From: Phycisphaerae bacterium
Lineage (GTDB): Bacteria > Planctomycetota > Phycisphaerae > UBA1845 > UTPLA1
NCBI GenBank assembly: GCA_035275405.1
Contig: DATEMU010000005.1
Span: forward strand, 62,001 to 126,000
Reading direction: 5' to 3'
Length of the DNA: 64,000 nucleotides
Shown here one piece after another: positions 1 to 64,000 of this stretch. How positions within the stretch are numbered: the stretch's first letter is position 1; each line of letters starts with the position of its first letter. Under the pieces are notes generated by a model, which was given only the letters and a program-made list of their open reading frames with translations, was not told where the DNA came from and made no database searches. Both the position numbers and the translations under genes were made by a program.

Positions 1-1
1 G

Positions 2-580
2 ATCCTGACAAAACTCTTCGATCAGGCCGGCTGGCCGATCGACGCCTCGACGGCGACGCATCTTTACGTCGGACTCGCGACCGACACCGGCTGGTTTCGA
101 TTCTCGAATGCCGGAAGCGCGGCCTACGCAACGGCGGCGCGGCTCATTCACGCCGGCGTCCGCCCCAACGAACTGTACGAGCGGCTCTTCCTGTGCGAAT
201 TTCCCGCGCGAGCCCGGCTCATTGGCGCGATCATGTCGTCCTTCGAGCTGCTCTGCGACGATCGCCTTGCCGTCATCAAACTGACAAACGCCATGCTCAA
301 GGCCAGCGGCGCGAATCGATCGATGACCGAGGACATCATCAACGAGCCGATGCGGATTGCGTCCGTGGTGGCCTGCGCGATGCTCGTCGAGCCGGAAGGA
401 GACGACCCCGTGCGGATCAGCCTGCGCAGCAAGCGCGACCTCGATGTCGCGGCGTTGGCGGCAAAGTGGGGCGGCGGCGGTCACGCCCGGGCGGCGGGGG
501 CAAAGATTAAGGGCGCGTTCAATCCCGTCTGCGACGATGTCGTTCGCGCGCTCACGGCCGAAATGGACGCGATGAAATGA
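2..580 (+). CDS. nrnA: DHH-family phosphoesterase, NrnA-like (3' part)
   Basis: The gene enters from the left edge and reads open from base 2. The visible 192 codons resemble the second half of NrnA-type bifunctional oligoribonuclease/pAp phosphatases, which degrade nanoRNAs and dephosphorylate pAp in the cytoplasm. Seen here are a TDTGWFRFSN segment near codon 30, typical of the DHH domain end, and a C-terminal DHHA1 domain with the substrate-binding GGGGHARAAG signature at about bases 472-503. The N-terminal DHH catalytic motifs lie outside the window. The TGA stop overlaps the start of the next gene (ATGA), which suggests translational coupling. Family identity is strong; the exact substrate is inferred. 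Confidence 0.88.
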   Translation: MLTKLFDQAGWPIDASTATHLYVGLATDTGWFRFSNAGSAAYATAARLIHAGVRPNELYERLFLCEFPARARLIGAIMSSFELLCDDRLAVIKLTNAMLKASGANRSMTEDIINEPMRIASVVACAMLVEPEGDDPVRISLRSKRDLDVAALAAKWGGGGHARAAGAKIKGAFNPVCDDVVRALTAEMDAMK

Positions 581-1440
581 GCGACGCGTCCGCGCACGAT
601 CGATGGACCGGCCGCCTCGCGGAGTTGCCGGTCGCCGTGAGGCTGATGCTGACGGCCTTCCTCGCGATGGTCGGCTTCGGTTACCTCGCGGCCGTGGCGA
701 ATATCTACTACCGGCATCAAGCGGCGGACGGTCGCGCGGGTTTGTCGCTGGGCGACATCCGGGCAGTGTACAGCGGATTGTCGACGGCCGACGGAGCCCC
801 GACGCCGGCTGTCTCCCGAATGCTCACGATGCTCCGCGGCGAGATGCGTCAGTACGTCTCGTCGGAATCCGATTTCTCGATCCTCGAGACGTGGCTGACC
901 GAGGGGGCGTCGGAAAAGGGCCTGGACGAAGGTGAAGGCCGCAAGACGCCGCGTCGCGTCATCCTTCGCGACTGCCTCCGCTGCCATGCCAAAAGCACCG
1001 GAACGGACATCTCTCGAATCGCACCCTTCGGTCCCGACGAATTCACCGTCGATTACGCCATGATCGCGCCCCTGGCCGCCATGGAAAAGAGCGCCGACGG
1101 CAAAGCGGCTTCTTCACCGCCGCAGTACACGATGCCCCGACTGGTGCTCGTCAGCCACATGCACATGCTCGCCATCCCGATGTTCACGCTCGTCGTCGGG
1201 CTGCTCTTCATGATGACGCGACTGCCCTGGGGACTGCGCAGCGGACTCGCGCCGCTGCCGATGCTCGCGCTGGTTTTCGACTTCGCCGGCTGGGGTCTCG
1301 CCCGATGGTCCGGCGGATTCATCTATTTCATCGCCGCCGGTGGGGCCGTCTTTGGCGTCACCTTCGGCATCCAAATCCTTGTCACGGCATGGGATATGTG
1401 GCGCCGCCCCGCTCCGCCGGGGCACGGCGATTTTACGTAG
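577..1440 (+). CDS. Membrane protein with one CXXCH heme-binding motif
   Basis: A 287-aa protein of no recognised family. It has one hydrophobic segment near the N-terminus (residues about 16-44), then an approximately 145-residue extracytoplasmic-looking region, then three closely spaced segments (about 189-216, 222-242 and 248-276). The soluble part holds a single CLRCH motif (residues 133-137), the covalent heme c attachment signature. His residues in SHMHML at the start of the second segment could be axial ligands. This suggests a membrane-bound monoheme cytochrome, possibly in electron transfer, but no partner oxidoreductase is adjacent. The start overlaps the stop of the NrnA-like gene by 4 bp. 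The stop lies inside the first of two palindromes that precede the next gene. Confidence 0.75.
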   Translation: MSDASAHDRWTGRLAELPVAVRLMLTAFLAMVGFGYLAAVANIYYRHQAADGRAGLSLGDIRAVYSGLSTADGAPTPAVSRMLTMLRGEMRQYVSSESDFSILETWLTEGASEKGLDEGEGRKTPRRVILRDCLRCHAKSTGTDISRIAPFGPDEFTVDYAMIAPLAAMEKSADGKAASSPPQYTMPRLVLVSHMHMLAIPMFTLVVGLLFMMTRLPWGLRSGLAPLPMLALVFDFAGWGLARWSGGFIYFIAAGGAVFGVTFGIQILVTAWDMWRRPAPPGHGDFT

Positions 1441-1482
1441 GACCGTAAAAAACTCACGGCAATTTTACGCCCCACCGTAAAA
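1431..1482 (+). promoter_or_regulatory. Pair of identical palindromic operator-like sites
   Basis: Two copies of TTTTACG-N6-CGTAAAA lie at 1431-1450 and 1463-1482. The seven-base arms match exactly and the spacers differ. The copies are 32 bp apart, close to three helical turns, so a dimeric regulator could bind both on the same face. The second copy covers where a -35 box would sit for the -10-like TATACT at 1489-1494. This arrangement is typical of a repressor or autoregulator site for the downstream ATPase gene. The cognate regulator is unknown. Confidence 0.6.
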
Positions 1483-1488
1483 CACCCG

Positions 1489-1494
1489 TATACT
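1489..1494 (+). promoter_or_regulatory. Putative -10 box for the ATPase gene, possibly leaderless
   Basis: TATACT at 1489-1494 matches the sigma-70 -10 consensus well. Transcription would begin about 6-9 bases later, at or next to the GTG (1500) / ATG (1503) start codons, and no Shine-Dalgarno sequence is visible. A leaderless transcript is therefore plausible. This is inferred from spacing only. Confidence 0.4.
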
Positions 1495-1499
1495 CCCTT

Positions 1500-2612
1500 G
1501 TGATGCTCCGTTACTTGAATGCCCAGGTAAAGGCCGATTTGGCCCGCAAGATGGTCTTCGTCGGCGGTCCGCGCCAGGTCGGCAAGACCACGCTGGCCAA
1601 GCAGGTCCTCGGCAAGGCCCGCGGGTATTTGAACTGGGACGACGACGAGGATCGCGCCAAGATCTTGAATCGCTCGCTGCCGACCACGCGGCTCTGGGCC
1701 TTCGATGAATTGCACAAATATCGCTCGTGGCGCAATTATCTCAAGGGCCTGTACGACAAGAATAAGGGCCGCCATCAAATCCTCGTCACGGGCAGCGCCC
1801 GCCTCGACTTTTATCGCTTCGGAGGCGACTCGCTCCAAGGACGTTACCACTACCTCCGGCTCCATCCCCTGTCGGTCGCGGAGTTGGATATTCAAAAACT
1901 TGACGATTTCAAATCCTTGCTTGCCCTCGGCGGCTTTCCGGAGCCGTTCTTGACAGGATCGCAGACCCACGCCCGGCGATGGTCGCGCGAGTATCGCTCA
2001 CGCCTCATTCGCGAGGACCTCACCAGCCTGGAACGCGTGCAGGACCTCGGCAATCTCGAACTGCTCAGCCTGCGCCTTCCCGAACTCGTCGGCAGCCCTC
2101 TCTCCATTAATGCCCTGCGAGAGGACCTGCGCCTCAATCATGCGACGGTCGCCCGCTGGATCGACATCCTCGAACGTCTCTACGCCGTCTTTCGACTCTC
2201 GCCCTTCGGCGCGCCGAAGATTCGCGCCGTGAAAAAGGAACAAAAGCACTATCATCTGGACTGGTCGATTGTTCCGAACGAGGCGGCCCGCTTCGAAAAC
2301 CTCGTCGCTGCGCACCTCCTCAAATGGGTGCACTTCGAGCAGGACCGCGCCGGTCGAGACGTGGAACTGCGGTTCTTTCGCGACTCCGACGGCCGCGAGG
2401 TCGATTTTGTCATCACCGAGGAACACCGCCCGGTACAATTCGTCGAGTGCAAATGGAACGACGCGGAGGTGAGTAAGGGGTTACGCTATTTGAGGAACCG
2501 ATTCCCAACCGCCCAGGCGTGGCAGATTTCAGCGATCGGTTCGAAAGACGATGTGAATAGTGAGGGCGTTCGCCGATGCCCGGCAATCGCCTTTCTCCGG
2601 AATCTGATATGA
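1500..2612 (+). CDS. AAA_14 / DUF4143 family ATPase
   Basis: A 370-aa predicted ATPase of the AAA_14 plus DUF4143 type. A Walker A motif GGPRQVGKTT lies near residues 22-31, Walker B-like WAFDELHK near 62-69, and a sensor-like LVTGSAR near 94-100. The middle holds a winged-helix-like stretch, and the C-terminus has the DUF4143 nuclease-like core (GREVDFVI followed by FVECKW), which resembles a PD-(D/E)XK fold. The family is widespread and its function is poorly known; links to mobile or conflict systems have been suggested. The start is GTG 1500 or ATG 1503, since no ribosome-binding site decides between them. The stop overlaps the start of the amidohydrolase (ATGA). Two palindromes lie directly upstream. 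Confidence 0.85.
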   Translation: MMLRYLNAQVKADLARKMVFVGGPRQVGKTTLAKQVLGKARGYLNWDDDEDRAKILNRSLPTTRLWAFDELHKYRSWRNYLKGLYDKNKGRHQILVTGSARLDFYRFGGDSLQGRYHYLRLHPLSVAELDIQKLDDFKSLLALGGFPEPFLTGSQTHARRWSREYRSRLIREDLTSLERVQDLGNLELLSLRLPELVGSPLSINALREDLRLNHATVARWIDILERLYAVFRLSPFGAPKIRAVKKEQKHYHLDWSIVPNEAARFENLVAAHLLKWVHFEQDRAGRDVELRFFRDSDGREVDFVITEEHRPVQFVECKWNDAEVSKGLRYLRNRFPTAQAWQISAIGSKDDVNSEGVRRCPAIAFLRNLI

Positions 2613-3913
2613 ACGTGACCAAGCCGACAAGGTGGTTTGTCCGGATTGCGCTCGTATTCGTAGTCCTTTCGGCGGACAACTCACGCGCTGAACCCGCCGA
2701 TCGTAATACGCTCCTCCTGACCAACGCCCGCGTGCTCGACCTCATGGGTGATCGTTGGTTGGAGGGCCGGGCTGTGCTCATTGAGAACGGCCGAATCGTC
2801 TCAGTCGCCCCTGTCGCACAGACCAAGGCCCCCGCCGGCGCGAAAACGATCGACCTTTCCGGTCTCTACCTCCTGCCCGGTCTCATGGACCTGCACACAC
2901 ATCTCTTGCTGCACCCCTACAACGAAGCCCCGTGGAATGATCAGGTCCTCAAGGAGTCGCTGGAGCTGCGGACGATCCGCGCCGTCGCCGCCGGCCGCGC
3001 CACGCTGGAGGCGGGCTTCACGACCATCCGCGACCTCGGGACCGAAGGCGCGGCCAACGCCGATGTCGCCCTCCGTGACGCCTTCGCCGCCGGTCTTACG
3101 CCCGGGCCGCGCGTCTTGACCACGACGCGTGCGATCGTGGCCACGGGCTGTTACGGGCCGCAGGGCTTCGATCCGCGTTGGGACGTCCCCTACGGCGCCG
3201 ACCAGGCAACCGGCGTGGATGAATGTCGCCGCGTGGTCCGCAAGCAGATCGCCGCCGGCGCGGACTGGATCAAGTTCTACGCCGATTACCATCGCCGCGC
3301 CGGCGCTCCGGTCACGCCGACCTTCACCGTGGAAGAAATGAAAGAGATCGTCGATGAGGCCAAAAGCGCCGGCCTGAGGGTCGCCGCTCACGCGACCACG
3401 AGTGAAGGCATCCGCCGCGCGGTACACGCTGGCGTGGCAACGATCGAGCATGGCTACGAAGCGTCAGACGAAGTGCTCAAGCTGATGATCGAGCGCGGCG
3501 TGTCGCTCTGCCCGACACTGGCCGCGGCCGAAGCGTATGCTCGCTACCAGGGTTGGAAGCCCGGCACTCCACCGCCGGAGGACTTACGCCGATCGCAGGA
3601 GACCTTCGCCCGCGCCGTCAAACTCGGTGTGCGAATCGCCTGCGGCAGCGATGCCGGAGTCTTCGCCCACGGCGAAAACGCCCGCGAATTGGAATTGATG
3701 GTCGCCGGCGGAATGACCCCCGCCGCCGCCCTCCGCGCCGCAACCACCACGGCCGCCAGCGTCATCGATCGCGAAAAAGACGTGGGCCGCATCGACGCGG
3801 GCTACCTCGCGGATCTGATCGTGGTACGCGGCGATCCTCTCAAAGATGTCGGCGCGCTCCGCAAGCCGTTGATGGTCCTGAAGGATGGGAAGGTCGCTAT
3901 CGACCGCCGCTGA
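2609..3913 (+). CDS. Exported amidohydrolase, imidazolonepropionase-like
   Basis: A metal-dependent hydrolase of the amidohydrolase superfamily (about 434 aa from ATG 2609). The start at 2609 is chosen because it overlaps the upstream stop (ATGA) and begins a signal peptide (MNVTKPTRW, then a hydrophobic run ending near SRAEPADR). The TIM-barrel metal ligands are visible: MDLHTH (strand-1 HxH), IKFYAD with the likely bridging Lys, AAHAT and IEHGY (two His), and CGSDAG with the strand-8 Asp. Composition resembles secreted Xaa-Pro dipeptidase or prolidase-like amidohydrolases of environmental bacteria, but the substrate cannot be read from sequence. It is probably periplasmic. Confidence 0.88.
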   Translation: MNVTKPTRWFVRIALVFVVLSADNSRAEPADRNTLLLTNARVLDLMGDRWLEGRAVLIENGRIVSVAPVAQTKAPAGAKTIDLSGLYLLPGLMDLHTHLLLHPYNEAPWNDQVLKESLELRTIRAVAAGRATLEAGFTTIRDLGTEGAANADVALRDAFAAGLTPGPRVLTTTRAIVATGCYGPQGFDPRWDVPYGADQATGVDECRRVVRKQIAAGADWIKFYADYHRRAGAPVTPTFTVEEMKEIVDEAKSAGLRVAAHATTSEGIRRAVHAGVATIEHGYEASDEVLKLMIERGVSLCPTLAAAEAYARYQGWKPGTPPPEDLRRSQETFARAVKLGVRIACGSDAGVFAHGENARELELMVAGGMTPAAALRAATTTAASVIDREKDVGRIDAGYLADLIVVRGDPLKDVGALRKPLMVLKDGKVAIDRR

Positions 3914-3923
3914 TTCGGGTGGA

Positions 3924-5126
3924 TTACTTGTTCACATACATCTGCGGAAACGTAGCGTAGAACGCCGCGCAATCCACCAGGTGCTTGATTGGCACCGAAT
4001 CGTTCACCGTGTGCGCGACCGACTCCGGTGCCGGGCCGAACCCCACGCACGGAATCCCGAACATCCCGTTGATCGACACGGCATTCGTGCTGAACGTCCA
4101 GCGCCCGACCTTCGGCGTTTTGCCCCAAAGCTCCTTGTACGCTGAAACCGCGGCCCGAACCGGCTTGGATTCTTCGGGAACCACCCAGGTGGGGAAATAT
4201 TTTTTCGTCGGATAGACCAGGCCCGTATGGCTCGCCCGCGCGTACATCGGCACCTCCACCCGCGCCTTCACACCCGCGCGGCGCACCGCCTGCTCCACTT
4301 GGCGCACGGCCCCGTCGGCCGTTTCCCCTGTCGTCAGCCGCCGATCGATATGAATGTATGCATAGTCCGGCACGGCGTTGAGACTCGGCGTCTTGCACTC
4401 CCAGTAGGAGACCGTGATCGTGCCGGGCCCGAGAAACTTGTCCTTCGCCAGCTTGCCGTTGAGCGACTCGATCTCCCGGACGACGCGGGACATCTTGTAA
4501 ATCGCGTTGTCCCCCAGGTGCGGCATCGAGCCGTGGCAGGATTTCCCGTCGACGTGGACGCCAATCTCCATGCGCCCCCGCTGGCCGCGCAGGATCTTGC
4601 AATCCGTCGAATCCGTCACCACCACCACGTCCGGCCGCAGTTTCTCCTCCTTCACGATGTACTGCCAGCACAACCCGTCGCAATCCTCCTCCATCACCGT
4701 CACGACGACGTAGAGCGTGAACTTGTCGAGCGGCAGCTTCAAATCGCGCATGATCCGGGCCGAATAGACCATCGCCGGGATGGCCCCTTCCTGATCGCCC
4801 GCCCCGCGCCCCCAGACTTTGCCGCCCGCCACCTTCCCCTTGTACGGATCGTGCTTCCATTGTTTGCGATCGCCAATGCCGACCGTGTCGCAGTGCGCGT
4901 CGATGGCAATGATCGTCTTGCCACGGCCGAGCTTGCCATACAGGTTTCCCATCGGGTCCGTATAGACCTTGTCGAAGGCTTTCGTCGCCAGCATCTCCTT
5001 TTTGATGCGGCCAATGACCTTGCCTTCCTGCGTGCTCTCGCTGGGGATTGCGACCATGTCGCGGAGAAACCGTACCATCGCGGGCTCGTAGTGCTTGGCC
5101 CGCGCCTTGATCGCCTTGAAATTCAT
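3924..5126 (-). CDS. M20-family metallopeptidase / deacylase (YgeY-like)
   Basis: A 400-aa zinc-dependent hydrolase of the M20/ArgE/DapE group. Motifs in order are AHCDT (zinc ligand His78 and Asp80), GRGAGDQEG (bridging Asp111), EED with the catalytic Glu pair near 146-147, and a C-terminal AHTVNDSVP segment that supplies the last His. The dimerisation lid domain between is complete, and length is normal for the family. The best resemblance from memory is to the YgeY 'selenium metabolism-linked' hydrolases, but no selenium genes are nearby. There is no signal peptide, so it is likely cytoplasmic. It converges with the amidohydrolase, with only 10 bp between their ends. Confidence 0.86.
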   Translation of the reverse strand: MNFKAIKARAKHYEPAMVRFLRDMVAIPSESTQEGKVIGRIKKEMLATKAFDKVYTDPMGNLYGKLGRGKTIIAIDAHCDTVGIGDRKQWKHDPYKGKVAGGKVWGRGAGDQEGAIPAMVYSARIMRDLKLPLDKFTLYVVVTVMEEDCDGLCWQYIVKEEKLRPDVVVVTDSTDCKILRGQRGRMEIGVHVDGKSCHGSMPHLGDNAIYKMSRVVREIESLNGKLAKDKFLGPGTITVSYWECKTPSLNAVPDYAYIHIDRRLTTGETADGAVRQVEQAVRRAGVKARVEVPMYARASHTGLVYPTKKYFPTWVVPEESKPVRAAVSAYKELWGKTPKVGRWTFSTNAVSINGMFGIPCVGFGPAPESVAHTVNDSVPIKHLVDCAAFYATFPQMYVNK

Positions 5127-5147
5127 CTTGCTGATAACTCCCGAAAT

Positions 5148-5170
5148 GGCCCGCTCGGTTAAAGCGGGCC
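5148..5170 (-). terminator. Hairpin between pilus-like operon and M20 gene
   Basis: A perfect 8-bp inverted repeat (GGCCCGCT / AGCGGGCC) with a 7-base loop lies between the end of the pilus-like operon (5255) and the M20 start (5126), both on the minus strand. No long U-run follows, so it may be a weak terminator or a 5'-UTR structure. Confidence 0.35.
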
Positions 5171-5254
5171 GACGCCTGCGTTCCCCCGGCCGTTTCCAAT
5201 GGGCCCATGGGTACGCGTAGTGTAAAGTGAAACTGGTAAGAGGGGGAAGTCGCG

Positions 5255-6916
5255 CTAGCGCGCGGCGGTCTTGGCCTCGGTCAGACGCTGAAAGGACTTG
5301 TCTTTTTTGTCGCGGGAGAGCAGCCGCTCGCCGAGGCTGTTGTCGCGGGGATCGACATAAATCATGGATACGTCCTTCTGGCCGTCCACCACGCGATCAA
5401 AATCAATGTCCACACACTCCAGGCCGGTCGAAAAATTGAGCTTGCTGCCGGTGGTCTCTTTGCGACCGATGGCGTCGCCCACCTGGACCCGATAGTCCTT
5501 GCGCCGGGTTTCGCGGCGAGTGACTTTGAACACTGAGACCGTCACTTCCTTCTTCGCCCGATCGGCCTTGGTGAGATAGAAGTAGGTATCGCTCGTCACT
5601 TCGACGGGTCCCGACGCCGGCGACCAGCCGCTGAAGATCGTGAGCCGCCGGGCGTCGTCGGGATTGGCGAGTTCGCCCGGATTGCCGGCGTACACGTTGT
5701 ACACTTCATAGCGGATTCGATAGACATACTTGTGACCGGGCTCCACGTTGAGATCGTGCGCGACAATCGGCATCAGCCGATCGGGCGAACGAACCTGATC
5801 CTGCAGATCGGGCCGCCGGCCCTTCGGCATCTTGGCCTTGATTTCAGCAAGCAGCTTTCGGGCATCCTCGGTGTCCTTCGCTCTGGCGCCGACGGTTCCC
5901 GCCGCGGCACGGGCGAGGAGGTACGCGGCATCGAGATCCGGCGTCTTGAATTTCCGCCGACCGGCCAGCGCTTCCTTGGCGAGGTCCATCCATTTCTTCA
6001 CCCGCCGCGACGCTTCTTGTTCCGCCTCGTCGGGCGTTTGCGCCGTCGAGCGGGGCGATTCGTCAAGGAACGGGACGGCGGGCAGCGTCGCCGCATCGCT
6101 GGGCAGCCGCGGCCGGGCAATGTACTCCGCCGCCGTGTTGATGAGGCTGCGAAACGTGACCATTCCTTCCATGTTGGGCGCGCCATTGACCATCATCGGC
6201 GGGCGCGTCGGCGGTTTGTACGACACATACGTCTCGACGTCTTCCCATCCCCGTCGAGGATCGGTCTGATCCTTGCGCTGCAGATGGACCTGCACCACTT
6301 CGAGAAAGGACCCCTCCGGGTACGACTCGGCTCGGAAATTGGCGTCCTGACTGGTCAGGTCGACCTGCGCGGCGACGGACACCCAATTCTTCTCCACCGG
6401 CTTTCCCGTGCCCTGGACTCTTCCGTCGAATCCCTGCAACTCGGGTTTCTCGGCGGGAAAGTTGAACGACGATCGACCGCTGGAGACGATCGGTACGTCC
6501 GGTGCGATGCATTGCGCCAGTTGCCGCCTCGTCGATCCGCCGGACGCGACAATGGGCACGTACGGCATCGGATAAGGCTGGGTGCGCGCGAGTTGGGTGG
6601 AGACGTCCGCGATCTTGATAAGCCCCTTGGCTTCCCCGCCGAACCACTCGGCGAGTCGGACGACAGGGTCGTCGCCGCCTCCCGGTTGCGGAGTGGTCGA
6701 TTCCTTCGGTTTGGGCTGCGCGCTGGCAATCGCCTGCCGGGTCAGATCGGCGGCCTCTTCGACGGACTGGCAAAGCTCACCGGTGCTCTTGTCATTCATC
6801 GCGAATCGCCCGCCGCCCAGGCCGTACACGACCGCCCCGATCATCACCAGCGCGCAGACGCCGACGACGATCTTCTCGGCATGCAGGTCGATGAAACTCG
6901 CGCTCTTCTTCGCCAC
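5255..6916 (-). CDS. Third protein of a type IV pilus-like assembly operon
   Basis: A 553-aa protein with one N-terminal membrane anchor (about residues 14-33) and a long exported region rich in beta-strand-like sequence. No family is confidently recognised. It is the third gene behind PilM-like and PilO-like genes on the same strand, separated by 21 bp, so by position it may take the PilP-like periplasmic role or resemble the proteins next to Amuc_1100 in Akkermansia. GTG 6916 is chosen because GGGAG lies about 9 bases upstream. The region around residues 380-530 ('HKYVYRIRYEVYN', then repeated threonine/arginine-rich strands) may bind a secretin or pilus partner. Function is inferred from context only. 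Confidence 0.7.
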   Translation of the reverse strand: MAKKSASFIDLHAEKIVVGVCALVMIGAVVYGLGGGRFAMNDKSTGELCQSVEEAADLTRQAIASAQPKPKESTTPQPGGGDDPVVRLAEWFGGEAKGLIKIADVSTQLARTQPYPMPYVPIVASGGSTRRQLAQCIAPDVPIVSSGRSSFNFPAEKPELQGFDGRVQGTGKPVEKNWVSVAAQVDLTSQDANFRAESYPEGSFLEVVQVHLQRKDQTDPRRGWEDVETYVSYKPPTRPPMMVNGAPNMEGMVTFRSLINTAAEYIARPRLPSDAATLPAVPFLDESPRSTAQTPDEAEQEASRRVKKWMDLAKEALAGRRKFKTPDLDAAYLLARAAAGTVGARAKDTEDARKLLAEIKAKMPKGRRPDLQDQVRSPDRLMPIVAHDLNVEPGHKYVYRIRYEVYNVYAGNPGELANPDDARRLTIFSGWSPASGPVEVTSDTYFYLTKADRAKKEVTVSVFKVTRRETRRKDYRVQVGDAIGRKETTGSKLNFSTGLECVDIDFDRVVDGQKDVSMIYVDPRDNSLGERLLSRDKKDKSFQRLTEAKTAAR

Positions 6917-6937
6917 GGTTAAAAACTCCCGGCGGGC

Positions 6938-8200
6938 TTACGCCCCGCGCTCCATGTCGTCGCGGGCCCCCGGCCGCTTGAGAATTTCCTTCAGCGGCTT
7001 CGGGATCCACGGCTCGAATATCTTCCGCACGTAATACCCTTCCAGATCGATCTTCACCTGCACGACCGGCTGATCGCCGTAGATAAAGTCTTCTTGCAGG
7101 GGATTCGATTTCATGGCCCGATAGCTGATCGCCACGGGTGTGTAAAATCCGACGCTGCACAGGGCGTCGAGGACCCGCATCAGCGACGCCTCCTCGACCA
7201 CCAGTTCCACCGCCATCGGCACCACGAACATCTTGTCGTCGTTCTGAATGCCCGTGAAGCTCGTGGCCAGGCCCTCGCTGGTCAAGTTGGACCCGCCGCC
7301 CTTGCCCAGTCGATTGTCGATCGTCAGGCGGATGAGCCGCTTCACCGGCATTTGGGCAACCCAAGGCGGATCAGTCTGTCCCTGTTTGGATAACTCCGCC
7401 GCGCGTTCGTCGTTGCACCGCGCCAGGGCCGCGGCGATGTCCTGCTGAATCCAGAGCGACATCTGCGCCTGCCAGATCGCGATTTCGTTTGGCGCATCTT
7501 CGCTCTGGGTCAAGGGGTGTTTGCCGAACGCCCCGGTGTCAATGTACATGTAATGCCCACGCGCAATCTCCTCCGTGACCCGCGCCCGCGGGTACTCGCG
7601 AAGAAGCTCCGCCAGCGGCCGTTCTTTGGATGGCGCGGCGGCGTCGTCCGTTGCCGTGACCTCGCGCGGCCCCCACGGATTGCCCCCGCCATCCTGGCTC
7701 GAATTCTGCTTCAGCGCCGCCATGCGCGCCGCAAAGGAGGCGATCTCCTCGTTGGTCGGCTTCGATCGGCCTCTTAATCGCTCGGGAAGTTCGGCCATCG
7801 CCGCTTCGTAGGCGGTCCGAAAGTCGATGGCGTCCGCCTGGCTGGCCGGCTGCGTCGTCAAGACCTTGTCCGTCAACGGCTTTCGCTCGACGCGCTCGAT
7901 CTTGTCGTCCGCTCCGACATTTTCAAGAAACGCGTTGTAGCGCTGTCGCGAGAGCGCCCCGTTCAACGCGTTCTCGAACTCCTCGTTGGCGGCTTGTACT
8001 TCTTTCTGGCGCTGTTCGATCGTTCGCAGGTTGGCGGGATTTCGACGACCCTGCTCAACCGAGCTGCGCAGCCGATCGATGGCCTGGAGCTCCTCTTCAA
8101 TTGAGGAGCCCGCCATATAGGCCCAGCCGCCCGCGCCGAGCGACGCCAGGCAGACGAGGCCGAATGCAATGGGGCGCCACTGCGCCTTGAGAAAATCCAT
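6938..8200 (-). CDS. PilO/Amuc_1100-like membrane-anchored protein
   Basis: A 420-aa bitopic protein. Residues 1-10 are cytoplasmic, 11-29 form a transmembrane helix, and residues about 30-95 are a charged heptad-like stretch (EELQAIDRLRSSVEQGRR) likely to be a coiled coil. A two-part alpha/beta periplasmic domain follows. This layout is that of PilO/PilN and of Amuc_1100, the structural relative found beside PilM in Akkermansia. The last 130 residues (SEGLATSFTG through FYTPVAISY) resemble the ferredoxin-like fold of those proteins. GGGAG lies 8 bases before ATG 8200. It sits 33 bp after the PilM-like gene and is probably co-transcribed with it. The assignment rests on architecture and neighbours. 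Confidence 0.72.
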   Translation of the reverse strand: MDFLKAQWRPIAFGLVCLASLGAGGWAYMAGSSIEEELQAIDRLRSSVEQGRRNPANLRTIEQRQKEVQAANEEFENALNGALSRQRYNAFLENVGADDKIERVERKPLTDKVLTTQPASQADAIDFRTAYEAAMAELPERLRGRSKPTNEEIASFAARMAALKQNSSQDGGGNPWGPREVTATDDAAAPSKERPLAELLREYPRARVTEEIARGHYMYIDTGAFGKHPLTQSEDAPNEIAIWQAQMSLWIQQDIAAALARCNDERAAELSKQGQTDPPWVAQMPVKRLIRLTIDNRLGKGGGSNLTSEGLATSFTGIQNDDKMFVVPMAVELVVEEASLMRVLDALCSVGFYTPVAISYRAMKSNPLQEDFIYGDQPVVQVKIDLEGYYVRKIFEPWIPKPLKEILKRPGARDDMERGA

Positions 8201-8233
8201 GTCCTGCGCTCCCGCGCGAATCCTCGAATCGCG

Positions 8234-10435
8234 CTACGACTGCTTTGCCGCCGGCTTCTTTTCGTCGGGCTTTTTGGGCTTGAACTCCTCCGGAATCAGG
8301 TTGGCCGGCGTATCACCTTTGCGAATGATGACTTCAATGACAAATCGCTGATCTTCGGTCATCTTCTCGCCCGTGACAGGATCAGCGTCCTTGGCCTTGT
8401 CTCGAACTTTGCTCGTCTCTTCCGCGACCGATCCCCCGCCCGCGGATTCCACAGGCTCAGTCGGGCCGCCTCCGCCGAAATTCGGAAGGCCCGGTCCCCC
8501 GCCCCGCCCACCGCGGCCGCCGGTACCGCCGCCGTCCGTACCCCGGCCTCGCCCACGACCTCCACGTCCTCCGCCGCTTCCGGGAGTATTTCCGCCTCCT
8601 CCTGCCAGAGGCTTTTCCGGCTCGACAACGGTCGCCGATTCGGCGGGCCGCTTCATCACTTTGGCCAGCGACACTTTCTCGACGTAGAAGCCCTTGCCCG
8701 GCGCCTTGCCCAGCGTATCCAGCGTCTTGATGAGCGTCTCGTCCAGCCATTTGGCCGGCTTCGGATCGCTGGTCCCGCCGGTAATCTGCACCGCCCAACC
8801 CGCCTTGCGCGGCCCGGTCGGTTTCTGTCCGGCCTGCAGGAAGAAAATCGAAGGATCCTGCGGGTGATACAGCATGTCGAGCTTTTCAATCCACAGGTAG
8901 CGGCGTTCGGGCCGTGCGACCTGTTCAGCGACCTTGCGATATTCTCCCGCCGTCGCCGCGGTCTTCAGATCCGCGGGGGCCGCCGCCGCCGCGGCGCGAT
9001 GGATCACATCCATGATGCGCGGCACGAAAACGTTGTTCTCGGGAAGCTTGGCGAGGGCCTTGAGAAAGCTCTGATCGCCTTTGAGACCGGCGTTCACCTT
9101 GTTTAATTCCGATTGAAACCACTCGGCCGCGCCGGCGACCTTGGCCCCTTTTTCGAGCGGCGCCTCGCCGGCGCTCCCGTTCACGATCCTTTCCGCCTCG
9201 TCCTTGCTGGAAACCCGTTGGACGCTGATGCTGGAGAGGTTGCCCTTCGCGCTGTTAATCTGACCCTCGGCGAGGACGTTGCCGACCCACAGCGAAGCCC
9301 CCGCCACCGCCAGGCAGGCCGCCGCGCCGGTAAACCATGGCCGCTTCTTGCGCCACAGCAGCGTCTTGCGGACCTCCAGCGGAATCAGGTTGGATTGCAC
9401 GCCGGCCAGTCCGAGCCCCTGTATCGCCAGACCGTAGGCGACGGCAAAACTGGCAATGTTGTCCACGAACGGCGATGACTGTTCGAGGTTCGCCGCGGCC
9501 ATCTTCTTAAAGCCCGAAAGACGCTCCACCTCGATTTGCAGGTTTTGATTCAGGAACTTCTGCAGCCCCGGCAGCTTGAAGGCATTGCCCATGCCGATCA
9601 CGCGGGTGATCTGCGCCTCGCGGTGCGTCGACGTGTAATACCCGACCGACCGCTGTACCTCCGACACGAGGTCCGCGAAGACCGGCCGCATCGCCTGAAA
9701 GACCTGCCGGGCGTATTTCGATGTCGCCGCGTTGCGCTTGAGCTTCTCCGCCTTCTTGAACGAAATCTTAAACGCCGAAACGAGCGCCTCCGTGAACCGG
9801 TTGCCCCCGATCGGAATCGGCCGCGACCAGATGCGATTTCCCTCCATCACGATCAGGTCCGTGGCCAGCGCGCCCATATCGAGCAGAACGCACGCCTTCT
9901 GTGGCTCCGTCCCCTGTTCAAAGCGGGCCGCGTTGTACGAGGCCATCGGACTGGTCTGAACAATGAACGGCTCGATGCCCTGATCCGTGAAGTGGATCAG
10001 ATAATTGCGAATCAACTCCTTGCGGATGGCGAAGATCCCCACTTCCACGTCCGGCGAATCCTTCTCCGCGAACACCTGATAATCCCACACGACCTCGTCC
10101 AGATCGAACGGGATCTGCTGGCTCGCTTCGTACTGCACCATGTCCGGGATCTTCTTCGCTTCGACGGGGGGCATTTTCGTGAATCGCGTCAGCGTCTGTT
10201 GACCGGGTACCGAGACGACGATGCGGCTGTCTTTGAGATTGTTGCGCGAGGCAAACGTCTGCAGGGCCTTCGCGATCATCCCCGCCGCGTCGGTCTCGCC
10301 CTCGGAAAGGATCGACTCGTGCTCGACGACATCGAACGCCAGCATCTCCACGCCGTCCCCCGCATGCTGGAGCTTGATGGCCTTGAGCAGGCACTGCCCG
10401 ACGTCGATCCCCCAGACGGGTTGTTTGGATGCCAT
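8234..10435 (-). CDS. pilM: PilM-PilN-type fusion, pilus assembly ATPase-like protein
   Basis: A 733-aa protein. Residues 1 to about 345 are an actin-like PilM domain (VWGIDVGQCLLKAIKL phosphate-1 loop, VVSVPGQQTLTRF, QIPFDLDEVVWDYQV, LDMGALATDLIVME). Next come a transmembrane helix near residues 370-390 and a periplasmic PilN-like region, so PilM and PilN appear fused. The C-terminus has a glycine/arginine-rich low-complexity stretch (repeated GGRGGRG) between about 620 and 680, then a KP-rich tail. ATG 10435 is preferred over the upstream TTG 10447 because GGAG lies 6 bases before it. In the type IV pilus machine PilM binds the PilN cytoplasmic tail; here the two would be covalently joined. 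First gene of the three-gene operon. Confidence 0.88.
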   Translation of the reverse strand: MASKQPVWGIDVGQCLLKAIKLQHAGDGVEMLAFDVVEHESILSEGETDAAGMIAKALQTFASRNNLKDSRIVVSVPGQQTLTRFTKMPPVEAKKIPDMVQYEASQQIPFDLDEVVWDYQVFAEKDSPDVEVGIFAIRKELIRNYLIHFTDQGIEPFIVQTSPMASYNAARFEQGTEPQKACVLLDMGALATDLIVMEGNRIWSRPIPIGGNRFTEALVSAFKISFKKAEKLKRNAATSKYARQVFQAMRPVFADLVSEVQRSVGYYTSTHREAQITRVIGMGNAFKLPGLQKFLNQNLQIEVERLSGFKKMAAANLEQSSPFVDNIASFAVAYGLAIQGLGLAGVQSNLIPLEVRKTLLWRKKRPWFTGAAACLAVAGASLWVGNVLAEGQINSAKGNLSSISVQRVSSKDEAERIVNGSAGEAPLEKGAKVAGAAEWFQSELNKVNAGLKGDQSFLKALAKLPENNVFVPRIMDVIHRAAAAAAPADLKTAATAGEYRKVAEQVARPERRYLWIEKLDMLYHPQDPSIFFLQAGQKPTGPRKAGWAVQITGGTSDPKPAKWLDETLIKTLDTLGKAPGKGFYVEKVSLAKVMKRPAESATVVEPEKPLAGGGGNTPGSGGGRGGRGRGRGTDGGGTGGRGGRGGGPGLPNFGGGGPTEPVESAGGGSVAEETSKVRDKAKDADPVTGEKMTEDQRFVIEVIIRKGDTPANLIPEEFKPKKPDEKKPAAKQS

Positions 10436-10683
10436 GGCGATCTCCAAAAAACGGAGCGGCTGATCCGTTGTCGGGCATCCCCTTGACCAAATTACGCTTT
10501 GCGGTGCTTCACGAGTCGGCGCTGGCGGGCGGGCCGAACCGGCGGCCGGCGCCGTACCATGCGCCGCGGGCCAATCCAGCAGGGAGGGCGGGGATGCCTT
10601 GTCTCCATACTTTATCTTGCCGGAAGGTCCGCGTCAACGTCACCCCGGCTTTCTCGGACCATCGCCACGCCGAGACTACCGAC

Positions 10684-12909
10684 TCATACGAGCAAATTCT
10701 CGATTTTCACCGGCAGTTCCCGCACGCGAACGCCCGTGGCATGGTGGACCGCCGCCGTGATCGCGGCGGCCAAGCCTGCCAGTCCGATCTCGCCGATCCC
10801 GCGTGCGCCAAGCTCATTCACCTCCTTGTCGGGGAACTCGATGAAATGAACGTCTATGGGCGGGACGTCCGCGTTGACCGCGACAATGTAGTCGGCCAGA
10901 TTACTGTTGATCGGGGCGCCGCTTTGCGGGTCGTAAGTCGTGTGCTCGAACAGGGCCATGCCGATTCCCATCACGACGGCGCCCTCGATCTGGTTCCTGC
11001 CCGCCAGCGGGTTGAGGATGCGGCCGGCGTCGAAGACACTCACCACGCGGCTGACGCGCAACCGGGCAATCTCGGGCTGCCACGTGACCTCGACGAAGTG
11101 ACAGCCGAACGAGTGCATGGACACCTTCGGGTTGGGCAGACCGAACGTCCCTTCTGACTTACCGTTGCCGCTGACCAGGCGGAGGTTGGCGCGGCGCAGT
11201 AAATCCGCGAACGGCACGGCGCCGGCCGAGCCGTCCGCCTTCACAAAGACCCGGCCCTCTTCGAAACCCAGATCGGTCGGCTTTCGTTTTTCGAACGGCG
11301 ATCCCGGCGTCGAGGTTGCAACGGTCAGAAGCGATGCGATGGCGCTATTCGCCGCGGCGAGGACGGCCGGAACCACCGACGACGTCGCCAGCGAACCACC
11401 CGAGATGGGGCCCTCCGGAAGCGCCGTATCGCCCAGCGCCACTTCGACCTTGTCGAGTGGCACGCCGGTCTTTTGCGCGGCGAGCTGCGCGAGGATAGTG
11501 TACGTGCCGGTGCCGATGTCCTGCGTGCCGCACGCCACGCGGGCGGTGCCATCGTCGCGAAGCTGGACATTGGCGTCGGCGGGGAAGCGCCCGGCCATCC
11601 ACGAACACCCGGCCATTCCCCAGCCGAGGACAAGGCCGTCGCGCTTCATCGAACCGACCTCCGGCGTGCGCTTCGACCAGCCGAACTTCTCCGCGCCGAA
11701 TTCAAAACACTCGAGCAAATGGCGTGAAGAGAATGGAATCCCCAGCCCCTCGTCCATTTTCGGCTCGTTGACGACGCGCAGTTTGACGGGGTCGATCTTG
11801 AGTTGATCGGCCAGCTCATTTAGCGCCGACTCGGTCGCGTAGAGCCCGGGTACCGCGCCGGGTCCGCGCATCGGGGTGGGCGAGCCGATGTGGCGCTTGG
11901 CGCGGCCCATCGTCACGCGGAGATTGGGCACGCTGTAGTGAAACGCCGTCGATTCGCCGCAGTCTTCGTGGTAGTCATCGAGGATGGCCCGGTCGTTAAC
12001 GTAGTCCTGCTGGAGTGAGACGAGCCGGCCTTCACGTGTGGCACCGAGGCGTACCCGTTGCTGGGTGCGCGGCCGATGACCGACTGTCTGGAACATCATC
12101 TTGCGGCTGATGACCAGCTTGATGGGCTTGCCCAGCTGCCGCGCCGCCGCGGCGGCCAGCGAACAATGAGTCCATGGCCACAGCTTGCACCCGAAACCCG
12201 AGCCCAGAAACTTGGTGATGACGCGGACGCGCTCCTGGGGCAGGCCGAACATTTGCGCAAGGATGCCCTGCAGGTTGGTGATTCCCTGCGAGGCCTCGTA
12301 CAGCGTCAAGGTCGACCCATCCCAGATCGCGGTCGTGGCGTGCAGCTCGATGGGGTTGTGCGTCTCGGCCGGCGTGACATAGGTCTGGTCGAGCTTGATC
12401 GGTGCCTTCGCGAACGCGGCCTCGGCATCCCCGCGATGGCTATGCACGACGGGCTCGTCATCCGCCGTGAGATCGGTGGCGACGTTCGGTTTATCCTTCA
12501 CGTACGTCACGCGGACCGCATCGGCGGCGGCCTTGGCGGTTTCGAAGGTGTCCGCAACCGCGAGCGCGACGTATTGTCCGTAATAGCGAATGACGTCGTC
12601 TTCGAAGGGTGGGCGCCGCTCGTCGCAGATGCCGGAAAAACCCGGACCCGGTATCGAACGAAAGATCTTCCCGATGTTGCCGCGATGCAGAATCGCGCGC
12701 ACGCCGGGCATCTTCTCGGCCGCAGCCGTGTCCAGCTTTTCGATACGGCCGTTGGCGATCGTCGCCTCGACCGGCACGGCATAAAGCTGCCCGGGGAAGT
12801 TGAAATCGGACGTGTACTGCGCGACACCGCTCACCTTGAGCGGGCCATCGACGCGCGGCGCGCTTCGACCAATTGGCGAAGCGGTTGGGGCATCTCGTGA
12901 TGTCTGCAT
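10684..12909 (-). CDS. paoC: Molybdopterin-binding subunit of xanthine dehydrogenase-family oxidoreductase (PaoC-like)
   Basis: The 741-aa catalytic subunit of a PaoABC/YagTSR-type aldehyde oxidoreductase, which oxidises aldehydes (often aromatic) to acids at a molybdenum-cytosine-dinucleotide cofactor. The aldehyde oxidase hammerhead domain covers about residues 18-125, and the two Mo-cofactor-binding domains follow (GSGFGCK, RGPGAVPG, GTQDIGTGTYT). The active-site glutamate is in the C-terminal GARGIGEIG motif. It lies in the same direction as the paoA- and paoB-like genes but is separated from them by an Ohr-like gene and an SDR gene. No paoD-type chaperone gene is visible in the window. 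No strong ribosome-binding site precedes the ATG. Confidence 0.9.
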   Translation of the reverse strand: MQTSRDAPTASPIGRSAPRVDGPLKVSGVAQYTSDFNFPGQLYAVPVEATIANGRIEKLDTAAAEKMPGVRAILHRGNIGKIFRSIPGPGFSGICDERRPPFEDDVIRYYGQYVALAVADTFETAKAAADAVRVTYVKDKPNVATDLTADDEPVVHSHRGDAEAAFAKAPIKLDQTYVTPAETHNPIELHATTAIWDGSTLTLYEASQGITNLQGILAQMFGLPQERVRVITKFLGSGFGCKLWPWTHCSLAAAAARQLGKPIKLVISRKMMFQTVGHRPRTQQRVRLGATREGRLVSLQQDYVNDRAILDDYHEDCGESTAFHYSVPNLRVTMGRAKRHIGSPTPMRGPGAVPGLYATESALNELADQLKIDPVKLRVVNEPKMDEGLGIPFSSRHLLECFEFGAEKFGWSKRTPEVGSMKRDGLVLGWGMAGCSWMAGRFPADANVQLRDDGTARVACGTQDIGTGTYTILAQLAAQKTGVPLDKVEVALGDTALPEGPISGGSLATSSVVPAVLAAANSAIASLLTVATSTPGSPFEKRKPTDLGFEEGRVFVKADGSAGAVPFADLLRRANLRLVSGNGKSEGTFGLPNPKVSMHSFGCHFVEVTWQPEIARLRVSRVVSVFDAGRILNPLAGRNQIEGAVVMGIGMALFEHTTYDPQSGAPINSNLADYIVAVNADVPPIDVHFIEFPDKEVNELGARGIGEIGLAGLAAAITAAVHHATGVRVRELPVKIENLLV

Positions 12910-12931
12910 GTTAGCACCTTTTGCCGAGTAT

Positions 12932-13363
12932 CTACGCAGCTGCTTCCACCAGCCTGCCGTTCGCCTGCAGCTTCACCTCGATGTTGCCGCGCGTCGCCCT
13001 GGAATAGGGGCAGATGGTATGCGCTTTGGCGACGAGGGATTCGGCCTGCGCCTGGTCTACGCCGTCCAGCTCCGAATTAAGCGTCACGTCCAGGAAGTAC
13101 CCGCTTTCGTCCTTGTTGAGGTTCACGATCGCGGTCACCTTGATGTCATTGGCACTCACGGGGATTTTCGCAAGCCCTGCCGCCGCTTTGATCGCGCCGC
13201 CGAAGCAGGCCGAATAACCGGCCGCGAACAACTGCTCCGGGTTGGTGCCGGGGCCTTTCGACCCCGGCGGCCAAAGATTGAGATTGATCTTGCCGTCCGG
13301 ACTGTTAGCTTTGCCTTCGCGGCCCGCAGTGGCGCCGGCGGTTTCGGATGCGAGTACGGCCAT
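12932..13363 (-). CDS. ohr: Ohr/OsmC-family organic hydroperoxide reductase
   Basis: A 143-aa OsmC-superfamily peroxidase of the Ohr subgroup, which reduces organic hydroperoxides with a cysteine pair. Both redox cysteines are present: GYSACFGGA (peroxidatic, about residue 57) and HTICPYS (resolving, near the C-terminus). The conserved NPEQLFAAGY segment is also present. ATG 13363 is chosen over GTG 13372 because GAGG sits about 8 bases upstream of it. The gene lies between the SDR gene and the molybdenum subunit gene on one strand, which suggests that oxidative protection is co-expressed with the oxidoreductase. Confidence 0.9.
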   Translation of the reverse strand: MAVLASETAGATAGREGKANSPDGKINLNLWPPGSKGPGTNPEQLFAAGYSACFGGAIKAAAGLAKIPVSANDIKVTAIVNLNKDESGYFLDVTLNSELDGVDQAQAESLVAKAHTICPYSRATRGNIEVKLQANGRLVEAAA

Positions 13364-13435
13364 GGTTTTCACCTCAAGATTGCTTTGTGTAGCGATCGAC
13401 GCGCCGACCCTATGCCCGCCGCCGCCACTGTTCGC

Positions 13436-14191
13436 TCATGTCTGAACTATGGACCGCCTGAGCCAGTCCTCGAAACGCGTCGGTCCGAGGCGCGCGTTCT
13501 GGCCGGGGGTGAGACTCTGATCGTTCAGCCTTGTGCCATAGTAGAGTGCCTGGACGTCAGTGGTCACCTTCCGTGCGTCCCGGTTGGCAGTCAGAAATCG
13601 CCGGACAAGGTCGTCCTGACGGATCGGTTCGGGGCCCGCCACCTCGATCGTGCCGTTCAACGGCTGCTCGACCGCAACGTCGGCCAGCGCAGCCGCGACG
13701 TCATCCGACACGATGGGCTGCATCAGAGCCGGCGGCAACCGGACGGTTGGCCCGTCGGTGGCCGATTGGGCGATCGCGCCCACGAACTCGAAGAACTGAG
13801 TGGCTCGGAGGATGGTAAACGGAATCCGGGATGCCTTGATCAGCTTCTCCTGGGCCATCTTCGCGCGCAAGTAGCCGCTGTCGGGCAGCCGGTCGGCGCC
13901 GACGACCGACAGCGCGACGTGATGGCGCACGCCGGCCGCCGCTTCGGCCGCAAGCAGGTTGCGCCCCGACGTCTCGAAGAATTCCAAAACCGCCTTGTCC
14001 TCGAACGAAGGCGAGTTCGCCACGTCGACGACGACCTGAGCCCCGGCCAGCGATTCAGCCAGTCCCTCGCCAGTGACGGTGTTGACGCCCGAAGAGGGCG
14101 ACGCCGCCACGACCTCGTGCCCACGCTGGCGAAGGTTGTTCACCAGCTTCTTTCCGATGAGCCCGCTGCCGCCGATGACCACAATCTTCAT
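13436..14191 (-). CDS. NAD(P)-binding SDR-like protein (NmrA/atypical SDR)
   Basis: A 251-aa Rossmann-fold protein. The N-terminal IGGSGLIGKKLV motif binds NAD(P), and ASPSSG at the end of strand 2 suggests NADP preference. No YxxxK catalytic pair is evident, and the sequence VGADRLPDSGYLRAKMAQEKLI resembles the atypical NmrA-like/quinone-reductase branch. It may act as a redox sensor or an NADPH-dependent reductase. AGGAG lies 7 bases before the ATG. It sits inside the Pao-like operon between the FAD subunit and ohr, so a role in aldehyde or peroxide stress is possible but unproven. Confidence 0.82.
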   Translation of the reverse strand: MKIVVIGGSGLIGKKLVNNLRQRGHEVVAASPSSGVNTVTGEGLAESLAGAQVVVDVANSPSFEDKAVLEFFETSGRNLLAAEAAAGVRHHVALSVVGADRLPDSGYLRAKMAQEKLIKASRIPFTILRATQFFEFVGAIAQSATDGPTVRLPPALMQPIVSDDVAAALADVAVEQPLNGTIEVAGPEPIRQDDLVRRFLTANRDARKVTTDVQALYYGTRLNDQSLTPGQNARLGPTRFEDWLRRSIVQT

Positions 14192-14218
14192 GGCAAATCT
14201 CCTGGCAAGTCGAAAAAA

Positions 14219-15220
14219 TCAGCCTGTAGCCGCCATTCGCAGGGCATGCGCGAGGCAGCGCTTGGCCAGTTCGATCTTGAACCCGTTCTCGCTCTGCGGT
14301 TTGGCGTCGCGTAGCGCCGCCTCCGCTGCTTTGCGGAAGTTGCCCGTGTCGGCGGGCTGACCGACGAGCGCCGCTTCGGCCTCGGGTGATCGCCACGGCT
14401 TGGTCCCCACGCCGCCCAGCGCGACACGCGCCCGCGTCACCATCCCGCCGGCGATCGTCATCACAACCGCGGCTGACGCCAGGGCGAATTCGTACGACGC
14501 GCGGTCGCGCAGCTTCAGATAAAGCTGCTTGCTTCTCGCCACCGGCGGCGGAAGCGTCACGTGCGTGATGAGGTCGCCGGGTTCCAGCACCGTTTCGCGA
14601 TGCGGAGTGTCGCCGGGTAGCAGATGAAATTCGCCGAAGGGGACGGCGCGCGATCCCTTCGGCCCCTGCACGTGGATCGTCGCCTCCAGCGCCGCCATCG
14701 CCACACACATATCTGATGGGTTTGTTGCGATGCAGTGTTCACTGGTGCCGAGGACGGCCAGCGACCGATTGAAGCCGGTGATGGCCGGGCAGCCGGTACC
14801 CGGCTCACGCTTGTTGCACGGCATGGCCGTATCGCGGAAGTACACGCAGCGGGTCCGCTGGAGCAGATTCCCCGCCGTCGTCGCCATGTTGCGAAGCTGA
14901 GCGGAAGCGCCCGACAGGATGGCCTGCGACAGCACGGCGTAGTCTCGCGCCACCGTCGGATGGTGGGCGAGATCGGCGTTGCGCACCGTGGCGCCGATTT
15001 TCAGCCCGCCATCGGGCGTGACCTCGATCTTGCCGAGCGGCAGGCGATTGATGTCGAGCAGGCGCTCGGGGGTTTCGACGTTCAGCTTCATCAGGTCAAT
15101 CAGCGTCGTTCCGCCGGCGAGAAAGCGCACGTCAGCGCCCTGCTGCGCCGTCTTCGACTTCGCCGCGGTCTCCACCGCCGCCGCAGGGTCTTCCGGCCGA
15201 ATGAATTGAAATGTCTTCAT
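14219..15220 (-). CDS. paoB: FAD-binding subunit of molybdenum hydroxylase (PaoB-like)
   Basis: A 333-aa subunit of the CO dehydrogenase flavoprotein/xanthine dehydrogenase FAD family. FAD-binding motifs are FLAGGTTL (about residues 33-40) and ATTAGNLLQRTRC (about 111-123). Like E. coli PaoB, it carries an insertion with extra cysteines (RCVYFRDTAMPCNKREPGTGC), expected to hold a [4Fe-4S] cluster that is absent from most relatives. The C-terminal domain (residues about 220-325) is normal. It lies 21 bp after the paoA-like gene. It passes electrons from the Fe-S subunit to an external acceptor. Confidence 0.9.
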   Translation of the reverse strand: MKTFQFIRPEDPAAAVETAAKSKTAQQGADVRFLAGGTTLIDLMKLNVETPERLLDINRLPLGKIEVTPDGGLKIGATVRNADLAHHPTVARDYAVLSQAILSGASAQLRNMATTAGNLLQRTRCVYFRDTAMPCNKREPGTGCPAITGFNRSLAVLGTSEHCIATNPSDMCVAMAALEATIHVQGPKGSRAVPFGEFHLLPGDTPHRETVLEPGDLITHVTLPPPVARSKQLYLKLRDRASYEFALASAAVVMTIAGGMVTRARVALGGVGTKPWRSPEAEAALVGQPADTGNFRKAAEAALRDAKPQSENGFKIELAKRCLAHALRMAATG

Positions 15221-15241
15221 AACGGCCGCTCCTCCGCGCAG

Positions 15242-15880
15242 CTATGTGCTTTTGCGAACCCGCTGAATCGCCGACACGATATTGGGATACGCCCCGCAGC
15301 GGCAGATGTTGCCGCTCATCAGCTCCTTCACGGCCGCATCATCCGTTCCGCACGGTTCTTTCAGGAGCGCGACCGCCGACATGATCTGGCCGGAGGTGCA
15401 ATATCCGCACTGGTATCCGTCGCAGGCCAGGAACGCCGCCTGCATGGGGTGCAGGGCGTCCGGCGTACCGAGGCCCTCGATGGTGGTGATCTCCTCCCCG
15501 TCGTGCATCAAAGCGAGCGTCAGGCATGAATTCACGCGCCGTCCATTGACGTGTACCGTACAGGCCCCGCATTGCCCGTGATCGCAACCCTTCTTCGTTC
15601 CGGTCAGTGTCAAATTCTCGCGGAGGCAATCCAGCAGCGTCGTTCGCGGATCGACGCGAAGCTTGCGGACGGTGCCGTTAATGCGCAGCGTCAGCGGAAC
15701 CGCGCCCTCGATATTCGGCCCGTCTGAGATAGGCGCCGCCGATTCGCTCTGCGCGAGTGCACTTTCCGCGTTCACCGGTAGATACCCCGCGATCGCTCCA
15801 ACCGCCGCCGTGCCACCGGTGGCCTGAAGAAATGCCCGGCGGGTCGGACGTGACGGGCTCGATGACGGATCGTGACGCAT
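15242..15880 (-). CDS. paoA: 2Fe-2S subunit of molybdenum hydroxylase with Tat signal (PaoA-like)
   Basis: A 212-aa subunit carrying the two [2Fe-2S] clusters. The N-terminus has a Tat signal (TRRAFLQATGG, then a hydrophobic run ending at SALAQ), so the complex is exported folded to the periplasm. The plant-type ferredoxin domain has cysteines in GCDHGQCGAC and SCLTLA. The all-helical domain has GYQCGYCTSGQI and GNICRCGAY. This is the first gene of the operon; GGAGG lies 4 bases before the ATG. It diverges from the symporter gene across a 119-bp intergenic region that must hold both promoters. Confidence 0.92.
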   Translation of the reverse strand: MRHDPSSSPSRPTRRAFLQATGGTAAVGAIAGYLPVNAESALAQSESAAPISDGPNIEGAVPLTLRINGTVRKLRVDPRTTLLDCLRENLTLTGTKKGCDHGQCGACTVHVNGRRVNSCLTLALMHDGEEITTIEGLGTPDALHPMQAAFLACDGYQCGYCTSGQIMSAVALLKEPCGTDDAAVKELMSGNICRCGAYPNIVSAIQRVRKST

Positions 15881-15999
15881 GGATCCTCCATTCGAGCAGC
15901 CAGCCTATCGGAAAGTGCGTCCGACAGTCCATCCTTTTTTCGTAAAGATGATGACAATAGACACTCGCCAAAATCCGCGGTTGCGGGCATATTCTCCCA

Positions 16000-17724
16000 A
16001 TGCTCCTGGCGGAAATCTCCCCTCCCCTTAATGGGTTTGGTTGGCCCGACTGGCTCGTCGTCGCGGCCTACCTGGTGCTGACGACCATCCTCGGGGCGGC
16101 CCTCTCCGGCCGCGCCTCGACGATTCGCGATTTCTTTCTCGGCGGTCGCAAGCTCCCCTGGTGGGCCATCTGCGGCTCCATCGTCGCGACCGAAGTCTCG
16201 GCGGCCACGATCGTCGGCGTGCCCACCATCAGCTTCGCCGCCGGCGGCAACCTCACCTATCTGCAACTCGCGCTCGGCAGCATCCTCGCGCGGTTCATCA
16301 TCGCCCGCTACTTCATCAATCGTTACTACGAACACGAAATCTACAGCCCCTACGACTACGTGGGAACGCGCCTCGGCCCCCGCGTCCGCCAGACCACGAC
16401 CGGCCTGTTCTTCGTCGGCGCCGTCCTCGGCCAGGGCGCCCGCCTCTACATCACCGCCTTCGTCCTCAGCGTCGTCGCCGGCATCAATCTGACCACTGCG
16501 ATCTGGCTCATGGGCGCCTTCGCCGTCGGCTGGACGCTCATCGGCGGAATGGTCACCGTCATCTGGACCGACGTGATTCAATTCGTCGTGATGGTCGTCG
16601 GGGCCGGTGCCGCGCTCATCGCCGCCGTCGTCGCGGTCCCCGGTGGGTTCGCCGAAGTGGCGCGCTTTGCCGACCAGACCGACAAACTCCGATTGTTCAA
16701 TCTCAGCCCGGACCTTTCCGTGGAGTATACGCTGTGGTGTGGACTCCTGGCGCTGCCCTTCCTGAATCTCGCCGCGTTCGGCACCGATCAGGTGATGGCC
16801 CAGCGCTTCTTCTGCTGCAAGACCCAGGCCGACGCCCGCAAGGCCGTGCTCTGGAGCAACATCAGCCTGTTCATCCCGGTGCTGATGCTCTTCGTCGGCA
16901 TCGCCATCGCCGCCTACTTCCAGCACGCATCCCTCACGACGACCGAACAGGCCCTGATGAAACAGGACAAGAACTACCTCCTGCCCCTCTTCATCGTCCA
17001 TCAGCTTCCCGTCGGACTGCGCGGTCTCGTCGTCGCCGCCATCTTCGCCGCCGCCATCTCCACCCTCGAAGGCGCCCTCGCCGCCCTCTCCCAGGCCACG
17101 GTCGGACTTGTCTACCCCGCCGATCGGCTCGCGGGCGAGGAAGATCGCCGTACGGCGGCCGGCCGCATGAGCCTCGTGGTCCTTTCCAAGCTCCTCGTCA
17201 TCGGCTGGGGCGTCGCGCTCTGCCTCATGGCCATCGGCTGCATCACCATCGCCAAACAGTACAAGAACGTCATCGACCTCGCGCTCTCGCTCGTGCGCTA
17301 CACGTATGGCCCGCTCCTGGGCATCTTCCTGCTCGCGTTCCTACGTCGCCCACCGGACGACCGCGGTCTCTTCTGGGCCGTCGGTCTGGCGATCATGGCC
17401 GTCATCGGCATGTCGATCCACGACCTGAAACCCGTACTCATCTTGGGCCGCATGCAGGATCTTTCGGACGCCTTTGTCTGGTCTGCCGCCGCGCTCGCCT
17501 CCCTGGTCGGCTGGTTTCGTTTCCGTCTGGACGCTTGGCGCCCGGCGATCGTCGCGGCAACCTCCGTCCTTATCGTCCTGCTCCACCATCTCCAAGTAGG
17601 CACAACGCCGCACGGCGACCCACTTCGCATGGCCGCGTACTGGCACTACCCGATTGCGGCGCTGATGACATTTGCTGTCGGTTATCTATTGGGGCGACGC
17701 GATGAGGAAAAACAGATGCAATAG
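16000..17724 (+). CDS. Sodium:solute symporter (SSS family)
   Basis: A 574-aa integral membrane transporter of the SSS family (about 13-14 helices), which couples solute uptake to sodium entry. Characteristic stretches are RDFFLGGRKLPWWA at the start of helix 2, the ATEVSAAT sodium-site region, GGMVTVIWTDVIQF in helix 6, and the LEGALAALSQATV segment late in the protein. The substrate is unknown; sugars, amino acids and vitamins are all served by this family. No ribosome-binding site is visible; a TATTCT-like box lies directly before the ATG, so the message may be leaderless. It diverges from the Pao-like operon. Confidence 0.9.
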   Translation: MLLAEISPPLNGFGWPDWLVVAAYLVLTTILGAALSGRASTIRDFFLGGRKLPWWAICGSIVATEVSAATIVGVPTISFAAGGNLTYLQLALGSILARFIIARYFINRYYEHEIYSPYDYVGTRLGPRVRQTTTGLFFVGAVLGQGARLYITAFVLSVVAGINLTTAIWLMGAFAVGWTLIGGMVTVIWTDVIQFVVMVVGAGAALIAAVVAVPGGFAEVARFADQTDKLRLFNLSPDLSVEYTLWCGLLALPFLNLAAFGTDQVMAQRFFCCKTQADARKAVLWSNISLFIPVLMLFVGIAIAAYFQHASLTTTEQALMKQDKNYLLPLFIVHQLPVGLRGLVVAAIFAAAISTLEGALAALSQATVGLVYPADRLAGEEDRRTAAGRMSLVVLSKLLVIGWGVALCLMAIGCITIAKQYKNVIDLALSLVRYTYGPLLGIFLLAFLRRPPDDRGLFWAVGLAIMAVIGMSIHDLKPVLILGRMQDLSDAFVWSAAALASLVGWFRFRLDAWRPAIVAATSVLIVLLHHLQVGTTPHGDPLRMAAYWHYPIAALMTFAVGYLLGRRDEEKQMQ

Positions 17725-17783
17725 ACATCTGATCCGATACTCGACGCGGATTACTTTAACGAAGTCAAACTGCCGATCGGCAC

Positions 17784-17945
17784 TCAATTGGATCCTGTGG
17801 TCGAGAGGCCAAAGGCCAGACTCTGCACTCCCCCGCCGGGCAGGTCGCCCAGGCGCCGAAAGCTCGCGGTCTGGCCGCGCGCGATACCCGCCGTCATTCC
17901 GAGCACTATCGCGCAGGTCAGTACCAGTCCATGAATAGGCTTCAA
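17784..17945 (-). pseudogene. Truncated HAF-repeat exported protein, 53 codons left
   Basis: A strong AGGAGG (17952-17957 on the plus-strand numbering) lies 6 bases before TTG 17945, opening a 53-aa frame. It starts with a signal-peptide-like run (LKPIHGLVLTCAIVLG), then FRRLGDLPGGGVQSLAFGLS, the classic first unit of HAF-repeat extracellular proteins common in planctomycetes. The frame ends at TGA 17784 where further repeats should begin, so this appears to be the 5' remnant of a larger gene. It could still encode a short secreted peptide. Confidence 0.5.
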
Positions 17946-18047
17946 GTCAGACCTCCTGCGCTGGTCGATGGCGCGTTGATACAGTTCACTTTAAGTCATG
18001 CCGAGGGAGATGATCTTGAACAGCGAATGCGCGGCGCTTGCACGAAT

Positions 18048-18680
18048 TTAGCGCCACCGAGCGGAGGCTCGATAGACCGCCGGCGTCGTGCCGGTCTCGC
18101 GCTTGAAGGCCCGCGTAAGATGCGCCTGGTCGCTGAAACCGACGCGCGCGGCGATCAGGGCGATCGATTCGTCGCTACGGACGAGGAGAGACTTGGCTCG
18201 CTCGATGCGCTCGCCGCGGAGGAACTCGCCGATCCTACAACCCCGCGCGCGACGAAACGCGCGTGCCAGATGGCCCGGATGAACGCCGGCCTCGAGGGCG
18301 AGTTCGCGGACCGATAGCGCGTCGCAGCACCGCGCGCGGAGCAAGTCAATGACCCGGCCGAGCCAGACAGGATTCGACTCCTGTCGGGGCGGATCATCGC
18401 CTCGAGCAATCGTAGTCAGAAGTTCAATTCCCAGTCCCCACAGCGAGAGGGAGGACAAGTCATCGCGGATGCGCATTTCGCAGGCGATCCGCCGCGCGAT
18501 CTCGCAGGCCGGCCCGCGCGAAATCTGCACCGGTCGCGCAAAGGCCCGGCGCGACAGGCGATCAAGCTCCTCCGGCGGATTCACGAACTCCATGCTGCAC
18601 CAACCCACGCGTGGAGTTCCGAATCGTTCGCGATGCGCGATCCCCGCGGGGATCACGTTGAGGTCGCCCGGATGGACCCT
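18048..18680 (-). pseudogene. AraC-family regulator, C-terminal part after in-frame stop
   Basis: This frame continues directly from the preceding fragment after TGA at 18681-18683. It begins RVHPGDLNVIPAGIAHRERF, the second half of a cupin-type sensor domain, and ends with a complete AraC DNA-binding domain of two helix-turn-helix units (LALEAGVHPGHLARAFRR and IAARVGFSDQAHLTRAFKRETG, ending TPAVYRA). Translation could restart at ATG 18656 or an internal codon and give a protein with an intact DNA-binding domain but half a sensor. Its neighbours are an OmpA-type gene upstream and the truncated HAF gene downstream. The regulon is unknown. Confidence 0.75.
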
Positions 18681-18926
18681 TCAGTTCTCACGCGAAAACT
18701 CCGCCGTGCCCAATCCTACGAGCACAAAACCAACACATTGATACTCATGCTCATGCCGCGGATTCTCGGCACATGCCGCAACGTGCCGTTCCCGGAAGTC
18801 GATACCATTGGACGTAATCGACCAGTCTACCGTCGACAAAGGGGAAGACGGTCCCGGCGATGTTGCACGCGAGCGATATCCTTGTTCCGCCATCCACTCC
18901 ATTATATCCCTGCCCAACATCCACAA
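18681..18926 (-). pseudogene. AraC-family regulator, N-terminal part before in-frame TGA
   Basis: The first part of the same gene, starting at ATG 18926 or at ATGs 24-33 bases later. From about base 18806 it shows a cupin-like N-terminus (FRERHVAACAEN, then HEHEYQCVGFVLVG) and then EFSREN followed by TGA 18681-18683. The sequence beyond the stop continues the same domain in the same frame, so one nonsense change (for example CGA to TGA) explains the break. A base-calling error is the main alternative. Confidence 0.6.
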
Positions 18927-18962
18927 TCCGAAAACATGTGTTCAATCGGGTTGTTTCTGTCC

Positions 18963-18996
18963 AAAAAAAAACGCCCGATGACCAAAGTCACCGGGC
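18963..18996 (-). terminator. Rho-independent terminator of the OmpA gene
   Basis: On the minus-strand RNA, a 10-bp stem with one G:U pair and a 4-base loop (18973-18996) is followed by nine U residues (18963-18971). It lies 38 bp past the OmpA stop codon, in the right orientation. Confidence 0.9.
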
Positions 18997-19033
18997 ATTT
19001 ATCAAAACACTTGAATGAACGCCAAGCGATCGT

Positions 19034-19969
19034 CTACGGCGTCTCCGCGTCCTCGCTCGTCGGTTCCTCCGTCACCGGCGCCGGCGCCGCGTTGGGATCG
19101 GCCATCTTCGCATAGACCGAGCCGTCGTTCGGGTTCTTGTACATCGCCGTATCCATCCCCGGCACGTGCTCCTTGCTGGACACAAGGAAGATCTCCACGC
19201 GGCGATTCTCCTCGGCGCCGCCCCGGGCCGGGTTCGGAATCCGCGGTCGGAACTCGCCGTACCCCATGCAGCCCATGCGCAGGTAATCCACGCCGAATCC
19301 CTTCAGCGCGAACATCACCGCGATCGAGCGATGCACCGACAGGTGCCAGTTGGTCGGGTGTTTGCGGCCCGTGATCGGTCCGATCGGCAGATTGTCCGTG
19401 TGGCCGACGACGACGACCTCAAACTGGCTTGCCGCGGAGGAGTTGACGATGTCGGAGAACGCCTTGAGCGAACCCTTGACCTCGTCCTTCACCTCGTCGC
19501 TTCCCTTGGCGAAGGTCAGGTCGCTCTTCCAACGGACCGCGCCCTTCTTCGCGTCGTATTCGATTGTGTCGGGATACTTCGCGGCGAGTTCCTTCAGCGC
19601 CTTGTCCAATTCCGGCGGCAGCTTGACCTCGACGACCTCAATCCCGCCCATGCCCTTGGCCAGGACGCCATCCATCTGCCCTTGCAGCTTCTTCACGAAC
19701 GCATCCAGCCGTTCGTTCTCGCCCCGCAGCGTCGCGAGGTACGCCTCCTTGGAATCCAGTTCGCGGCGCAGCGCCTCGCGCTCCGCCTCCAGCGCCAGCG
19801 ATTTGTTGCGCTCATCCGCCAGATCGCGCTCCAGCGCGTCCGCCCGCTCGGCCGCCTTGCGCCGGGCGAATTCGGTCCGCAGGTACTCGTCGCGCGACAC
19901 ACATCCCGTCGTCGTCATCCATCCGCCCGCCATGGCTGCGAGCAACATCCACATCCTGTACTTGCTCAT
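19034..19969 (-). CDS. OmpA-family peptidoglycan-binding lipoprotein
   Basis: A 311-aa lipoprotein. The signal peptide ends in a lipobox-like TTTGC (Cys near residue 23). Residues about 25-100 are strongly charged with heptad spacing (ERADALERDLADERNKSLAL), a long coiled coil. Residues about 165-280 form an OmpA/MotB-like domain with VVVGHTDNLPIG, HLSVHRSIAVM and GYGEFRPRIPN, plus ENRRVEIF, the peptidoglycan-binding core. The tail is acidic and proline-rich. It resembles MotB-like OmpA proteins lacking the ion-channel helix. It probably tethers the outer envelope to the wall. GGGAGG lies before the ATG. A clear terminator follows. Confidence 0.9.
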   Translation of the reverse strand: MSKYRMWMLLAAMAGGWMTTTGCVSRDEYLRTEFARRKAAERADALERDLADERNKSLALEAEREALRRELDSKEAYLATLRGENERLDAFVKKLQGQMDGVLAKGMGGIEVVEVKLPPELDKALKELAAKYPDTIEYDAKKGAVRWKSDLTFAKGSDEVKDEVKGSLKAFSDIVNSSAASQFEVVVVGHTDNLPIGPITGRKHPTNWHLSVHRSIAVMFALKGFGVDYLRMGCMGYGEFRPRIPNPARGGAEENRRVEIFLVSSKEHVPGMDTAMYKNPNDGSVYAKMADPNAAPAPVTEEPTSEDAETP

Positions 19970-20317
19970 TGGTTCCTCCCTGGAACATCCCTGTTTTTCT
20001 TCCGCGCGGACGCCCCGCGTGTTTTTCCACAGCGCATTATGCCATCGCCCTGCCGCATCGCAATGCTTTCTTTACGCCGCCCGACGATTTGAGATCGAGT
20101 TTCCGCTGACCGGCACGTCCGTAGGCCAGGCCGTTTTGCGGTTGTGAGTTGTCGAGAGGACCCCTCGCAATCAGGACGAGACCCCGGGGAGTCCGACGCT
20201 CCCCGGACCCGGGAATCGTCCGCCAACGCATCATCCGTAGGCGATTACTCCCTCTTCACCCGCATTTAAACGGCGAGTTACCCCTTCCCCCATAAAGTTT
20301 TAACGATGGAGGCGACC
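19970..20317 (+). other. Divergent intergenic region, no gene seen
   Basis: About 350 bp between the divergent OmpA and HAD lipoprotein genes. It must hold both promoters, but I see no convincing -35/-10 pair, RNA gene or conserved ORF. Confidence 0.5.
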
Positions 20318-21319
20318 ATGGGCAGACAAGAACTAGAATCCGCCCGGAAGGGGCCTTGGCGAACAGCCATGGTTCGTATTTTCGAAATCATCACGGTTTG
20401 CGCCGGCTTCGCCGTTCTGCCGGGCTGTGCCCGCACCATCCTGATTGCCGAGGACGCCGTCGTCCGCCCCGACCGGCCCCACGAACTGGCCGCCTACGTC
20501 GATAAGCAGTGGCTGGTCGTCTTTACCAGCGGTGTGCCGGGTCGTGAGGTTCAGTTTCTGATCGATGAAAAGGAGGTCGGCCGTGCCCGGACGAACAAGC
20601 AGGGGCGCGCTCGCATCACTTTGAAGCCGGGCGTTACCGGTGAGTCCTTTATCGCCCGGACCCACGGCGATATCCGGAATCTACAGGAAAGGGCCACGCT
20701 CTTCGGCTGGGATCCGAACCGTACAGCCATCGCCGTCGACGTCGATGAAACCATCAGCCTCACGAATTACCTGAACGTCATCTGGGGCGATGGCCTCGTC
20801 TCGCGTCCGGTCAAAGGCTCGCCCGAAGCCCTCCGCAGCTTGGCGAAGAACTACCAGCTCCTGTATTACAGCGCGCGACCGCGATTCATGATCCGGCGGA
20901 CCCACGAATGGCTTGAAAAGTACGGGTTCCCGCCGGGGCCCGTCGTCTTCCCCAGCGACTTTACGGCCGCCCTGAGACAATCGTCGGCCAAGGCCGAGCT
21001 CCTGGCCTCTCTTCGCGAGAAGTGGCCCAACCTGCGGATCGGCATCGGCGACAAGCACGCCGACGTGGACGCCTGCATCGCCAACGACATGTTGCCGGTC
21101 ATCGTGAACGGGGCCCGCCCCAAGTTCCGCAAGAACGCCATCGTCGTGGCCGGCTGGGAGTCCGTGCCCAAGTTCTTCGACATGAACCGCGGTTCGCTCA
21201 ACGACGACCGCCGGATCGCGAGTTTCCTCGCCAACGGAAACCGCTCCGCCTCCGGCGACATCATCCCCCCGCCCGAGCCCGCCGAGCCTACCCGCGTGGT
21301 TGCCGCAAAAACCAAATAG
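20318..21319 (+). CDS. HAD-superfamily phosphatase-like lipoprotein
   Basis: A 333-aa protein from ATG 20318; GGAGG at 20308-20312 sits 5 bases upstream and favours this start over ATG 20306. The N-terminus is a lipoprotein signal (hydrophobic run ending LPGC). Residues about 45-115 look like an Ig-like beta domain (EVQFLIDEKEVGRARTNKQG). A HAD domain follows with the nucleophile motif VDVDETISL (near residue 140), motif II LLYYSARPR, and a later GDKHADVDAC matching the metal-binding motif IV. It resembles LNS2/App1-like phosphatases found in membrane-lipid metabolism. The substrate is unknown. Confidence 0.8.
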   Translation: MGRQELESARKGPWRTAMVRIFEIITVCAGFAVLPGCARTILIAEDAVVRPDRPHELAAYVDKQWLVVFTSGVPGREVQFLIDEKEVGRARTNKQGRARITLKPGVTGESFIARTHGDIRNLQERATLFGWDPNRTAIAVDVDETISLTNYLNVIWGDGLVSRPVKGSPEALRSLAKNYQLLYYSARPRFMIRRTHEWLEKYGFPPGPVVFPSDFTAALRQSSAKAELLASLREKWPNLRIGIGDKHADVDACIANDMLPVIVNGARPKFRKNAIVVAGWESVPKFFDMNRGSLNDDRRIASFLANGNRSASGDIIPPPEPAEPTRVVAAKTK

Positions 21320-21762
21320 GATCCAACGTATCGCGGATGACACGCTTTCGACTTCCCGCCCGATTGAATCCGACTTGAGTCCAATATCGATGTTGGGTCG
21401 TCTCCAATTGTCTACACTCTGAGACGATGGTTAACCAAGCCTACCGTCACACCGATAAATTACCCAAAGGGCAGTTAGCGGCCGTTGAAGTCGTGGTCGA
21501 TCCGGAGGAACGAGGGCCCAGGATCTGGCGTTCCTGCCACGTCTCAATTCAGCCGGATTATCCACGAGTTGGCCATGTCGAATCAGAAGTCGCGATCCGT
21601 CGCTCCACCATTGCCGGCTTGGAATTCAACCCGGTTCATCCTCGAGTTGGCCGTCGAGCAATACCAGCATGGAACTGAAGCGACCAGCCGTCGAAACACA
21701 AATGCGCGCGTGGTGGTCACCACACCGCCGGCGATCGGCGGCCCCACGCGAGGATTCCCATT
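21320..21762 (+). other. Intergenic region with an imperfect 30-bp direct repeat
   Basis: No convincing gene. Two similar segments starting AATTCA and ending CGAGTTGGCC lie at 21546-21574 and 21623-21652, about 77 bp apart. They may be leftovers of a decayed repeat or part of the regulatory region for the histidine kinase operon. Confidence 0.4.
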
Positions 21763-24700
21763 ATGAAACCGGTTCGCTTTGACCGCCGCTTTCTTGTCGA
21801 GACTCTCGGGATCGTTGGTTTAGTGCTGGTTGTCATCGTTTTCCTGCTACCGCAGATTGCGCCCGGGCTTGAAGGCGCGGCGTATGCGCTACTGCTGTCG
21901 GGCGCTTTAATGTTCGGAGGACTAGTCTGGTCGCTGGGTCGCAGCCGGACGCGCGCGGAGATATTGGCCCGGGAGATGACATCGGACCTCGCCCTCGCCA
22001 AAGAGCAGGCCGAATCCGCACTCCGCGAGACGGAGGCTCTGCGGACGACTCTCGATGAACATGCCATCGTATCGGTCGCCGACGCCAAGGGGCGAATCAC
22101 CGCGATTAATCATACGTTTTGCCGGATCAGCGGTTACTCCCGTGAAGAACTGATTGGCCAGGACCATCGCATTCTCAATTCCGGTCATCACCCCCGGAGC
22201 TTTTGGGTGGAGATGTGGAAGACCATCCAGTCGGGCCGGCCGTGGCACGGCGAGGTCTGCAATCGGGCCAAAGACGGCTCGTTTTACTGGGTCGACTGCA
22301 TCATCGCGCCCTTTAAGGGTGCGGATGGCAAGATGGCGAAGTATGTCTCGATCCGCAGCGACATCACCGAGCGCAAGCGCGCTGAGCAGTCGCTGTTGGA
22401 ACGAACACGATTGGCAACGCTGGAGGCCGAAATCGGGACCTCGCTCGCCCGCGGCGGCACGCTCTGCCAAACGCTTCAACTTTGCTGCGAGACCATTACG
22501 CGCTACCTCGATGCCGCATTTACGCGCATTTGGACCCTCAATGAACGAGAAGACGTGCTGGAATTGCAGGCCAGCGCCGGACAATACACCCATCTCGACG
22601 GTCCACATAGCCGCGTACCGGTTGGAAAATTCAAGATCGGGAAGATTGCAGAAGACCGAAGGCCCCACCTGACCAATCGCGTGGTGGGGGACCCCCGGGT
22701 GGGCGATCAGGACTGGGCCAAGCGGGAAGGCATGGTCGCTTTCGCAGGCTACCCCTTAATTCTGGAAAACCGAATTGTCGGCGTCGTGGCGATGTTCGCC
22801 CGCCACAACCTCAGTGACTTGACGCTTCAGACGCTCGGCTCTCTGGCCAATTATATTGCCGGGGGCATCGAGCGCAAGAGGGCCGAGCAGGCGCTTCGCG
22901 AGAGCGAACAACGGTTTCGGACGATTGCCGACACTGTCCCCCAGTTGCTCTGGACGACGGATCCGGCGGGTAACGCGGACTATAGCAATGCACGATGGCT
23001 TGAATATTCGGGGTTGAGTCCAGAGCAGACTCGGGGTTGGGGTTGGAAAGCGGTCATGCACCCGGATGACGTCCCCTCCATTATGGAAACGTGGGGCCGA
23101 TGTCTTCAGACCGGCGCGCCATACAGTGCGGAGTGCCGATTCAAGCGGGGCTCCGACGGAGCCTATCGATGGTTTTTGATCCGGGGAGTCGCGGTACGTG
23201 ATCCCAACGGCGCGATCGCTCAGTGGATCGGAGCGTGCACCGACATCGAAGATCAGAAACGCGCCGCCGAGGTCGTAGCCGCCCGGATCGAAGCCGAAAA
23301 CGCGAATCGCGCAAAGAGTGATTTTTTGGCGACCATGAGCCATGAATTGCGGACGCCGCTCAATGGCGTGATTGGCATGGCCGAACTCCTGATGAGCACG
23401 AATCTCGATGCGAAGCAGCGACGCTACGCCTGGCTGGCCAAGTCCTCCGGCGATGCCCTGCTCGCCTTGATTAACGACATTCTCGATTTCTCCAAAATTG
23501 AAGCCGGCAAAATTGAACTGGAACATGCCGACTTTGACCTGTGCTATTCCGTGGAGTGCGTGACCGCCTCGTTTGCATCGCGCGCGCAGGGCAAGGGGCT
23601 GGAACTGGTGGTAGGGGTTCACCCGAAAGTACCGGCGCTCGTGCGTGGCGACACCGGCCGCCTGCAGCAAATTCTCACGAACTTGATCGGTAACGCCATT
23701 AAGTTCACCGAGTGCGGCCAAGTCGTGGTTCGGGCCGCTCTGGAGCGGGAAAACGATGGGCATGTCGACGTTTGCTTTAACGTTCAGGATTCCGGAATCG
23801 GCATTGCCCCGGATCGAATACCCCGTCTCTTCAACACCTTTTCGCAGGTCGATTCCTCAACCACCCGCAAATACGGTGGGACCGGCCTGGGACTGGTCAT
23901 TAGCAAACGACTGGTCGAACTCATGGGAGGTCGGATCGGTGTGGTGAGCGAAGAAAGCAAAGGTTCGACGTTCTGGTTCACGGTCCCGCTTGAAAAACAG
24001 AGGACGGACGGTTCCCAGATTCGCGCCATATGCGAAGAGGTTCGAAACCAGCGCGTTCTCGTAGTGGACGACAACGAAATCAGTCGCGAAATCCTCCACG
24101 AACAATTGACCGGCTGGGGCATGGAACATGAATCGGTCCCCGGCGGTCGCGAAGCCCTCGCCGCCCTCCGCGCCGCCGCCGCCGAAGACAGAAAATTTGG
24201 ACTGGTTATCGTCGATATGCAGATGCCCGGCATGAACGGCTGGGAGTTGGCCAAGGAGGTCAAGGCGGATTCCGCCCTGCAAGAGACGATCCTTGTGCTT
24301 ATCGCACCCGCGCACGATGAGCCGGACGCCCAACATCTGCATGCCGGAGGCTTCGCCGGTTACGCCTCCAAACCGTTACGGCCTTCACAATTACTGGACA
24401 CGATCACCGATTCACTTAATTCGTCGAAGGCGCCCACGGCCCCGGTCTCGGTGACGACCGCGGTGACGGCGACGCGGCGGATCAAGCAACCTCCCGTGGC
24501 TCTCACTGACGCGCGCATCCTCCTGGCCGAAGATCATCCGATCAGCCAGGAGGTGGCCGCGACAATTCTGCGCCAGGCGGGCTATCAATGTGATGTCGTC
24601 GGTAATGGCAAGGAGGCGTTGGAAGCGGTGACGCGACATCGCTATGACCTTGTCCTGATGGATTGTCAGATGCCGCAGATGGATGGGTTCACTGCCACAC

Positions 24701-25380
24701 GGGCCATCCGCCAGGCCGAAAAAGAAGGACGGGTGGCCGGCCCCCGGGAGGCAAGGCTGTGCATCGTCGCCTTGACGGCCAACGCCATTAAAGGCGACCG
24801 TGAGCGCTGTCTGGAAGCGGGCATGGACGACTACCTCAGCAAACCGCTGAATCCGGAAAAGCTGATTCGACTCATTGAACACAACTTATCGCGCGCCGTC
24901 GGGCCCATCGAAAAACCTTCCACTCCCTGTACGGGTTCATCGATTTCGGAAATGGACGGTCCTGCGGATGACGGAGGTCCCCCGTTCAACATGGAGTTCC
25001 TCCTCAAGCAATGGGGCGGCGATCAAGCACTCGTCAAAATGCTAATCGCCAAATTCCGCACCCAATCAAAGGCCGACCTGGAGAAGTTGGAACAAAGCAT
25101 TACGGCTGGAGACATGGATGAAGCCGCCCGGCTGGCGCACGGCTTCAAGGGGGCCGCCGGCTACCTCGCAGCAGAAAAACTGCGCCGCTTGGCCGCGAAT
25201 CTGGAAACGCAATGCCGCAACAAGGACTTGGCCGGCATCGCTGCGGGCGCGGCGGCCGTTCGGGCCGAGTTGGGACGCTGGATGGATTACAACCCCAAAC
25301 GAACGATAGAACTGGACCCCGGAGCCGCCGACGCGCCGAACTCGGAGAACAACCGTGAATATTTTGATTCTCGACGATGA
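21763..25380 (+). CDS. Hybrid sensor histidine kinase with two receivers and Hpt
   Basis: A 1205-aa membrane sensor kinase. Two N-terminal helices (about residues 15-60) are followed by a linker coil, PAS (about 90-205), GAF (about 215-370), PAS (about 375-500), HisKA with SHELRTPLNG (His near 527), HATPase_c (NAIKFTE, DSGIGI, GTGLGL), a first receiver (VVDDNE; phospho-Asp near 818 in VDMQMPG), a second receiver (AEDHP; Asp near 967 in MDCQMPQ) and a C-terminal Hpt domain (AHGFKGAAG, His near 1126). All phosphorelay residues look intact. It overlaps the next gene by 26 bp, so the HD-GYP regulator is very likely its partner. Confidence 0.93.
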   Translation: MKPVRFDRRFLVETLGIVGLVLVVIVFLLPQIAPGLEGAAYALLLSGALMFGGLVWSLGRSRTRAEILAREMTSDLALAKEQAESALRETEALRTTLDEHAIVSVADAKGRITAINHTFCRISGYSREELIGQDHRILNSGHHPRSFWVEMWKTIQSGRPWHGEVCNRAKDGSFYWVDCIIAPFKGADGKMAKYVSIRSDITERKRAEQSLLERTRLATLEAEIGTSLARGGTLCQTLQLCCETITRYLDAAFTRIWTLNEREDVLELQASAGQYTHLDGPHSRVPVGKFKIGKIAEDRRPHLTNRVVGDPRVGDQDWAKREGMVAFAGYPLILENRIVGVVAMFARHNLSDLTLQTLGSLANYIAGGIERKRAEQALRESEQRFRTIADTVPQLLWTTDPAGNADYSNARWLEYSGLSPEQTRGWGWKAVMHPDDVPSIMETWGRCLQTGAPYSAECRFKRGSDGAYRWFLIRGVAVRDPNGAIAQWIGACTDIEDQKRAAEVVAARIEAENANRAKSDFLATMSHELRTPLNGVIGMAELLMSTNLDAKQRRYAWLAKSSGDALLALINDILDFSKIEAGKIELEHADFDLCYSVECVTASFASRAQGKGLELVVGVHPKVPALVRGDTGRLQQILTNLIGNAIKFTECGQVVVRAALERENDGHVDVCFNVQDSGIGIAPDRIPRLFNTFSQVDSSTTRKYGGTGLGLVISKRLVELMGGRIGVVSEESKGSTFWFTVPLEKQRTDGSQIRAICEEVRNQRVLVVDDNEISREILHEQLTGWGMEHESVPGGREALAALRAAAAEDRKFGLVIVDMQMPGMNGWELAKEVKADSALQETILVLIAPAHDEPDAQHLHAGGFAGYASKPLRPSQLLDTITDSLNSSKAPTAPVSVTTAVTATRRIKQPPVALTDARILLAEDHPISQEVAATILRQAGYQCDVVGNGKEALEAVTRHRYDLVLMDCQMPQMDGFTATRAIRQAEKEGRVAGPREARLCIVALTANAIKGDRERCLEAGMDDYLSKPLNPEKLIRLIEHNLSRAVGPIEKPSTPCTGSSISEMDGPADDGGPPFNMEFLLKQWGGDQALVKMLIAKFRTQSKADLEKLEQSITAGDMDEAARLAHGFKGAAGYLAAEKLRRLAANLETQCRNKDLAGIAAGAAAVRAELGRWMDYNPKRTIELDPGAADAPNSENNREYFDSRR

Positions 25381-26371
25381 CGCCATCTGCCTGGAGGCGC
25401 TGAATCAGGCGTTGATCCGGGCGGGTCATGACGTGCAGTTTGCGCGCGATGGCCACGAGGCACTGGAAATCCTCCGCGAAGGCCATGTCCGTCTGGTGAT
25501 CTCCGACTGGATCATGCCCGGCATGGACGGTCTGGAACTTTGCCGCCGGATTCGCCGCGAAGAGTTCCCTGCCTACGTCTATTTCATCCTGCTGACTTCG
25601 CGGGACGGGACCGAGTGCATTGTCGAAGGCCTGTCCGCCGGGGCCGACGAATTCCTGACCAAGCCTTTCCATCCGGCGGAGTTGAGCGTTCGGCTGCGGG
25701 CGGCGGAACGCATCCTCGCGCTCGAAACGCGCGACGTGGCCATCTTCGCCTTGGCGCGGCTGGCCGAATCCCGCGATCCGGAGACGGGTGCACATTTAGA
25801 CCGCGTTCGGATGTACTCCCGGATCATCGCCCAGCATTTCCTGGAGAGTTCCAATAGCCCGGAGCCGATCGATGCGGAATTTGTGCGGCTGATTTACTTG
25901 ACCAGCCCGTTGCACGACATCGGCAAGGTGGGTATCCCCGACTGCGTCTTGCTCAAGGCCGGCCGCCTCAGCAATCGCGAATTCGAGATCATGAAAACGC
26001 ACGTCACGATCGGCGCCGAGACCCTGGGTGCGGCCCGGCGACAGTTTCCCGGAGTTCGCTTTCTGCAAATGGCTCAGGAAATCGCTCTCACTCATCACGA
26101 GCGGTTTAACGGAAGCGGGTATCCCTCCGGGCTGAAGGGCAAGCGAATACCGCTGAGCGGGCGGATCGTGGCCTTGGCCGATGTTTATGACGCCCTGACT
26201 TCCAAGCGGGTCTATAAGCAGGCGTTCGCCCACGATGTGGCGCGCGGCATCATTCTTGAAGAGAGCGGGCAGCACTTCGATCCGGATGTCATCAAGGCCT
26301 TTGTCGAGAACGAAGTGGCGTTTGTCGCGGTGCGCGAGCGCTTCGCCGAGCCGGAGCTGGTAGCGGTTTGA
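25355..26371 (+). CDS. Response regulator with HD-GYP phosphodiesterase domain
   Basis: A 338-aa protein starting at GTG 25355 inside the end of the kinase gene. The receiver domain (residues 1-120) has LDDD and phospho-Asp51 in SDWIMPG. An HD-GYP domain follows with LHDIGKVGIPD (near residue 187) and HHERFNGSGYP, the signature of cyclic di-GMP phosphodiesterases. The metal ligands appear present. It is probably cytoplasmic and lowers c-di-GMP when phosphorylated by the upstream kinase. Overlapping translation fits an operon. Confidence 0.93.
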   Translation: MNILILDDDAICLEALNQALIRAGHDVQFARDGHEALEILREGHVRLVISDWIMPGMDGLELCRRIRREEFPAYVYFILLTSRDGTECIVEGLSAGADEFLTKPFHPAELSVRLRAAERILALETRDVAIFALARLAESRDPETGAHLDRVRMYSRIIAQHFLESSNSPEPIDAEFVRLIYLTSPLHDIGKVGIPDCVLLKAGRLSNREFEIMKTHVTIGAETLGAARRQFPGVRFLQMAQEIALTHHERFNGSGYPSGLKGKRIPLSGRIVALADVYDALTSKRVYKQAFAHDVARGIILEESGQHFDPDVIKAFVENEVAFVAVRERFAEPELVAV

Positions 26372-26433
26372 GCCCTGCCAGGGGACGTCAGTATCCGAAG
26401 TCCAAGGGCAAAAAATAGGTAAGTCGTGATTAC

Positions 26434-28125
26434 ATGAGCACCATCCTGATCGTCGATGACATGGAGATCTTCAGGGAGCCGATTGCGTCCACTCTTCAAT
26501 CAAGGGGCTATTCCACGGTCTGTGCGTCCAACGGCAGGGAGGCTATGGAGGCCCTGGAAACACATCCAGCCGACCTGATTCTACTCGACGTCTCCATGCC
26601 CATCATGGACGGCCTGGCCTGCCTGAAGGCGATCCGCGGAAACGCCAGGCTACGGGATCTGCCCGTGATCCTGCTTACGGCCTCGTCCGACCGCGACCAC
26701 GTCACCCAGGCGGCCAAACTGGGCGTCAGCGGCTACCTTCTGAAATCGCAATTCTGTCTCAAAGAGATGTTGGCCCGCGTCGAGCAGTATGTCGGCCCAT
26801 CTCATGGCAACGCCGGTCCAGTCAAACCAGCGACAGACTCCGCTTTAATACCACTGACTTCCGCTGCGGATCTGAACCTCCGAGAGCGGGTCTCGAAGGA
26901 AATTGTCTGGGAACGCATCGGGCAGGAACTTCATTTGGAGGCCGTTCCCCCGGCCTTGCACCACGTATTGGCGATGATCAATAGCAGCGAGACCAGCATG
27001 GACGACATCGCCCAGGCGATGCGGATGGACCAGGCCTTGAGCCTGCGCGTCATGCAGGTCGCCAATTCCAGCTTTTACAACAACGGCAAGCCTGTAAAGA
27101 ACCTGTCCGAAGTCGCCCAGCGGATCGGGCTGTCGGGGCTCCGGATTATCGTGATGACGGCCACCGCGATGAGCCAGTTCAGCGACGTGGCCAAGGGCGG
27201 CCTGATTCCTCAGCGCTTTTGGGAACATTCTTTGGCGACGGCCATGCTGTCGCAATTGCTCGCGCCGACTTTGGCCAAGGAGGCTGCGGAGCATTATTTT
27301 CTGGCCGGGCTGCTCCACGATATTGGCCGCGTTGCGCTGTGCAGGTTGTTTCCCGAACTGCATCACTCCGCGCTCAAGGCGGCGGCGGATTCCCGGGCAG
27401 ACCTGATGACCGTGGAAATCGAATGTTTCGGCGTCACGCATGCAGACGTGACTCGACGATTGTTGCAGCAGTGGAAGCTGCCCAACGAACTGGTCGAGGC
27501 CGCGTCACTGCATCATTCGTCGGTCGCACACATCAAATCAATCGCCTGCGAACCGCGCGCCGCATTCGTGGTGGCCCTGGCGAATGCCCTGGCGCATGCC
27601 ATGGCGTGCGGGGACAGCGGCGGAATGTCGCTTGTCCCATTCCATCAGTACGCACAGGCCCTTGGACTGGACGGTGAATCGATCGAGCGCCTGGCCCGTC
27701 AAGGGGTTAAGGACGCTCAAGACACCGAATTACTTTGTGCGTCTCGATTCGCCGGACGGATTCGTAGCCCCCTGCATCAGGAACTGGCCCAACGCGAAAA
27801 GGTCGCGCCAAAGGTGGCGGTACTGGCCAACCCCGCGCACGGTGACCCGCTGACGCTGTTTCTGCAACAGTTGGATTGGTGGGACCAAACGAACCCTCGC
27901 GGAGTCGTCGTTTATGCCGCCGAATCGAATGAGGCTTCCCAACTAGTCTCCGAGCTTGAACTCTTGGACGCGAAGTTTGAAAGTCCCATCCCGGCCATCG
28001 TCGCGTCACAAGACGGAAAGGCGTCGCTGCCGCCGAATCTTGCGGTGAGACGTTCGATTTCGAACGTGGCGATCCCCGGACGATACACGGACCTTATGAG
28101 TGCGATCACCAAGCTTTGCACTTGA
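26434..28125 (+). CDS. Response regulator with HDOD domain and unusual C-terminus
   Basis: A 563-aa protein. The receiver (residues 1-120) has VDDM and Asp52 in LLDVSMP. An HDOD domain (about 160-370) shows VPPALHHVLAMI, IAQAMRMDQALSLRVMQVANS and the degenerate HD pair HDIGRVAL. The last 120 residues (VAVLANPAHGDP to the end) are not recognised and may be a degenerate receiver or a partner-binding module. HDOD proteins relay signals without HD hydrolase activity, often in motility or secretion. It lies 62 bp after the HD-GYP gene. It is the last host gene before the genomic island. Confidence 0.9.
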   Translation: MSTILIVDDMEIFREPIASTLQSRGYSTVCASNGREAMEALETHPADLILLDVSMPIMDGLACLKAIRGNARLRDLPVILLTASSDRDHVTQAAKLGVSGYLLKSQFCLKEMLARVEQYVGPSHGNAGPVKPATDSALIPLTSAADLNLRERVSKEIVWERIGQELHLEAVPPALHHVLAMINSSETSMDDIAQAMRMDQALSLRVMQVANSSFYNNGKPVKNLSEVAQRIGLSGLRIIVMTATAMSQFSDVAKGGLIPQRFWEHSLATAMLSQLLAPTLAKEAAEHYFLAGLLHDIGRVALCRLFPELHHSALKAAADSRADLMTVEIECFGVTHADVTRRLLQQWKLPNELVEAASLHHSSVAHIKSIACEPRAAFVVALANALAHAMACGDSGGMSLVPFHQYAQALGLDGESIERLARQGVKDAQDTELLCASRFAGRIRSPLHQELAQREKVAPKVAVLANPAHGDPLTLFLQQLDWWDQTNPRGVVVYAAESNEASQLVSELELLDAKFESPIPAIVASQDGKASLPPNLAVRRSISNVAIPGRYTDLMSAITKLCT

Positions 28126-28160
28126 GTATTCGACCGGGACGAGTCTTCGAGTCCGCCCCG

Positions 28161-28263
28161 CGAGCGGCACTGCCGCACGCCGGCAGGTATGCTAATCAAG
28201 CGATCGGCGTAACTTACGGATTGGAGACGAAGGGGTTCGAACCCTCGACCTTCGCATTGCGAA
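28161..28263 (-). repeat. attL: partial tRNA-Ala direct repeat at left island end
   Basis: Bases 28186-28263 are identical to 50239-50316 (78 bp), and looser similarity runs out to 28161/50218 with a 4-base length difference. The copy contains tRNA-Ala positions 32-73 (28222-28263 on the minus strand) but not the 5' half, so it is the 3' tRNA fragment displaced by integration. It marks the left attachment site. Confidence 0.9.
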
Positions 28264-28642
28264 TTCGCCGTCAACCACCGCCAAAAAGCTCGTAAGCTCC
28301 TTGCTCTGACGTAACCTACCGGGAGTGCATTTCAATTACCAGCCTTCGCGAGAAATCGCGGTTTTTTGCCTAGAAACGCGGTTTTTCAAAAATAAAACGG
28401 TATATACCGTTGCGCAGAATCACCCCCACCGACTCCTCTAGCGTGGGAAAACTTCGAGACGAATCGCGAAGCGCGTGCGTACGATCCGCAGCAGCCCGGT
28501 CTTCGTTGCGACCGACCAATTCCTTGAGTCGATCACGCCGTCGTGCAGCGCGCATGGATCGGTATTGGGGTGATGGGCCCTTAGCGATTGTGAATACACC
28601 GGCGGTAGAATCAGTGCCCCTTGGGGATAAAATGAATCGGGG
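28264..28642. other. Left island end: direct repeats and AT-rich palindrome
   Basis: No gene. Two similar blocks AGAAATCGCGGTTTTT (28351-28366) and AGAAACGCGGTTTTT (28372-28386) are 21 bp apart. A palindrome ATAAAACGGTATATACCGTT follows at 28392-28411. A near-identical palindrome lies near the right end (50184-50203). They could be arm-type recombination sites or operators for the radical SAM operon. Confidence 0.55.
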
Positions 28643-28669
28643 GTGGCTTCAATTCCCGAGGAGCGGACG

Positions 28670-29548
28670 ATGACGGTTTCTGCGGCGGCAGGCACCGAAT
28701 CGGATTGCGTCCCCCGCGTCAGCAGGGGCGAACTCGGCCGAAGGCTGGCGGAGGCACGCTCAGCATTGGCCTCCTGCCACTTGTGCGAGTGGCGATGCGG
28801 GATTGATCGCACCAGAGGAGAACATGCCCCCTGTCGCCTGGGCTCCGACACCTATTCGTTCCGGCGATACCTCAGCCTGACGGACGAGATCGAAATCGTT
28901 CCCACGCTTCGTGTTTATCTCGCAGGTTGCAACTTTCGATGTCGGTTTTGCGATACGGGTCCGACCTGCTTCGAGCCAAGCGCGGGCGAGAAAATCGATG
29001 CCCGGAAACTCGCTGATGAATTGACCGCGGCGGTGCGGCAAGGCGCCAAAACCATAGACCTGCTCGGCGGTGAGCCCAGTCTTCATCCGCACACAATCCT
29101 CGAAATCGCCGCGTCTGCCGAGAAACCGCTCCCACTTGTCCTCGATACGAATCTCTACATGTCACCGCAGGTCATCGATTGGTTCGACGGCGTTTTTACC
29201 TGCGTGATCGGCGATTTTAAGTTTGGAAACGACGACTGCGCGCAGAAGCTTGCGGGCGTGCCGCGTTACTGGGAGGTCGTTACACGAAACCTCCTGCATT
29301 TTGCCTCCAATCGAACTCGCTTGATCGTGCGCCACCTCCTGATGCCCGGTCATGTAGAATGCTGTTTCAGACCGGTCGCAGATTGGATAGCAGCCAACCT
29401 GTCAGAAGTGAAATTCCATTTGGCTTGTGGCTATGTCCCCTGTTGGAAGGCGCAGTCCGATCCGACCCTCGGTCGCATGATGGGACGAGACGAACAGCGG
29501 GAGGCCGAAGAATATCTTCGATCGCTTAACCTCAATTGGCATTCGTGA
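28670..29548 (+). CDS. Radical SAM enzyme, PflA-like, first gene of AAA/PilT operon
   Basis: A 292-aa radical SAM protein. ATG 28670 is chosen because GAGGAG lies 6 bases upstream. The [4Fe-4S]-SAM motif is CNFRCRFC, and the glycine motif is LLGGEPSLHP. An N-terminal cysteine group (CHLCEWRCG, then CRLG) precedes it, as in the PflA/PflX-like 'uncharacterised Fe-S protein' group, and suggests an extra cluster or a zinc site. These enzymes often activate partner proteins by forming glycyl radicals, but no glycyl-radical enzyme is present here. The substrate is therefore unknown and may be one of the small proteins of the operon. It lies 4 bp before the next gene. Confidence 0.9.
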   Translation: MTVSAAAGTESDCVPRVSRGELGRRLAEARSALASCHLCEWRCGIDRTRGEHAPCRLGSDTYSFRRYLSLTDEIEIVPTLRVYLAGCNFRCRFCDTGPTCFEPSAGEKIDARKLADELTAAVRQGAKTIDLLGGEPSLHPHTILEIAASAEKPLPLVLDTNLYMSPQVIDWFDGVFTCVIGDFKFGNDDCAQKLAGVPRYWEVVTRNLLHFASNRTRLIVRHLLMPGHVECCFRPVADWIAANLSEVKFHLACGYVPCWKAQSDPTLGRMMGRDEQREAEEYLRSLNLNWHS

Positions 29549-29552
29549 AACG

Positions 29553-29750
29553 ATGAGCTATTCAAAACCACAAGAGACCATGTCGGCGACGGGACTCGAC
29601 GTCACGATCACCATCGGCGCGGACGGTCGAATGTACTTTCACGATTTGACTCCGGAATTAGTGCCCATTGCCGCGGCCATTTGCCCCAACAATGCCGAAG
29701 TAATGGCGCGACAGGTCGCGATCAAGGAAAGTGAGCGGAACAACGCATGA
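29553..29750 (+). CDS. Small 65-aa protein of the AAA/PilT operon
   Basis: Not a recognised family. Its core LDVTITIGADGRMYFHDL looks like a beta-hairpin and resembles the start of the DUF2997 protein encoded 2.3 kb downstream (FEITITRAGKVKVHV). The rest is a short helix with one Cys (AAAICPNN). Its stop overlaps the AAA gene start (ATGA), so it is translated together with that gene. Position and size suggest a small adaptor or substrate of the system. Likely real because of tight coupling on both sides. Confidence 0.65.
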   Translation: MSYSKPQETMSATGLDVTITIGADGRMYFHDLTPELVPIAAAICPNNAEVMARQVAIKESERNNA

Positions 29751-31333
29751 GCCAAGAGCCGGCGAAGGAAAAGAACCGGGTTCAACCTTCCGTCTTTGCG
29801 GAGCTGGAGGTGCTGATCCGCGCCCGCTATCCCATCATCTACGTGGTTTCGTGGGAAGAGCGGCGCGTCGAGCTGCATCTGAAGGAGATCGCCCAACGCC
29901 GCAACAAGGAGTTGTATCTTTGGTCGGTTACCACCGGCCTCTTGAAGACCGGGGCGCTTCCCAAAGGGACCAAAGGGCTTGCCGATCCCATTGAAGCGTT
30001 GGACTCCGTGATTGAGCACAAGGAGCCCGCGATTTATCTCTTCAAGGACTTTCACCCGTTCATGCGGTCACGGGATTCGAATGTGGCCGTGGTCCGCAAA
30101 CTCCGCGAGGTCGCGGTAGCCCTGAGCGACAGCTACAAAACACTCGTCGTCACGTCGCCTGTGCTGGAGATTGCCTCGGAGCTGGAGAAGGATGTCTCGG
30201 TTCTCGACTACCCACTTCCCGATATTCGAGATCTCCACGTGTTGCTTCAGAGGATCTGCAAGGATGTGTCCGAGCACACCAAGCTCAAGATCGAACTTAA
30301 GGAGGGCGAGTTAGAAAAAGTCTTACAGGCCGCGCTGGGATTGACGTTGCAGGAGGCCGAGAACGTCTTTGCCAAGACGATCGTTACCGACGGAAGGCTG
30401 TCGGCCGATGCCGTTTCCGTCGTCTTCTCTGAAAAGCAACAGATCATTCGCAAGAGTGGACTGCTTGAATATTACGATACGCAAACCAACGCGGCAGATA
30501 TCGGCGGCCTGGACGTGCTGAAGGAGTGGTTGGGGAAGCGATCGCTGGCTTTTTCGGATGATGCCCGGAAATTCGGGCTTCCGGCGCCCAAGGGAGTCTT
30601 GCTCGTCGGCGTCCAAGGATGCGGCAAGAGCCTCTGCGCGAAGGCCGTGAGCAAGTTGTGGGACATGCCACTGCTGCGCTTTGACATGGGCCGAATGTTT
30701 GCAAGCCTAGTCGGCTCATCGGAAGAAAACGTCCGCCGGGCGATCAACGTCGCCGAGAGCGTCGCGCCGTGCGTCCTTTGGGCCGACGAAATCGATAAGG
30801 CCTTCGCCGGCTCACAGGGATCGGCCAACACCGACGGCGGCACGACGGCGCGGGTGATGAGCACGTTTTTGACGTGGCTTAACGAGAAGCAAAAGCCCGT
30901 CTTTGTCATGGCGACGGCGAACAACATCGCTCAACTTCCACCCGAACTGCTGCGCAAGGGACGGCTCGACGAGATTTTCTTCGTGGATTTACCGACTCTC
31001 AGCGAGCGGAAGCAGGTGTTCCACATTCACCTCACCAAGCGGCGGCGTGACGTAACGAAATTTGATCTGGCGGCGTTGGCCGAGGCGGCCGACGGATTCA
31101 GCGGGGCGGAGATCGAAGAGGCGATCATCAGCGCGCTGTATGACGTCTTTTACGCCAAAAAAGAGTTAGAAACGGGGGACATCGTCAAGAGCATCCGCGA
31201 GACCGTTCCGCTATCCCGGACCATGAGCGAGAACATTGCAGCGCTGCGGGAGTGGGCTTCGAACCGCGCGCGTTACGCCTCGCGGCGTGACGACGACGCG
31301 GTAGGTGTCACGCGACGTAAATTGGAAATGTAA
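29747..31333 (+). CDS. Ycf46-type AAA+ ATPase
   Basis: A 528-aa AAA+ protein like Ycf46 of cyanobacteria and algal plastids. The N-terminal half (residues about 1-230) resembles a degenerate P-loop domain ([22 protein letters not shown]). A classical AAA domain follows: [12 protein letters not shown], Walker A GVQGCGKS (near 288), Walker [11 protein letters not shown] (near 343), sensor-1 MATANN, and arginine fingers near [11 protein letters not shown]. This is the Cdc48/FtsH-like branch, usually hexameric and protein-remodelling. In cyanobacteria Ycf46 genes often neighbour DUF1257 and DUF2997 genes, as here. The catalytic residues look intact. Confidence 0.9.
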
Positions 31334-31380
31334 GCAAGACCTACGAACTCTTGCACCAACGGGAAAAAAGGAGATCAACC

Positions 31381-31836
31381 ATGGGCGCGATTCTTGTCCT
31401 GACGCCGCTCGTCATATCCGCCTGGCCGGCGGTCGCCGCCGCCATTATGGGTGCTGCCGCAAGCATGGGCTTTGCCGTATCGGCTCCCACCGTGGAGCAG
31501 GAAGAAGAGGCGACTCGAACCAACAAGATCGAGACGGAGATCGAGAACAGCGAGGTGGTTGCCGAGCAGATGAACCGCGGCGAAAAGGTCGTCATCACGA
31601 AGGACGACATCACCGTGGAGTTCGGCCGCGACAACCGCGGCGCCTGCACCGTCTGTGTCAGCGGAAAGGGCCATTCCGAAAAGGAGTTGCACAAGATCGG
31701 CGAAGAGATCGCCGGCCGCGTCGTGCAACAGTACGCCTATCACAAGCTGATGACCGAACTGAAGAAGCGAAATTACAGCGTCGTCGATGAGAAAGTCATG
31801 CAAGACCAATCGATTCAGGTTCGTATTCGACTGTAG
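31381..31836 (+). CDS. DUF1257 (Ycf35-like) protein
   Basis: A 151-aa protein; ATG 31381 follows GGAG by 7 bases. The first 30 residues (VLTPLVISAWPAVAAAIMGAA) are hydrophobic and may be a membrane anchor or packed helix. The conserved part has the DUF1257 pattern: ITVEFGRDNRGACTV, then GEEIAGRVVQQYAYHKLMTELK and a terminal beta-strand IQVRIRL. Ycf35/DUF1257 proteins are small, uncharacterised, and conserved beside Ycf46 in cyanobacteria. The link is from memory of the families. Confidence 0.8.
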   Translation: MGAILVLTPLVISAWPAVAAAIMGAAASMGFAVSAPTVEQEEEATRTNKIETEIENSEVVAEQMNRGEKVVITKDDITVEFGRDNRGACTVCVSGKGHSEKELHKIGEEIAGRVVQQYAYHKLMTELKKRNYSVVDEKVMQDQSIQVRIRL

Positions 31837-31871
31837 AAAGTAAAGCAGGAATCCCCCAAGGAGATCATTTC

Positions 31872-32075
31872 ATGGAACGGCCTGAATTCGAAATCACGAT
31901 CACCCGCGCGGGCAAAGTAAAGGTCCATGTCAAGGGCGTGAAGGGCCAGCGATGCGTCGAACTGGCGGACTTGATCAAGGAGATCGTCGGCCGCGAGGAT
32001 GAACGGAAACTGACGGATGACTTTTACGCGCTCGATGGCAAGGTGCGTATCGACGTTAAGACCAGGACGTCTTGA
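31872..32075 (+). CDS. DUF2997 protein
   Basis: A 67-aa protein with the DUF2997 pattern: two beta-strands (FEITITRAGKVKVHV), KGVKGQRC with a conserved Cys, then a helix (VELADLIKEIVG). AAGGAG lies before the ATG. DUF2997 proteins are a little-studied small family commonly encoded with Ycf35/DUF1257 proteins. The Cys could be a modification or attachment point, for example for the radical SAM enzyme. This last idea is inference. Confidence 0.82.
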   Translation: MERPEFEITITRAGKVKVHVKGVKGQRCVELADLIKEIVGREDERKLTDDFYALDGKVRIDVKTRTS

Positions 32076-32140
32076 TTCCACGCTGATGCGGGCAAGTGGG
32101 ACACGATGGCTGTCGTGGGGAGCCTTCGGGAGTACGGATC

Positions 32141-33172
32141 GTGCAGTGTATCAATTGCGGCTTTGAGAACATCCCGGGCCTGCAGGTCTGCGCCCGCTGC
32201 CAAAGCTCGCTGCTGCTAGGTGAGATCGACGTGACGCCGCCGCGCGCGTCCGCCATTCAGTTGGGAACCGGTCTGCGGCGATTCTGGAACGCCTTTCGTA
32301 ACAACATCCCCAACCTCGCCGATCTACTGCCCCGCTGGCGCCCGACTGTCTATCATCCCATCGCCCTGAGAAGCGTCGTGCGGTGCGCGATCCCCGGTCT
32401 CGCACAGATCTGGCACGGTCAAAAGGCGCTTGGGCGCACAATTCTCATAGTTTGGTTATCGCTGCTGCTCAGCGCGATACTCTCACTGGGCAGCGGGTTT
32501 ACGCAGTTTCTATTCTCCGCCGCATGCGTCGTCCACGCGGTCACCGTACTTCTCGTGCTCGGCGCGAATCTGAACTACGAGCGGCTTCCTATCCGGTTGC
32601 TAACCGGCCTCGCGTTCTTTTTCGGCATCTGGTATTTCATTTATGCGCCGATCGGCTGGCTCGGAACGCGCTTTTATCAACCCCTGCCTTTGGACGGAAT
32701 GGCGCGACCAGATGTTCTCCTGAACGGTGACGTGATTCTTCACGAAGGCCCTTGGCGAAGGCCCGATCGGTTCGAACGCGGAGAGATTGTCGTGTATCGC
32801 GTCGATTGGCAGATGGGCGGGTACGCGAACTTCTATTTCGCGGCGGTCGAAGGGTTTAACGTGGATCGCATCATCGGGCTGCCCGGCGACCGTGTGCAGG
32901 CAATTGACGGCAAGCTCCTCGTTAACGGCGAGCCGTTGTCCGCCGAACACTATCCACTGGCCGGTCTGCGGTCAGTCTGGGGCAACGGCTTGGATGTTGC
33001 GTTGGGCCTAGGGGAGTACCTGGTCATTCCTTCGACGCTGAGGATGCCGGGGTATCAACCCCAGATTCCCGCGGACCAATTGACTAACTTCGTACGGGTC
33101 GCGCCAGTGGATATTCTGGGGCGCGTGGCGCTACGCATTCGTCCTTATTCTCGATTCGGAAGCGTGAAATAG
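32141..33172 (+). CDS. Zinc-ribbon membrane protein with inactive S26 signal-peptidase fold
   Basis: A 343-aa protein starting at GTG 32141, with GGGAG 8 bases upstream. It opens with a zinc ribbon (CINCGFEN, then CARC), followed by four or so transmembrane helices (residues about 85-185) and a C-terminal domain that aligns with type I signal peptidases: LLNGDVILHEG, RGEIVVYRV, VDRIIGLPGDRV and LLVNGEPL. The catalytic Ser (in SMxPT) is Gly in DGMARP, and the general-base Lys before RxxGLPGD is Asp. Peptidase activity is therefore not expected; it may bind tails of partner proteins at the membrane. Encoded in the middle of the AAA/PilT operon. Confidence 0.82.
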   Translation: MQCINCGFENIPGLQVCARCQSSLLLGEIDVTPPRASAIQLGTGLRRFWNAFRNNIPNLADLLPRWRPTVYHPIALRSVVRCAIPGLAQIWHGQKALGRTILIVWLSLLLSAILSLGSGFTQFLFSAACVVHAVTVLLVLGANLNYERLPIRLLTGLAFFFGIWYFIYAPIGWLGTRFYQPLPLDGMARPDVLLNGDVILHEGPWRRPDRFERGEIVVYRVDWQMGGYANFYFAAVEGFNVDRIIGLPGDRVQAIDGKLLVNGEPLSAEHYPLAGLRSVWGNGLDVALGLGEYLVIPSTLRMPGYQPQIPADQLTNFVRVAPVDILGRVALRIRPYSRFGSVK

Positions 33173-33182
33173 GCGGAACAGG

Positions 33183-33968
33183 ATGCCCGGTCGATTTGCC
33201 AACTTGGAGTTTGACGACGGCGAGAAGCGCGTTACCAAGGATTCCGCCGTCGCAACCAAGAAATACGACGCGGACACCTACCTCGCGCAGGCGAACGAGG
33301 AATATCGCTGGGGACAGTTTGAGCAGGCGCTGCGGCTCTACACGCGCAGTCTTGAGCGGAGCCGCACTATGATTCCGGCGTGGGTCGGTCAGGTTCAAAT
33401 GCTCGTGCAACTCGACGAGTGTCACGAAGCCCGCGTCTGGTCTGACAAAGCCCTGGAGCTATTTCGCAACAACGGCGAGCTGCTCGCCGCCAAATCGCAG
33501 GCATGCATGCGACTCAAGGACAAGCAGGCCGCACTCGCGTGCAGCGATGCCTCCTTGCAGGTGCCCGGCAGTTCGCCGTGGCGTTGGACCGCCCGGGGCG
33601 AAGTGCTGCTCGCCACCGGGCAGAAGCACGCCGAGGACTGTTTCCAAAAGGCGCTGCTGGAACCGCACACCGATTGGTTTGACCGGGTCATCGTCGGCCG
33701 AATATACCTCTATTATCGCCGCGCGAGCAATGCCCTGTATTACATCCAAGCCGCCATGGAATTGGCCGCTGCCAACGGTTACGTCTGGTTCGAAAAAGGG
33801 AACTGCGAGCGCGAACTCGGCCTGGCCTCGGCGGCGGCCGGCAGCTATGAAACCTGCCTGGAACTTCGACCCGATTACCGAGAAGCCCGGCTCGCGCTGG
33901 ATGCACTTGCCACGGGCTCTTCAATGATGCAGCGTCTGCGGTCTTTTTTTAGCCTCCGGAGGCGCTGA
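33183..33968 (+). CDS. TPR-repeat protein of the AAA/PilT operon
   Basis: A 261-aa protein with about five tetratricopeptide-like repeats from residue 35 to 245 (for example AQANEEYRWGQFEQALRLYT and WFEKGNCERELGLASAAAGSYETCLEL). There is no signal peptide or membrane helix. TPR repeats usually scaffold multiprotein complexes. It starts 10 bp after the signal-peptidase-like gene and overlaps the PilT-like gene by 1 bp (TGATG), so the three are probably translated together. Confidence 0.85.
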   Translation: MPGRFANLEFDDGEKRVTKDSAVATKKYDADTYLAQANEEYRWGQFEQALRLYTRSLERSRTMIPAWVGQVQMLVQLDECHEARVWSDKALELFRNNGELLAAKSQACMRLKDKQAALACSDASLQVPGSSPWRWTARGEVLLATGQKHAEDCFQKALLEPHTDWFDRVIVGRIYLYYRRASNALYYIQAAMELAAANGYVWFEKGNCERELGLASAAAGSYETCLELRPDYREARLALDALATGSSMMQRLRSFFSLRRR

Positions 33969-35020
33969 TGCTCATCGATTCCTTGCTTCGTCACGGCCGG
34001 AAGCACAACGCGAGCGACATCCACATCATTGCTGGAATGCCACCCATCTTCCGCGTGGACGGCGAAATCGTGCTGGCCAAGGGCGACATGATGAACGCCG
34101 AGGCGGTTCGCTCTTTGGTCTATGAGTGCCTGAATGACGATCAAAAACGAACGCTGGAGCAGACATGGCAGCTTTGCTTTTCCAGGATGTTCGGCGAGAC
34201 CGATCGGTCGCGCATTACGGTTTATTACCGTAACGGATGCCCGGAATTATCCATTCGCTTAAGCGAGCCGCACATCGCTTCACGCGAGGAACTGGGCCTA
34301 CCAGCCCTCGTTGACGATCTGGCCCGCAAGCCCAATGGCCTCATCATCCTGACGGGGCCGACCGGCGTGGGGAAGACGACGACCTTTCATTATCTCATTG
34401 ACCGCATTAACCAGGAATTCCGGTGCAAGATCGTCACCATCGAAGACCCCGTGGAGTTCACGCATACCGCCAAGCGGGCGATTGTGATTCAGCAGGAAGT
34501 GTTGACGGATACCAAGAGTTTCTCTACGGCGCTGGTACACGTATTGCGGCAAGACCCGGACGTCATCGCCGTCGGGGAGATGCGCGATCAGGAGACGATC
34601 TACACGGCGCTGATGGCCGCCGAGACCGGACACCTGGTTATCGCGACGCTGCATACACCGGATGCGGTGCAATCCGTACAGCGCATCGTGTCAGTGTTTC
34701 CGTCCGGCCAGCAGGATGAAATCCGCTACATGCTCGCGAACACAATACAGGCGGTCATTTCTCAACAGCTATTGCCGCGTGCCCAGGGAGGCCGGCGGGT
34801 GCTGTGTTGCGAAGTTCTCGTAGGAACAAACGGCGTCCGGCACAACATTCGTGAAAATACGATTCACAAGATGTATAGCGACCTGCAGGCGGGCCGCAAA
34901 TTCGGGATGATCACGATGGATCACGCGTTACTTGATCTCTACCAGCGCGGAGACATTACTTACGACTCGGCAGTGTCCATGGCCCGCGACCCGACGACGA
35001 TTCAGAAGCGAACCGCATGA
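33968..35020 (+). CDS. PilT-type secretion/retraction ATPase
   Basis: A 350-aa ATPase of the PilT family (hexameric motors that retract type IV pili). The N-terminal domain has ASDIHIIAGMPP. Walker A is GPTGVGKTT (near 125-133), the Asp box IVTIEDPVEF, Walker B-like DPDVIAVGEMRD, and the His box TGHLVIATLHT. The C-terminal GVRHNIREN aligns with the AIRNLIRE motif needed for retraction, suggesting a true PilT type. No pilin or pilus biogenesis gene is encoded in the island, so it may act on another complex or on host pili. Last gene of the operon. Confidence 0.92.
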   Translation: MLIDSLLRHGRKHNASDIHIIAGMPPIFRVDGEIVLAKGDMMNAEAVRSLVYECLNDDQKRTLEQTWQLCFSRMFGETDRSRITVYYRNGCPELSIRLSEPHIASREELGLPALVDDLARKPNGLIILTGPTGVGKTTTFHYLIDRINQEFRCKIVTIEDPVEFTHTAKRAIVIQQEVLTDTKSFSTALVHVLRQDPDVIAVGEMRDQETIYTALMAAETGHLVIATLHTPDAVQSVQRIVSVFPSGQQDEIRYMLANTIQAVISQQLLPRAQGGRRVLCCEVLVGTNGVRHNIRENTIHKMYSDLQAGRKFGMITMDHALLDLYQRGDITYDSAVSMARDPTTIQKRTA

Positions 35021-35486
35021 ACCGCAACCGCCGTGGCCAAGACCGTTGATCCCGACAAGCTCCGCCGACGCAGGTGGCTAACCAACGGGTCTGCCCAATT
35101 TGCTACCGACCGAGGGGACCACACCGTCTTCGAACGAGGGCGCAGCGCGCCGTAGAGACAGTTTTCCTGTGATGTTTACTCAGGCGAACCCAACCCCATC
35201 GATTTGCGAGGCGCGGAATACCCCCCAAGAGGGCTGTGAAATGTTGAAGGGAATTCTTGGGGGGTCATCGAGCAAAGGGAAGGCGCTCGGGCGAGTCCGC
35301 GCTGCCTGATGGGGCGAAGTCGACGCACCGAATGTGGACGGCCGCATCTTACAGGTAGTCGCCGCCGACTTTGCTTCTACAAATATGCGCGGGAGTGATG
35401 ATGAAGTCAGAGACCGCCGACCAGCGAAAAGTCGCCGGTCAGCGGTCCCAGGTTTGGCCGAGTTGGCGGCGGACAGGTCGCGACCA
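35021..35486. other. Intergenic region with a GC-rich inverted repeat
   Basis: No convincing gene in this stretch. A perfect 11-bp inverted repeat ACCCCCCAAGA / TCTTGGGGGGT lies at 35220-35230 and 35255-35265, with a 24-base loop. It separates the PilT-like gene from the convergent SBBP protein gene. No poly-U tract flanks it, so it may be a weak bidirectional terminator or a structured RNA. Confidence 0.5.
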
Positions 35487-38342
35487 TTACTTGCCCGATT
35501 GACCTGCTCCGTGGTTCGGCCCAGTCCCAGGCCTGGTTGGCGGGTCAACTATCAGGCCGCGGGCGCGCAGCTCCCCAACGTTGAATCCGCGTGAGGTAGC
35601 GTAGTCCGGCGTGAGCAGGATGCCGACCCGGCTACGGATCTTCTCGTGCTTGCCCTTGTGGGTCACGTCGAAGGTCGTCTCTGTCGGAACCAAGTCGCTG
35701 CCCACTTCGGTGATGGTAAATTGGACGGCCTCCACTTCGTTGTTCACGTCTGCGGAGAGCGCGTCATGGTCAGCCACGAAACCCTCTGGCGGCGCGACCG
35801 TCGCCGTAACGCCCCAGTCACCGACCGATTGGAACACAAACGGATAAGACTGTTCGGTCTGGTCCCACACGACATATTCCGGCTCTATGATCAAGAGTTC
35901 CGAACCGGTGCGAATGGTGTACTTGGCCGGGACCTTTTTGCCGTCCCCCGTCTGGACCAGTTGCAGGTACTTCCGCATGGTGATCGTGTCGGGGTTATTG
36001 TCCGTCGAGCACTGGAAGTCGCTGGCAGAGACGCCCAAGTACAGTTCGTCGCCATCGTCGTTTGGCGGCAGGCCATCCGGATCGTACTTGCCGATGACGA
36101 TGTAATCACCGGCGGGCAGCACGAGGCGCAACGAGCCGTCGGCAGCAGTCATCCCGCAGGCGGCCGAAGGGCAGGTCTCGTAGATCGCGGGGTAGTTCTG
36201 CCACGACACGCCCAGCTCGCGGGCGCATGATCCTTCGGACTTGTCGAAGACGCAGACCTGCATCCCGGCGATACCCAGCTTGGTGGTGACGGGACGCGCG
36301 CCCGTGCCGACCGTGTGCTGATCGACCTGGACCAGCAGGGTGGCGCAGCCGCATACGGTCACGGTAATCGGCAACTCGGCAGTCGTCGTGTGCCCCGCGG
36401 CATCCCTAGTGGTGAAGGTCACGGTGGTGGTCTCGCCCGCCGGGAACAGCGCCGGAGCATCGTTGGTCACCACTAGGTTCGGATCACAATCATCTTCGGC
36501 CGTAGCAGTCGGCAGCGTGACCGCGACCTGGCAAGAGCCGTGACTTTCCACCGTTAGAGGAGTGGTATCCACAGTGAGTGTCGGCGCCAGCGTGTCGACA
36601 ACGTTTACCGTACGCGTCACCTGTACCGCAGCGTTGCCCTGGGAGTCCGTCTTGTCGTAAAGGACGTCATAATGGCCCATCGTGTTGGCGTCGACGAAGT
36701 CTCCGCCGATGTCCGCCGGGAGCGGCCCGTCGCAATCGTCTTCACTCGCTGCCCCCGCCTCGGCGTATGTATCGACGTGGCACTCCAGAGTGATCTCCGC
36801 CGGCCCGTTCAGCGTGAGCACCGGCGCGTCGTTGCGCACAGTGAGGACAGCCGGCGTGCTCGTGGTGACACCGCAGTCGCACTCGTCCACCACGCAATCG
36901 TATTGACCGCCGTCCGCGATGCTTGTGACTGTGAAGGAATACGAGTCGCTCGTTGCGCCGCTGATCGGCAGCCCATTCTTGCGCCATTGGTACGTGATTT
37001 CGCCGCCGATGCGGGCGCTGGCTGCGACGCTGAAGGAGACCATCTCGCCCGGGCAGCGCGTGGCATCGACCGGCTGCTGGGTGATATCCGGCCCGTGAGG
37101 ATGCACAGTCAGTGTCGCCGCTGAACTGGTGATCAGCGAGCCACAGGCGTTGGTTATTACCACGTCGTACGAGCCGCCATCGTCCAGGCTGTCCGGCGCA
37201 AGCGGGAACGTGTCGCTGGTCGCGCCGGAGATGTCTATGCCCTCCCTGCGCCACTGATACGACAGCGGTTCGGTCCCCGAAGCGACGACGCTGAACGCCC
37301 CCGGCGTTCCACCGATGCAGAGCTGCGTGCTTGCGGGCGGACTGCTGATGATGGGCTGCGACTCCGTGACGGTCACTTGGGTCGTGCAGGCGACCGGTGG
37401 GGCCGAGCCGTCGCTCACCTGGACTTCGACCGTGTGCACGCCGACGGAATATGCCCGAGAGAGGGCCAACGTCGCCGTTGTTGCAAGGCTGCCACCGTCG
37501 GGCACGTTGTCGGTCTGGACCACGAAGGTGTCAACCAGCCAGGTGACCGTCAGCGGATCGCCATCGGCGTCGGCAATGGGGCTGGTCAGCTCGATCGTAG
37601 CGCCGGCCGACGAGGTGCATTCGGCGGTGGCAGTTTCCGGACAATTGACCGTCGGCGGGTTGTTCACGACCGCCTTGCAAATGAACGCGTCGAAGGTCCC
37701 GACGGCGCCCGCCTTGATTGTCTGGAACGCCCCCGGCGTTACGGGGAAGCTCGTGGAATTCGTCCAACCTGTTACGTAGGCATCGCCGGCCGCGTCGAGC
37801 GCCACGCCATAGCCGGCATCACCCCCGGTGGTCGTTGCGCCTCCGCCGCCGATGAAACTGGAGAAGAGCAAGCTGCTCCCGTTGCGATTGAGTTTCGTCA
37901 GGAATGCGTCTTCCCCGCCGGCGGGAGTGCCCTTCGTCGTCTGCACCGCCAGACCGGCGATCGGGAAATTGCCCGAACTCGTCGTGCCGGCAACCACCGC
38001 GTTGCCGTGCGCGTCGACCGCGATGTCCTCACCGAAATCGTTGCCGGACGCGCCTAAATACGTGGAGTAGGCGACGCTTCCGTCGGGCCGGAACTTCACC
38101 ACCAGCGCGTTGGAGAAGCCGCCCGCGGTCGTTTGGTAGGCCCCCGCCGTAACGGGAAAATCGCTGGCAGTGCTGCTGGATGTGAGGTAAATGTTGTCGG
38201 CGCTATCGACCGCGAGTGCGCCGTCGCGATCTCCCCCTTCGGAGCCGTTCGACCCTCCGTAAAACGTCGCAAAATCCAGTCCCGTCCCCGCCGCGTTGAT
38301 CTTCGCGATGTAGAGGTCGGCCCCAACGGAATGACCGACCGG
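35487..38342 (-). pseudogene. Giant SBBP/Ig-like surface protein, C-terminal part
   Basis: Continues in frame after TAA 38343-38345 from the fragment upstream; the next initiation codon is ATG 38102. Early codons read another SBBP propeller repeat (LYIAKINAAGTG, then YSTYLGASGNDFGEDIAVDAHGN), which clearly belongs to the same gene. Then follow Ig/HYR-like repeats with paired tryptophans and cysteines (SYQWRREGIDISGA, TYQWRKNGLPISG) and a lower-complexity C-terminal domain about 200 residues long. It would be an extracellular adhesin-like protein. Whether the C-terminal part is made depends on readthrough or restart; without a signal peptide it would not be exported. Confidence 0.72.
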
Positions 38343-39878
38343 TTACACCGCGTTGACGACGGGGAGCCCTGCACCGGTGGAAGTGGCCAAGGACTCGACC
38401 ACCGCGCAACCCAGCGAGTCGATGGCGATACATTGCGCGCCCTGATCACCGGAACTCGTGTTCGTGGGACCCAGGGTGACGCAATACTTGAGGTACCTGC
38501 CTTGCGGCTCGATCTTGCAGACCCGTACGCCCGCCGTCGCGCCCAACTGGGTGATCGTCTGGATCTGCCCCTGCCCGCTCCCAATGCCGTTGTTGGCGGG
38601 CAATCCGTTGCCGCAGGCGTAGGCGTTGAAGTCCGAGTCCACTGCGATGCCACGATTGAACTCTACATCTAAGCTGTTGATGGTTTGCATGAACGTCGAG
38701 TAGATCAGCCCAGAGCCGTCCGGAGTGAGACGCGTGACGAAACCAGCTCCACCGGGGTTCAGCGTGGTGTCGAAAGCCCCGGGCGTCACCGGGAAATCAC
38801 TGCTGGCGGTTGTGCCGCAGACGAACGCGCTTCCGTCGTCGGCCACTGCAATGTTCGGCCGCTGTTGCGTGTTGGTGCCGCCCTCGCCCAACGATCCGCC
38901 GAGATAGGTCGAAAAAATGAGCGCGGTGCCATCGGCGCTGAGCTTGGCAACGAAGAGATCGCTAGTGCCCTCCCGCGAGGTGTCGTATGCGCCGGGTGTG
39001 ACCGGAAAGTCCGTGGATACGGTGTGGCCGACGACACAGGCCTCCCCCGATCCATTTACGGCAATGCTCCAACCGCGCTCCGTGGAGGCTCCACCGAGAT
39101 ACGTGCCGTAAACGAGCGTTGGATCTATGACCAACTGCAGCGTTGGGTCGTAATCACCGATCGAGAAACCCACTCGGTCCGGTCCGCGCAGCTCAAATGC
39201 GCCGGCGATTTCGCGCCGTCGGCCATCGATCTCCTGATACAACACGGGCTTGTGTTGTCGCACCTCGCCTTCGCCGACATGCAGCACCAGGTCGCCGCCC
39301 TCATCAATCTCGAGCCCGTCGGCGCCTTCGAACACGAGCGTGATAACGGATGGATCGGCCTGCGGCGAAACCACGAAATCGAATTCGAGTTGGCGCTGAT
39401 TGCCATAGTGAATCAGGTCGATTCCGCAATAGACGTCGTGATAGCGCACCTTCCCGTACGTGGAGATATTTGTGCGCCATTGCGCCGGGTCGCTCCCGCG
39501 GAAGTAGTTGACTTTTCCCAGCAGCTCGTCGAGGCCCGATATCGCCGGGTGCGGATCAGCGCCTTCCAATTTCATGCGCAGCACGGCCGACGCCATGGTC
39601 TCGTCGCCGTCCGGCGCAGCCCCCGGGGCGAGTCGAAAGACCATCTCATCAGGCGTCAGGAAGAGTGCGTAGCCCGGTCCGCGCGCCAGATAGGCCACCG
39701 CGCAGTCCGTCTGTCCCTCGTTCAACTCAAAGTGCAGGGGGACGCGGTGGTGGTTACCAACGCCCGACACTTTGCCTGACCCATCGGAGGGACCGAAAGT
39801 GTCCGCGCCTGCGAAGCCGCCCGTGCAGGTGATGGTGAGGCCGATCGCCACTATCGCACTGGTCAAAGACTGTTTCAT
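38343..39878 (-). pseudogene. Giant SBBP surface protein, N-terminal part before in-frame TAA
   Basis: The first 511 codons of a surface protein. ATG 39878 begins a signal peptide (MKQSLTSAIVAIGLTITC); GGAGAG precedes it. After about 60 residues a region resembling the secreted DUF7948-type head follows (HFELNEGQTDCAVAYLARGPG), then SBBP beta-propeller repeats (DLFVAKLSADGTALIFSTYLGG and others). It ends at TAA 38343-38345 inside a repeat, although the sequence after it carries on in frame. The full gene would encode about 1460 residues. Could be a real nonsense mutation or an assembly error (CAA to TAA). Confidence 0.72.
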
Positions 39879-40197
39879 GGGCTCTCTCCGATTGTCAGGG
39901 TCCTGATTGATGGGTCGCGGCGCCACGCGGCGGCCGCTTGGCAAACCGTCCGCTCTCTCCATAGTGCAAACCAATTCGCTGGATTACGCAGTTCATGCAA
40001 AGTTTTTTTCGTCCGTTGAGCGCGCGGAGGGTCCCTTGACCGCGCACGCTCCCTTTGATACGGAGTCGCTCCGACCGTTTGAGAGGATCGCCTGGACGGG
40101 CGCAGATGGTGACTGGCGTGAGACCTTGCCCGTCTCATCCCGCTCCCATCGACGAAATACGATTAACGTCAACCCTAGCGATGTGGCTGCCGTATTA

Positions 40198-40530
40198 CTA
40201 GATACCCCGAGGGGTACGTGCCCCACGAATTGCACGACCGCTGATCTTCGGTCGCGGTGTCTTTTCCGCCAGCAACAGCCTGACCAGCACGCCGACGCGA
40301 TTCCGCGCCCGCAGTTGCTTGAGGAGTTTCTTCGCATGCAATCGAATCGTGTCGACCGACACCCCCAGCCGGGCCGCCATCTGCCGGTTTTCGCAGCCGC
40401 GGCAGATCAGCCGGGCCACCTCCGCCTGCCGCCGTGTCAGGGACAGCCGTCGCACTAAACGCCGCCAGCGCGCTTCGCCGAACAGGTCGGGCAACAGGTC
40501 CGGGTCCTCGAATTGCTCAGGCGACGCCAT
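40198..40530 (-). CDS. Small LuxR-type helix-turn-helix protein
   Basis: A 110-aa protein that is mostly one LuxR/GerE-like DNA-binding domain (LTRRQAEVARLICRGCENRQMAARLGVSVDTIRLH). It has no receiver or ligand-binding domain; a short acidic N-terminal stretch (EQFEDPDLLPDLFGEARW) precedes the HTH. It is divergent from the sigma factor gene and upstream of the SBBP protein gene on the same strand, so it may regulate either. Family assignment is firm; the target is not known. Confidence 0.82.
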   Translation of the reverse strand: MASPEQFEDPDLLPDLFGEARWRRLVRRLSLTRRQAEVARLICRGCENRQMAARLGVSVDTIRLHAKKLLKQLRARNRVGVLVRLLLAEKTPRPKISGRAIRGARTPRGI

Positions 40531-40699
40531 CGCGTTCGGTGCTCCAAGTGTCTAATTCTGATGACAGGGGTGGGCAGAAGGTCCGCCGTCTCCTAGAGCG
40601 ACAACCATCCAGCGCCCTTACACCTGTCCCCAGCGTCTTTTTGCAGTACAATGGTGTTTGGTTCGTTCCGGGACGACTTCCCATCTGCGACGGGTCGCT

Positions 40700-41335
40700 A
40701 TGAGCCAGGAAGAACAAGAAGGCCAGCTTCTGGAGCGGGCGGTCACGGGCGACGAAGCCGCCGTCGAACATTTGATGATGCAACACCATCACCGCCTCTC
40801 GGCTGCGGTGGGACGGATGCTCCCGGGCGACTTGCAGGGCGTCATCGCCGTCGACGACGTTCTCCAGGAGGCCTACGTGATCGTGTTCCGCGAGATCCGG
40901 TCGTTTCTGCCGCGCGGGCCGGGTTCTTTCTATGCCTGGCTCGAGAAGATCGCCGAGAACCGGCTCTTCGACATGATCAAGGCTCAACGCGCCGCTAAGC
41001 GCGGAGGCGGTCGCGAGAGGGTGGAGGCGCCGGTCAATCCGGCCACCGGGTCCGCCGTGGAATGGTTGGGCATGCTGGCCGTAAATGAGCGGACGCCCAG
41101 CCAGTCGGCCGCCATTCGCGAGGCCGTGGCGAAGGTGCAACTCGCCATGGAAGGATTGAAAGAGGATTATCGCCAGGCGCTGCGACTGCGCTACATCGAC
41201 GGCCTGCCCGTAGCCGAGGCGGCCGTCCGGATGAACCGGACGGAAGGGGCGCTGTGCCTGCTCTGCCACCGTGGTCTGCGGCAGATGCAGGAGGCCCTCG
41301 GCAGTTCGGCGCAGTTTTTCAGCTCGTCGGCGTAA
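40700..41335 (+). CDS. Sigma-70 family RNA polymerase sigma factor (ECF-like)
   Basis: A 211-aa sigma factor of the planctomycete ECF type. Region 2 shows VDDVLQEAYVIVFREI and SFYAWLEKIAENRLFDMIKA; region 4 shows LKEDYRQALRLRYIDGLPVAEAA and the recognition helix NRTEGALCLLCHRGLRQM. ATG 40700 is used because it fits the family start; only weak ribosome-binding bases precede it. No anti-sigma gene is adjacent. The kinase-TPR gene follows 105 bp downstream, a pairing common in Planctomycetota, where a kinase partner may control the sigma factor. Confidence 0.88.
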   Translation: MSQEEQEGQLLERAVTGDEAAVEHLMMQHHHRLSAAVGRMLPGDLQGVIAVDDVLQEAYVIVFREIRSFLPRGPGSFYAWLEKIAENRLFDMIKAQRAAKRGGGRERVEAPVNPATGSAVEWLGMLAVNERTPSQSAAIREAVAKVQLAMEGLKEDYRQALRLRYIDGLPVAEAAVRMNRTEGALCLLCHRGLRQMQEALGSSAQFFSSSA

Positions 41336-41440
41336 CGATCGCGCGCGGCTCTCGCTGTAAGGTGAAGCGATGGACAGGTACGCCAGGTTGATTCGCGGAG
41401 GCGAAGTCGAAGAGCGTGCACCCAGATCGAGGGGGCGACC

Positions 41441-44400
41441 ATGACGCTACGCGCCGACGAGGAGGCGACCGGCTCATCCGAGAGGTTGGTGCGTATCCAA
41501 CGCGTGGTGGACGACTGCATTGACCGGCGGATCGCGGGGGAGGAGCTTTCGGACGAGAAAATCCTCTCCGGTCATCATGATCTGCTGCCGGAGCTGGCCG
41601 AGGAGCTTCGCGGCTTGGGCGTGATCGAGCGGGCCCGCCGCCGGGCCGTCGAAACCCGATCCGGAGGCGCTTCGCCCCGAATGTCTGCCGCCGCCGTACC
41701 GCCGGACCTTTTCACCGGCTACGACATGCTCGGCGAGATTCACCGGGGCGGCCAAGGCGTAGTCTACCGTGCCACGCAGCGCTCCACGAAAAGGCCCGTC
41801 GCCATCAAGGTCAGCCACGAAGCCGCTCTGGGCCAGGGACACGAACTGGCCCGGTTCGAGCGCGAGGTGCATATCCTCGGCTCGCTCCAGCATCCGGGCA
41901 TTGTGACCATCCACGACAGCGGCGTGGGTGCCGGCGGATCGTGCTTTTTCGTGATGGACTACATCGAGGGCCGACCGCTCGATGACTATGTCCGCCATCA
42001 GGCTGCCGACGGCAGTCCCCTGCCCATCGAGACCGTGCTCCGGCTCTTCATCAAGGTTTGCGATGCCATTAACGCCGCGCACCTTCGCGGGGTGATCCAC
42101 CGCGACCTGAAGCCTAGCAACATCCGCGTGGATGCTCAGGGCGAGCCGCGCGTCCTGGATTTCGGCCTGGCCAAGCTCACGGTCAAGACCGACGACCCCA
42201 CCATGACGCAAACGGGGCAATTCGTCGGGTCGCTGCCCTGGGCCAGCCCCGAGCAGGCCGAGGGTGCCGAGGATGTCGACGTACGCACGGATGTTTATTC
42301 TCTCGGCGTAATTCTCTATCAACTGCTTACGAGCCAACCGCCTTACAAGACCGTCGGCTCTGTGCGGGAAGTGATGGATGCGATCATCAGGGCCGCGCCG
42401 GCGCCTCTCAGCACCGTGCGCCCCTCGATCGACAACGATCTCGACACCATCGTCCTGAAATGTCTTCACAAGGACCGCGACCGGCGTTACCAGAGCGCCG
42501 GGGAACTGGCCAGGGACTTTCGTCATTATCTCGCGGGCGAGCCCATCGAAGCCAAGCGCGACAGCGGTTGGTACGTTTTGACCAAGACGATCGGGCGATA
42601 CCGGGCGGCGGTGTTCGCGACGGCCGCCTTCCTCTTTCTTTTGACGGGATCCACGATCGCCTTAGCCTTCCTGTACAACCAACAAGCGACGCAGCGCCGC
42701 CGTGCCGATGAGGCCCGCAGCGCGTCCGAAAAGTCGGCGCGCGACGAAGCCCATGCCCGGCAGCTCGCCCAGGAAAACGCGGCGAAGGCCGGCGCGGAAG
42801 CGTCCAAACAGGAAGCCGTCAACCGTTTTCTACAGGGTCTATTGGCCACCGCGAACCCGAAGGAGAATCCCAAAGGACGCGACATGACCGTCCGCCAAGC
42901 CGTGGATCGCGCAGCCGGTGACCTGAAAAACGAATCGCTCAAGCAACAACCCGAGGTCGAGGCCGCCGTGCGCTTGACGCTGGGAAGTACGTACCGCGAG
43001 TTGGGCGATTTGCCGAACGCCGAAAAGCATCTGACTCGCGCGCTCGCAATCCGCGAGGAATCTCCCGAACGTCAAGACGACGAAATCGCCCAAAACTTGG
43101 TGCAATTGGCGACGTTGCGAATGGAGCAAGGCCGCATGAAGGACGCCGAACCCTTGCTGCGCAGGGCCTTGACGATTCGCGAAGAACTTTTCGGCCCGGA
43201 GCATTTGAAAGTGGCGTACGTTTTGAATGATCTCGGACTCGTGCTTCGGAATCTTTCCCGATTCGACGATGCCGAACTATTGTTCCGCAGGGCGCTGGAC
43301 ATTCGCCGCAAGTCCTCCGGCGATCATCGCATTGAATTAGCGGTTTCACTCCACAATCTGGCTTCCCTTGAAGATTCTCGCGGCCATTTGGCCGAAGCGG
43401 AGGCTCTGTATCGGGAGGCGCTGGCCCAGAGACGGGCCAAGGCAGGTGTGGGTGATCCGGAACTGGTCCGAACGCTGAGCAACCTCGCCATCGTCTTGGG
43501 AAGGCTGGACAAGCTCCCGGATGCGGAAACGACCCTTCGCGAAGCGCTTCTCCTATCGCAGCAATCGTATGGCCAAGAGCACCCGATGGTCGCCTTATCG
43601 ATGCACAATCTGGCCGAGGCCCTGCGCAATCAGGAGAAGTTTGACGAGGCCGAGCCCCTTCACCAGGAAGCACTTCGGATGCGTCGAAAACTCCTGGGCA
43701 ATGAACATCCCAGTGTCGCCGCGAGCCTCACCAACACCGGTTCTTTGCTGCGCCAACGCGGCCGATATTCCGAGGCGGAGGAAATGTCGAGGGAAGCAGT
43801 GGCCATGTTTGTGGAGCTTCTCGGCCAGGAGCATCCGAATACCGCGGTTTGTATGCACAATCTTGGCCTGGTTCTTCTCGATCAGGACCGCCTCGACGAG
43901 GCCGAACAGGTATTCCGCGAAGTCCTGGCAATTCAACGCAAGGCGCTGGGTGAAGATAATCCGCAGGTCGCGGCGTCGCTGCACAACCTGAGCGTGGTCA
44001 TGAAGCAGCAAGGCAAGCTGAGCGATGCGGAAGCCATGATGCGCGATTCACAGCGAATCCGACGAGCGAAACTTCCCCCCGAACACGCGGCCACCACCAG
44101 CGGCATGGCCCAACTGGCGTCGATCCTGCTCCTTCGCTCCGATCCTGCCCTCCATGACGAGGTGCGCAGACTGGCCGAGGATGTGCTGAGCCGCCGTCGA
44201 AAGTCAGTGCCGGCCGGGCATCGCGAATTGGCCGCGGCCGAGGGCCTGTACGGCGCCTACTTGACGGCGGTCGGTCATTACGAGGAGGCGGAGCCGTTGG
44301 TCCTTGCGGGTTATTCAGTCGTCAAGGAGCTAACACAGGTACCACGGCGCGACAAGGGCGAGGCGCTCGAGCGAATCATTACGCTTTACGAGAACTGGGG

Positions 44401-44485
44401 AAACCCGGAAAAGGCCGCCGAGTGGCGAGCACGGCTTGCCACTCCGCCGTCGGGGCCAGGTGTGATTCCAAAGAGTTCGGAATAA
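41441..44485 (+). CDS. Membrane Ser/Thr protein kinase with TPR repeats
   Basis: A 1014-aa protein. The N-terminal 85 residues are a linker. A Hanks-type kinase domain spans about residues 90-365: GEIHRGGQGVVY (glycine loop), AIKV (Lys near 122), HRDLKPSN (near 220), DFGLA and the APE-like ASPEQ. A transmembrane helix lies at about 386-410, followed by a coiled coil and about eleven kinesin-light-chain-type TPR repeats of about 42 residues (about 490-900) on the other side of the membrane. Catalytic residues look intact. GAGGGGG precedes the ATG. Probably transduces an external or envelope protein signal to the linked sigma factor. Confidence 0.92.
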   Translation: MTLRADEEATGSSERLVRIQRVVDDCIDRRIAGEELSDEKILSGHHDLLPELAEELRGLGVIERARRRAVETRSGGASPRMSAAAVPPDLFTGYDMLGEIHRGGQGVVYRATQRSTKRPVAIKVSHEAALGQGHELARFEREVHILGSLQHPGIVTIHDSGVGAGGSCFFVMDYIEGRPLDDYVRHQAADGSPLPIETVLRLFIKVCDAINAAHLRGVIHRDLKPSNIRVDAQGEPRVLDFGLAKLTVKTDDPTMTQTGQFVGSLPWASPEQAEGAEDVDVRTDVYSLGVILYQLLTSQPPYKTVGSVREVMDAIIRAAPAPLSTVRPSIDNDLDTIVLKCLHKDRDRRYQSAGELARDFRHYLAGEPIEAKRDSGWYVLTKTIGRYRAAVFATAAFLFLLTGSTIALAFLYNQQATQRRRADEARSASEKSARDEAHARQLAQENAAKAGAEASKQEAVNRFLQGLLATANPKENPKGRDMTVRQAVDRAAGDLKNESLKQQPEVEAAVRLTLGSTYRELGDLPNAEKHLTRALAIREESPERQDDEIAQNLVQLATLRMEQGRMKDAEPLLRRALTIREELFGPEHLKVAYVLNDLGLVLRNLSRFDDAELLFRRALDIRRKSSGDHRIELAVSLHNLASLEDSRGHLAEAEALYREALAQRRAKAGVGDPELVRTLSNLAIVLGRLDKLPDAETTLREALLLSQQSYGQEHPMVALSMHNLAEALRNQEKFDEAEPLHQEALRMRRKLLGNEHPSVAASLTNTGSLLRQRGRYSEAEEMSREAVAMFVELLGQEHPNTAVCMHNLGLVLLDQDRLDEAEQVFREVLAIQRKALGEDNPQVAASLHNLSVVMKQQGKLSDAEAMMRDSQRIRRAKLPPEHAATTSGMAQLASILLLRSDPALHDEVRRLAEDVLSRRRKSVPAGHRELAAAEGLYGAYLTAVGHYEEAEPLVLAGYSVVKELTQVPRRDKGEALERIITLYENWGNPEKAAEWRARLATPPSGPGVIPKSSE

Positions 44486-45313
44486 TTGCGTGGTTCGCCG
44501 CGCAAGTACACGGGCATGTCAGTAAAACACTACCGCTTATGACCGGCGAGGAGTTGCTAAAGTCGATGGTTTGAATTGTGCCTCCATCCGCATCGACCCG
44601 GGTCTCATGGTCGCCCAGTTCGCCAAGTTCCTGCGGAACCTGCCGGTGGAGGCGGACATTCAACTCAATCTGCTGGCGGCGGAGTGGAGCGTGGGAGCCA
44701 CGACCGATCATGGCGGCCCCCGCACGGTGGCCTGCCGTTCGTGACCCGCTGCTGGCTTTACCCAAGGAGAAATTACCGATGATCGATCGATTGAACCTTT
44801 TCTGGAGATGCGCGAAGTGTGGCATAGACCAGCTCGGGCCGGTCGGCGACATTCCCGTGGCGGGGATCCTCCGGGTTATGAGATGGCGGAAGCTGATTTT
44901 CACAACTTCCGACTGAACCCGGATTTAGCACTAAGCTCGGTGATGTCCGAGGCTTAACTCAGAACAGCATAGTTACCATGATCACCATGGTCAAGCGAAC
45001 ACCACTGCATTTCCACTGCAGTTCGCGCGCTGCCCGTCGATTGAAGTTTGGTCACCGGCCGTTGTTCGCGCGCCAGCGCGGGTCCAAAATGTCGAGAGCC
45101 TTTCATTGTTGCGTTAGCGCGCCAATGTTGGCGAGACTCACGCCGATATGCCGCCTCACCGAGGGCGGGAAGGGATGCAACATAAGAAGGCCTATCAGAC
45201 GTGCGCGTTGCACTACATCTCCGCTAGCTCGACGCCCTGGATGGAGGCGGCGACGACACAATTCCCCCAGACGGACGCTGTTTGTCCGTCGCGCTCAGGG
45301 TTCTCGAGGTTTA
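44486..45313. other. Gene-poor region of the island
   Basis: About 830 bp with no gene I can support. One open stretch at about 44564-44744 (plus) reads like coding sequence (IRIDPGLMVAQFAKFLRN) but lacks a start, and a short ATG frame ends just before it in another frame. It could be the scrap of a decayed gene. Confidence 0.4.
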
Positions 45314-47542
45314 TTAAACATCGTCACCATCGTCACGACCGTCACCAACCCGCGCCGCGGCGTCGGAAACGAGGTTTTCCGGTGACGATCGGACGGCGGA
45401 CTGTGACGATATTCTGCCAAAGTGTGACGATGTCGCGGCACATGCGAAGTCTTGATCGTCACGCGTAAGTCCTTGTAAATCCAAGTCCGGTGACGATGGT
45501 GACAGTTGTGACGATGTTTTCCGGGTATTTTCTAGCGAGATAGGCGTGCCGCGCCGCGTGTGTGCGCCAACGACGACGCTGATTCCGAACCGCCGCAGGT
45601 CGGGTGCCAACCGTCGCAAATCGCCGCAGACCTTTCGAGCGCTCTTGAGCCATTCCTTGGACTTGCGGGTCTTCTCGTCCGTATGGTGGTCCTCGAGTTC
45701 GGTTAGAAGCTCTTTGGCGATGCCCTGCCACCGGTCGCGATTACCCATCAGACCCACGATGGGCGGACCGATGATGGCCGACTCGATCGCGGCATGCGTC
45801 GAATCGCCGCGGCTTTCGAAATAGGCCGCCGGAATCGTTCCCGGCTTCCACCCGAAGGCGGGTTCGGCCGCTGTCACCCATTTGGCGAAGTCCGCCATAC
45901 GAGGAACACTCGACAGCTTGACCGTACCCTCGTTCCGAAGCGCGGTGCTAACGGCATCGAGGAGGGCCCCAAGTATCCGAGGGCGGGCGGCCTCGAATTC
46001 CGCCCAGAACGACTCTTCGTCCCAGCGGCTCTCGTCGTTTATTTCGGGCAGTAGGAGTGGAATCGAGCGATCCAAGAGGTCGGGCTTCGTGGCTACGTCG
46101 CTGATCCCGTTGAGCATTACGGGCCGGATGGCATCGAAGAGCTTTTCCTCGTCGTCCGTATAGAGTTCGCGCGTCGCGAAGCCTCCTCCCGTCGCCAGGC
46201 TGCAGAGCGAGTCGGACAACCATAGGGGTAATCCCGATAGGTTGTCATAAGCGACGATCCAGCAGTTGTTCGCCGCGATCATCAAGTCGCGGTCTTCCTT
46301 TGGCGGCCGACGAAGCGGAGTTTTATTTGGGTCGACCAGGAGCCGGCCGATCCGGCACGCCGTGGTCTTTGCGCTTCCCTGTTCGCCGTTGACAATCAAG
46401 ATGACAAACGGACGGCCGGAGCAAAATGCGGCGACCAACCACGCGATATAAAGCACCCATGTCCGCTGGTCCGGCATGTTCACGAAGGGACGAAGTTCAT
46501 CAATTGAGCCGCCCTGAATTGGCGTCGGAAGAGGTAACATTCCCTTTCGTCGTATGAATCGCACCGGCGGATGGTCATGCACGCACCAGCCGGCAGAGGT
46601 TATTTCGACGGCCTGCCATGTGTCGTTACTGAGATCCAGCCAGTTTGAATTTCCCACACGGCATAGGCGTACGTGGATCGCGTGCTCGGGACCTTCGAAC
46701 AAGGCCCTGCCGGCGATCACGCCGAGTCCGTCGGCCATGGCCTGACTGTTAGCTGCCTTTCTCCATCGCCGCCAATACTGATACGCAAGCCATTGACGAA
46801 ACGCGTTGCTTTTGACAGCCCAAGTTTCGCGGTGCCCCCGAACCATGATGGAGGCGTAGGCCTCTCCTTCACTTCCAGGTGTATGGAAAAGTTCCGCCTG
46901 CTCAGCCAGTTCAGCGACAAAATCGGCCTGCGATGGTCTCCGTTCTGGTACGCCATCATCGGACTCTGCAGGTTCCACACGCTTCGTCGGAACCCACACC
47001 GGGGCGTCGGCGATCAGTGCATCGATTTCGGCCTTCATGGCGTCTGGACTCTGGCCTGGGCGAGCGGCGATGAATTCGACAATATCGCCATGTTCGGGAA
47101 GTTCAGGTAATTCTACGATCTTGACGACAGTCGACGGATCAAGCCGGGTGAGAATCTCGGCGACGGTTTGGGCGTAGTGTCGCCCAGGCTCGTCGTTATC
47201 GAGCAATATGACTACTTCGCAGCCTGCCAGCGGCGACCAATCGGACATGTCCGCCGATCTAGCGCCGTGGGCGGACGTTGTAACTACAAGGCCGATGCCG
47301 CGAGCGGCTTCGGCGGATTTCTCGCCCTCGACGACAAAGACATGCGCGACCTCCGTCAATTCTCCGAGCCGGTAGAGCGGCAACTTGCCGGGCGGATCGC
47401 CGACGACCCATCCGCCGCTGACCTTGTGCAGCGGTCGATAGGTCTTTTCATCCTTGGCGGTGTCGATGCGCGCGACAGCAAAGACGTCGGACCCATCGGG
47501 ACCTTGGTAATACCATGTGCCGTTATGCTTACCATGGCAGCG
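45314..47542 (-). pseudogene. Mobile-element primase/helicase, main part after in-frame TAG
   Basis: A 689-aa open frame begins at ATG 47383, but in-frame coding similarity runs back to the TAG at 47543-47545. Early residues resemble a Toprim domain (FVVEGEKSAEAARG near the start and VVILLDNDEPG). The middle has a D5/P4-like helicase region with an ATP-binding motif in VNGEQGSAKTTACRIG. The C-terminus is low-complexity and overlaps iterons. This is the replication-type protein of integrative elements. Internal restart at 47383 would give an ATPase without its zinc finger and part of the Toprim fold. Confidence 0.7.
45320..45515. repeat. Iteron-like cluster of eight GTGACGAT motifs
   Basis: Eight exact GTGACGAT octamers (both strands) lie in 196 bp: 45320 and 45329 (minus), 45382, 45403 and 45424 (plus), 45455 (minus), 45490 and 45508 (plus). 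Three are spaced exactly 21 bp, two helical turns. Iterons beside a primase/helicase gene suggest a replication origin, though the repeats lie in the 3' coding end. Confidence 0.65.
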
Positions 47543-47854
47543 CTAGGCAAATTGATCCGGAGACGTCCAGACCTTTTTGGACTTTTGCATTGCGCCAACG
47601 CCGCCCTGGGCGCTAGGGCCGCCGCCCTGCTCCGCCCGCCGGAAGATACTGAACCCGCCCCGGGTCTTCTTACGGAAAACGTATCCCGATGGACACTGAT
47701 CGGCGTCCAACCGGTGACATTCCGCAACCGCGCCGTCGCGAGATCGCCGGCACCAATCGCCTTTGTCGCACACGACGCAAGGAGCCGTGGCGGTTACCGG
47801 AACAAAATTGGAGTTCTGGCTGGAACCGGCCACTAGAAACCCGCCTCCGCACAT
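47543..47854 (-). pseudogene. Primase N-terminal zinc-finger part before in-frame TAG
   Basis: The first 103 codons from ATG 47854. It has a zinc-finger-like segment (APCVVCDKGDWCRRS, then AECHRL) common in element primases, followed by a basic linker, and ends at TAG 47543-47545. Downstream codons in the same frame (RCHGKHNGTWYYQGPDG) continue a typical primase domain, so the break is a nonsense codon, not a shifted frame. It overlaps the DUF1580 gene by 22 bp. Confidence 0.65.
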
Positions 47855-48138
47855 TCGCGTTCGGCCTGTTCGATCTGGCGGAGTCGGGCTCGGTTGAAAT
47901 GAGGCGGAGGCGGTGCCTCGGATCGCGGCTTGGTCAGGCGTTCAAAGAACCGCTGCAGCGCCTCGAGCGAGGTGCAACAGGTGCCGCCGACCTGGATGGT
48001 TTCGAGGCGAATGCCTTTAAGCCCCCTCTCGGCCCAGCGATAAAGCGTCGCGATGTGTGGCTTCTTGCCGTGCCGCCGGCGCGGCAACTTGGCCGCCGCC
48101 TCGGTAAAGGTCGGGACCGTTTCAACGGAAATGTCGAT
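47833..48138 (-). CDS. DUF1580 protein, excisionase-like
   Basis: A 101-aa protein of DUF1580, a family I know mainly from Planctomycetota mobile elements. It starts MIDISVETV at ATG 48138, with GAGG about 9 bases upstream. A MerR/excisionase-like helix-turn-helix is visible (FTEAAAKLP, then HIATLYRWAERGLKGIRLE). It lies between the primase and integrase genes, the usual place of a recombination directionality factor, so it may have aided excision. Looks intact. Confidence 0.78.
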   Translation of the reverse strand: MDISVETVPTFTEAAAKLPRRRHGKKPHIATLYRWAERGLKGIRLETIQVGGTCCTSLEALQRFFERLTKPRSEAPPPPHFNRARLRQIEQAERECAEAGF

Positions 48139-48338
48139 CATTGGGCAATACCTCGTGTGGCCGCAAGACGTGGCCACTAGCGAAGTATTGCTTTCAGTCT
48201 TGGGTCACTGGGAGGTCTGGCCCAACTACTTTTTTTTGTTGTTCTGGGTGTGCCGTTTGATCGTCGTCGGCGAGCATCTGTGGATTCGCGCCACCCGTTC
48301 GCAAGCGCAGGAAAACGAGATTCCAGGCTCGGCGGTCC

Positions 48339-48887
48339 TTACGAAATCCATTGATGCTTGATACTTTGCGTATCGGTCGGCCTTATCAGCTTCGGTCCCG
48401 TACGCGCCGACGTGACCCTTCGCCCTCCTTCGATTACCTTTCGGCCGCTCACAACGTATGACTCGAATGGGCGAACCTGCAAACGTACTAAAGAAGCACC
48501 CAACGCTATGGCATGGACAACTGAATCGCGAATTCGATTCTTGGTCATCCCAATACGGAGGCAGTGGATGGTGTGCATTACATTGCGAGCGTCATGCGCT
48601 ATTGGAGGCGCATCATCAAGTATTTGGTGCGGGAATTCTGTCACACTTCGCTCTTCGTATATTGGCTGTTTCGCCGCCGTGTCGAACCTGACAAAGGTGT
48701 TGCATTTATACTTTGCTAGAATAGTTAGGCAATGTTCTCCATATTCTGCAAGGTTTTTCTCGATCTGCCATGCTCTAAACGCGTTGTCGAAGAAATCCTT
48801 CGCTGATTCGGGATCATTTGTTGCCGGACGGACTCGCACGGTTTGAAAGATTCCGGTCTTTTTCACAACTTCTCTGACTAGCGCCAT
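48339..48887 (-). CDS. Hypothetical 182-aa protein of the island
   Basis: Not recognised. GGAG precedes the ATG by about 9 bases. The protein is soluble, with a mixed alpha/beta composition and no clear motif (for example DFFDNAFRAWQIEKNLAEYG). Base composition of this stretch looks more AT-rich than the flanking genes, consistent with foreign origin. It sits between the DUF1580 and integrase genes on the same strand, so it is probably an accessory element protein, but no function can be assigned. Confidence 0.6.
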   Translation of the reverse strand: MALVREVVKKTGIFQTVRVRPATNDPESAKDFFDNAFRAWQIEKNLAEYGEHCLTILAKYKCNTFVRFDTAAKQPIYEERSVTEFPHQILDDAPPIAHDARNVMHTIHCLRIGMTKNRIRDSVVHAIALGASLVRLQVRPFESYVVSGRKVIEGGRRVTSARTGPKLIRPTDTQSIKHQWIS

Positions 48888-48932
48888 TGTCGGTTCTCCG
48901 TTGACTACAAAACCAAATTCACTATTGATATC

Positions 48933-49676
48933 CTACCCTACCCTTGCCATGATCTCCGCCGCCTTACCGCGATCGGCCTCGGCATAGATCTCTGTGACGG
49001 CCGCCGACCGGTGGCCCAATACGACCCGCGCCGCCTCAATCCCGAATTCCTTCCGCATCCGCGTCGCGGCGTTGTGCCGGAGCTGGTGAGGGTGCCAGCG
49101 GTGCGACAACTCCCACGATCGCGCCTCTTCCGACGACAAGCCGTCCGGGGGCGGGCATGCCTTGGCGCACCCCCGGTAAACGGCTCGCTTGTAGGATTGC
49201 ACGTCGTATCGCTCGCCCGGCTTGCGTTTCGGTCGCCGCCTTCGGCGATCGACTTGCGACGGCTGCACTTTCGACTTTCGATGCTGCCGTATTTCAATCT
49301 TCCGCTCGGCCTCCGCCTCGGCTGGGCTGAACAGGAAGGCCGAGAGATCGGCTTTCAGGAATGGCCGCACAACCGCCTGGGCGAGCGGACCGAGATAGAT
49401 CGAACGCATGTGGCCATGGTGCTGCGTCTTATGCGTTGGCGGAGTGTATTGCCAGATCTTGCCCGGAGTATCGATATCGCAGACTCGCATGACCACGACT
49501 TCGCCCGACCGCATTCCCGTTAGTCGCTGAAGCTGGATCATCGCGGCGACTTGACGCGAGACGTGGGGTAATACAGCATCGATGACGTTGTCGGCGACGG
49601 GCCGGACGATTCGAGGATTACGTGCTTCTGATCGTCCGTTCTTGAGTCCATCGACTGTTTGTAGCCCGTGATAGAC
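48933..49676 (-). pseudogene. Tyrosine integrase, catalytic part after in-frame TAG
   Basis: Starts right after TAG 49677-49679 and reads VYHGLQTVDGLKNGRSEARN, then the full catalytic domain. The first active-site Arg is in LTGMRSGEV, the His-x-x-Arg box is HPHQLRHNAAT, the third conserved His is in VVLGHRSAAVTEIY, and Tyr in that segment is the nucleophile candidate. All look intact. The next start codon is ATG 49541, which would drop about 45 linker residues. This is the site-specific recombinase that would excise and integrate the island at tRNA-Ala. Confidence 0.82.
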
Positions 49677-50156
49677 CTACGGCGCCACCAACTCGTTGCT
49701 GACCGCCCACTTAAACATCCGCTTGATCCGGCCGATCGCCGTATTAATCGTAGTGAGGCAAAGGTCGCTCTCGATCATTGCCTCGCGAACTGCCTTCAGC
49801 GCGAGCGGACCGAATGACGCAGCAGGAGTCTGGCCGTACAGGCGCTTGAGGTAGCGTGCAGCCATGTCGACGCCCGCGACTTCCTTAGTGACGCGCCCGT
49901 TTTTGCGATAATAAACGCGGGCATGTTGTCGATACCGACTGATGATCTCGACGACAAATAGGCCGGACTCGGTATCGGCCGGCGACGTGCGACCGGACGC
50001 CAGCCACTCACCGACGCGTCGGTCGTACTCCGACTTGCTCGCCGCTGAGGCGAATGGCCCGAGGTAATGATCATTGCCGCCAAGGCTGACGATCGCCTGG
50101 CCAGAGGCCTTGTGTTTTCGGTAGCGTGGTGTGTCCGTGATTTTTGTGCGAGACAT
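49677..50156 (-). pseudogene. Tyrosine integrase, N-terminal part before in-frame TAG
   Basis: The first 159 codons. ATG 50156 is chosen because AGGAG lies 8 bases upstream. It contains the arm-type/core-binding part, including a SAM-like helical domain (LTTINTAIGRIKRMFKWAVSNELVAP) that joins the catalytic domain. TAG 49677-49679 interrupts the link between the two domains. A palindrome sits about 30 bp upstream. The break, unless it is suppressed or a sequencing error, would make the integrase inactive and leave the island fixed. Confidence 0.82.
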
Positions 50157-50183
50157 GTGCGGTACTCCTGCGAGCAAGGCGGG

Positions 50184-50206
50184 ATAAAACGGTATTTACC
50201 GTTTTG
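50184..50206. promoter_or_regulatory. Palindrome upstream of the integrase
   Basis: ATAAAACGGTATTTACCGTT(TTG) is a near-perfect palindrome 28 bp before the integrase start. A nearly identical palindrome lies at 28392-28411 near the other island end (A/T difference at the centre). It may be an operator for the integrase promoter or an arm-type binding site. Confidence 0.55.
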
Positions 50207-50217
50207 TCCGCTGCTCA

Positions 50218-50347
<130 letters not shown>

Positions 50348-50397
50348 GTTGAGCGATAAACTTTAGCCTCACGCGGCCTTGTCTGCAAGTTTGACTC

Positions 50398-51396
50398 CTA
50401 TTCGGGCAGCGCATTGCGGACCTGCTCTCGGACCCGGCGACCCGCCGTTTCACTGGCATGCAGCGATTCCGTTCGGCTCATTTCAGTCAGACGGACCTTA
50501 CCGGAGCGACACTCGTTTATCCATTCCGTTGCAAATCGCCCGGATTGAACCTCTCCCAGGATCGCCTTCAGTTCCGCTCTCGTCTGGGGACCGACCAGCC
50601 TCGGCCCGCGCGTGAGCCCCCCATACGCCGCCGTGTTGGAGATCCGCCGGCGCATCCCCGCCAGCCCCTCGGCGTATTGCAAGTCCACAATCTGCTTGAC
50701 CTCGTGGATGCACTCCAGATACGCGATTTCCTCCGGGTACCCCGCCGCGACGAGCGTCTCGTACGCCGCCTTCATCAATTCGATGATCCCTCCGCACAGC
50801 ACCGTCTGTTCGCCGAAGAGGTCGCTCTCGCACTCCGCCGCGAACGTCGTTTCGATCATCCCGCCCTTGCCGCCGCCGATGCCCGCCCCCCAGGCCAAGG
50901 CGAGTGGTTTCGCGCTGCCGGTCGCATCCTGATGAACCGCCAGAATGCACGCCAGACCGCCGCCGCGAACAAACGCCTCGCGCACGAGCGAACCCGGTCC
51001 CTTCGGCGCAATCATGATGACATCCACGTCCTTCGGCGGCGTGATGAGCCCGAACCGGATCGCGAACCCGTGAATGAACCCCAGCGCCTGACCGGCGCGA
51101 AGTTGCGGGGCCACCTCGCCGACAAAGATCTCCTCCATCTGTTCGTCCGGGAGGGCGAAAATTAACAAATCGCCGAACTTTGTCGCCTCCGGGATGGCGA
51201 CAGGTTGGAACCCGTGCTGAATCGCCAGCGCATGATTGGGTCCGCCCGGTCGCTGAGCCACAACGACCCGCAACCCCGCGTCGCGGAGGTTTTGCGCGTG
51301 AGCCTGCCCCTGGGAGCCGTATCCGAGCACCGCGATGGTTCGTGACCGGAGCACCGACAAATCGGCGTCGGCTTCGTAATAAACGGGGAGCGGCAT
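50398..51396 (-). CDS. ilvC: Ketol-acid reductoisomerase
   Basis: A 332-aa class I KARI, which converts acetolactate or acetohydroxybutyrate to the dihydroxy acid in branched-chain amino acid synthesis with NADPH and Mg2+. The Rossmann motif is GYGSQGQAHAQNLRD; the catalytic domain has APKGPGSLVREAF, ETTFAAECESDLFGEQ and ECIHEVKQIVDL with acidic metal ligands. ATG 51396 is used because GGAGG lies 8 bases upstream and this gives the usual length. No ilvBN or leu genes are adjacent. It lies just outside the island. Confidence 0.95.
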   Translation of the reverse strand: MPLPVYYEADADLSVLRSRTIAVLGYGSQGQAHAQNLRDAGLRVVVAQRPGGPNHALAIQHGFQPVAIPEATKFGDLLIFALPDEQMEEIFVGEVAPQLRAGQALGFIHGFAIRFGLITPPKDVDVIMIAPKGPGSLVREAFVRGGGLACILAVHQDATGSAKPLALAWGAGIGGGKGGMIETTFAAECESDLFGEQTVLCGGIIELMKAAYETLVAAGYPEEIAYLECIHEVKQIVDLQYAEGLAGMRRRISNTAAYGGLTRGPRLVGPQTRAELKAILGEVQSGRFATEWINECRSGKVRLTEMSRTESLHASETAGRRVREQVRNALPE

Positions 51397-51606
51397 GGGT
51401 ACGGCCTCCAGTCGGAAAGTTCGGGTCGTCTGCAATGAAGCAGACGGCGGCACCGCCGCACATCATAGCCTTCTTGCGGGATTTGCCCGCGCCAGTTACA
51501 AGTGCCCATAATGGAACAGCCGACCCGTCGTAGGTGCCGCTCCAGGCTTGCATTATGATCGTCCGTGAGCCCCGGCGGCGGGCAGTGTTTTCGAGGGAGC
51601 GTCTCA

Positions 51607-53979
51607 ATGTCCGGATGGATTCTCACATGTACTTTGTTGTTCCTCGGGGCCGGTGATCCGCCTGACGCCAATGCGCAGCCCGCCGCTGCGCCACCGTCCG
51701 AAACCACGGTCACGCCGGTCTCTCCTGCCAGGTCGACGACGCCCGAAGTGCTTGATGTCGGAAGCTGGCTCGTCCACCTCGCCCGGCACCAGGGCCATCT
51801 CGTCGGTCGTTCTAATCCTCGCAGCGCCGCGCTGCACGTGATGGCGATGTTGGAGGCGGCGAAGGAAATCGCGCCGGACTGCGGCGAGGCCTACTTCTGG
51901 CTGCACGATTTGTATCAGCGCATGGGCCGCACGGCCGAGGCGAAGGTCGCCCTGGCCAATTACGTCCGGCTAACCCCAAACGACGACACCGCCCGCATCA
52001 AGCTCCTTTCAATGGAAATGGATGATCGCCAGACCGCCGAATCGCGCTCGGGCTTCATCGGAAATGAATTGAAAGCCAAGAACCTCTCACCGATCTACGA
52101 AAGCGAGCTGCATCGCTGGATGGCCAAGTTCTATTACGAGCGCGGCGAAAAAGAACCCGCCGGTCGCGAGATTGAGACGGCCCTGCGGCTGAATGCAATG
52201 AACGTCCCCGCGCGGCAGCTTGCGTATGAGATGTACGGCGAGACCGAGGCGGCGCTGCAGCGCGTGGAGATGGCACTGCAACTGATCGCCATGAATCCCA
52301 GCCAGGTCAATCTCGTCTGGGACCTCGCCGAGTTTCTCGATCGGCTCTCGATGCACAAGCAGGCCCAGGAGTGGTACAACCGGGCGATCGACCTGCATCG
52401 CCGCGCCGAGGCCGGCCCGCTTTCCGCCTCGCTCCTCCAAAAGCTCGCCATCTCCTACCTCGGTTCCGAAGATTACGCCAAGGCGGTGGAAACCGCGGAC
52501 GAGGCCCTCAAGGCCGACCCGAAATTCCAGCCCGCGCGGCTGCTGCGCGGCAATGCCCAGGCCAAACTCGGCAATGCCGCCGCGGCCAACGCCGATCAAG
52601 AGGAGGTCTTGAAAGTGTACCTGGCACGGGCCGGCGACATCGCCTCCAACAAAGACGGTGACGACGCGGCCGAAGTCGCCTGGTATTTTTGCTTTCATCA
52701 TCCTGATAAGGCCCTGGCCCTGCAGCTTTCAGAAATCGCCCTGACCAAGCGAAACCCCGGCTCGCTGGCGAGGCTGGCCCACGCCTACGCCCTGTCCATG
52801 AACGGCGAGGTAGAAGCGGCGGTCAAGGAACTCGAACCCCTCGCCGCGACGGACCAGATGGCCGCGCTCGAATTGGCGAAGATTCAGCTATTGCGCGGCA
52901 ACAAGCCCCAGGCCATCACCATCCTGCACAAGGCCGCGTCGATCCAACCCAGCGGCATCGCCTATAACCTGATCAAGGACACGCTCGCGCAGCACCAAGA
53001 GACGGCGTCCGTCCAGCCGCTCAACAACAAGATCGTCTCCGCTCTCGACAAGTTCCAGCGCGACGTCTTCGACTACTACCGCCGCACCGGCGATTTCCTC
53101 AAGGTCACGCTTCGTTTCGCGACCGATCGCCTGCCCGCCACCGGCCCGATCAACGTCGTCATCCGCCTGGAAAACGCCGGCCCCTTCCCCATCACCTTCG
53201 GCGAGGGCTTCATGGCCCGCCCGCTCCTCGCCGTCACCGCGAAGCTCACCGGTCGCGAGAACATCGAGTTCAAAGACTTCCTGCAAGTGCTCATGAACTC
53301 CCGGCCGGTCCTCAAGCCCGGCGACGCGATCGAGAAGACCGTCGCCATCGATGTCGGCCCCTTGCGCGAAAAATGGATCGCCCTGTCCACCGACCCGACG
53401 ACGATCGAAGTGACGGCCATGTTTGATCCCGTCTATCAGGACGGCGCCCTCGCCGCCGGTCTGGGCAGCATGGTCGTCGGCCCGATCAAAGGTGAGCGAA
53501 TACCGCTGGACACCTCGCCGTCGGCGTTCTCGTCGCTGGTGGAGCAGGCCACGGCCGGTGAGGATGCCGCCCGCGCCATCGCGGCCGAGTCCATTGGCGC
53601 ACACTTCGCGGTCGCGGCCCTCAATCAGCCGACGGCGATCCCGTACATCCAGCTACGTGCCGCCTATGCGAAGTTGCTGACCGACAAAGATTGGCGCGTC
53701 CGCGCCCGGGCGATGTGCGCGGCCGCTTGGGCACCGCTGGAGGAAAGTCTGACGAAGGCCGCCGCCCCCGCCGTCCGCGACGACAACGCCATCGTCCGCC
53801 TCTTCGCCGTCCGCCTCTTCGCCCTCCAGCAGGGCGACAAGTTCAAGGACGTCCTCGACCACATCAGCCGCACCGACCCCAGCCAAGCCGTCCGCACCCT
53901 CGCCCGCAGCTACCTGCCGGAAATGACGCAGGCGCAGGCGACGAACTCGACTCCATCGAACGAGAGCCCGACTCCGTAG
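51607..53979 (+). CDS. Exported TPR/HEAT-like repeat protein
   Basis: A 790-aa protein from ATG 51607, with GAGGGAG just upstream. A signal peptide (MSGWILTCTLLFLGAG) is followed by a Pro/Ala-rich linker, then about eight TPR-like repeats (residues about 60-470, for example YFWLHDLYQRMGRTAEAKVALANYVRL). The second half has a beta-rich region with NVVIRLENAGPFPITFGEGF and a C-terminal helical repeat resembling HEAT units (WRVRARAMCAAAW, AIVRLFAVRLFALQ). The function is unknown; it probably acts as a periplasmic scaffold. Confidence 0.82.
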   Translation: MSGWILTCTLLFLGAGDPPDANAQPAAAPPSETTVTPVSPARSTTPEVLDVGSWLVHLARHQGHLVGRSNPRSAALHVMAMLEAAKEIAPDCGEAYFWLHDLYQRMGRTAEAKVALANYVRLTPNDDTARIKLLSMEMDDRQTAESRSGFIGNELKAKNLSPIYESELHRWMAKFYYERGEKEPAGREIETALRLNAMNVPARQLAYEMYGETEAALQRVEMALQLIAMNPSQVNLVWDLAEFLDRLSMHKQAQEWYNRAIDLHRRAEAGPLSASLLQKLAISYLGSEDYAKAVETADEALKADPKFQPARLLRGNAQAKLGNAAAANADQEEVLKVYLARAGDIASNKDGDDAAEVAWYFCFHHPDKALALQLSEIALTKRNPGSLARLAHAYALSMNGEVEAAVKELEPLAATDQMAALELAKIQLLRGNKPQAITILHKAASIQPSGIAYNLIKDTLAQHQETASVQPLNNKIVSALDKFQRDVFDYYRRTGDFLKVTLRFATDRLPATGPINVVIRLENAGPFPITFGEGFMARPLLAVTAKLTGRENIEFKDFLQVLMNSRPVLKPGDAIEKTVAIDVGPLREKWIALSTDPTTIEVTAMFDPVYQDGALAAGLGSMVVGPIKGERIPLDTSPSAFSSLVEQATAGEDAARAIAAESIGAHFAVAALNQPTAIPYIQLRAAYAKLLTDKDWRVRARAMCAAAWAPLEESLTKAAAPAVRDDNAIVRLFAVRLFALQQGDKFKDVLDHISRTDPSQAVRTLARSYLPEMTQAQATNSTPSNESPTP

Positions 53980-54005
53980 AAAAATTGTCGCATCCGCCTT
54001 GGCCT

Positions 54006-54099
54006 GCCCCGGAGGGGCTTAGGACCGTAGCCACGGGTAAAGCGAAGCGAAACCCGTGGTTAGAGAACCCCCCCAAGTTCTTTCTGCCCCGGAGGGGCA
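54006..54099. repeat. GC-rich palindrome repeats
   Basis: GCCCCGGAGGGGC occurs at 54006-54018 and again within 54085-54099. Between them an 8-bp stem (CCACGGGT 54031-54038 / ACCCGTGG 54052-54059) forms a hairpin. They resemble REP-like dispersed repeats of planctomycete genomes and may also end transcription of the convergent genes. Confidence 0.5.
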
Positions 54100-54192
54100 G
54101 CGGAATTGCCCAAGGGCCTCTTGGATTTTGTCCGTAACGTGGCGTTGGAGGCTTGCGGTTGAAGGTTGGCGCGAGGGGTGCATGGCGTGCGG

Positions 54193-55350
54193 TCAGCGAA
54201 TGCGCCGCCGCTTCATCGCAACAATTAAGCCGCCCAAGCCAAACAGCGCCGCAGCGCCAGGCTCGGGGATCGCCTGCGACCACAGCATCGCTTCGTAGCG
54301 GCCTGCTACGTCGTTGTGGGCGACCCCAGCTACATAGATGAATTCGGTATCGCTCCATATCCCCACGGCATTTGATTCAGAATAACCAGCGGGGAGAAAC
54401 TGTCCAAGGTCCACCCAGGAGGCGGCGGTGCCGCTCCATAAACTCGCATGTGCACCATCATCGAATCCGGCAGAGCCCACTTGTTGGCCGCCACTGACGC
54501 CATAGGCATACGATCCAAATGACCCGGCGGGATTGAGATCTATCCAAGAAGCGGCGCTGCCGCTCCAAAGGCTGGCGCGGTAAACGCTTTCCGAATCCGA
54601 TATCCAGCCCACCTGTTGTCCATCGCCCACAGCGTAGGCATATGACTCGATCGCCTCGGCGGGATTGAGGTCAACCCACGAGGCAGCGGTACCACTCCAT
54701 AGGCTAGCGCGAAAAATTCCGTCCACATAGGCGTCGCCAACCTGCTGGCCACCATTTACGCCAAACGCCTCCGAGTATGTCGATCCCGCTGGGTTGAGGT
54801 CCACCCACGAAGCACTGCTACCGCTCCATATGCCAGCGTGACGCTGGTTATTCACCTCGGCAAAGCCCACCTGCTGACCGGCGCTTACAGAGCGCGCCTG
54901 CGATTCCGTCGACCCCGCGGGATTGAGGTCAACCCAAGAGGCGGCGGTGCCGCTCCACAAGCTGGCATGAACGTCTCCCCCGATAACAGCATGGCCCACC
55001 TGCTGGCCGTCGCCTACACCCCAAGCCCCCGAATGCGTCGACCCAGCGGGGTCGAGGTTCACCCAAGACCCGCTTGTGCCGCTCCATAAGCTAGCGCGAT
55101 ATTGGCCGTTCGCGAGGGCATAACCGACCTGTTGGAGACTACCTACGCCCGTCCCCCCTGACTCGGTAGAACCGGCGGGGTGGAGGTTGGTCACGGTCCA
55201 CACATCGGCGCTCGCGGTGGACGCCAGCGCGCCGATGGCCAGCACCATCGCGGCGGTGAGGGCCTTGGACCGCACACCCAAACGCCGAGTACCCTTAGCG
55301 CGGGGTGGCGAATTCCCGCCAATGGCACGGCGCAGGACGATCGATGACAT
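54193..55350 (-). CDS. PEP-CTERM protein with 43-aa tandem repeats
   Basis: A 385-aa exported protein. A long basic N-terminus and hydrophobic core (ALTAAMVLAIGALASTASA) form the signal. The body is about seven repeats of 43 residues, each with GQQVG, ASLWSGTAASWVDLNPAGS and a variable end. The C-terminus has the PEP-CTERM sorting signal: PEPGAAALFGLGGLIVA followed by basic MKRRRIR, recognised by exosortase. AGGAG lies before the ATG. It is probably anchored to the outer envelope or matrix. The repeat may fold as a beta-propeller; this is inferred. Confidence 0.9.
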   Translation of the reverse strand: MSSIVLRRAIGGNSPPRAKGTRRLGVRSKALTAAMVLAIGALASTASADVWTVTNLHPAGSTESGGTGVGSLQQVGYALANGQYRASLWSGTSGSWVNLDPAGSTHSGAWGVGDGQQVGHAVIGGDVHASLWSGTAASWVDLNPAGSTESQARSVSAGQQVGFAEVNNQRHAGIWSGSSASWVDLNPAGSTYSEAFGVNGGQQVGDAYVDGIFRASLWSGTAASWVDLNPAEAIESYAYAVGDGQQVGWISDSESVYRASLWSGSAASWIDLNPAGSFGSYAYGVSGGQQVGSAGFDDGAHASLWSGTAASWVDLGQFLPAGYSESNAVGIWSDTEFIYVAGVAHNDVAGRYEAMLWSQAIPEPGAAALFGLGGLIVAMKRRRIR

Positions 55351-55514
55351 GTACTTTCTCCTCTAAGGGCAGACCCTCGGAAGTGATAACAAAGCTACCC
55401 TCGAATGCATTGTAGCAAAACAGGACTGCGCGGGTCAAGCAGGAACACCTGCCTCAGACAGTGCGCCGGGTCACTTTTCGCCGCCTCTGTGCCTTTGTGG
55501 TGAATAATCCCACC

Positions 55515-55612
55515 CTAAGCCCGCGCCCGCTTCTTCGCAATCCGCTTCCGCACGCTCGGCAGCGGCAGTGTGTTGAGCACGTCCTTCGCCCGCAGCCAGC
55601 CGCGCCTCCCGG
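55515..55612 (-). pseudogene. Duplicated 3' scrap of polX
   Basis: About 32 codons whose translation reads GWLRAKDVLNTLPLPSVRKR, matching the last residues of the polX product encoded from 56673, then ends in the same place with a stop. It has no start and no other polX sequence. Several bases differ from the real copy, so the duplication is not recent. It lies 1158 bp from the true end, with the toxin-antitoxin pair between. The flanking 'ctctgtg' sequence also repeats. Confidence 0.75.
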
Positions 55613-55803
55613 CGGCTTTGCGATCGCGATCGATCCAAAACATAGGTCAACCTTCAACCACTGGACGACAACAGAATTCCAATCTGCGTTATTGGCCAGG
55701 GTCCGAGACACCGGCACGACGCGATTGGCCCCGAACGGATGTTAGAGAGCCTGGAATGCCCGGCGGAGTCGACTCCGCGGCTCGTCCGTGCTAGTATTTA
55801 ACC

Positions 55804-56064
55804 ATGACGCTCCTCATTGACTTGTCACCCGAAATCGAGGCCAAACTCCACGAACGTGCCGCGGCCTCCGGAAAAGACGTCCCCACGCTCGTCCGTGAGG
55901 CCGTCGAGGAAAAGATGCGTCTGCCGCAATCCTTCTCGGAACTCCTCGCTCCGATTCATGAGGCCACGCGAAAGAGCGGCTTGACGGAGGATCAGGTTGC
56001 GGATCTGGTCGGAGCTTCCCGCGACGAGGCCTTTGCGGAACGCCAAGCCCAGCGGCGACCATGA
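55804..56064 (+). CDS. Antitoxin-like DNA-binding protein (CopG/RHH type)
   Basis: An 86-aa protein. The N-terminus (TLLIDLSPEIEAKLHERAAASGKDVPTLVREAV) has the ribbon-helix-helix look of CopG-like antitoxins, with a beta-strand before two helices. The C-terminal tail (SFSELLAPIHEATRKSG) could bind the toxin. Its stop overlaps the toxin start (ATGA), as is normal for type II toxin-antitoxin pairs. Autoregulation of the promoter is expected. Confidence 0.8.
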   Translation: MTLLIDLSPEIEAKLHERAAASGKDVPTLVREAVEEKMRLPQSFSELLAPIHEATRKSGLTEDQVADLVGASRDEAFAERQAQRRP

Positions 56065-56540
56065 GCGGCCAGCGCCCTGTCGTTGTTTACGACTGCAACG
56101 TCTTGCTTCAAGCGGCGCTGAGCGATGCCGGTCCCTCCTTTGCGTGCCTTCTCCTCGCCGAAAAGGACCGAGTCCAGCTCGTCGTCAGCACTTTTATCGC
56201 CGAAGAGATTCGCGATGTACTCTCCCGCCCGAGGATCCTCCAGAAGAATCCTCAGGTGACACCCGAGCGCGTGGCCGCCTATCTTGAGCTGTTGGCGAGT
56301 AAGAGCCGGTTCGTCGAAGAAATTCCGCAGAAGTTTTCCCTGCCTCGTGACCCTAAGGATGAACCGTACGTCAATCTTGCGATCGCCGTCAATGCCCGTT
56401 ATCTCGTGACGTGGAACGAGAAGCATCTCACCTACCTCATGGAAGGCAAAACACCCGAATCGATCGATTTTCTCGCACGGTACCCTGATCTGGCCATTAC
56501 CACGCCGCCCGTGTTTCTCCAGGCAATTAGATCTGCGTAG
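56061..56540 (+). CDS. PIN-domain toxin (COG1569-like)
   Basis: A 159-aa PIN-domain protein of the putative ribonuclease toxin group. The acidic sites are present: VVYDCNVLLQ (first Asp), FIAEEIRDVLSRP (Glu), and DPKDEPYVNLAI (third acidic cluster), with TWNEKHL after it. Such toxins usually cleave RNA with Mg2+, and a cognate antitoxin inhibits them; the upstream 86-aa protein fits that. It is located between a polX 3' scrap and polX itself. Confidence 0.88.
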   Translation: MSGQRPVVVYDCNVLLQAALSDAGPSFACLLLAEKDRVQLVVSTFIAEEIRDVLSRPRILQKNPQVTPERVAAYLELLASKSRFVEEIPQKFSLPRDPKDEPYVNLAIAVNARYLVTWNEKHLTYLMEGKTPESIDFLARYPDLAITTPPVFLQAIRSA

Positions 56541-56672
56541 GCGTCGCATCGACCGTAAGGAATTCCGATTCCGGAAAGTCGAAGGGGTCGGAGATATCAA
56601 AAGGATACGCAACCAAAAAGCGCAACATCTCAGGTCTCTGCGCCTCTGAGCCTCTGTGGTGAATACTCCGCG

Positions 56673-58400
56673 TTACGCCCGCCCCCGCTTCTTCGCAATC
56701 CGCTTCCGCACGCTGGGTAGCGGCAGCGTGTTGAGCACATCCTTCGCCCGCAACCACCCGCGCCGCGCCGTCGCCACGCCGTAGCGCATCTGCGCAAGCT
56801 GCGCCACCGAGTGCGCGTCCGTGTCGATGCTGACCATCACCCCCGCGTCGCGCGCCATCCGCACATGCCGGTCGCACAGGTCCAACCGCTGCCACGACGC
56901 GTTGATCTCCAGGATCGTGTGCGTCTTTGCCGCGTGGGCGATGACCGCCGCCATATCGAGGTCCATCGGCGCGCGGCGGTTGATGAGCCGGCCCGTGGGG
57001 TGGCCGAGGATCGTCACATAGGGATTGTCCATCGCCTTCAGCACGCGCGCCGTGATCTTCTTGTTTTCCTGCCGCTGTCCCGCGTGGACGCTGGCAACGA
57101 CAAGATCGCACGCCGCAAGCAATTGGTCGGGGTAGTCGAGCCGGCCATCCGCGAGGATGTCGCACTCGCAGCCGACGAGAATCGAGACGCTCTCATGCTT
57201 CTTGTTGAGTTCGCGGAGCTTCTCAATCTGCCGCCACATCCGATCGATCGTCAGACCGTTGGCGATCGCACTGGACTTGGAGTGATCCGTGATCGCGATG
57301 TACTCATAGCCGAGGTCGCTGGCGCCCTGGGCCATTCCGGCGGCATCAACGGTGCCGTCGCTGGCGTCGGTGTGCATGTGCAGATCGCCGCGGATGTCGG
57401 CCAGCTCGATGAGCGGCTCCAGCGCCCCAGCGTCGAACTCGCCGCGGTCCTCGCGCTGCTCGGGCGGCATGATTTCCAGATCGAGCTTTTTGTAGATCGA
57501 CGCCTCATCGGCCCCGGCGATCTGCTTCTCCCCATCGAAAAGCCCCCACTCATTCAGCTTCCACTTCTTCTTCCCCGCCATTTCGCGCAGGCGCACATTG
57601 TGATCCTTGTTGCCCGTGAAGTATTGCAACGCCGCGCCGAACGACGCCTTCGGCACCACGCGGCAGTCCGCCTGCATCGCCACGCCGTCGCGCCGGTCGA
57701 CCAGCACCGAGCCCTTGGTATCACCCGACGCCAGCACCTTCTTTACCTGCGGCAGCGTCGTAAACGCCTTGACCACGGCCGCGCCGTCGTCGGATTCGCA
57801 GAGTAGATCGATGTCGCCGATCGTCTCGCAGCCGCGCCGCAGGCTTCCTCCGATCTCCACGCGTTTGACGCCCTTGATCTTCCGCATCGCCGCAGCCAGT
57901 TCCTCCGCCAGCGGCCACGCCAGCCCCAGCGGCGTTCGTTCGGACCCCTGAGACAAAAACGCAATCCCGTCGGCGATCTGCTTGACGCTTTTTTCGCCGA
58001 GGCCCTTGAGCTTGGCCAGTTCCCCCGACGCAATGACGCGCTGCAGGCTCTCCAGATCGACGACGCCGAGCTGTTTCCACGCCAGGGCCACCTTCTTCGG
58101 CCCCATGCCCGGTATTTTGAGCAGCGCCGGCAACCCTTTCGGCACTGCATCCAGCAGCCCCTTATGGTCGTCGATGTGCCCTTTGGCCAGGAACTCCTCA
58201 ATCCGGCCGACGCTGCCCTTGCCGATGCCCGGAAGCTCGGCCAGCCGGCCCTCTTCCGCGAGTTTCGCAATGTCCTCGGTCAGTTCGCCGATGGTCCGCG
58301 CCGCGCGGCGATAGGAGTTAATGCGGAACGACTGCTCCCCCATGATCTCGAGCAGGTCCCCAATCTCGGAAAAGATGGCGGCGAGTTCCTGGTTGCGCAT
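56673..58400 (-). CDS. polX: DNA polymerase/3'-5' exonuclease PolX
   Basis: A 575-aa bacterial family X DNA polymerase. Helix-hairpin-helix motifs (LPGIGKGSVGRIEEF, IPGMGPKKVALAW) bind DNA. The polymerase core has GSLRRGCETIGDIDLL with the catalytic aspartates. The C-terminal PHP domain starts at DLHMHTDASDG and supplies 3'-5' exonuclease activity (YIAITDHS, LVGCECDI, and IDTDAHS). It acts in DNA repair. Length is typical. It lies next to a toxin-antitoxin pair, and a copy of its last 32 codons is found 1.16 kb downstream. Confidence 0.95.
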   Translation of the reverse strand: MRNQELAAIFSEIGDLLEIMGEQSFRINSYRRAARTIGELTEDIAKLAEEGRLAELPGIGKGSVGRIEEFLAKGHIDDHKGLLDAVPKGLPALLKIPGMGPKKVALAWKQLGVVDLESLQRVIASGELAKLKGLGEKSVKQIADGIAFLSQGSERTPLGLAWPLAEELAAAMRKIKGVKRVEIGGSLRRGCETIGDIDLLCESDDGAAVVKAFTTLPQVKKVLASGDTKGSVLVDRRDGVAMQADCRVVPKASFGAALQYFTGNKDHNVRLREMAGKKKWKLNEWGLFDGEKQIAGADEASIYKKLDLEIMPPEQREDRGEFDAGALEPLIELADIRGDLHMHTDASDGTVDAAGMAQGASDLGYEYIAITDHSKSSAIANGLTIDRMWRQIEKLRELNKKHESVSILVGCECDILADGRLDYPDQLLAACDLVVASVHAGQRQENKKITARVLKAMDNPYVTILGHPTGRLINRRAPMDLDMAAVIAHAAKTHTILEINASWQRLDLCDRHVRMARDAGVMVSIDTDAHSVAQLAQMRYGVATARRGWLRAKDVLNTLPLPSVRKRIAKKRGRA

Positions 58401-58442
58401 AGTGGAAAAGTATATACGGTCGCACGAGGGCGGACACGTCGT

Positions 58443-60050
58443 TCATTCCATTCGAATCGCCAGCAGCGTAATGTCGTCCGTCTGCGGATGGTTGCGCGCG
58501 AACTGTTTGATCGAGCGGCGAACGCGGGTGGTGAGTTCACCGGGAGGCTGTGTGGCGTTGGAGGTCAAGAGGTCCGCGAAGCGCGCCTCGCCGAAGTGCT
58601 CGCCCTGGGGGTTTTCCGCATCCGGCACCCCGTCGGTGTACAGCAGAAGCGTTGTCGGCGTGGCCCCCAGGTCGATCGTCTCGATGGCGTAGTGTTCGTC
58701 ACCTTCGATCCCCAGGGGGAGGTTGGGCTCCGGGTCGATCTTGTCCACCGTCCCGTCGGGTTTGATCAGGTACGGACCCATGTGCCCCGCGTTGACATAA
58801 GAGAACGACTTGGACGCCGGATCGAGCAGACCGAAGACGCCGGTGATGAATCGTGAATCGCGGACGTTATGGCAGATGAGCTTGTTCAAGATACCCGCCG
58901 CGCGGACCAGGTCTTTTTCCTCCGCGAGCGTGACGTGGACCGCCGCCTGAAGATTGGCCATTAAGAGCGACGCCGGCGCCCCCTTCCCCGAGACGTCAGC
59001 GACCACAATCGTGATCAGACCGTCCGGTCGCTCAAAGTAATCGAAGTAGTCTCCCGAGACCTTCTGGCCCGGATCGTTCAGCGCGTCGATCGATAATCCG
59101 CCCCGGACCAGAGGCTCGGCCGGAAAAAGCTGTGATTGGATTTCGCGGGCCCACTGAAGCTGCAAGTCCACTTGTTGCCGGGCGCGCATTTCTTCGAGAA
59201 GCTGCACGTTCGCCAGGCCCATCGCCCCCAGCCGCCCGAGCGCGGCGAAATAATCAATATCCTCGCGCGTATAACCCCCCGCCGACGTGACGCGGTCCCC
59301 GTAGATCACGCCGCGCACCTGCTGATGGTATTCCATCGGCACGCACATCGCCGAGCAGATGTTGTTGGAAATCATGCTCGCCGTCGGGTCGAATCCGCCC
59401 CCCGCCGTGTCGTTGATCAGGATGCGCTCGCCCTGGTGCAGGGCCTGATCCACGAGGCTGCGGCTGATGTGAATGTCCTCGGAGCTGCCCCCGCGCATGT
59501 TCTTGATCCGCACCCATTGCGGCGGATGAGGGTCCCCCGGCCACACCGCGATGCCCGCGCGCTCGAACCGCAGCGCTTCCTGACAGATATCCAGCAGCTC
59601 GTTGAGCAGGTCGTCGCGATTAAACCGGCCGGTCAGGCGCTCGTTGAGTTCGTACAGGCTCTTCAGTCGACGTTCGGCGAGCGAGAGTTGGTGCTGCCGG
59701 CCCCACGCGTTCGTCCCGCCGGCCTGCGTCCCCGTATCGCTCATCACGATGGTGGGCTGCACCGTCGCCGCCAGCGCCACCAGGGAGCCGCCGATCCCGA
59801 TCCGATCGCCGCTCTTCACCAGCGCATTCGAGACGGGAGCGCCGTTCAGTGTCGTGCCGTTCTTGCTTTGCAGGTCCTGAATCCAGTATTGCCCGCCCTC
59901 GTCGCAATAAAGCCGCGCATGGCGGCGCGACGCCGAGGTGTCATCCAGCACGACGTCGCACGCCGCATCGCGGCCGATCACCCACTGCGTGCCGCTGAGC
60001 GGCTGGGTGGTCATTCGCCCATCGGCGATTTGAATCTGAAGCTGCGCCAT
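58443..60050 (-). CDS. FHA-GAF-PP2C (SpoIIE-like) phosphatase
   Basis: A 535-aa signalling protein from ATG 60050 (a longer start would add a low-complexity region). FHA domain (about 1-95): IGRDAACDVVLDD, SRRHARLY and SKNGTTLNG. A GAF domain follows (about 140-300). The PP2C/SpoIIE phosphatase has AREIQSQLFPAEPL, KVSGDYFDYF, VADVSGKGAPASLLM, and a later NAGHMGPYL. Metal-binding Asp residues look present. It would dephosphorylate Ser/Thr proteins, perhaps with input from ligand-binding GAF and phosphothreonine-binding FHA. It lies 42 bp from polX, but the functions are unrelated. Confidence 0.9.
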   Translation of the reverse strand: MAQLQIQIADGRMTTQPLSGTQWVIGRDAACDVVLDDTSASRRHARLYCDEGGQYWIQDLQSKNGTTLNGAPVSNALVKSGDRIGIGGSLVALAATVQPTIVMSDTGTQAGGTNAWGRQHQLSLAERRLKSLYELNERLTGRFNRDDLLNELLDICQEALRFERAGIAVWPGDPHPPQWVRIKNMRGGSSEDIHISRSLVDQALHQGERILINDTAGGGFDPTASMISNNICSAMCVPMEYHQQVRGVIYGDRVTSAGGYTREDIDYFAALGRLGAMGLANVQLLEEMRARQQVDLQLQWAREIQSQLFPAEPLVRGGLSIDALNDPGQKVSGDYFDYFERPDGLITIVVADVSGKGAPASLLMANLQAAVHVTLAEEKDLVRAAGILNKLICHNVRDSRFITGVFGLLDPASKSFSYVNAGHMGPYLIKPDGTVDKIDPEPNLPLGIEGDEHYAIETIDLGATPTTLLLYTDGVPDAENPQGEHFGEARFADLLTSNATQPPGELTTRVRRSIKQFARNHPQTDDITLLAIRME

Positions 60051-60390
60051 CTCTCGCCCGCCGGGCACTCGGCCAAGTTGCGCGGTGGAACCCTCTACCC
60101 GACCGGGTCGATTCTGACCTGCAAAACTCACAAGCCGAGCCGGCATTCATGGTCGGTTGACGCGTCGCGACTGTCAACGCGACCGCCCCTTCGGCCGCAG
60201 CGACAACGCCTGCACCGCCTAAACCTTGCCGGATTCTAAAGATCGGGCTCGACTACAGTTATGGGACGCCGCCCGTCGATGATTATGGAAAGAAGGCCGC
60301 GGTGAGTCACTCCTGCGCAGCATGGAGCCGTGCGGGAGAGTGCCGTCCGCGTCCGTTTTCGACGAGGGATCCGTCGAGGGTCGGGAATTC

Positions 60391-61878
60391 ATGTCGAGTC
60401 CACTTATATGTGATCGATGCGGCGGCGAACTGGAGTCCGACGACGCGATCTCGATCATTGAAGGTGTCTGCTGTGTCTGTCGCCGTAAAGCGGCGGCCCG
60501 CCAGATAAACCGCGCCGCGACACGAGCGCGCGGTCCGCAGCCTCCTCGACCGATCGCGGTCATCCCGCCTCCGATGCCGCGGCCGACGGTGCCACGCACC
60601 CTGAGAGCCGGCGGCGTTCCGGTCCGCTCGACCGTCGTGTCGTCCCCTCCGACCGAAGAACTCGGTTCGACCGTGCGCGTACGGCGCCGCCGGCGCGATC
60701 TGGCCATCGGCGCCTCTACCGGTCTCGTTCTCACGCTCGCCACTACCGGCTATTTCCTGTTGACGCGGAACGAATCGCCCAGCCTTCCCATCACGGCAAC
60801 GAAGAACGTCGCCAACTATCCCGTGCGCGTCACGATTCGCCCGCCCAACGCGAAGGTGACGCTGGACGGCGCCGAAATCGGACCGGCGGACGAATCGGGA
60901 CGGTTGACATTGTCGCTGTCCGGCAGCAGCGACGAAGCCCATTGGCTGGAAGTGGCGGCGAGCGGTTATCACTCGATTCGCCGCCCGCTCTCGATTTACA
61001 GCGGGGTGAACGAATTCGCCGTGGAACTCGTGCCCAAGCCCTACGACGTGGCCATCCGCACGATTCCCAACAAGGCCGAAATCTGGATCAACGATGAACT
61101 CAAGGGATACAGCCCGCTCACGCTTTCGCTGCTGCCCTGGGAACGTTCCCGGCTGGCGATCAAGCACGCGGGCTACCAGGAGGTCGCGCGGGAACTGGCC
61201 CCGCCCGAACAGGGCGATCGGCTGGAGTTGGACCTGCCGCTGACGCCCGCCCCAGTCGTCGCGCAGTCGCCTGCGCCCCCGCCGGCTGCGGTGGTCTCGA
61301 CAGTGGCGAATGAGGCGGCGCCGCGGGCTGCACAGGCGGACCCGGAACAGGCCGCGCCGGCGACACCAACCGGACCGCGAATCGTGTTTCTCCTGCTCCC
61401 TCCAACCGGCGCGGGTGCGGACCACACGATCCTGCTCGAACAGATCGTCGATCAGATTCACAACCTGAAAGACCTTCAGCAGTTCGCCGTCCTGACCTGC
61501 ACGTCGGACGGCCTGGACAATTGGCCGGGCGGCTCGGAGACCGCGGCGGCGACCAGCGATCAGAAGATCCGGGCTTACGACAAGGTCCGCGCCATCCGGC
61601 CGTCCGGTCGCGGGGCGATCGGCCAGGCCCTGGCCGCAGCGCTGGAGTTCCAGCCCAATTCCATCCGCATCTTCGCTGCGGGCGCTCTGGACCCGCGCGA
61701 GCTATCGGGCTTTGCTAAGCGGGTCAAGGGCACGCCCATCTCCGTGGACATCGTGCAGACGGCGACGGGTACGAACGACGACGGGCTCGGCGCACTCGTC
61801 GCGGCTCAAAAGGGCACGCTGACCGTGCTGGGTCTGGCCTCGACACCGGCGGTGGCACTGCAGGGGTCGGGCGAGTAA
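60391..61878 (+). CDS. PEGA-domain membrane protein with zinc-finger-like N-terminus
   Basis: A 495-aa protein from ATG 60391. It begins with a short zinc-binding-like segment (CDRCGGE, then CCVCRR), then a proline-rich linker, and a transmembrane helix around residue 105-125. Two PEGA domains follow (VRVTIRPPNAKVTLDGAEIG and VAIRTIPNKAEIWINDELKGYSPL), then another proline/alanine linker and a C-terminal vWA-like or Rossmann-like domain (RIVFLLLPPTGAGAD, SIRIFAAGALDP). PEGA domains are linked to envelope proteins. The vWA-like call is weak. Confidence 0.78.
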   Translation: MSSPLICDRCGGELESDDAISIIEGVCCVCRRKAAARQINRAATRARGPQPPRPIAVIPPPMPRPTVPRTLRAGGVPVRSTVVSSPPTEELGSTVRVRRRRRDLAIGASTGLVLTLATTGYFLLTRNESPSLPITATKNVANYPVRVTIRPPNAKVTLDGAEIGPADESGRLTLSLSGSSDEAHWLEVAASGYHSIRRPLSIYSGVNEFAVELVPKPYDVAIRTIPNKAEIWINDELKGYSPLTLSLLPWERSRLAIKHAGYQEVARELAPPEQGDRLELDLPLTPAPVVAQSPAPPPAAVVSTVANEAAPRAAQADPEQAAPATPTGPRIVFLLLPPTGAGADHTILLEQIVDQIHNLKDLQQFAVLTCTSDGLDNWPGGSETAAATSDQKIRAYDKVRAIRPSGRGAIGQALAAALEFQPNSIRIFAAGALDPRELSGFAKRVKGTPISVDIVQTATGTNDDGLGALVAAQKGTLTVLGLASTPAVALQGSGE

Positions 61879-62012
61879 GCGCGACGAACCTCGATACTAA
61901 AAATCGCCCCCCTTATTCCGTTCGTTTCCGGCCCCAGGGGTTTATTGCTCCCCACAATTCAAAGTGCTCCCACCCGGAGCCCTTCGCCGTTTCGATTGTG
62001 GCAGTCTGCGAT

Positions 62013-62846
62013 CTAATAACCCGGCGGGTGTTGTCTTGCGGGCTCACGCGTCATCAGCAGGTCCACTTGCTCGCCATCCGCGAAGAGTCCCAAAAAGCCG
62101 GTTCGTGCGGCTCGGCTGTTCGTGAGCTGTTCAAAGGTGGAGCGGTACCCGCCCAGATCGGTGCGGCCCTCCAGCGCCGCACGATGCGGATAGCGGGGCG
62201 AAAAGTAGGAGGGTTGCTCGCGCTCCTTGAACGAATCTCGGATCAGCGGCCAGCGAATGTTCCACCAGAGATTGTGCGTGCGCGAGAAATTCGCGTTCGC
62301 GCTGGAGTTTTGGATATAGCGCCGGCCGTCGAGGACCTTGAGCGGCCGACCGTCGAATTGAACGTAATTGGAAACCGCCGGATCGAGCGGCCCCCGGGTG
62401 CCGGCCTCGGGATAGCGGTCGAAAGGCATCCCCTGACCGACGGGTCCGGCGGTGCTGAAGTAATAGGTCATCTTCCAGCGCCCGCTCCCGCCTGATCGTG
62501 GGAAGCCGTCTACCGCCGATGGACACCGCCAACTTCCTTCCGTCACGAACGACTCCAATACGACGCCGACCGTAGTCGGGTAGGACTTGTCGAAGGGGTC
62601 GGCGTTGGGATCGGTCAGGTTGATGTCTTCCAGGTACGGGACGCGCTCGTCATGCACCGTGGCGTACGACAGGATCCCGGTCCAGATGCTGCGAAGGTTG
62701 TTCATGCAAACGGCCTGGCGGCCGCGTTCGCGGGCCGCCGAGAGGGCCGGCGCCATGATTGAGATCAGGACGCCGATAATCCCGATGACGATCAGCACTT
62801 CGATCAACGTGAAGCCGCGGGGGCGATGACTGTATTTCGTCTTCAT
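62013..62846 (-). CDS. Prepilin-type pseudopilin-like protein
   Basis: A 277-aa protein with a classical prepilin N-terminus: a basic leader, then G-FTLIEVLIVIGIIGVLISI with cleavage after Gly11 and Glu5 of the mature protein. A pilin-like alpha-helix continues to residue 45 (ALSAARERGRQAVCMNNLRS). The rest has two Cys (in AVCMNN and WRCPSA) and a strongly beta-containing head. Such proteins are abundant in Planctomycetota and usually called type II secretion-like. GGAAGG precedes the ATG. Confidence 0.9.
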   Translation of the reverse strand: MKTKYSHRPRGFTLIEVLIVIGIIGVLISIMAPALSAARERGRQAVCMNNLRSIWTGILSYATVHDERVPYLEDINLTDPNADPFDKSYPTTVGVVLESFVTEGSWRCPSAVDGFPRSGGSGRWKMTYYFSTAGPVGQGMPFDRYPEAGTRGPLDPAVSNYVQFDGRPLKVLDGRRYIQNSSANANFSRTHNLWWNIRWPLIRDSFKEREQPSYFSPRYPHRAALEGRTDLGGYRSTFEQLTNSRAARTGFLGLFADGEQVDLLMTREPARQHPPGY

Positions 62847-62859
62847 AGGACTTACCTTC

Positions 62860-63999
62860 CTAAGGTCCCATCAAATAAGCCTGCGTGAACGGCGCAATGT
62901 CCAGGCCGTCCCGCGTGTTGCTGTTGTTCAGATCGCTGCGTGTGACATAACTCGAGTCCGTCTCCGTACCGAGCAGGACGCCAACGAAAAGCGCCGCGTC
63001 CGTGTCGTTCACCGACCCGTCGCAGTTAATGTCGCCGTCGCCTAGCGCGCACGCCGACAGGACAATCGTCAGCCGCGGCGCGAGAGCGCCCGGATCGGTC
63101 GCCTCTTTCATGAAGAAGGACGGATATCCGGCCTGACCGGCCTGCTGGGTCGTCTCGCGGAGCGAAGTGACACTGACGATGACGCGACCGGCATCGAGCT
63201 GCTCCTGGAAATATTGCAGCACGCGGCCGTCGGACAGCCCCAAATCGACATCAAAGGTCACGTCGAACGGCGTCGGCTGCGAACCGGGCGTGTAATTGAC
63301 CGGCGCGCCGATGGCCCACGGCGCCGGCGTGAACGGACATTGCGAATCGGGCGGGCCGCAGAAAGGCGGCGTCAGGCCCGAGTTGTAATAGCCTCGCACA
63401 CTGTCTTCGACATGCAGCAATTCCTCCGTGCCATCGCGATAAACAAAGGGAAAAGGATCGCGCGGGGCGGCGAAGAACTGATCGCTTCCCACATAAAAGG
63501 AAAACTCCGACCACGTCGAGTACGCGTGCACCGGGCCGAAGCCCGACCCGAACAGCTCGATCGGTCGACCCGCATCCGTGTCGCTGCTCTCGCCATCGGT
63601 GTCGCCGGGCTGCCCGCGGGGAATACCGTCTGCGTTGATGAGTTGGTCGCCGCTGATGTCGTAAGTGTACCACTCGTCCACGCTGTGATCGGCGGGCCAC
63701 TGCGCATTGGGCACACTGGTGAGCGTCACGCGTATGGCGGAGATGGCATAAGACGCCGGACCCTGACCGGTGGGGATCGTTCCCGAAGTGTCCCAGGCGA
63801 CGACCACGATCCCGTCCCGATTGTTGAACTTGTAATTGAACGGGGGCAGGTCGTAGCCGACGGTCCCAAAGCAGGAGCCGGGTGAACGGTTCGGGGGATC
63901 GGGGTTATAGGGATACTGCCATTGATCGTCGCTGGGGACAGCGAAGTCGAACTGTTGGGCAGCCAGTCGACCCACCGCCCCAGCGAAGACCAAAAGCGT
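62860..63999 (-). CDS. Dockerin-type/extracellular protein, 5' end outside window
   Basis: The open frame continues past the right edge, so the start is not visible; what is seen at the edge is the end of a signal peptide (LVFAGAVGRLAAQQ). About 300 residues of beta-rich extracellular sequence follow, with no recognised catalytic motif, and then a C-terminal dockerin-like calcium-binding module (GDGDINCDGSVNDTDAALFVGV, then DLNNSNTRDGLDIAPF). Dockerin-like repeats are common in planctomycete surface proteins. The gene lies 13 bp from the prepilin-like gene on the same strand. Confidence 0.78.
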   Translation of the reverse strand, partial: TLLVFAGAVGRLAAQQFDFAVPSDDQWQYPYNPDPPNRSPGSCFGTVGYDLPPFNYKFNNRDGIVVVAWDTSGTIPTGQGPASYAISAIRVTLTSVPNAQWPADHSVDEWYTYDISGDQLINADGIPRGQPGDTDGESSDTDAGRPIELFGSGFGPVHAYSTWSEFSFYVGSDQFFAAPRDPFPFVYRDGTEELLHVEDSVRGYYNSGLTPPFCGPPDSQCPFTPAPWAIGAPVNYTPGSQPTPFDVTFDVDLGLSDGRVLQYFQEQLDAGRVIVSVTSLRETTQQAGQAGYPSFFMKEATDPGALAPRLTIVLSACALGDGDINCDGSVNDTDAALFVGVLLGTETDSSYVTRSDLNNSNTRDGLDIAPFTQAYLMGP

Positions 64000-64000
64000 G

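What the first reader, a model, noticed from the sequence alone, without database searches (positions are those of the whole stretch)
28670..35020. Eight-gene Ycf46 / DUF1257 / DUF2997 / PilT cassette: candidate undescribed system
Tightly spaced or overlapping genes on one strand encode a radical SAM enzyme, a 65-aa protein, a Ycf46-type AAA ATPase, DUF1257 and DUF2997 proteins, a zinc-ribbon membrane protein with a dead signal-peptidase fold, a TPR scaffold and a PilT-type ATPase. Established knowledge: Ycf46, Ycf35 (DUF1257) and DUF2997 genes are often neighbours in cyanobacteria and poorly understood. Inference: here they form an island-borne complex with two ATPase motors, a membrane partner and a radical SAM modifying enzyme, perhaps a stress, defence or envelope system.
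Basis: partly seen in the sequence, partly recalled or inferred. Interest (0 to 1): 0.85.

Follow-up and report, generated by a model that had tools for sequence, protein, structure and literature searches.

The report
Conserved eight-gene AAA/PilT membrane system
Eight tightly packed bacterial genes found here recur in the same order in at least 29 other Planctomycetota and Verrucomicrobiota genomes, so they are one inherited unit; they look like an undescribed membrane machine with two ATP-driven motors that handles, but does not cut, exported or membrane proteins.

Summary
All eight genes lie at 28643-35020 with gaps of at most about 50 nt or small overlaps. The same order A-B-C-D-E-F-G-H occurs in 29 other genomes in Planctomycetota and Verrucomicrobiota, with unrelated flanks. 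Cassette-type D and full-length F occur together in about 12 of 294 phylum genomes and nowhere else. The PilT gene belongs to a cassette-only clade, apart from the other PilT-family paralogs of the same genomes. The Ycf46-type AAA is the hub of modules: C-D-E; a zinc-ribbon membrane protein (F or a simpler form); G-H; A-B. Many relatives add a pseudo-rhomboid directly upstream of A, and Verrucomicrobiota head the operon with an ECF sigma factor. F has a signal-peptidase fold (Z 11.5 to LepB and SipA) without the Ser/Lys dyad. Best explanation: an inner-membrane protein-remodelling or extraction machine. A tandem AAA with DUF1257/DUF2997 is anchored by F; non-cutting 'protease' folds bind substrate; PilT is the second motor; radical SAM enzyme A works with B. 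The unit is near certain; the mechanism is inferred (about 0.4). Defence is not supported, and no literature found describes the cassette.

The parts
28670..29548 (+). A: radical SAM enzyme, PflA-activase-like core with an N-terminal CX2CX3C...C Cys set, C190 and C231-C232
   Evidence: Pfam Radical_SAM 3e-15; invariant C36 C39 C43 C55 C87 C91 C94 C190 C231 C232 in 20 homologs; nearest PDB match PFL-activating enzyme 1e-11. An in-frame GTG at 28643 is also possible
29553..29750 (+). B: 65-aa protein with an invariant DGR turn; partner of A
   Evidence: Homologs between A and C in the A+ cassettes; A and B both absent from variant cassettes L117, L126, L149; weak profile likeness to DUF2997 (hhalign prob 57%)
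29747..31333 (+). C: Ycf46-type AAA ATPase with a degenerate N-terminal half and an active AAA domain
   Evidence: Pfam AAA 9e-29 at 284-414; conserved Walker A GVQGCGKS and Walker B DE; N-terminal half aligns weakly and co-linearly with the AAA lid region (hhalign E 3.5e-4, prob 37%)
31381..31836 (+). D: DUF1257 (Ycf35) protein with a hydrophobic Ala-rich N-terminus in cassette members
   Evidence: DUF1257 4.5e-6; alignments; AlphaFold2 pLDDT 75, no clear PDB fold match
31872..32075 (+). E: DUF2997 protein, invariant G14 G22 G25 C28
   Evidence: DUF2997 3.6e-11; invariants; co-occurs with D next to C in 86 of 91 loci that have either
32141..33172 (+). F: N-terminal zinc ribbon, transmembrane helices, C-terminal type I signal-peptidase-like domain without catalytic Ser/Lys
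   Evidence: Peptidase_S26 2e-8; PDB profile hits SpsB 9.5e-12 and SipA 1e-7 with Ser and Lys columns not conserved; model pLDDT 84.6, Z 11.6 to LepB and 11.5 to SipA. ORF open from GTG 32096
33183..33968 (+). G: TPR protein
   Evidence: TPR_1 7.8e-8, TPR_8 2.5e-6; cassette position conserved
33968..35020 (+). H: PilT-family hexameric ATPase, cassette-specific clade
   Evidence: TIGR01420 398.6 bits, cut-off 319; motor motifs invariant in 21 homologs; tree separates cassette PilTs from the other paralogs

Best explanation
An inner-membrane protein-remodelling machine, probably for membrane or exported proteins under envelope stress. SHOWN: the eight genes are one conserved unit; F has a signal-peptidase fold without its catalytic dyad; H is an intact PilT-type motor of a cassette-only clade; C has one intact AAA site; A and B travel together; C-D-E with a zinc-ribbon membrane protein is a module also found without the rest. 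INFERRED: C hexamers (a likely pseudo-AAA plus an active AAA ring), with D and E as adaptors, dock on the cytosolic zinc ribbon of F. F's non-cutting S26 domain, and the pseudo-rhomboid present in many relatives, hold signal-peptide-like or transmembrane segments of clients. C and H supply force, H by the extraction stroke with which PilT pulls pilins from a fibre base, to take clients out of the membrane or out of a fibre. G scaffolds. The radical SAM enzyme A, with B as carrier or substrate, modifies or repairs one component.
For: Same gene order in 29 other genomes of two phyla and a permuted order C-D-G-E-F-H in a Chloroflexi-labelled, a Riflebacteria and an unplaced MAG. Cassette-type D and full-length F in the same roughly 12 of 294 genomes. 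Correlated divergence of A, C, D, F, G and H (0 of 2000 permutations as high in the five pairs tested). F fold and dead site, matching SipA, a non-catalytic signal-peptidase relative essential for pilus assembly (PMC4049620). A zinc-ribbon plus transmembrane protein beside core C-D-E in 6 non-cassette cellular loci against 1 of 98 loci with C alone. Pseudo-rhomboid directly upstream of A in 8 loci, plus a rhomboid match at that position in G127, a same-class genome. ECF sigma factor heading 14 Verrucomicrobiota loci. Derlin pseudo-rhomboids recruit Cdc48/p97 for extraction (PMC12615303), an analogy only.
Against: No interaction, localisation or phenotype was tested. The window cassette lacks the pseudo-rhomboid and the ECF sigma factor. 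The Derlin analogy rests on fold and lost catalysis, not on homology of the whole system. Some genomes carry C-G-H, A-B-C or D-E-F apart (L042/L114, L084/L095, L244), so not all parts need act together. D gave no known fold. The pseudo-AAA reading of C's N-terminal half is weak.
Confidence: 0.4

Rival explanations
1. A dedicated accessory system of type IV pili or type II-like pseudopili: H is a true retraction motor for one pilus type, F is a SipA-like pilin-binding chaperone, and C-D-E with A-B tune or mature the pilus.
For: H exceeds the PilT family cut-off with motor motifs intact. All 12 cassette genomes have several platform (T2SSF) and pilT-family genes. F is as close structurally to the pilus factor SipA as to signal peptidases.
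Against: No pilin, platform or PilB gene was recognised within the cassette, and none is among the commonest flank families. Core C-D-E occurs without H in Omnitrophota, Deltaproteobacteria, an archaeal MAG and phages.
Confidence: 0.25
2. A redox or metal stress system acting on Fe-S or other metalloproteins: C-D-E serve Fe-S client proteins, with A (radical SAM) in the place of the ferredoxin of cyanobacteria.
For: In cyanobacteria duf2997-ycf35-fed7 form a cluster and Fed7 protects against oxidative, metal and iron stress (PMC4284462); the Ycf46 gene slr0374 sits in a stress operon (PMC7496141). A carries an extra Cys set; E has an invariant Cys.
Against: Many core C-D-E loci have no A-type radical SAM neighbour. 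The radical SAM genes near C in giant-phage contigs and in Elusimicrobia are NrdG-type, not A. It does not explain F, G and H.
Confidence: 0.15
3. A radical SAM peptide-modification and export system, with B as the modified precursor and F/H as exporter.
For: The A-B pair is linked and B is small.
Against: B shows no conserved Cys and no variable core after a conserved leader, only a conserved DGR hairpin-like motif. No protease, SPASM domain or transporter gene is present. Variants without A and B keep F, G and H (L117, L126, L149).
Confidence: 0.07
4. Anti-phage defence.
For: Patchy distribution; AAA and radical SAM genes occur in known defence systems; core modules are in phages.
Against: Only generic superfamily-level PADLOC hits (IetA AAA, viperin radical SAM). 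Few of 112 flanking genes match defence families, scattered and without recurrence. ECF sigma and pilus-type components are not typical.
Confidence: 0.05
5. Chance neighbours, or a broken relic.
For: Split forms exist (L244, L042/L114).
Against: Fixed order in 29 other genomes with unrelated flanks, intact reading frames and correlated divergence.
Confidence: 0.01

Closest known systems
Cyanobacterial duf2997-ycf35-fed7 cluster and the Ycf46 stress operon
   Same: DUF2997 and DUF1257 proteins adjacent, Ycf46-type AAA in the same genomes; stress-linked (PMC4284462, PMC7496141)
   Different: No S26-like membrane protein, TPR, PilT, A or B reported in those clusters; Ycf46 is in another operon; function still unknown
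SipA, signal-peptidase-like pilus assembly factor (PDB 4n31)
   Same: Type I signal-peptidase fold without the catalytic dyad (Z 11.5, 132 residues, rmsd 3.6)
   Different: F adds a zinc ribbon and several transmembrane helices and belongs to no sortase pilus cluster
PilT/PilU type IV pilus retraction ATPases
   Same: H is over the TIGR01420 cut-off with all motor motifs
   Different: Cassette H is its own clade; no pilus genes recognised in the cassette
Derlin-Cdc48/p97 membrane-protein extraction (ERAD)
   Same: Pseudo-rhomboid (in relatives) with an AAA ATPase of the Cdc48/FtsH type
   Different: No ubiquitin; pseudo-rhomboid missing in the window; extra PilT and S26-like parts; analogy only
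Phage AAA-X-DUF1257-DUF2997 modules (e.g. Rhizobium phage RHph_I4, Aeromonas phage HJ05)
   Same: Homologous AAA, DUF1257 and DUF2997 in the same order
   Different: X is not a zinc-ribbon protein; no F, G, H, A or B; function unknown

Membership tests
PilT/PilU retraction ATPase family (H) | Family score over curated cut-off and intact Walker, Asp and His box motifs | tested here: met
   398.6 bits against 319.1; conserved GPTGxGKTT, TIEDPxE, GEMRD and TxHT motifs
PilT/PilU retraction ATPase family (H) | Works on a type IV pilus machine | not testable with these tools
   Cassette genomes have platform genes elsewhere; no physical link shown
Type I signal peptidase, S26 (F) | S26 fold | tested here: met
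   PDB profile hit 9.5e-12; Z 11.6 to 1t7d
Type I signal peptidase, S26 (F) | Catalytic Ser-Lys dyad | tested here: not met
   Neither residue conserved in the F alignment; F is not filed as a peptidase
Ycf46-type AAA (C) | Full-length match over both halves with an active AAA domain | tested here: met
   Homologs aligned over residues 15-528; phrog_8638 over 8-525, 521 bits. The cyanobacterial protein itself was not aligned
DUF1257/Ycf35 (D) | Match to the whole Pfam domain | tested here: inconclusive
   Only profile positions 62-102 of 103 match; N-terminal part divergent and hydrophobic
DUF2997 (E) | Full-domain Pfam match | tested here: met
   Positions 2-47 of 47, 43.2 bits
DUF2997 (B) | Profile homology to DUF2997 | tested here: inconclusive
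   hhalign prob 57%, 33 columns; no Pfam hit
Glycyl-radical activase/PflA family (A) | Radical SAM CX3CX2C motif | tested here: met
   C87 C91 C94 invariant
Glycyl-radical activase/PflA family (A) | Equivalog score and a glycyl-radical partner gene in the cassette | tested here: not met
   All NCBIfam activase models far below cut-off, best 33 against 131 bits; none of the eight genes matches a glycyl-radical enzyme family
Rhomboid protease (upstream gene in relatives) | Rhomboid domain with Ser-His dyad | tested here: not met
   PF01694 met, but Ser replaced in most copies and the helix-6 His absent; treated as pseudo-rhomboid
Anti-phage defence systems in PADLOC | Specific model match of core genes | tested here: not met
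   Only generic AAA and radical SAM hits
Derlin-Cdc48-like extraction system | Physical recruitment of the AAA by the pseudo-rhomboid and substrate extraction | not testable with these tools
   Analogy only

The most novel reading that the evidence does not exclude
A bacterial membrane-protein dislocation machine without ubiquitin: an AAA ring and a PilT ring working together through membrane-embedded pseudo-proteases (an S26-like protein and, in many relatives, a pseudo-rhomboid), under its own envelope-stress sigma factor in Verrucomicrobiota, with a radical SAM enzyme maturing one part.
Probability: 0.25. Interest if true: 0.92.

Novelty: categorically new. Interest (0 to 1): 0.7.

Why it matters
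Ycf46, Ycf35 (DUF1257) and DUF2997 have long been known from cyanobacteria and red-algal plastids without a mechanism. Finding them welded to a membrane protein with a dead protease fold, a PilT motor and a radical SAM pair, in fixed order across two phyla, gives them a concrete setting (the inner membrane) and testable partners. It would also be the first case known to me of a PilT-type motor working outside or beside pili together with a Cdc48-like AAA. The modular variants, including phage-borne cores, make it possible to dissect which part does what.

Tried and rejected
NrdG-like radical SAM genes beside C in giant-phage contigs and in Elusimicrobia first looked like A, but score as NrdG, so no link with A is claimed. 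Apparent fusions of C (L053, 1434 aa; L038, 782 aa) are long open frames in GC-rich DNA, not supported fusions; the C-terminal extensions in L057, L059, L060 and L062 match none of the cassette profiles. D structure: no PDB match with Foldseek E below 1e-3 and Z under 8, so no fold is claimed; one weak match to an unnamed viral protein (E 7e-5). Defence-island test: no recurring defence family (no matched control set). Sigma-70 promoters: none in the region; terminator-like sites at chance level, so operon limits rest on spacing and conservation. Mre11/Rad50-like genes beside D-E-C in an archaeal MAG were seen once and not used. Plasmid search with H found only distant PilTs. Literature: nothing describing the cassette; COG1313/PflX gave no papers.
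Full report
Observation. Eight ORFs on the + strand run from 28643/28670 to 35020 with gaps of at most about 50 nt or overlaps of 1-4 nt. B (65 aa) matches nothing in the libraries.

Conservation. The window is G000:C5:62001-126000. A scan of 294 genomes of the phylum with C, neighbourhood fetches, a named scan of 84,980 species genomes and iterative profiles built here show A-(B)-C-D-E-F-G-H in fixed order in 29 other genomes. These include Phycisphaerae, Pirellulales-type Planctomycetota and Verrucomicrobiota. L152 is the same contig as L046 and was not counted; one search lists 31 loci including the window. Where my profile missed B, a B-like ORF with a DGR-type hairpin motif is present between A and C on inspection. 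Three MAGs labelled Chloroflexi, Riflebacteria and 'bacterium' have C-D-G-E-F-H and lack both A and B. Searched independently over the same 294 genomes, cassette-type D (E below 1e-20) lies in 12 genomes (a further one is cut by a contig end). F matching from the start of its model, in full or truncated by assembly, lies in those same genomes and in no others. Pairwise divergences of the parts correlate (C-H 0.89, C-G 0.89, G-H 0.84, A-H 0.63, F-H 0.59; in the five pairs permuted, 0 of 2000 permutations as high). Flanking window genes recur at none of the other cassettes. So the eight genes are one selected unit, patchily distributed.

The PilT gene. The twelve cassette genomes carry 5-22 PilT-family matches each, GspE/PilB-like ones included. 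In a tree of 51 sequences all cassette H proteins, including those with the variant order in other phyla, form one group (SH-aLRT 94) apart from the other paralogs. The single 'paralog' inside it, L234, is the cassette H of G289. H keeps its motor motifs. It is a dedicated motor, not a stray pilus gene.

The membrane protein. F starts with a CX2C...CX2C zinc ribbon in most members and carries transmembrane helices. It ends in a type I signal-peptidase fold: profile hits to SpsB (9.5e-12) and SipA (1e-7); AlphaFold2 model pLDDT 84.6; Z 11.6 to E. coli signal peptidase and 11.5 to SipA. The catalytic Ser and Lys columns are not conserved. SipA, which also lacks the dyad, is essential for pilus polymerisation and is proposed to bind rather than cut (PMC4049620).

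A modular core. Near C, D and E occur together in 86 loci and singly in 5; another 118 loci have C without either. In six non-cassette cellular loci (Omnitrophota, Deltaproteobacteria/Myxococcota and others) the C-D-E core is accompanied by a zinc-ribbon protein with transmembrane segments by hydropathy. This happens in only 1 of 98 loci that have C but not D-E. F thus looks like an elaborated form of a general membrane partner of this core. Phages carry AAA-X-DUF1257-DUF2997 modules, annotated in PHROGs as unknown (phrog_8638, phrog_20456, phrog_23133).

Directly upstream of A in L039, L084, L088, L090, L092, L097, L102 and L104 lies a rhomboid-domain protein. In G127, of the window's own class, a rhomboid match lies at the same place. 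Across the eight aligned copies the catalytic Ser is replaced in most and the helix-6 His is absent. In Verrucomicrobiota an ECF sigma factor, often followed by a ~75-aa protein, heads the operon in 14 loci. The window lacks both beside its cassette; its two rhomboid genes lie on other contigs.

The radical SAM pair. A has an invariant CX2CX3C...C set before the radical SAM cluster, plus three more invariant Cys. Its nearest solved relatives are glycyl-radical activases, but it falls far below every NCBIfam equivalog cut-off. A and B are present or absent together in complete cassettes, so B is probably A's partner. B has an invariant DGR, no conserved Cys and a weak likeness to DUF2997. C's N-terminal half shows a weak, co-linear profile match to its own AAA lid region, which suggests a pseudo-AAA plus active AAA tandem.

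Mechanism. I commit to a membrane protein-remodelling or extraction machine (0.4). Shown: unit, folds, loss of catalytic residues, intact motors, module structure. Inferred: docking of C-D-E on F, force from C and H, client holding by the non-cutting folds, scaffolding by G, modification by A-B, and envelope-stress use. The Derlin-Cdc48 parallel (PMC12615303) is a likeness of working parts, not a membership claim. Rivals are a pilus accessory (0.25), a redox or metal system as in cyanobacteria (PMC4284462, PMC7496141; 0.15), a peptide-modification system (0.07) and defence (0.05).

Novelty. Each family is known; the system is not described in the literature searched (DUF1257: 3 papers, DUF2997: 2, none on such a cassette). 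The library holds open-licence papers only, so a description elsewhere cannot be excluded. I grade it categorically new as a system because no characterised system shares its plan; the C-D-E core itself was known as a gene neighbourhood of unknown function.

Noticed in passing
L039, L084, L088, L090, L092, L097, L102, L104 immediately upstream of A; G127:C1:2681932-2682342: Pseudo-rhomboid gene heading the cassette in many relatives; absent beside the window cassette
   Followed up: partly
L080, L081, L084, L087, L088, L089, L095, L096, L101, L103, L107, L110, L113, L140 upstream of the cassette or of C: ECF sigma factor, often followed by a ~75-aa protein ending in WW(K/R)RLF-like residues, possibly a reduced anti-sigma factor (inference)
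   Followed up: partly
L241 (Rhizobium phage RHph_I4), L243 (Aeromonas phage HJ05): Phage modules AAA - X - DUF1257 - DUF2997, all of unknown function; giant-phage-sized IMG/VR contigs L155, L156, L159 also carry C with D/E
   Followed up: partly
L128:7349-13729: In an archaeal MAG (Borrarchaeum) D-E-C is followed by Mre11-like phosphoesterase and Rad50/SbcC-like genes
   Followed up: no
G000:C15:76120-77544 (L002/L054): Second Ycf46-type AAA in the window's genome, 37% identical, without cassette genes around it
   Followed up: partly
window 21763-28125: Upstream run of signalling genes: PAS/GAF hybrid kinase with Hpt, HD-domain response regulator, HDOD response regulator; not conserved beside other cassettes
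   Followed up: partly
window 35487-39974: Downstream on the other strand: SBBP beta-propeller/Ig-repeat protein and a DUF7948 protein
   Followed up: no
L057, L059, L060, L062: AAA relatives of C with a shared ~150-aa C-terminal extension that matches none of the cassette profiles
   Followed up: partly
L244:10606-12461 and L037:9383-10981 (same genome G123): D-E-F and C lie on separate contigs, without A, G or H nearby: a split form of the cassette
   Followed up: partly
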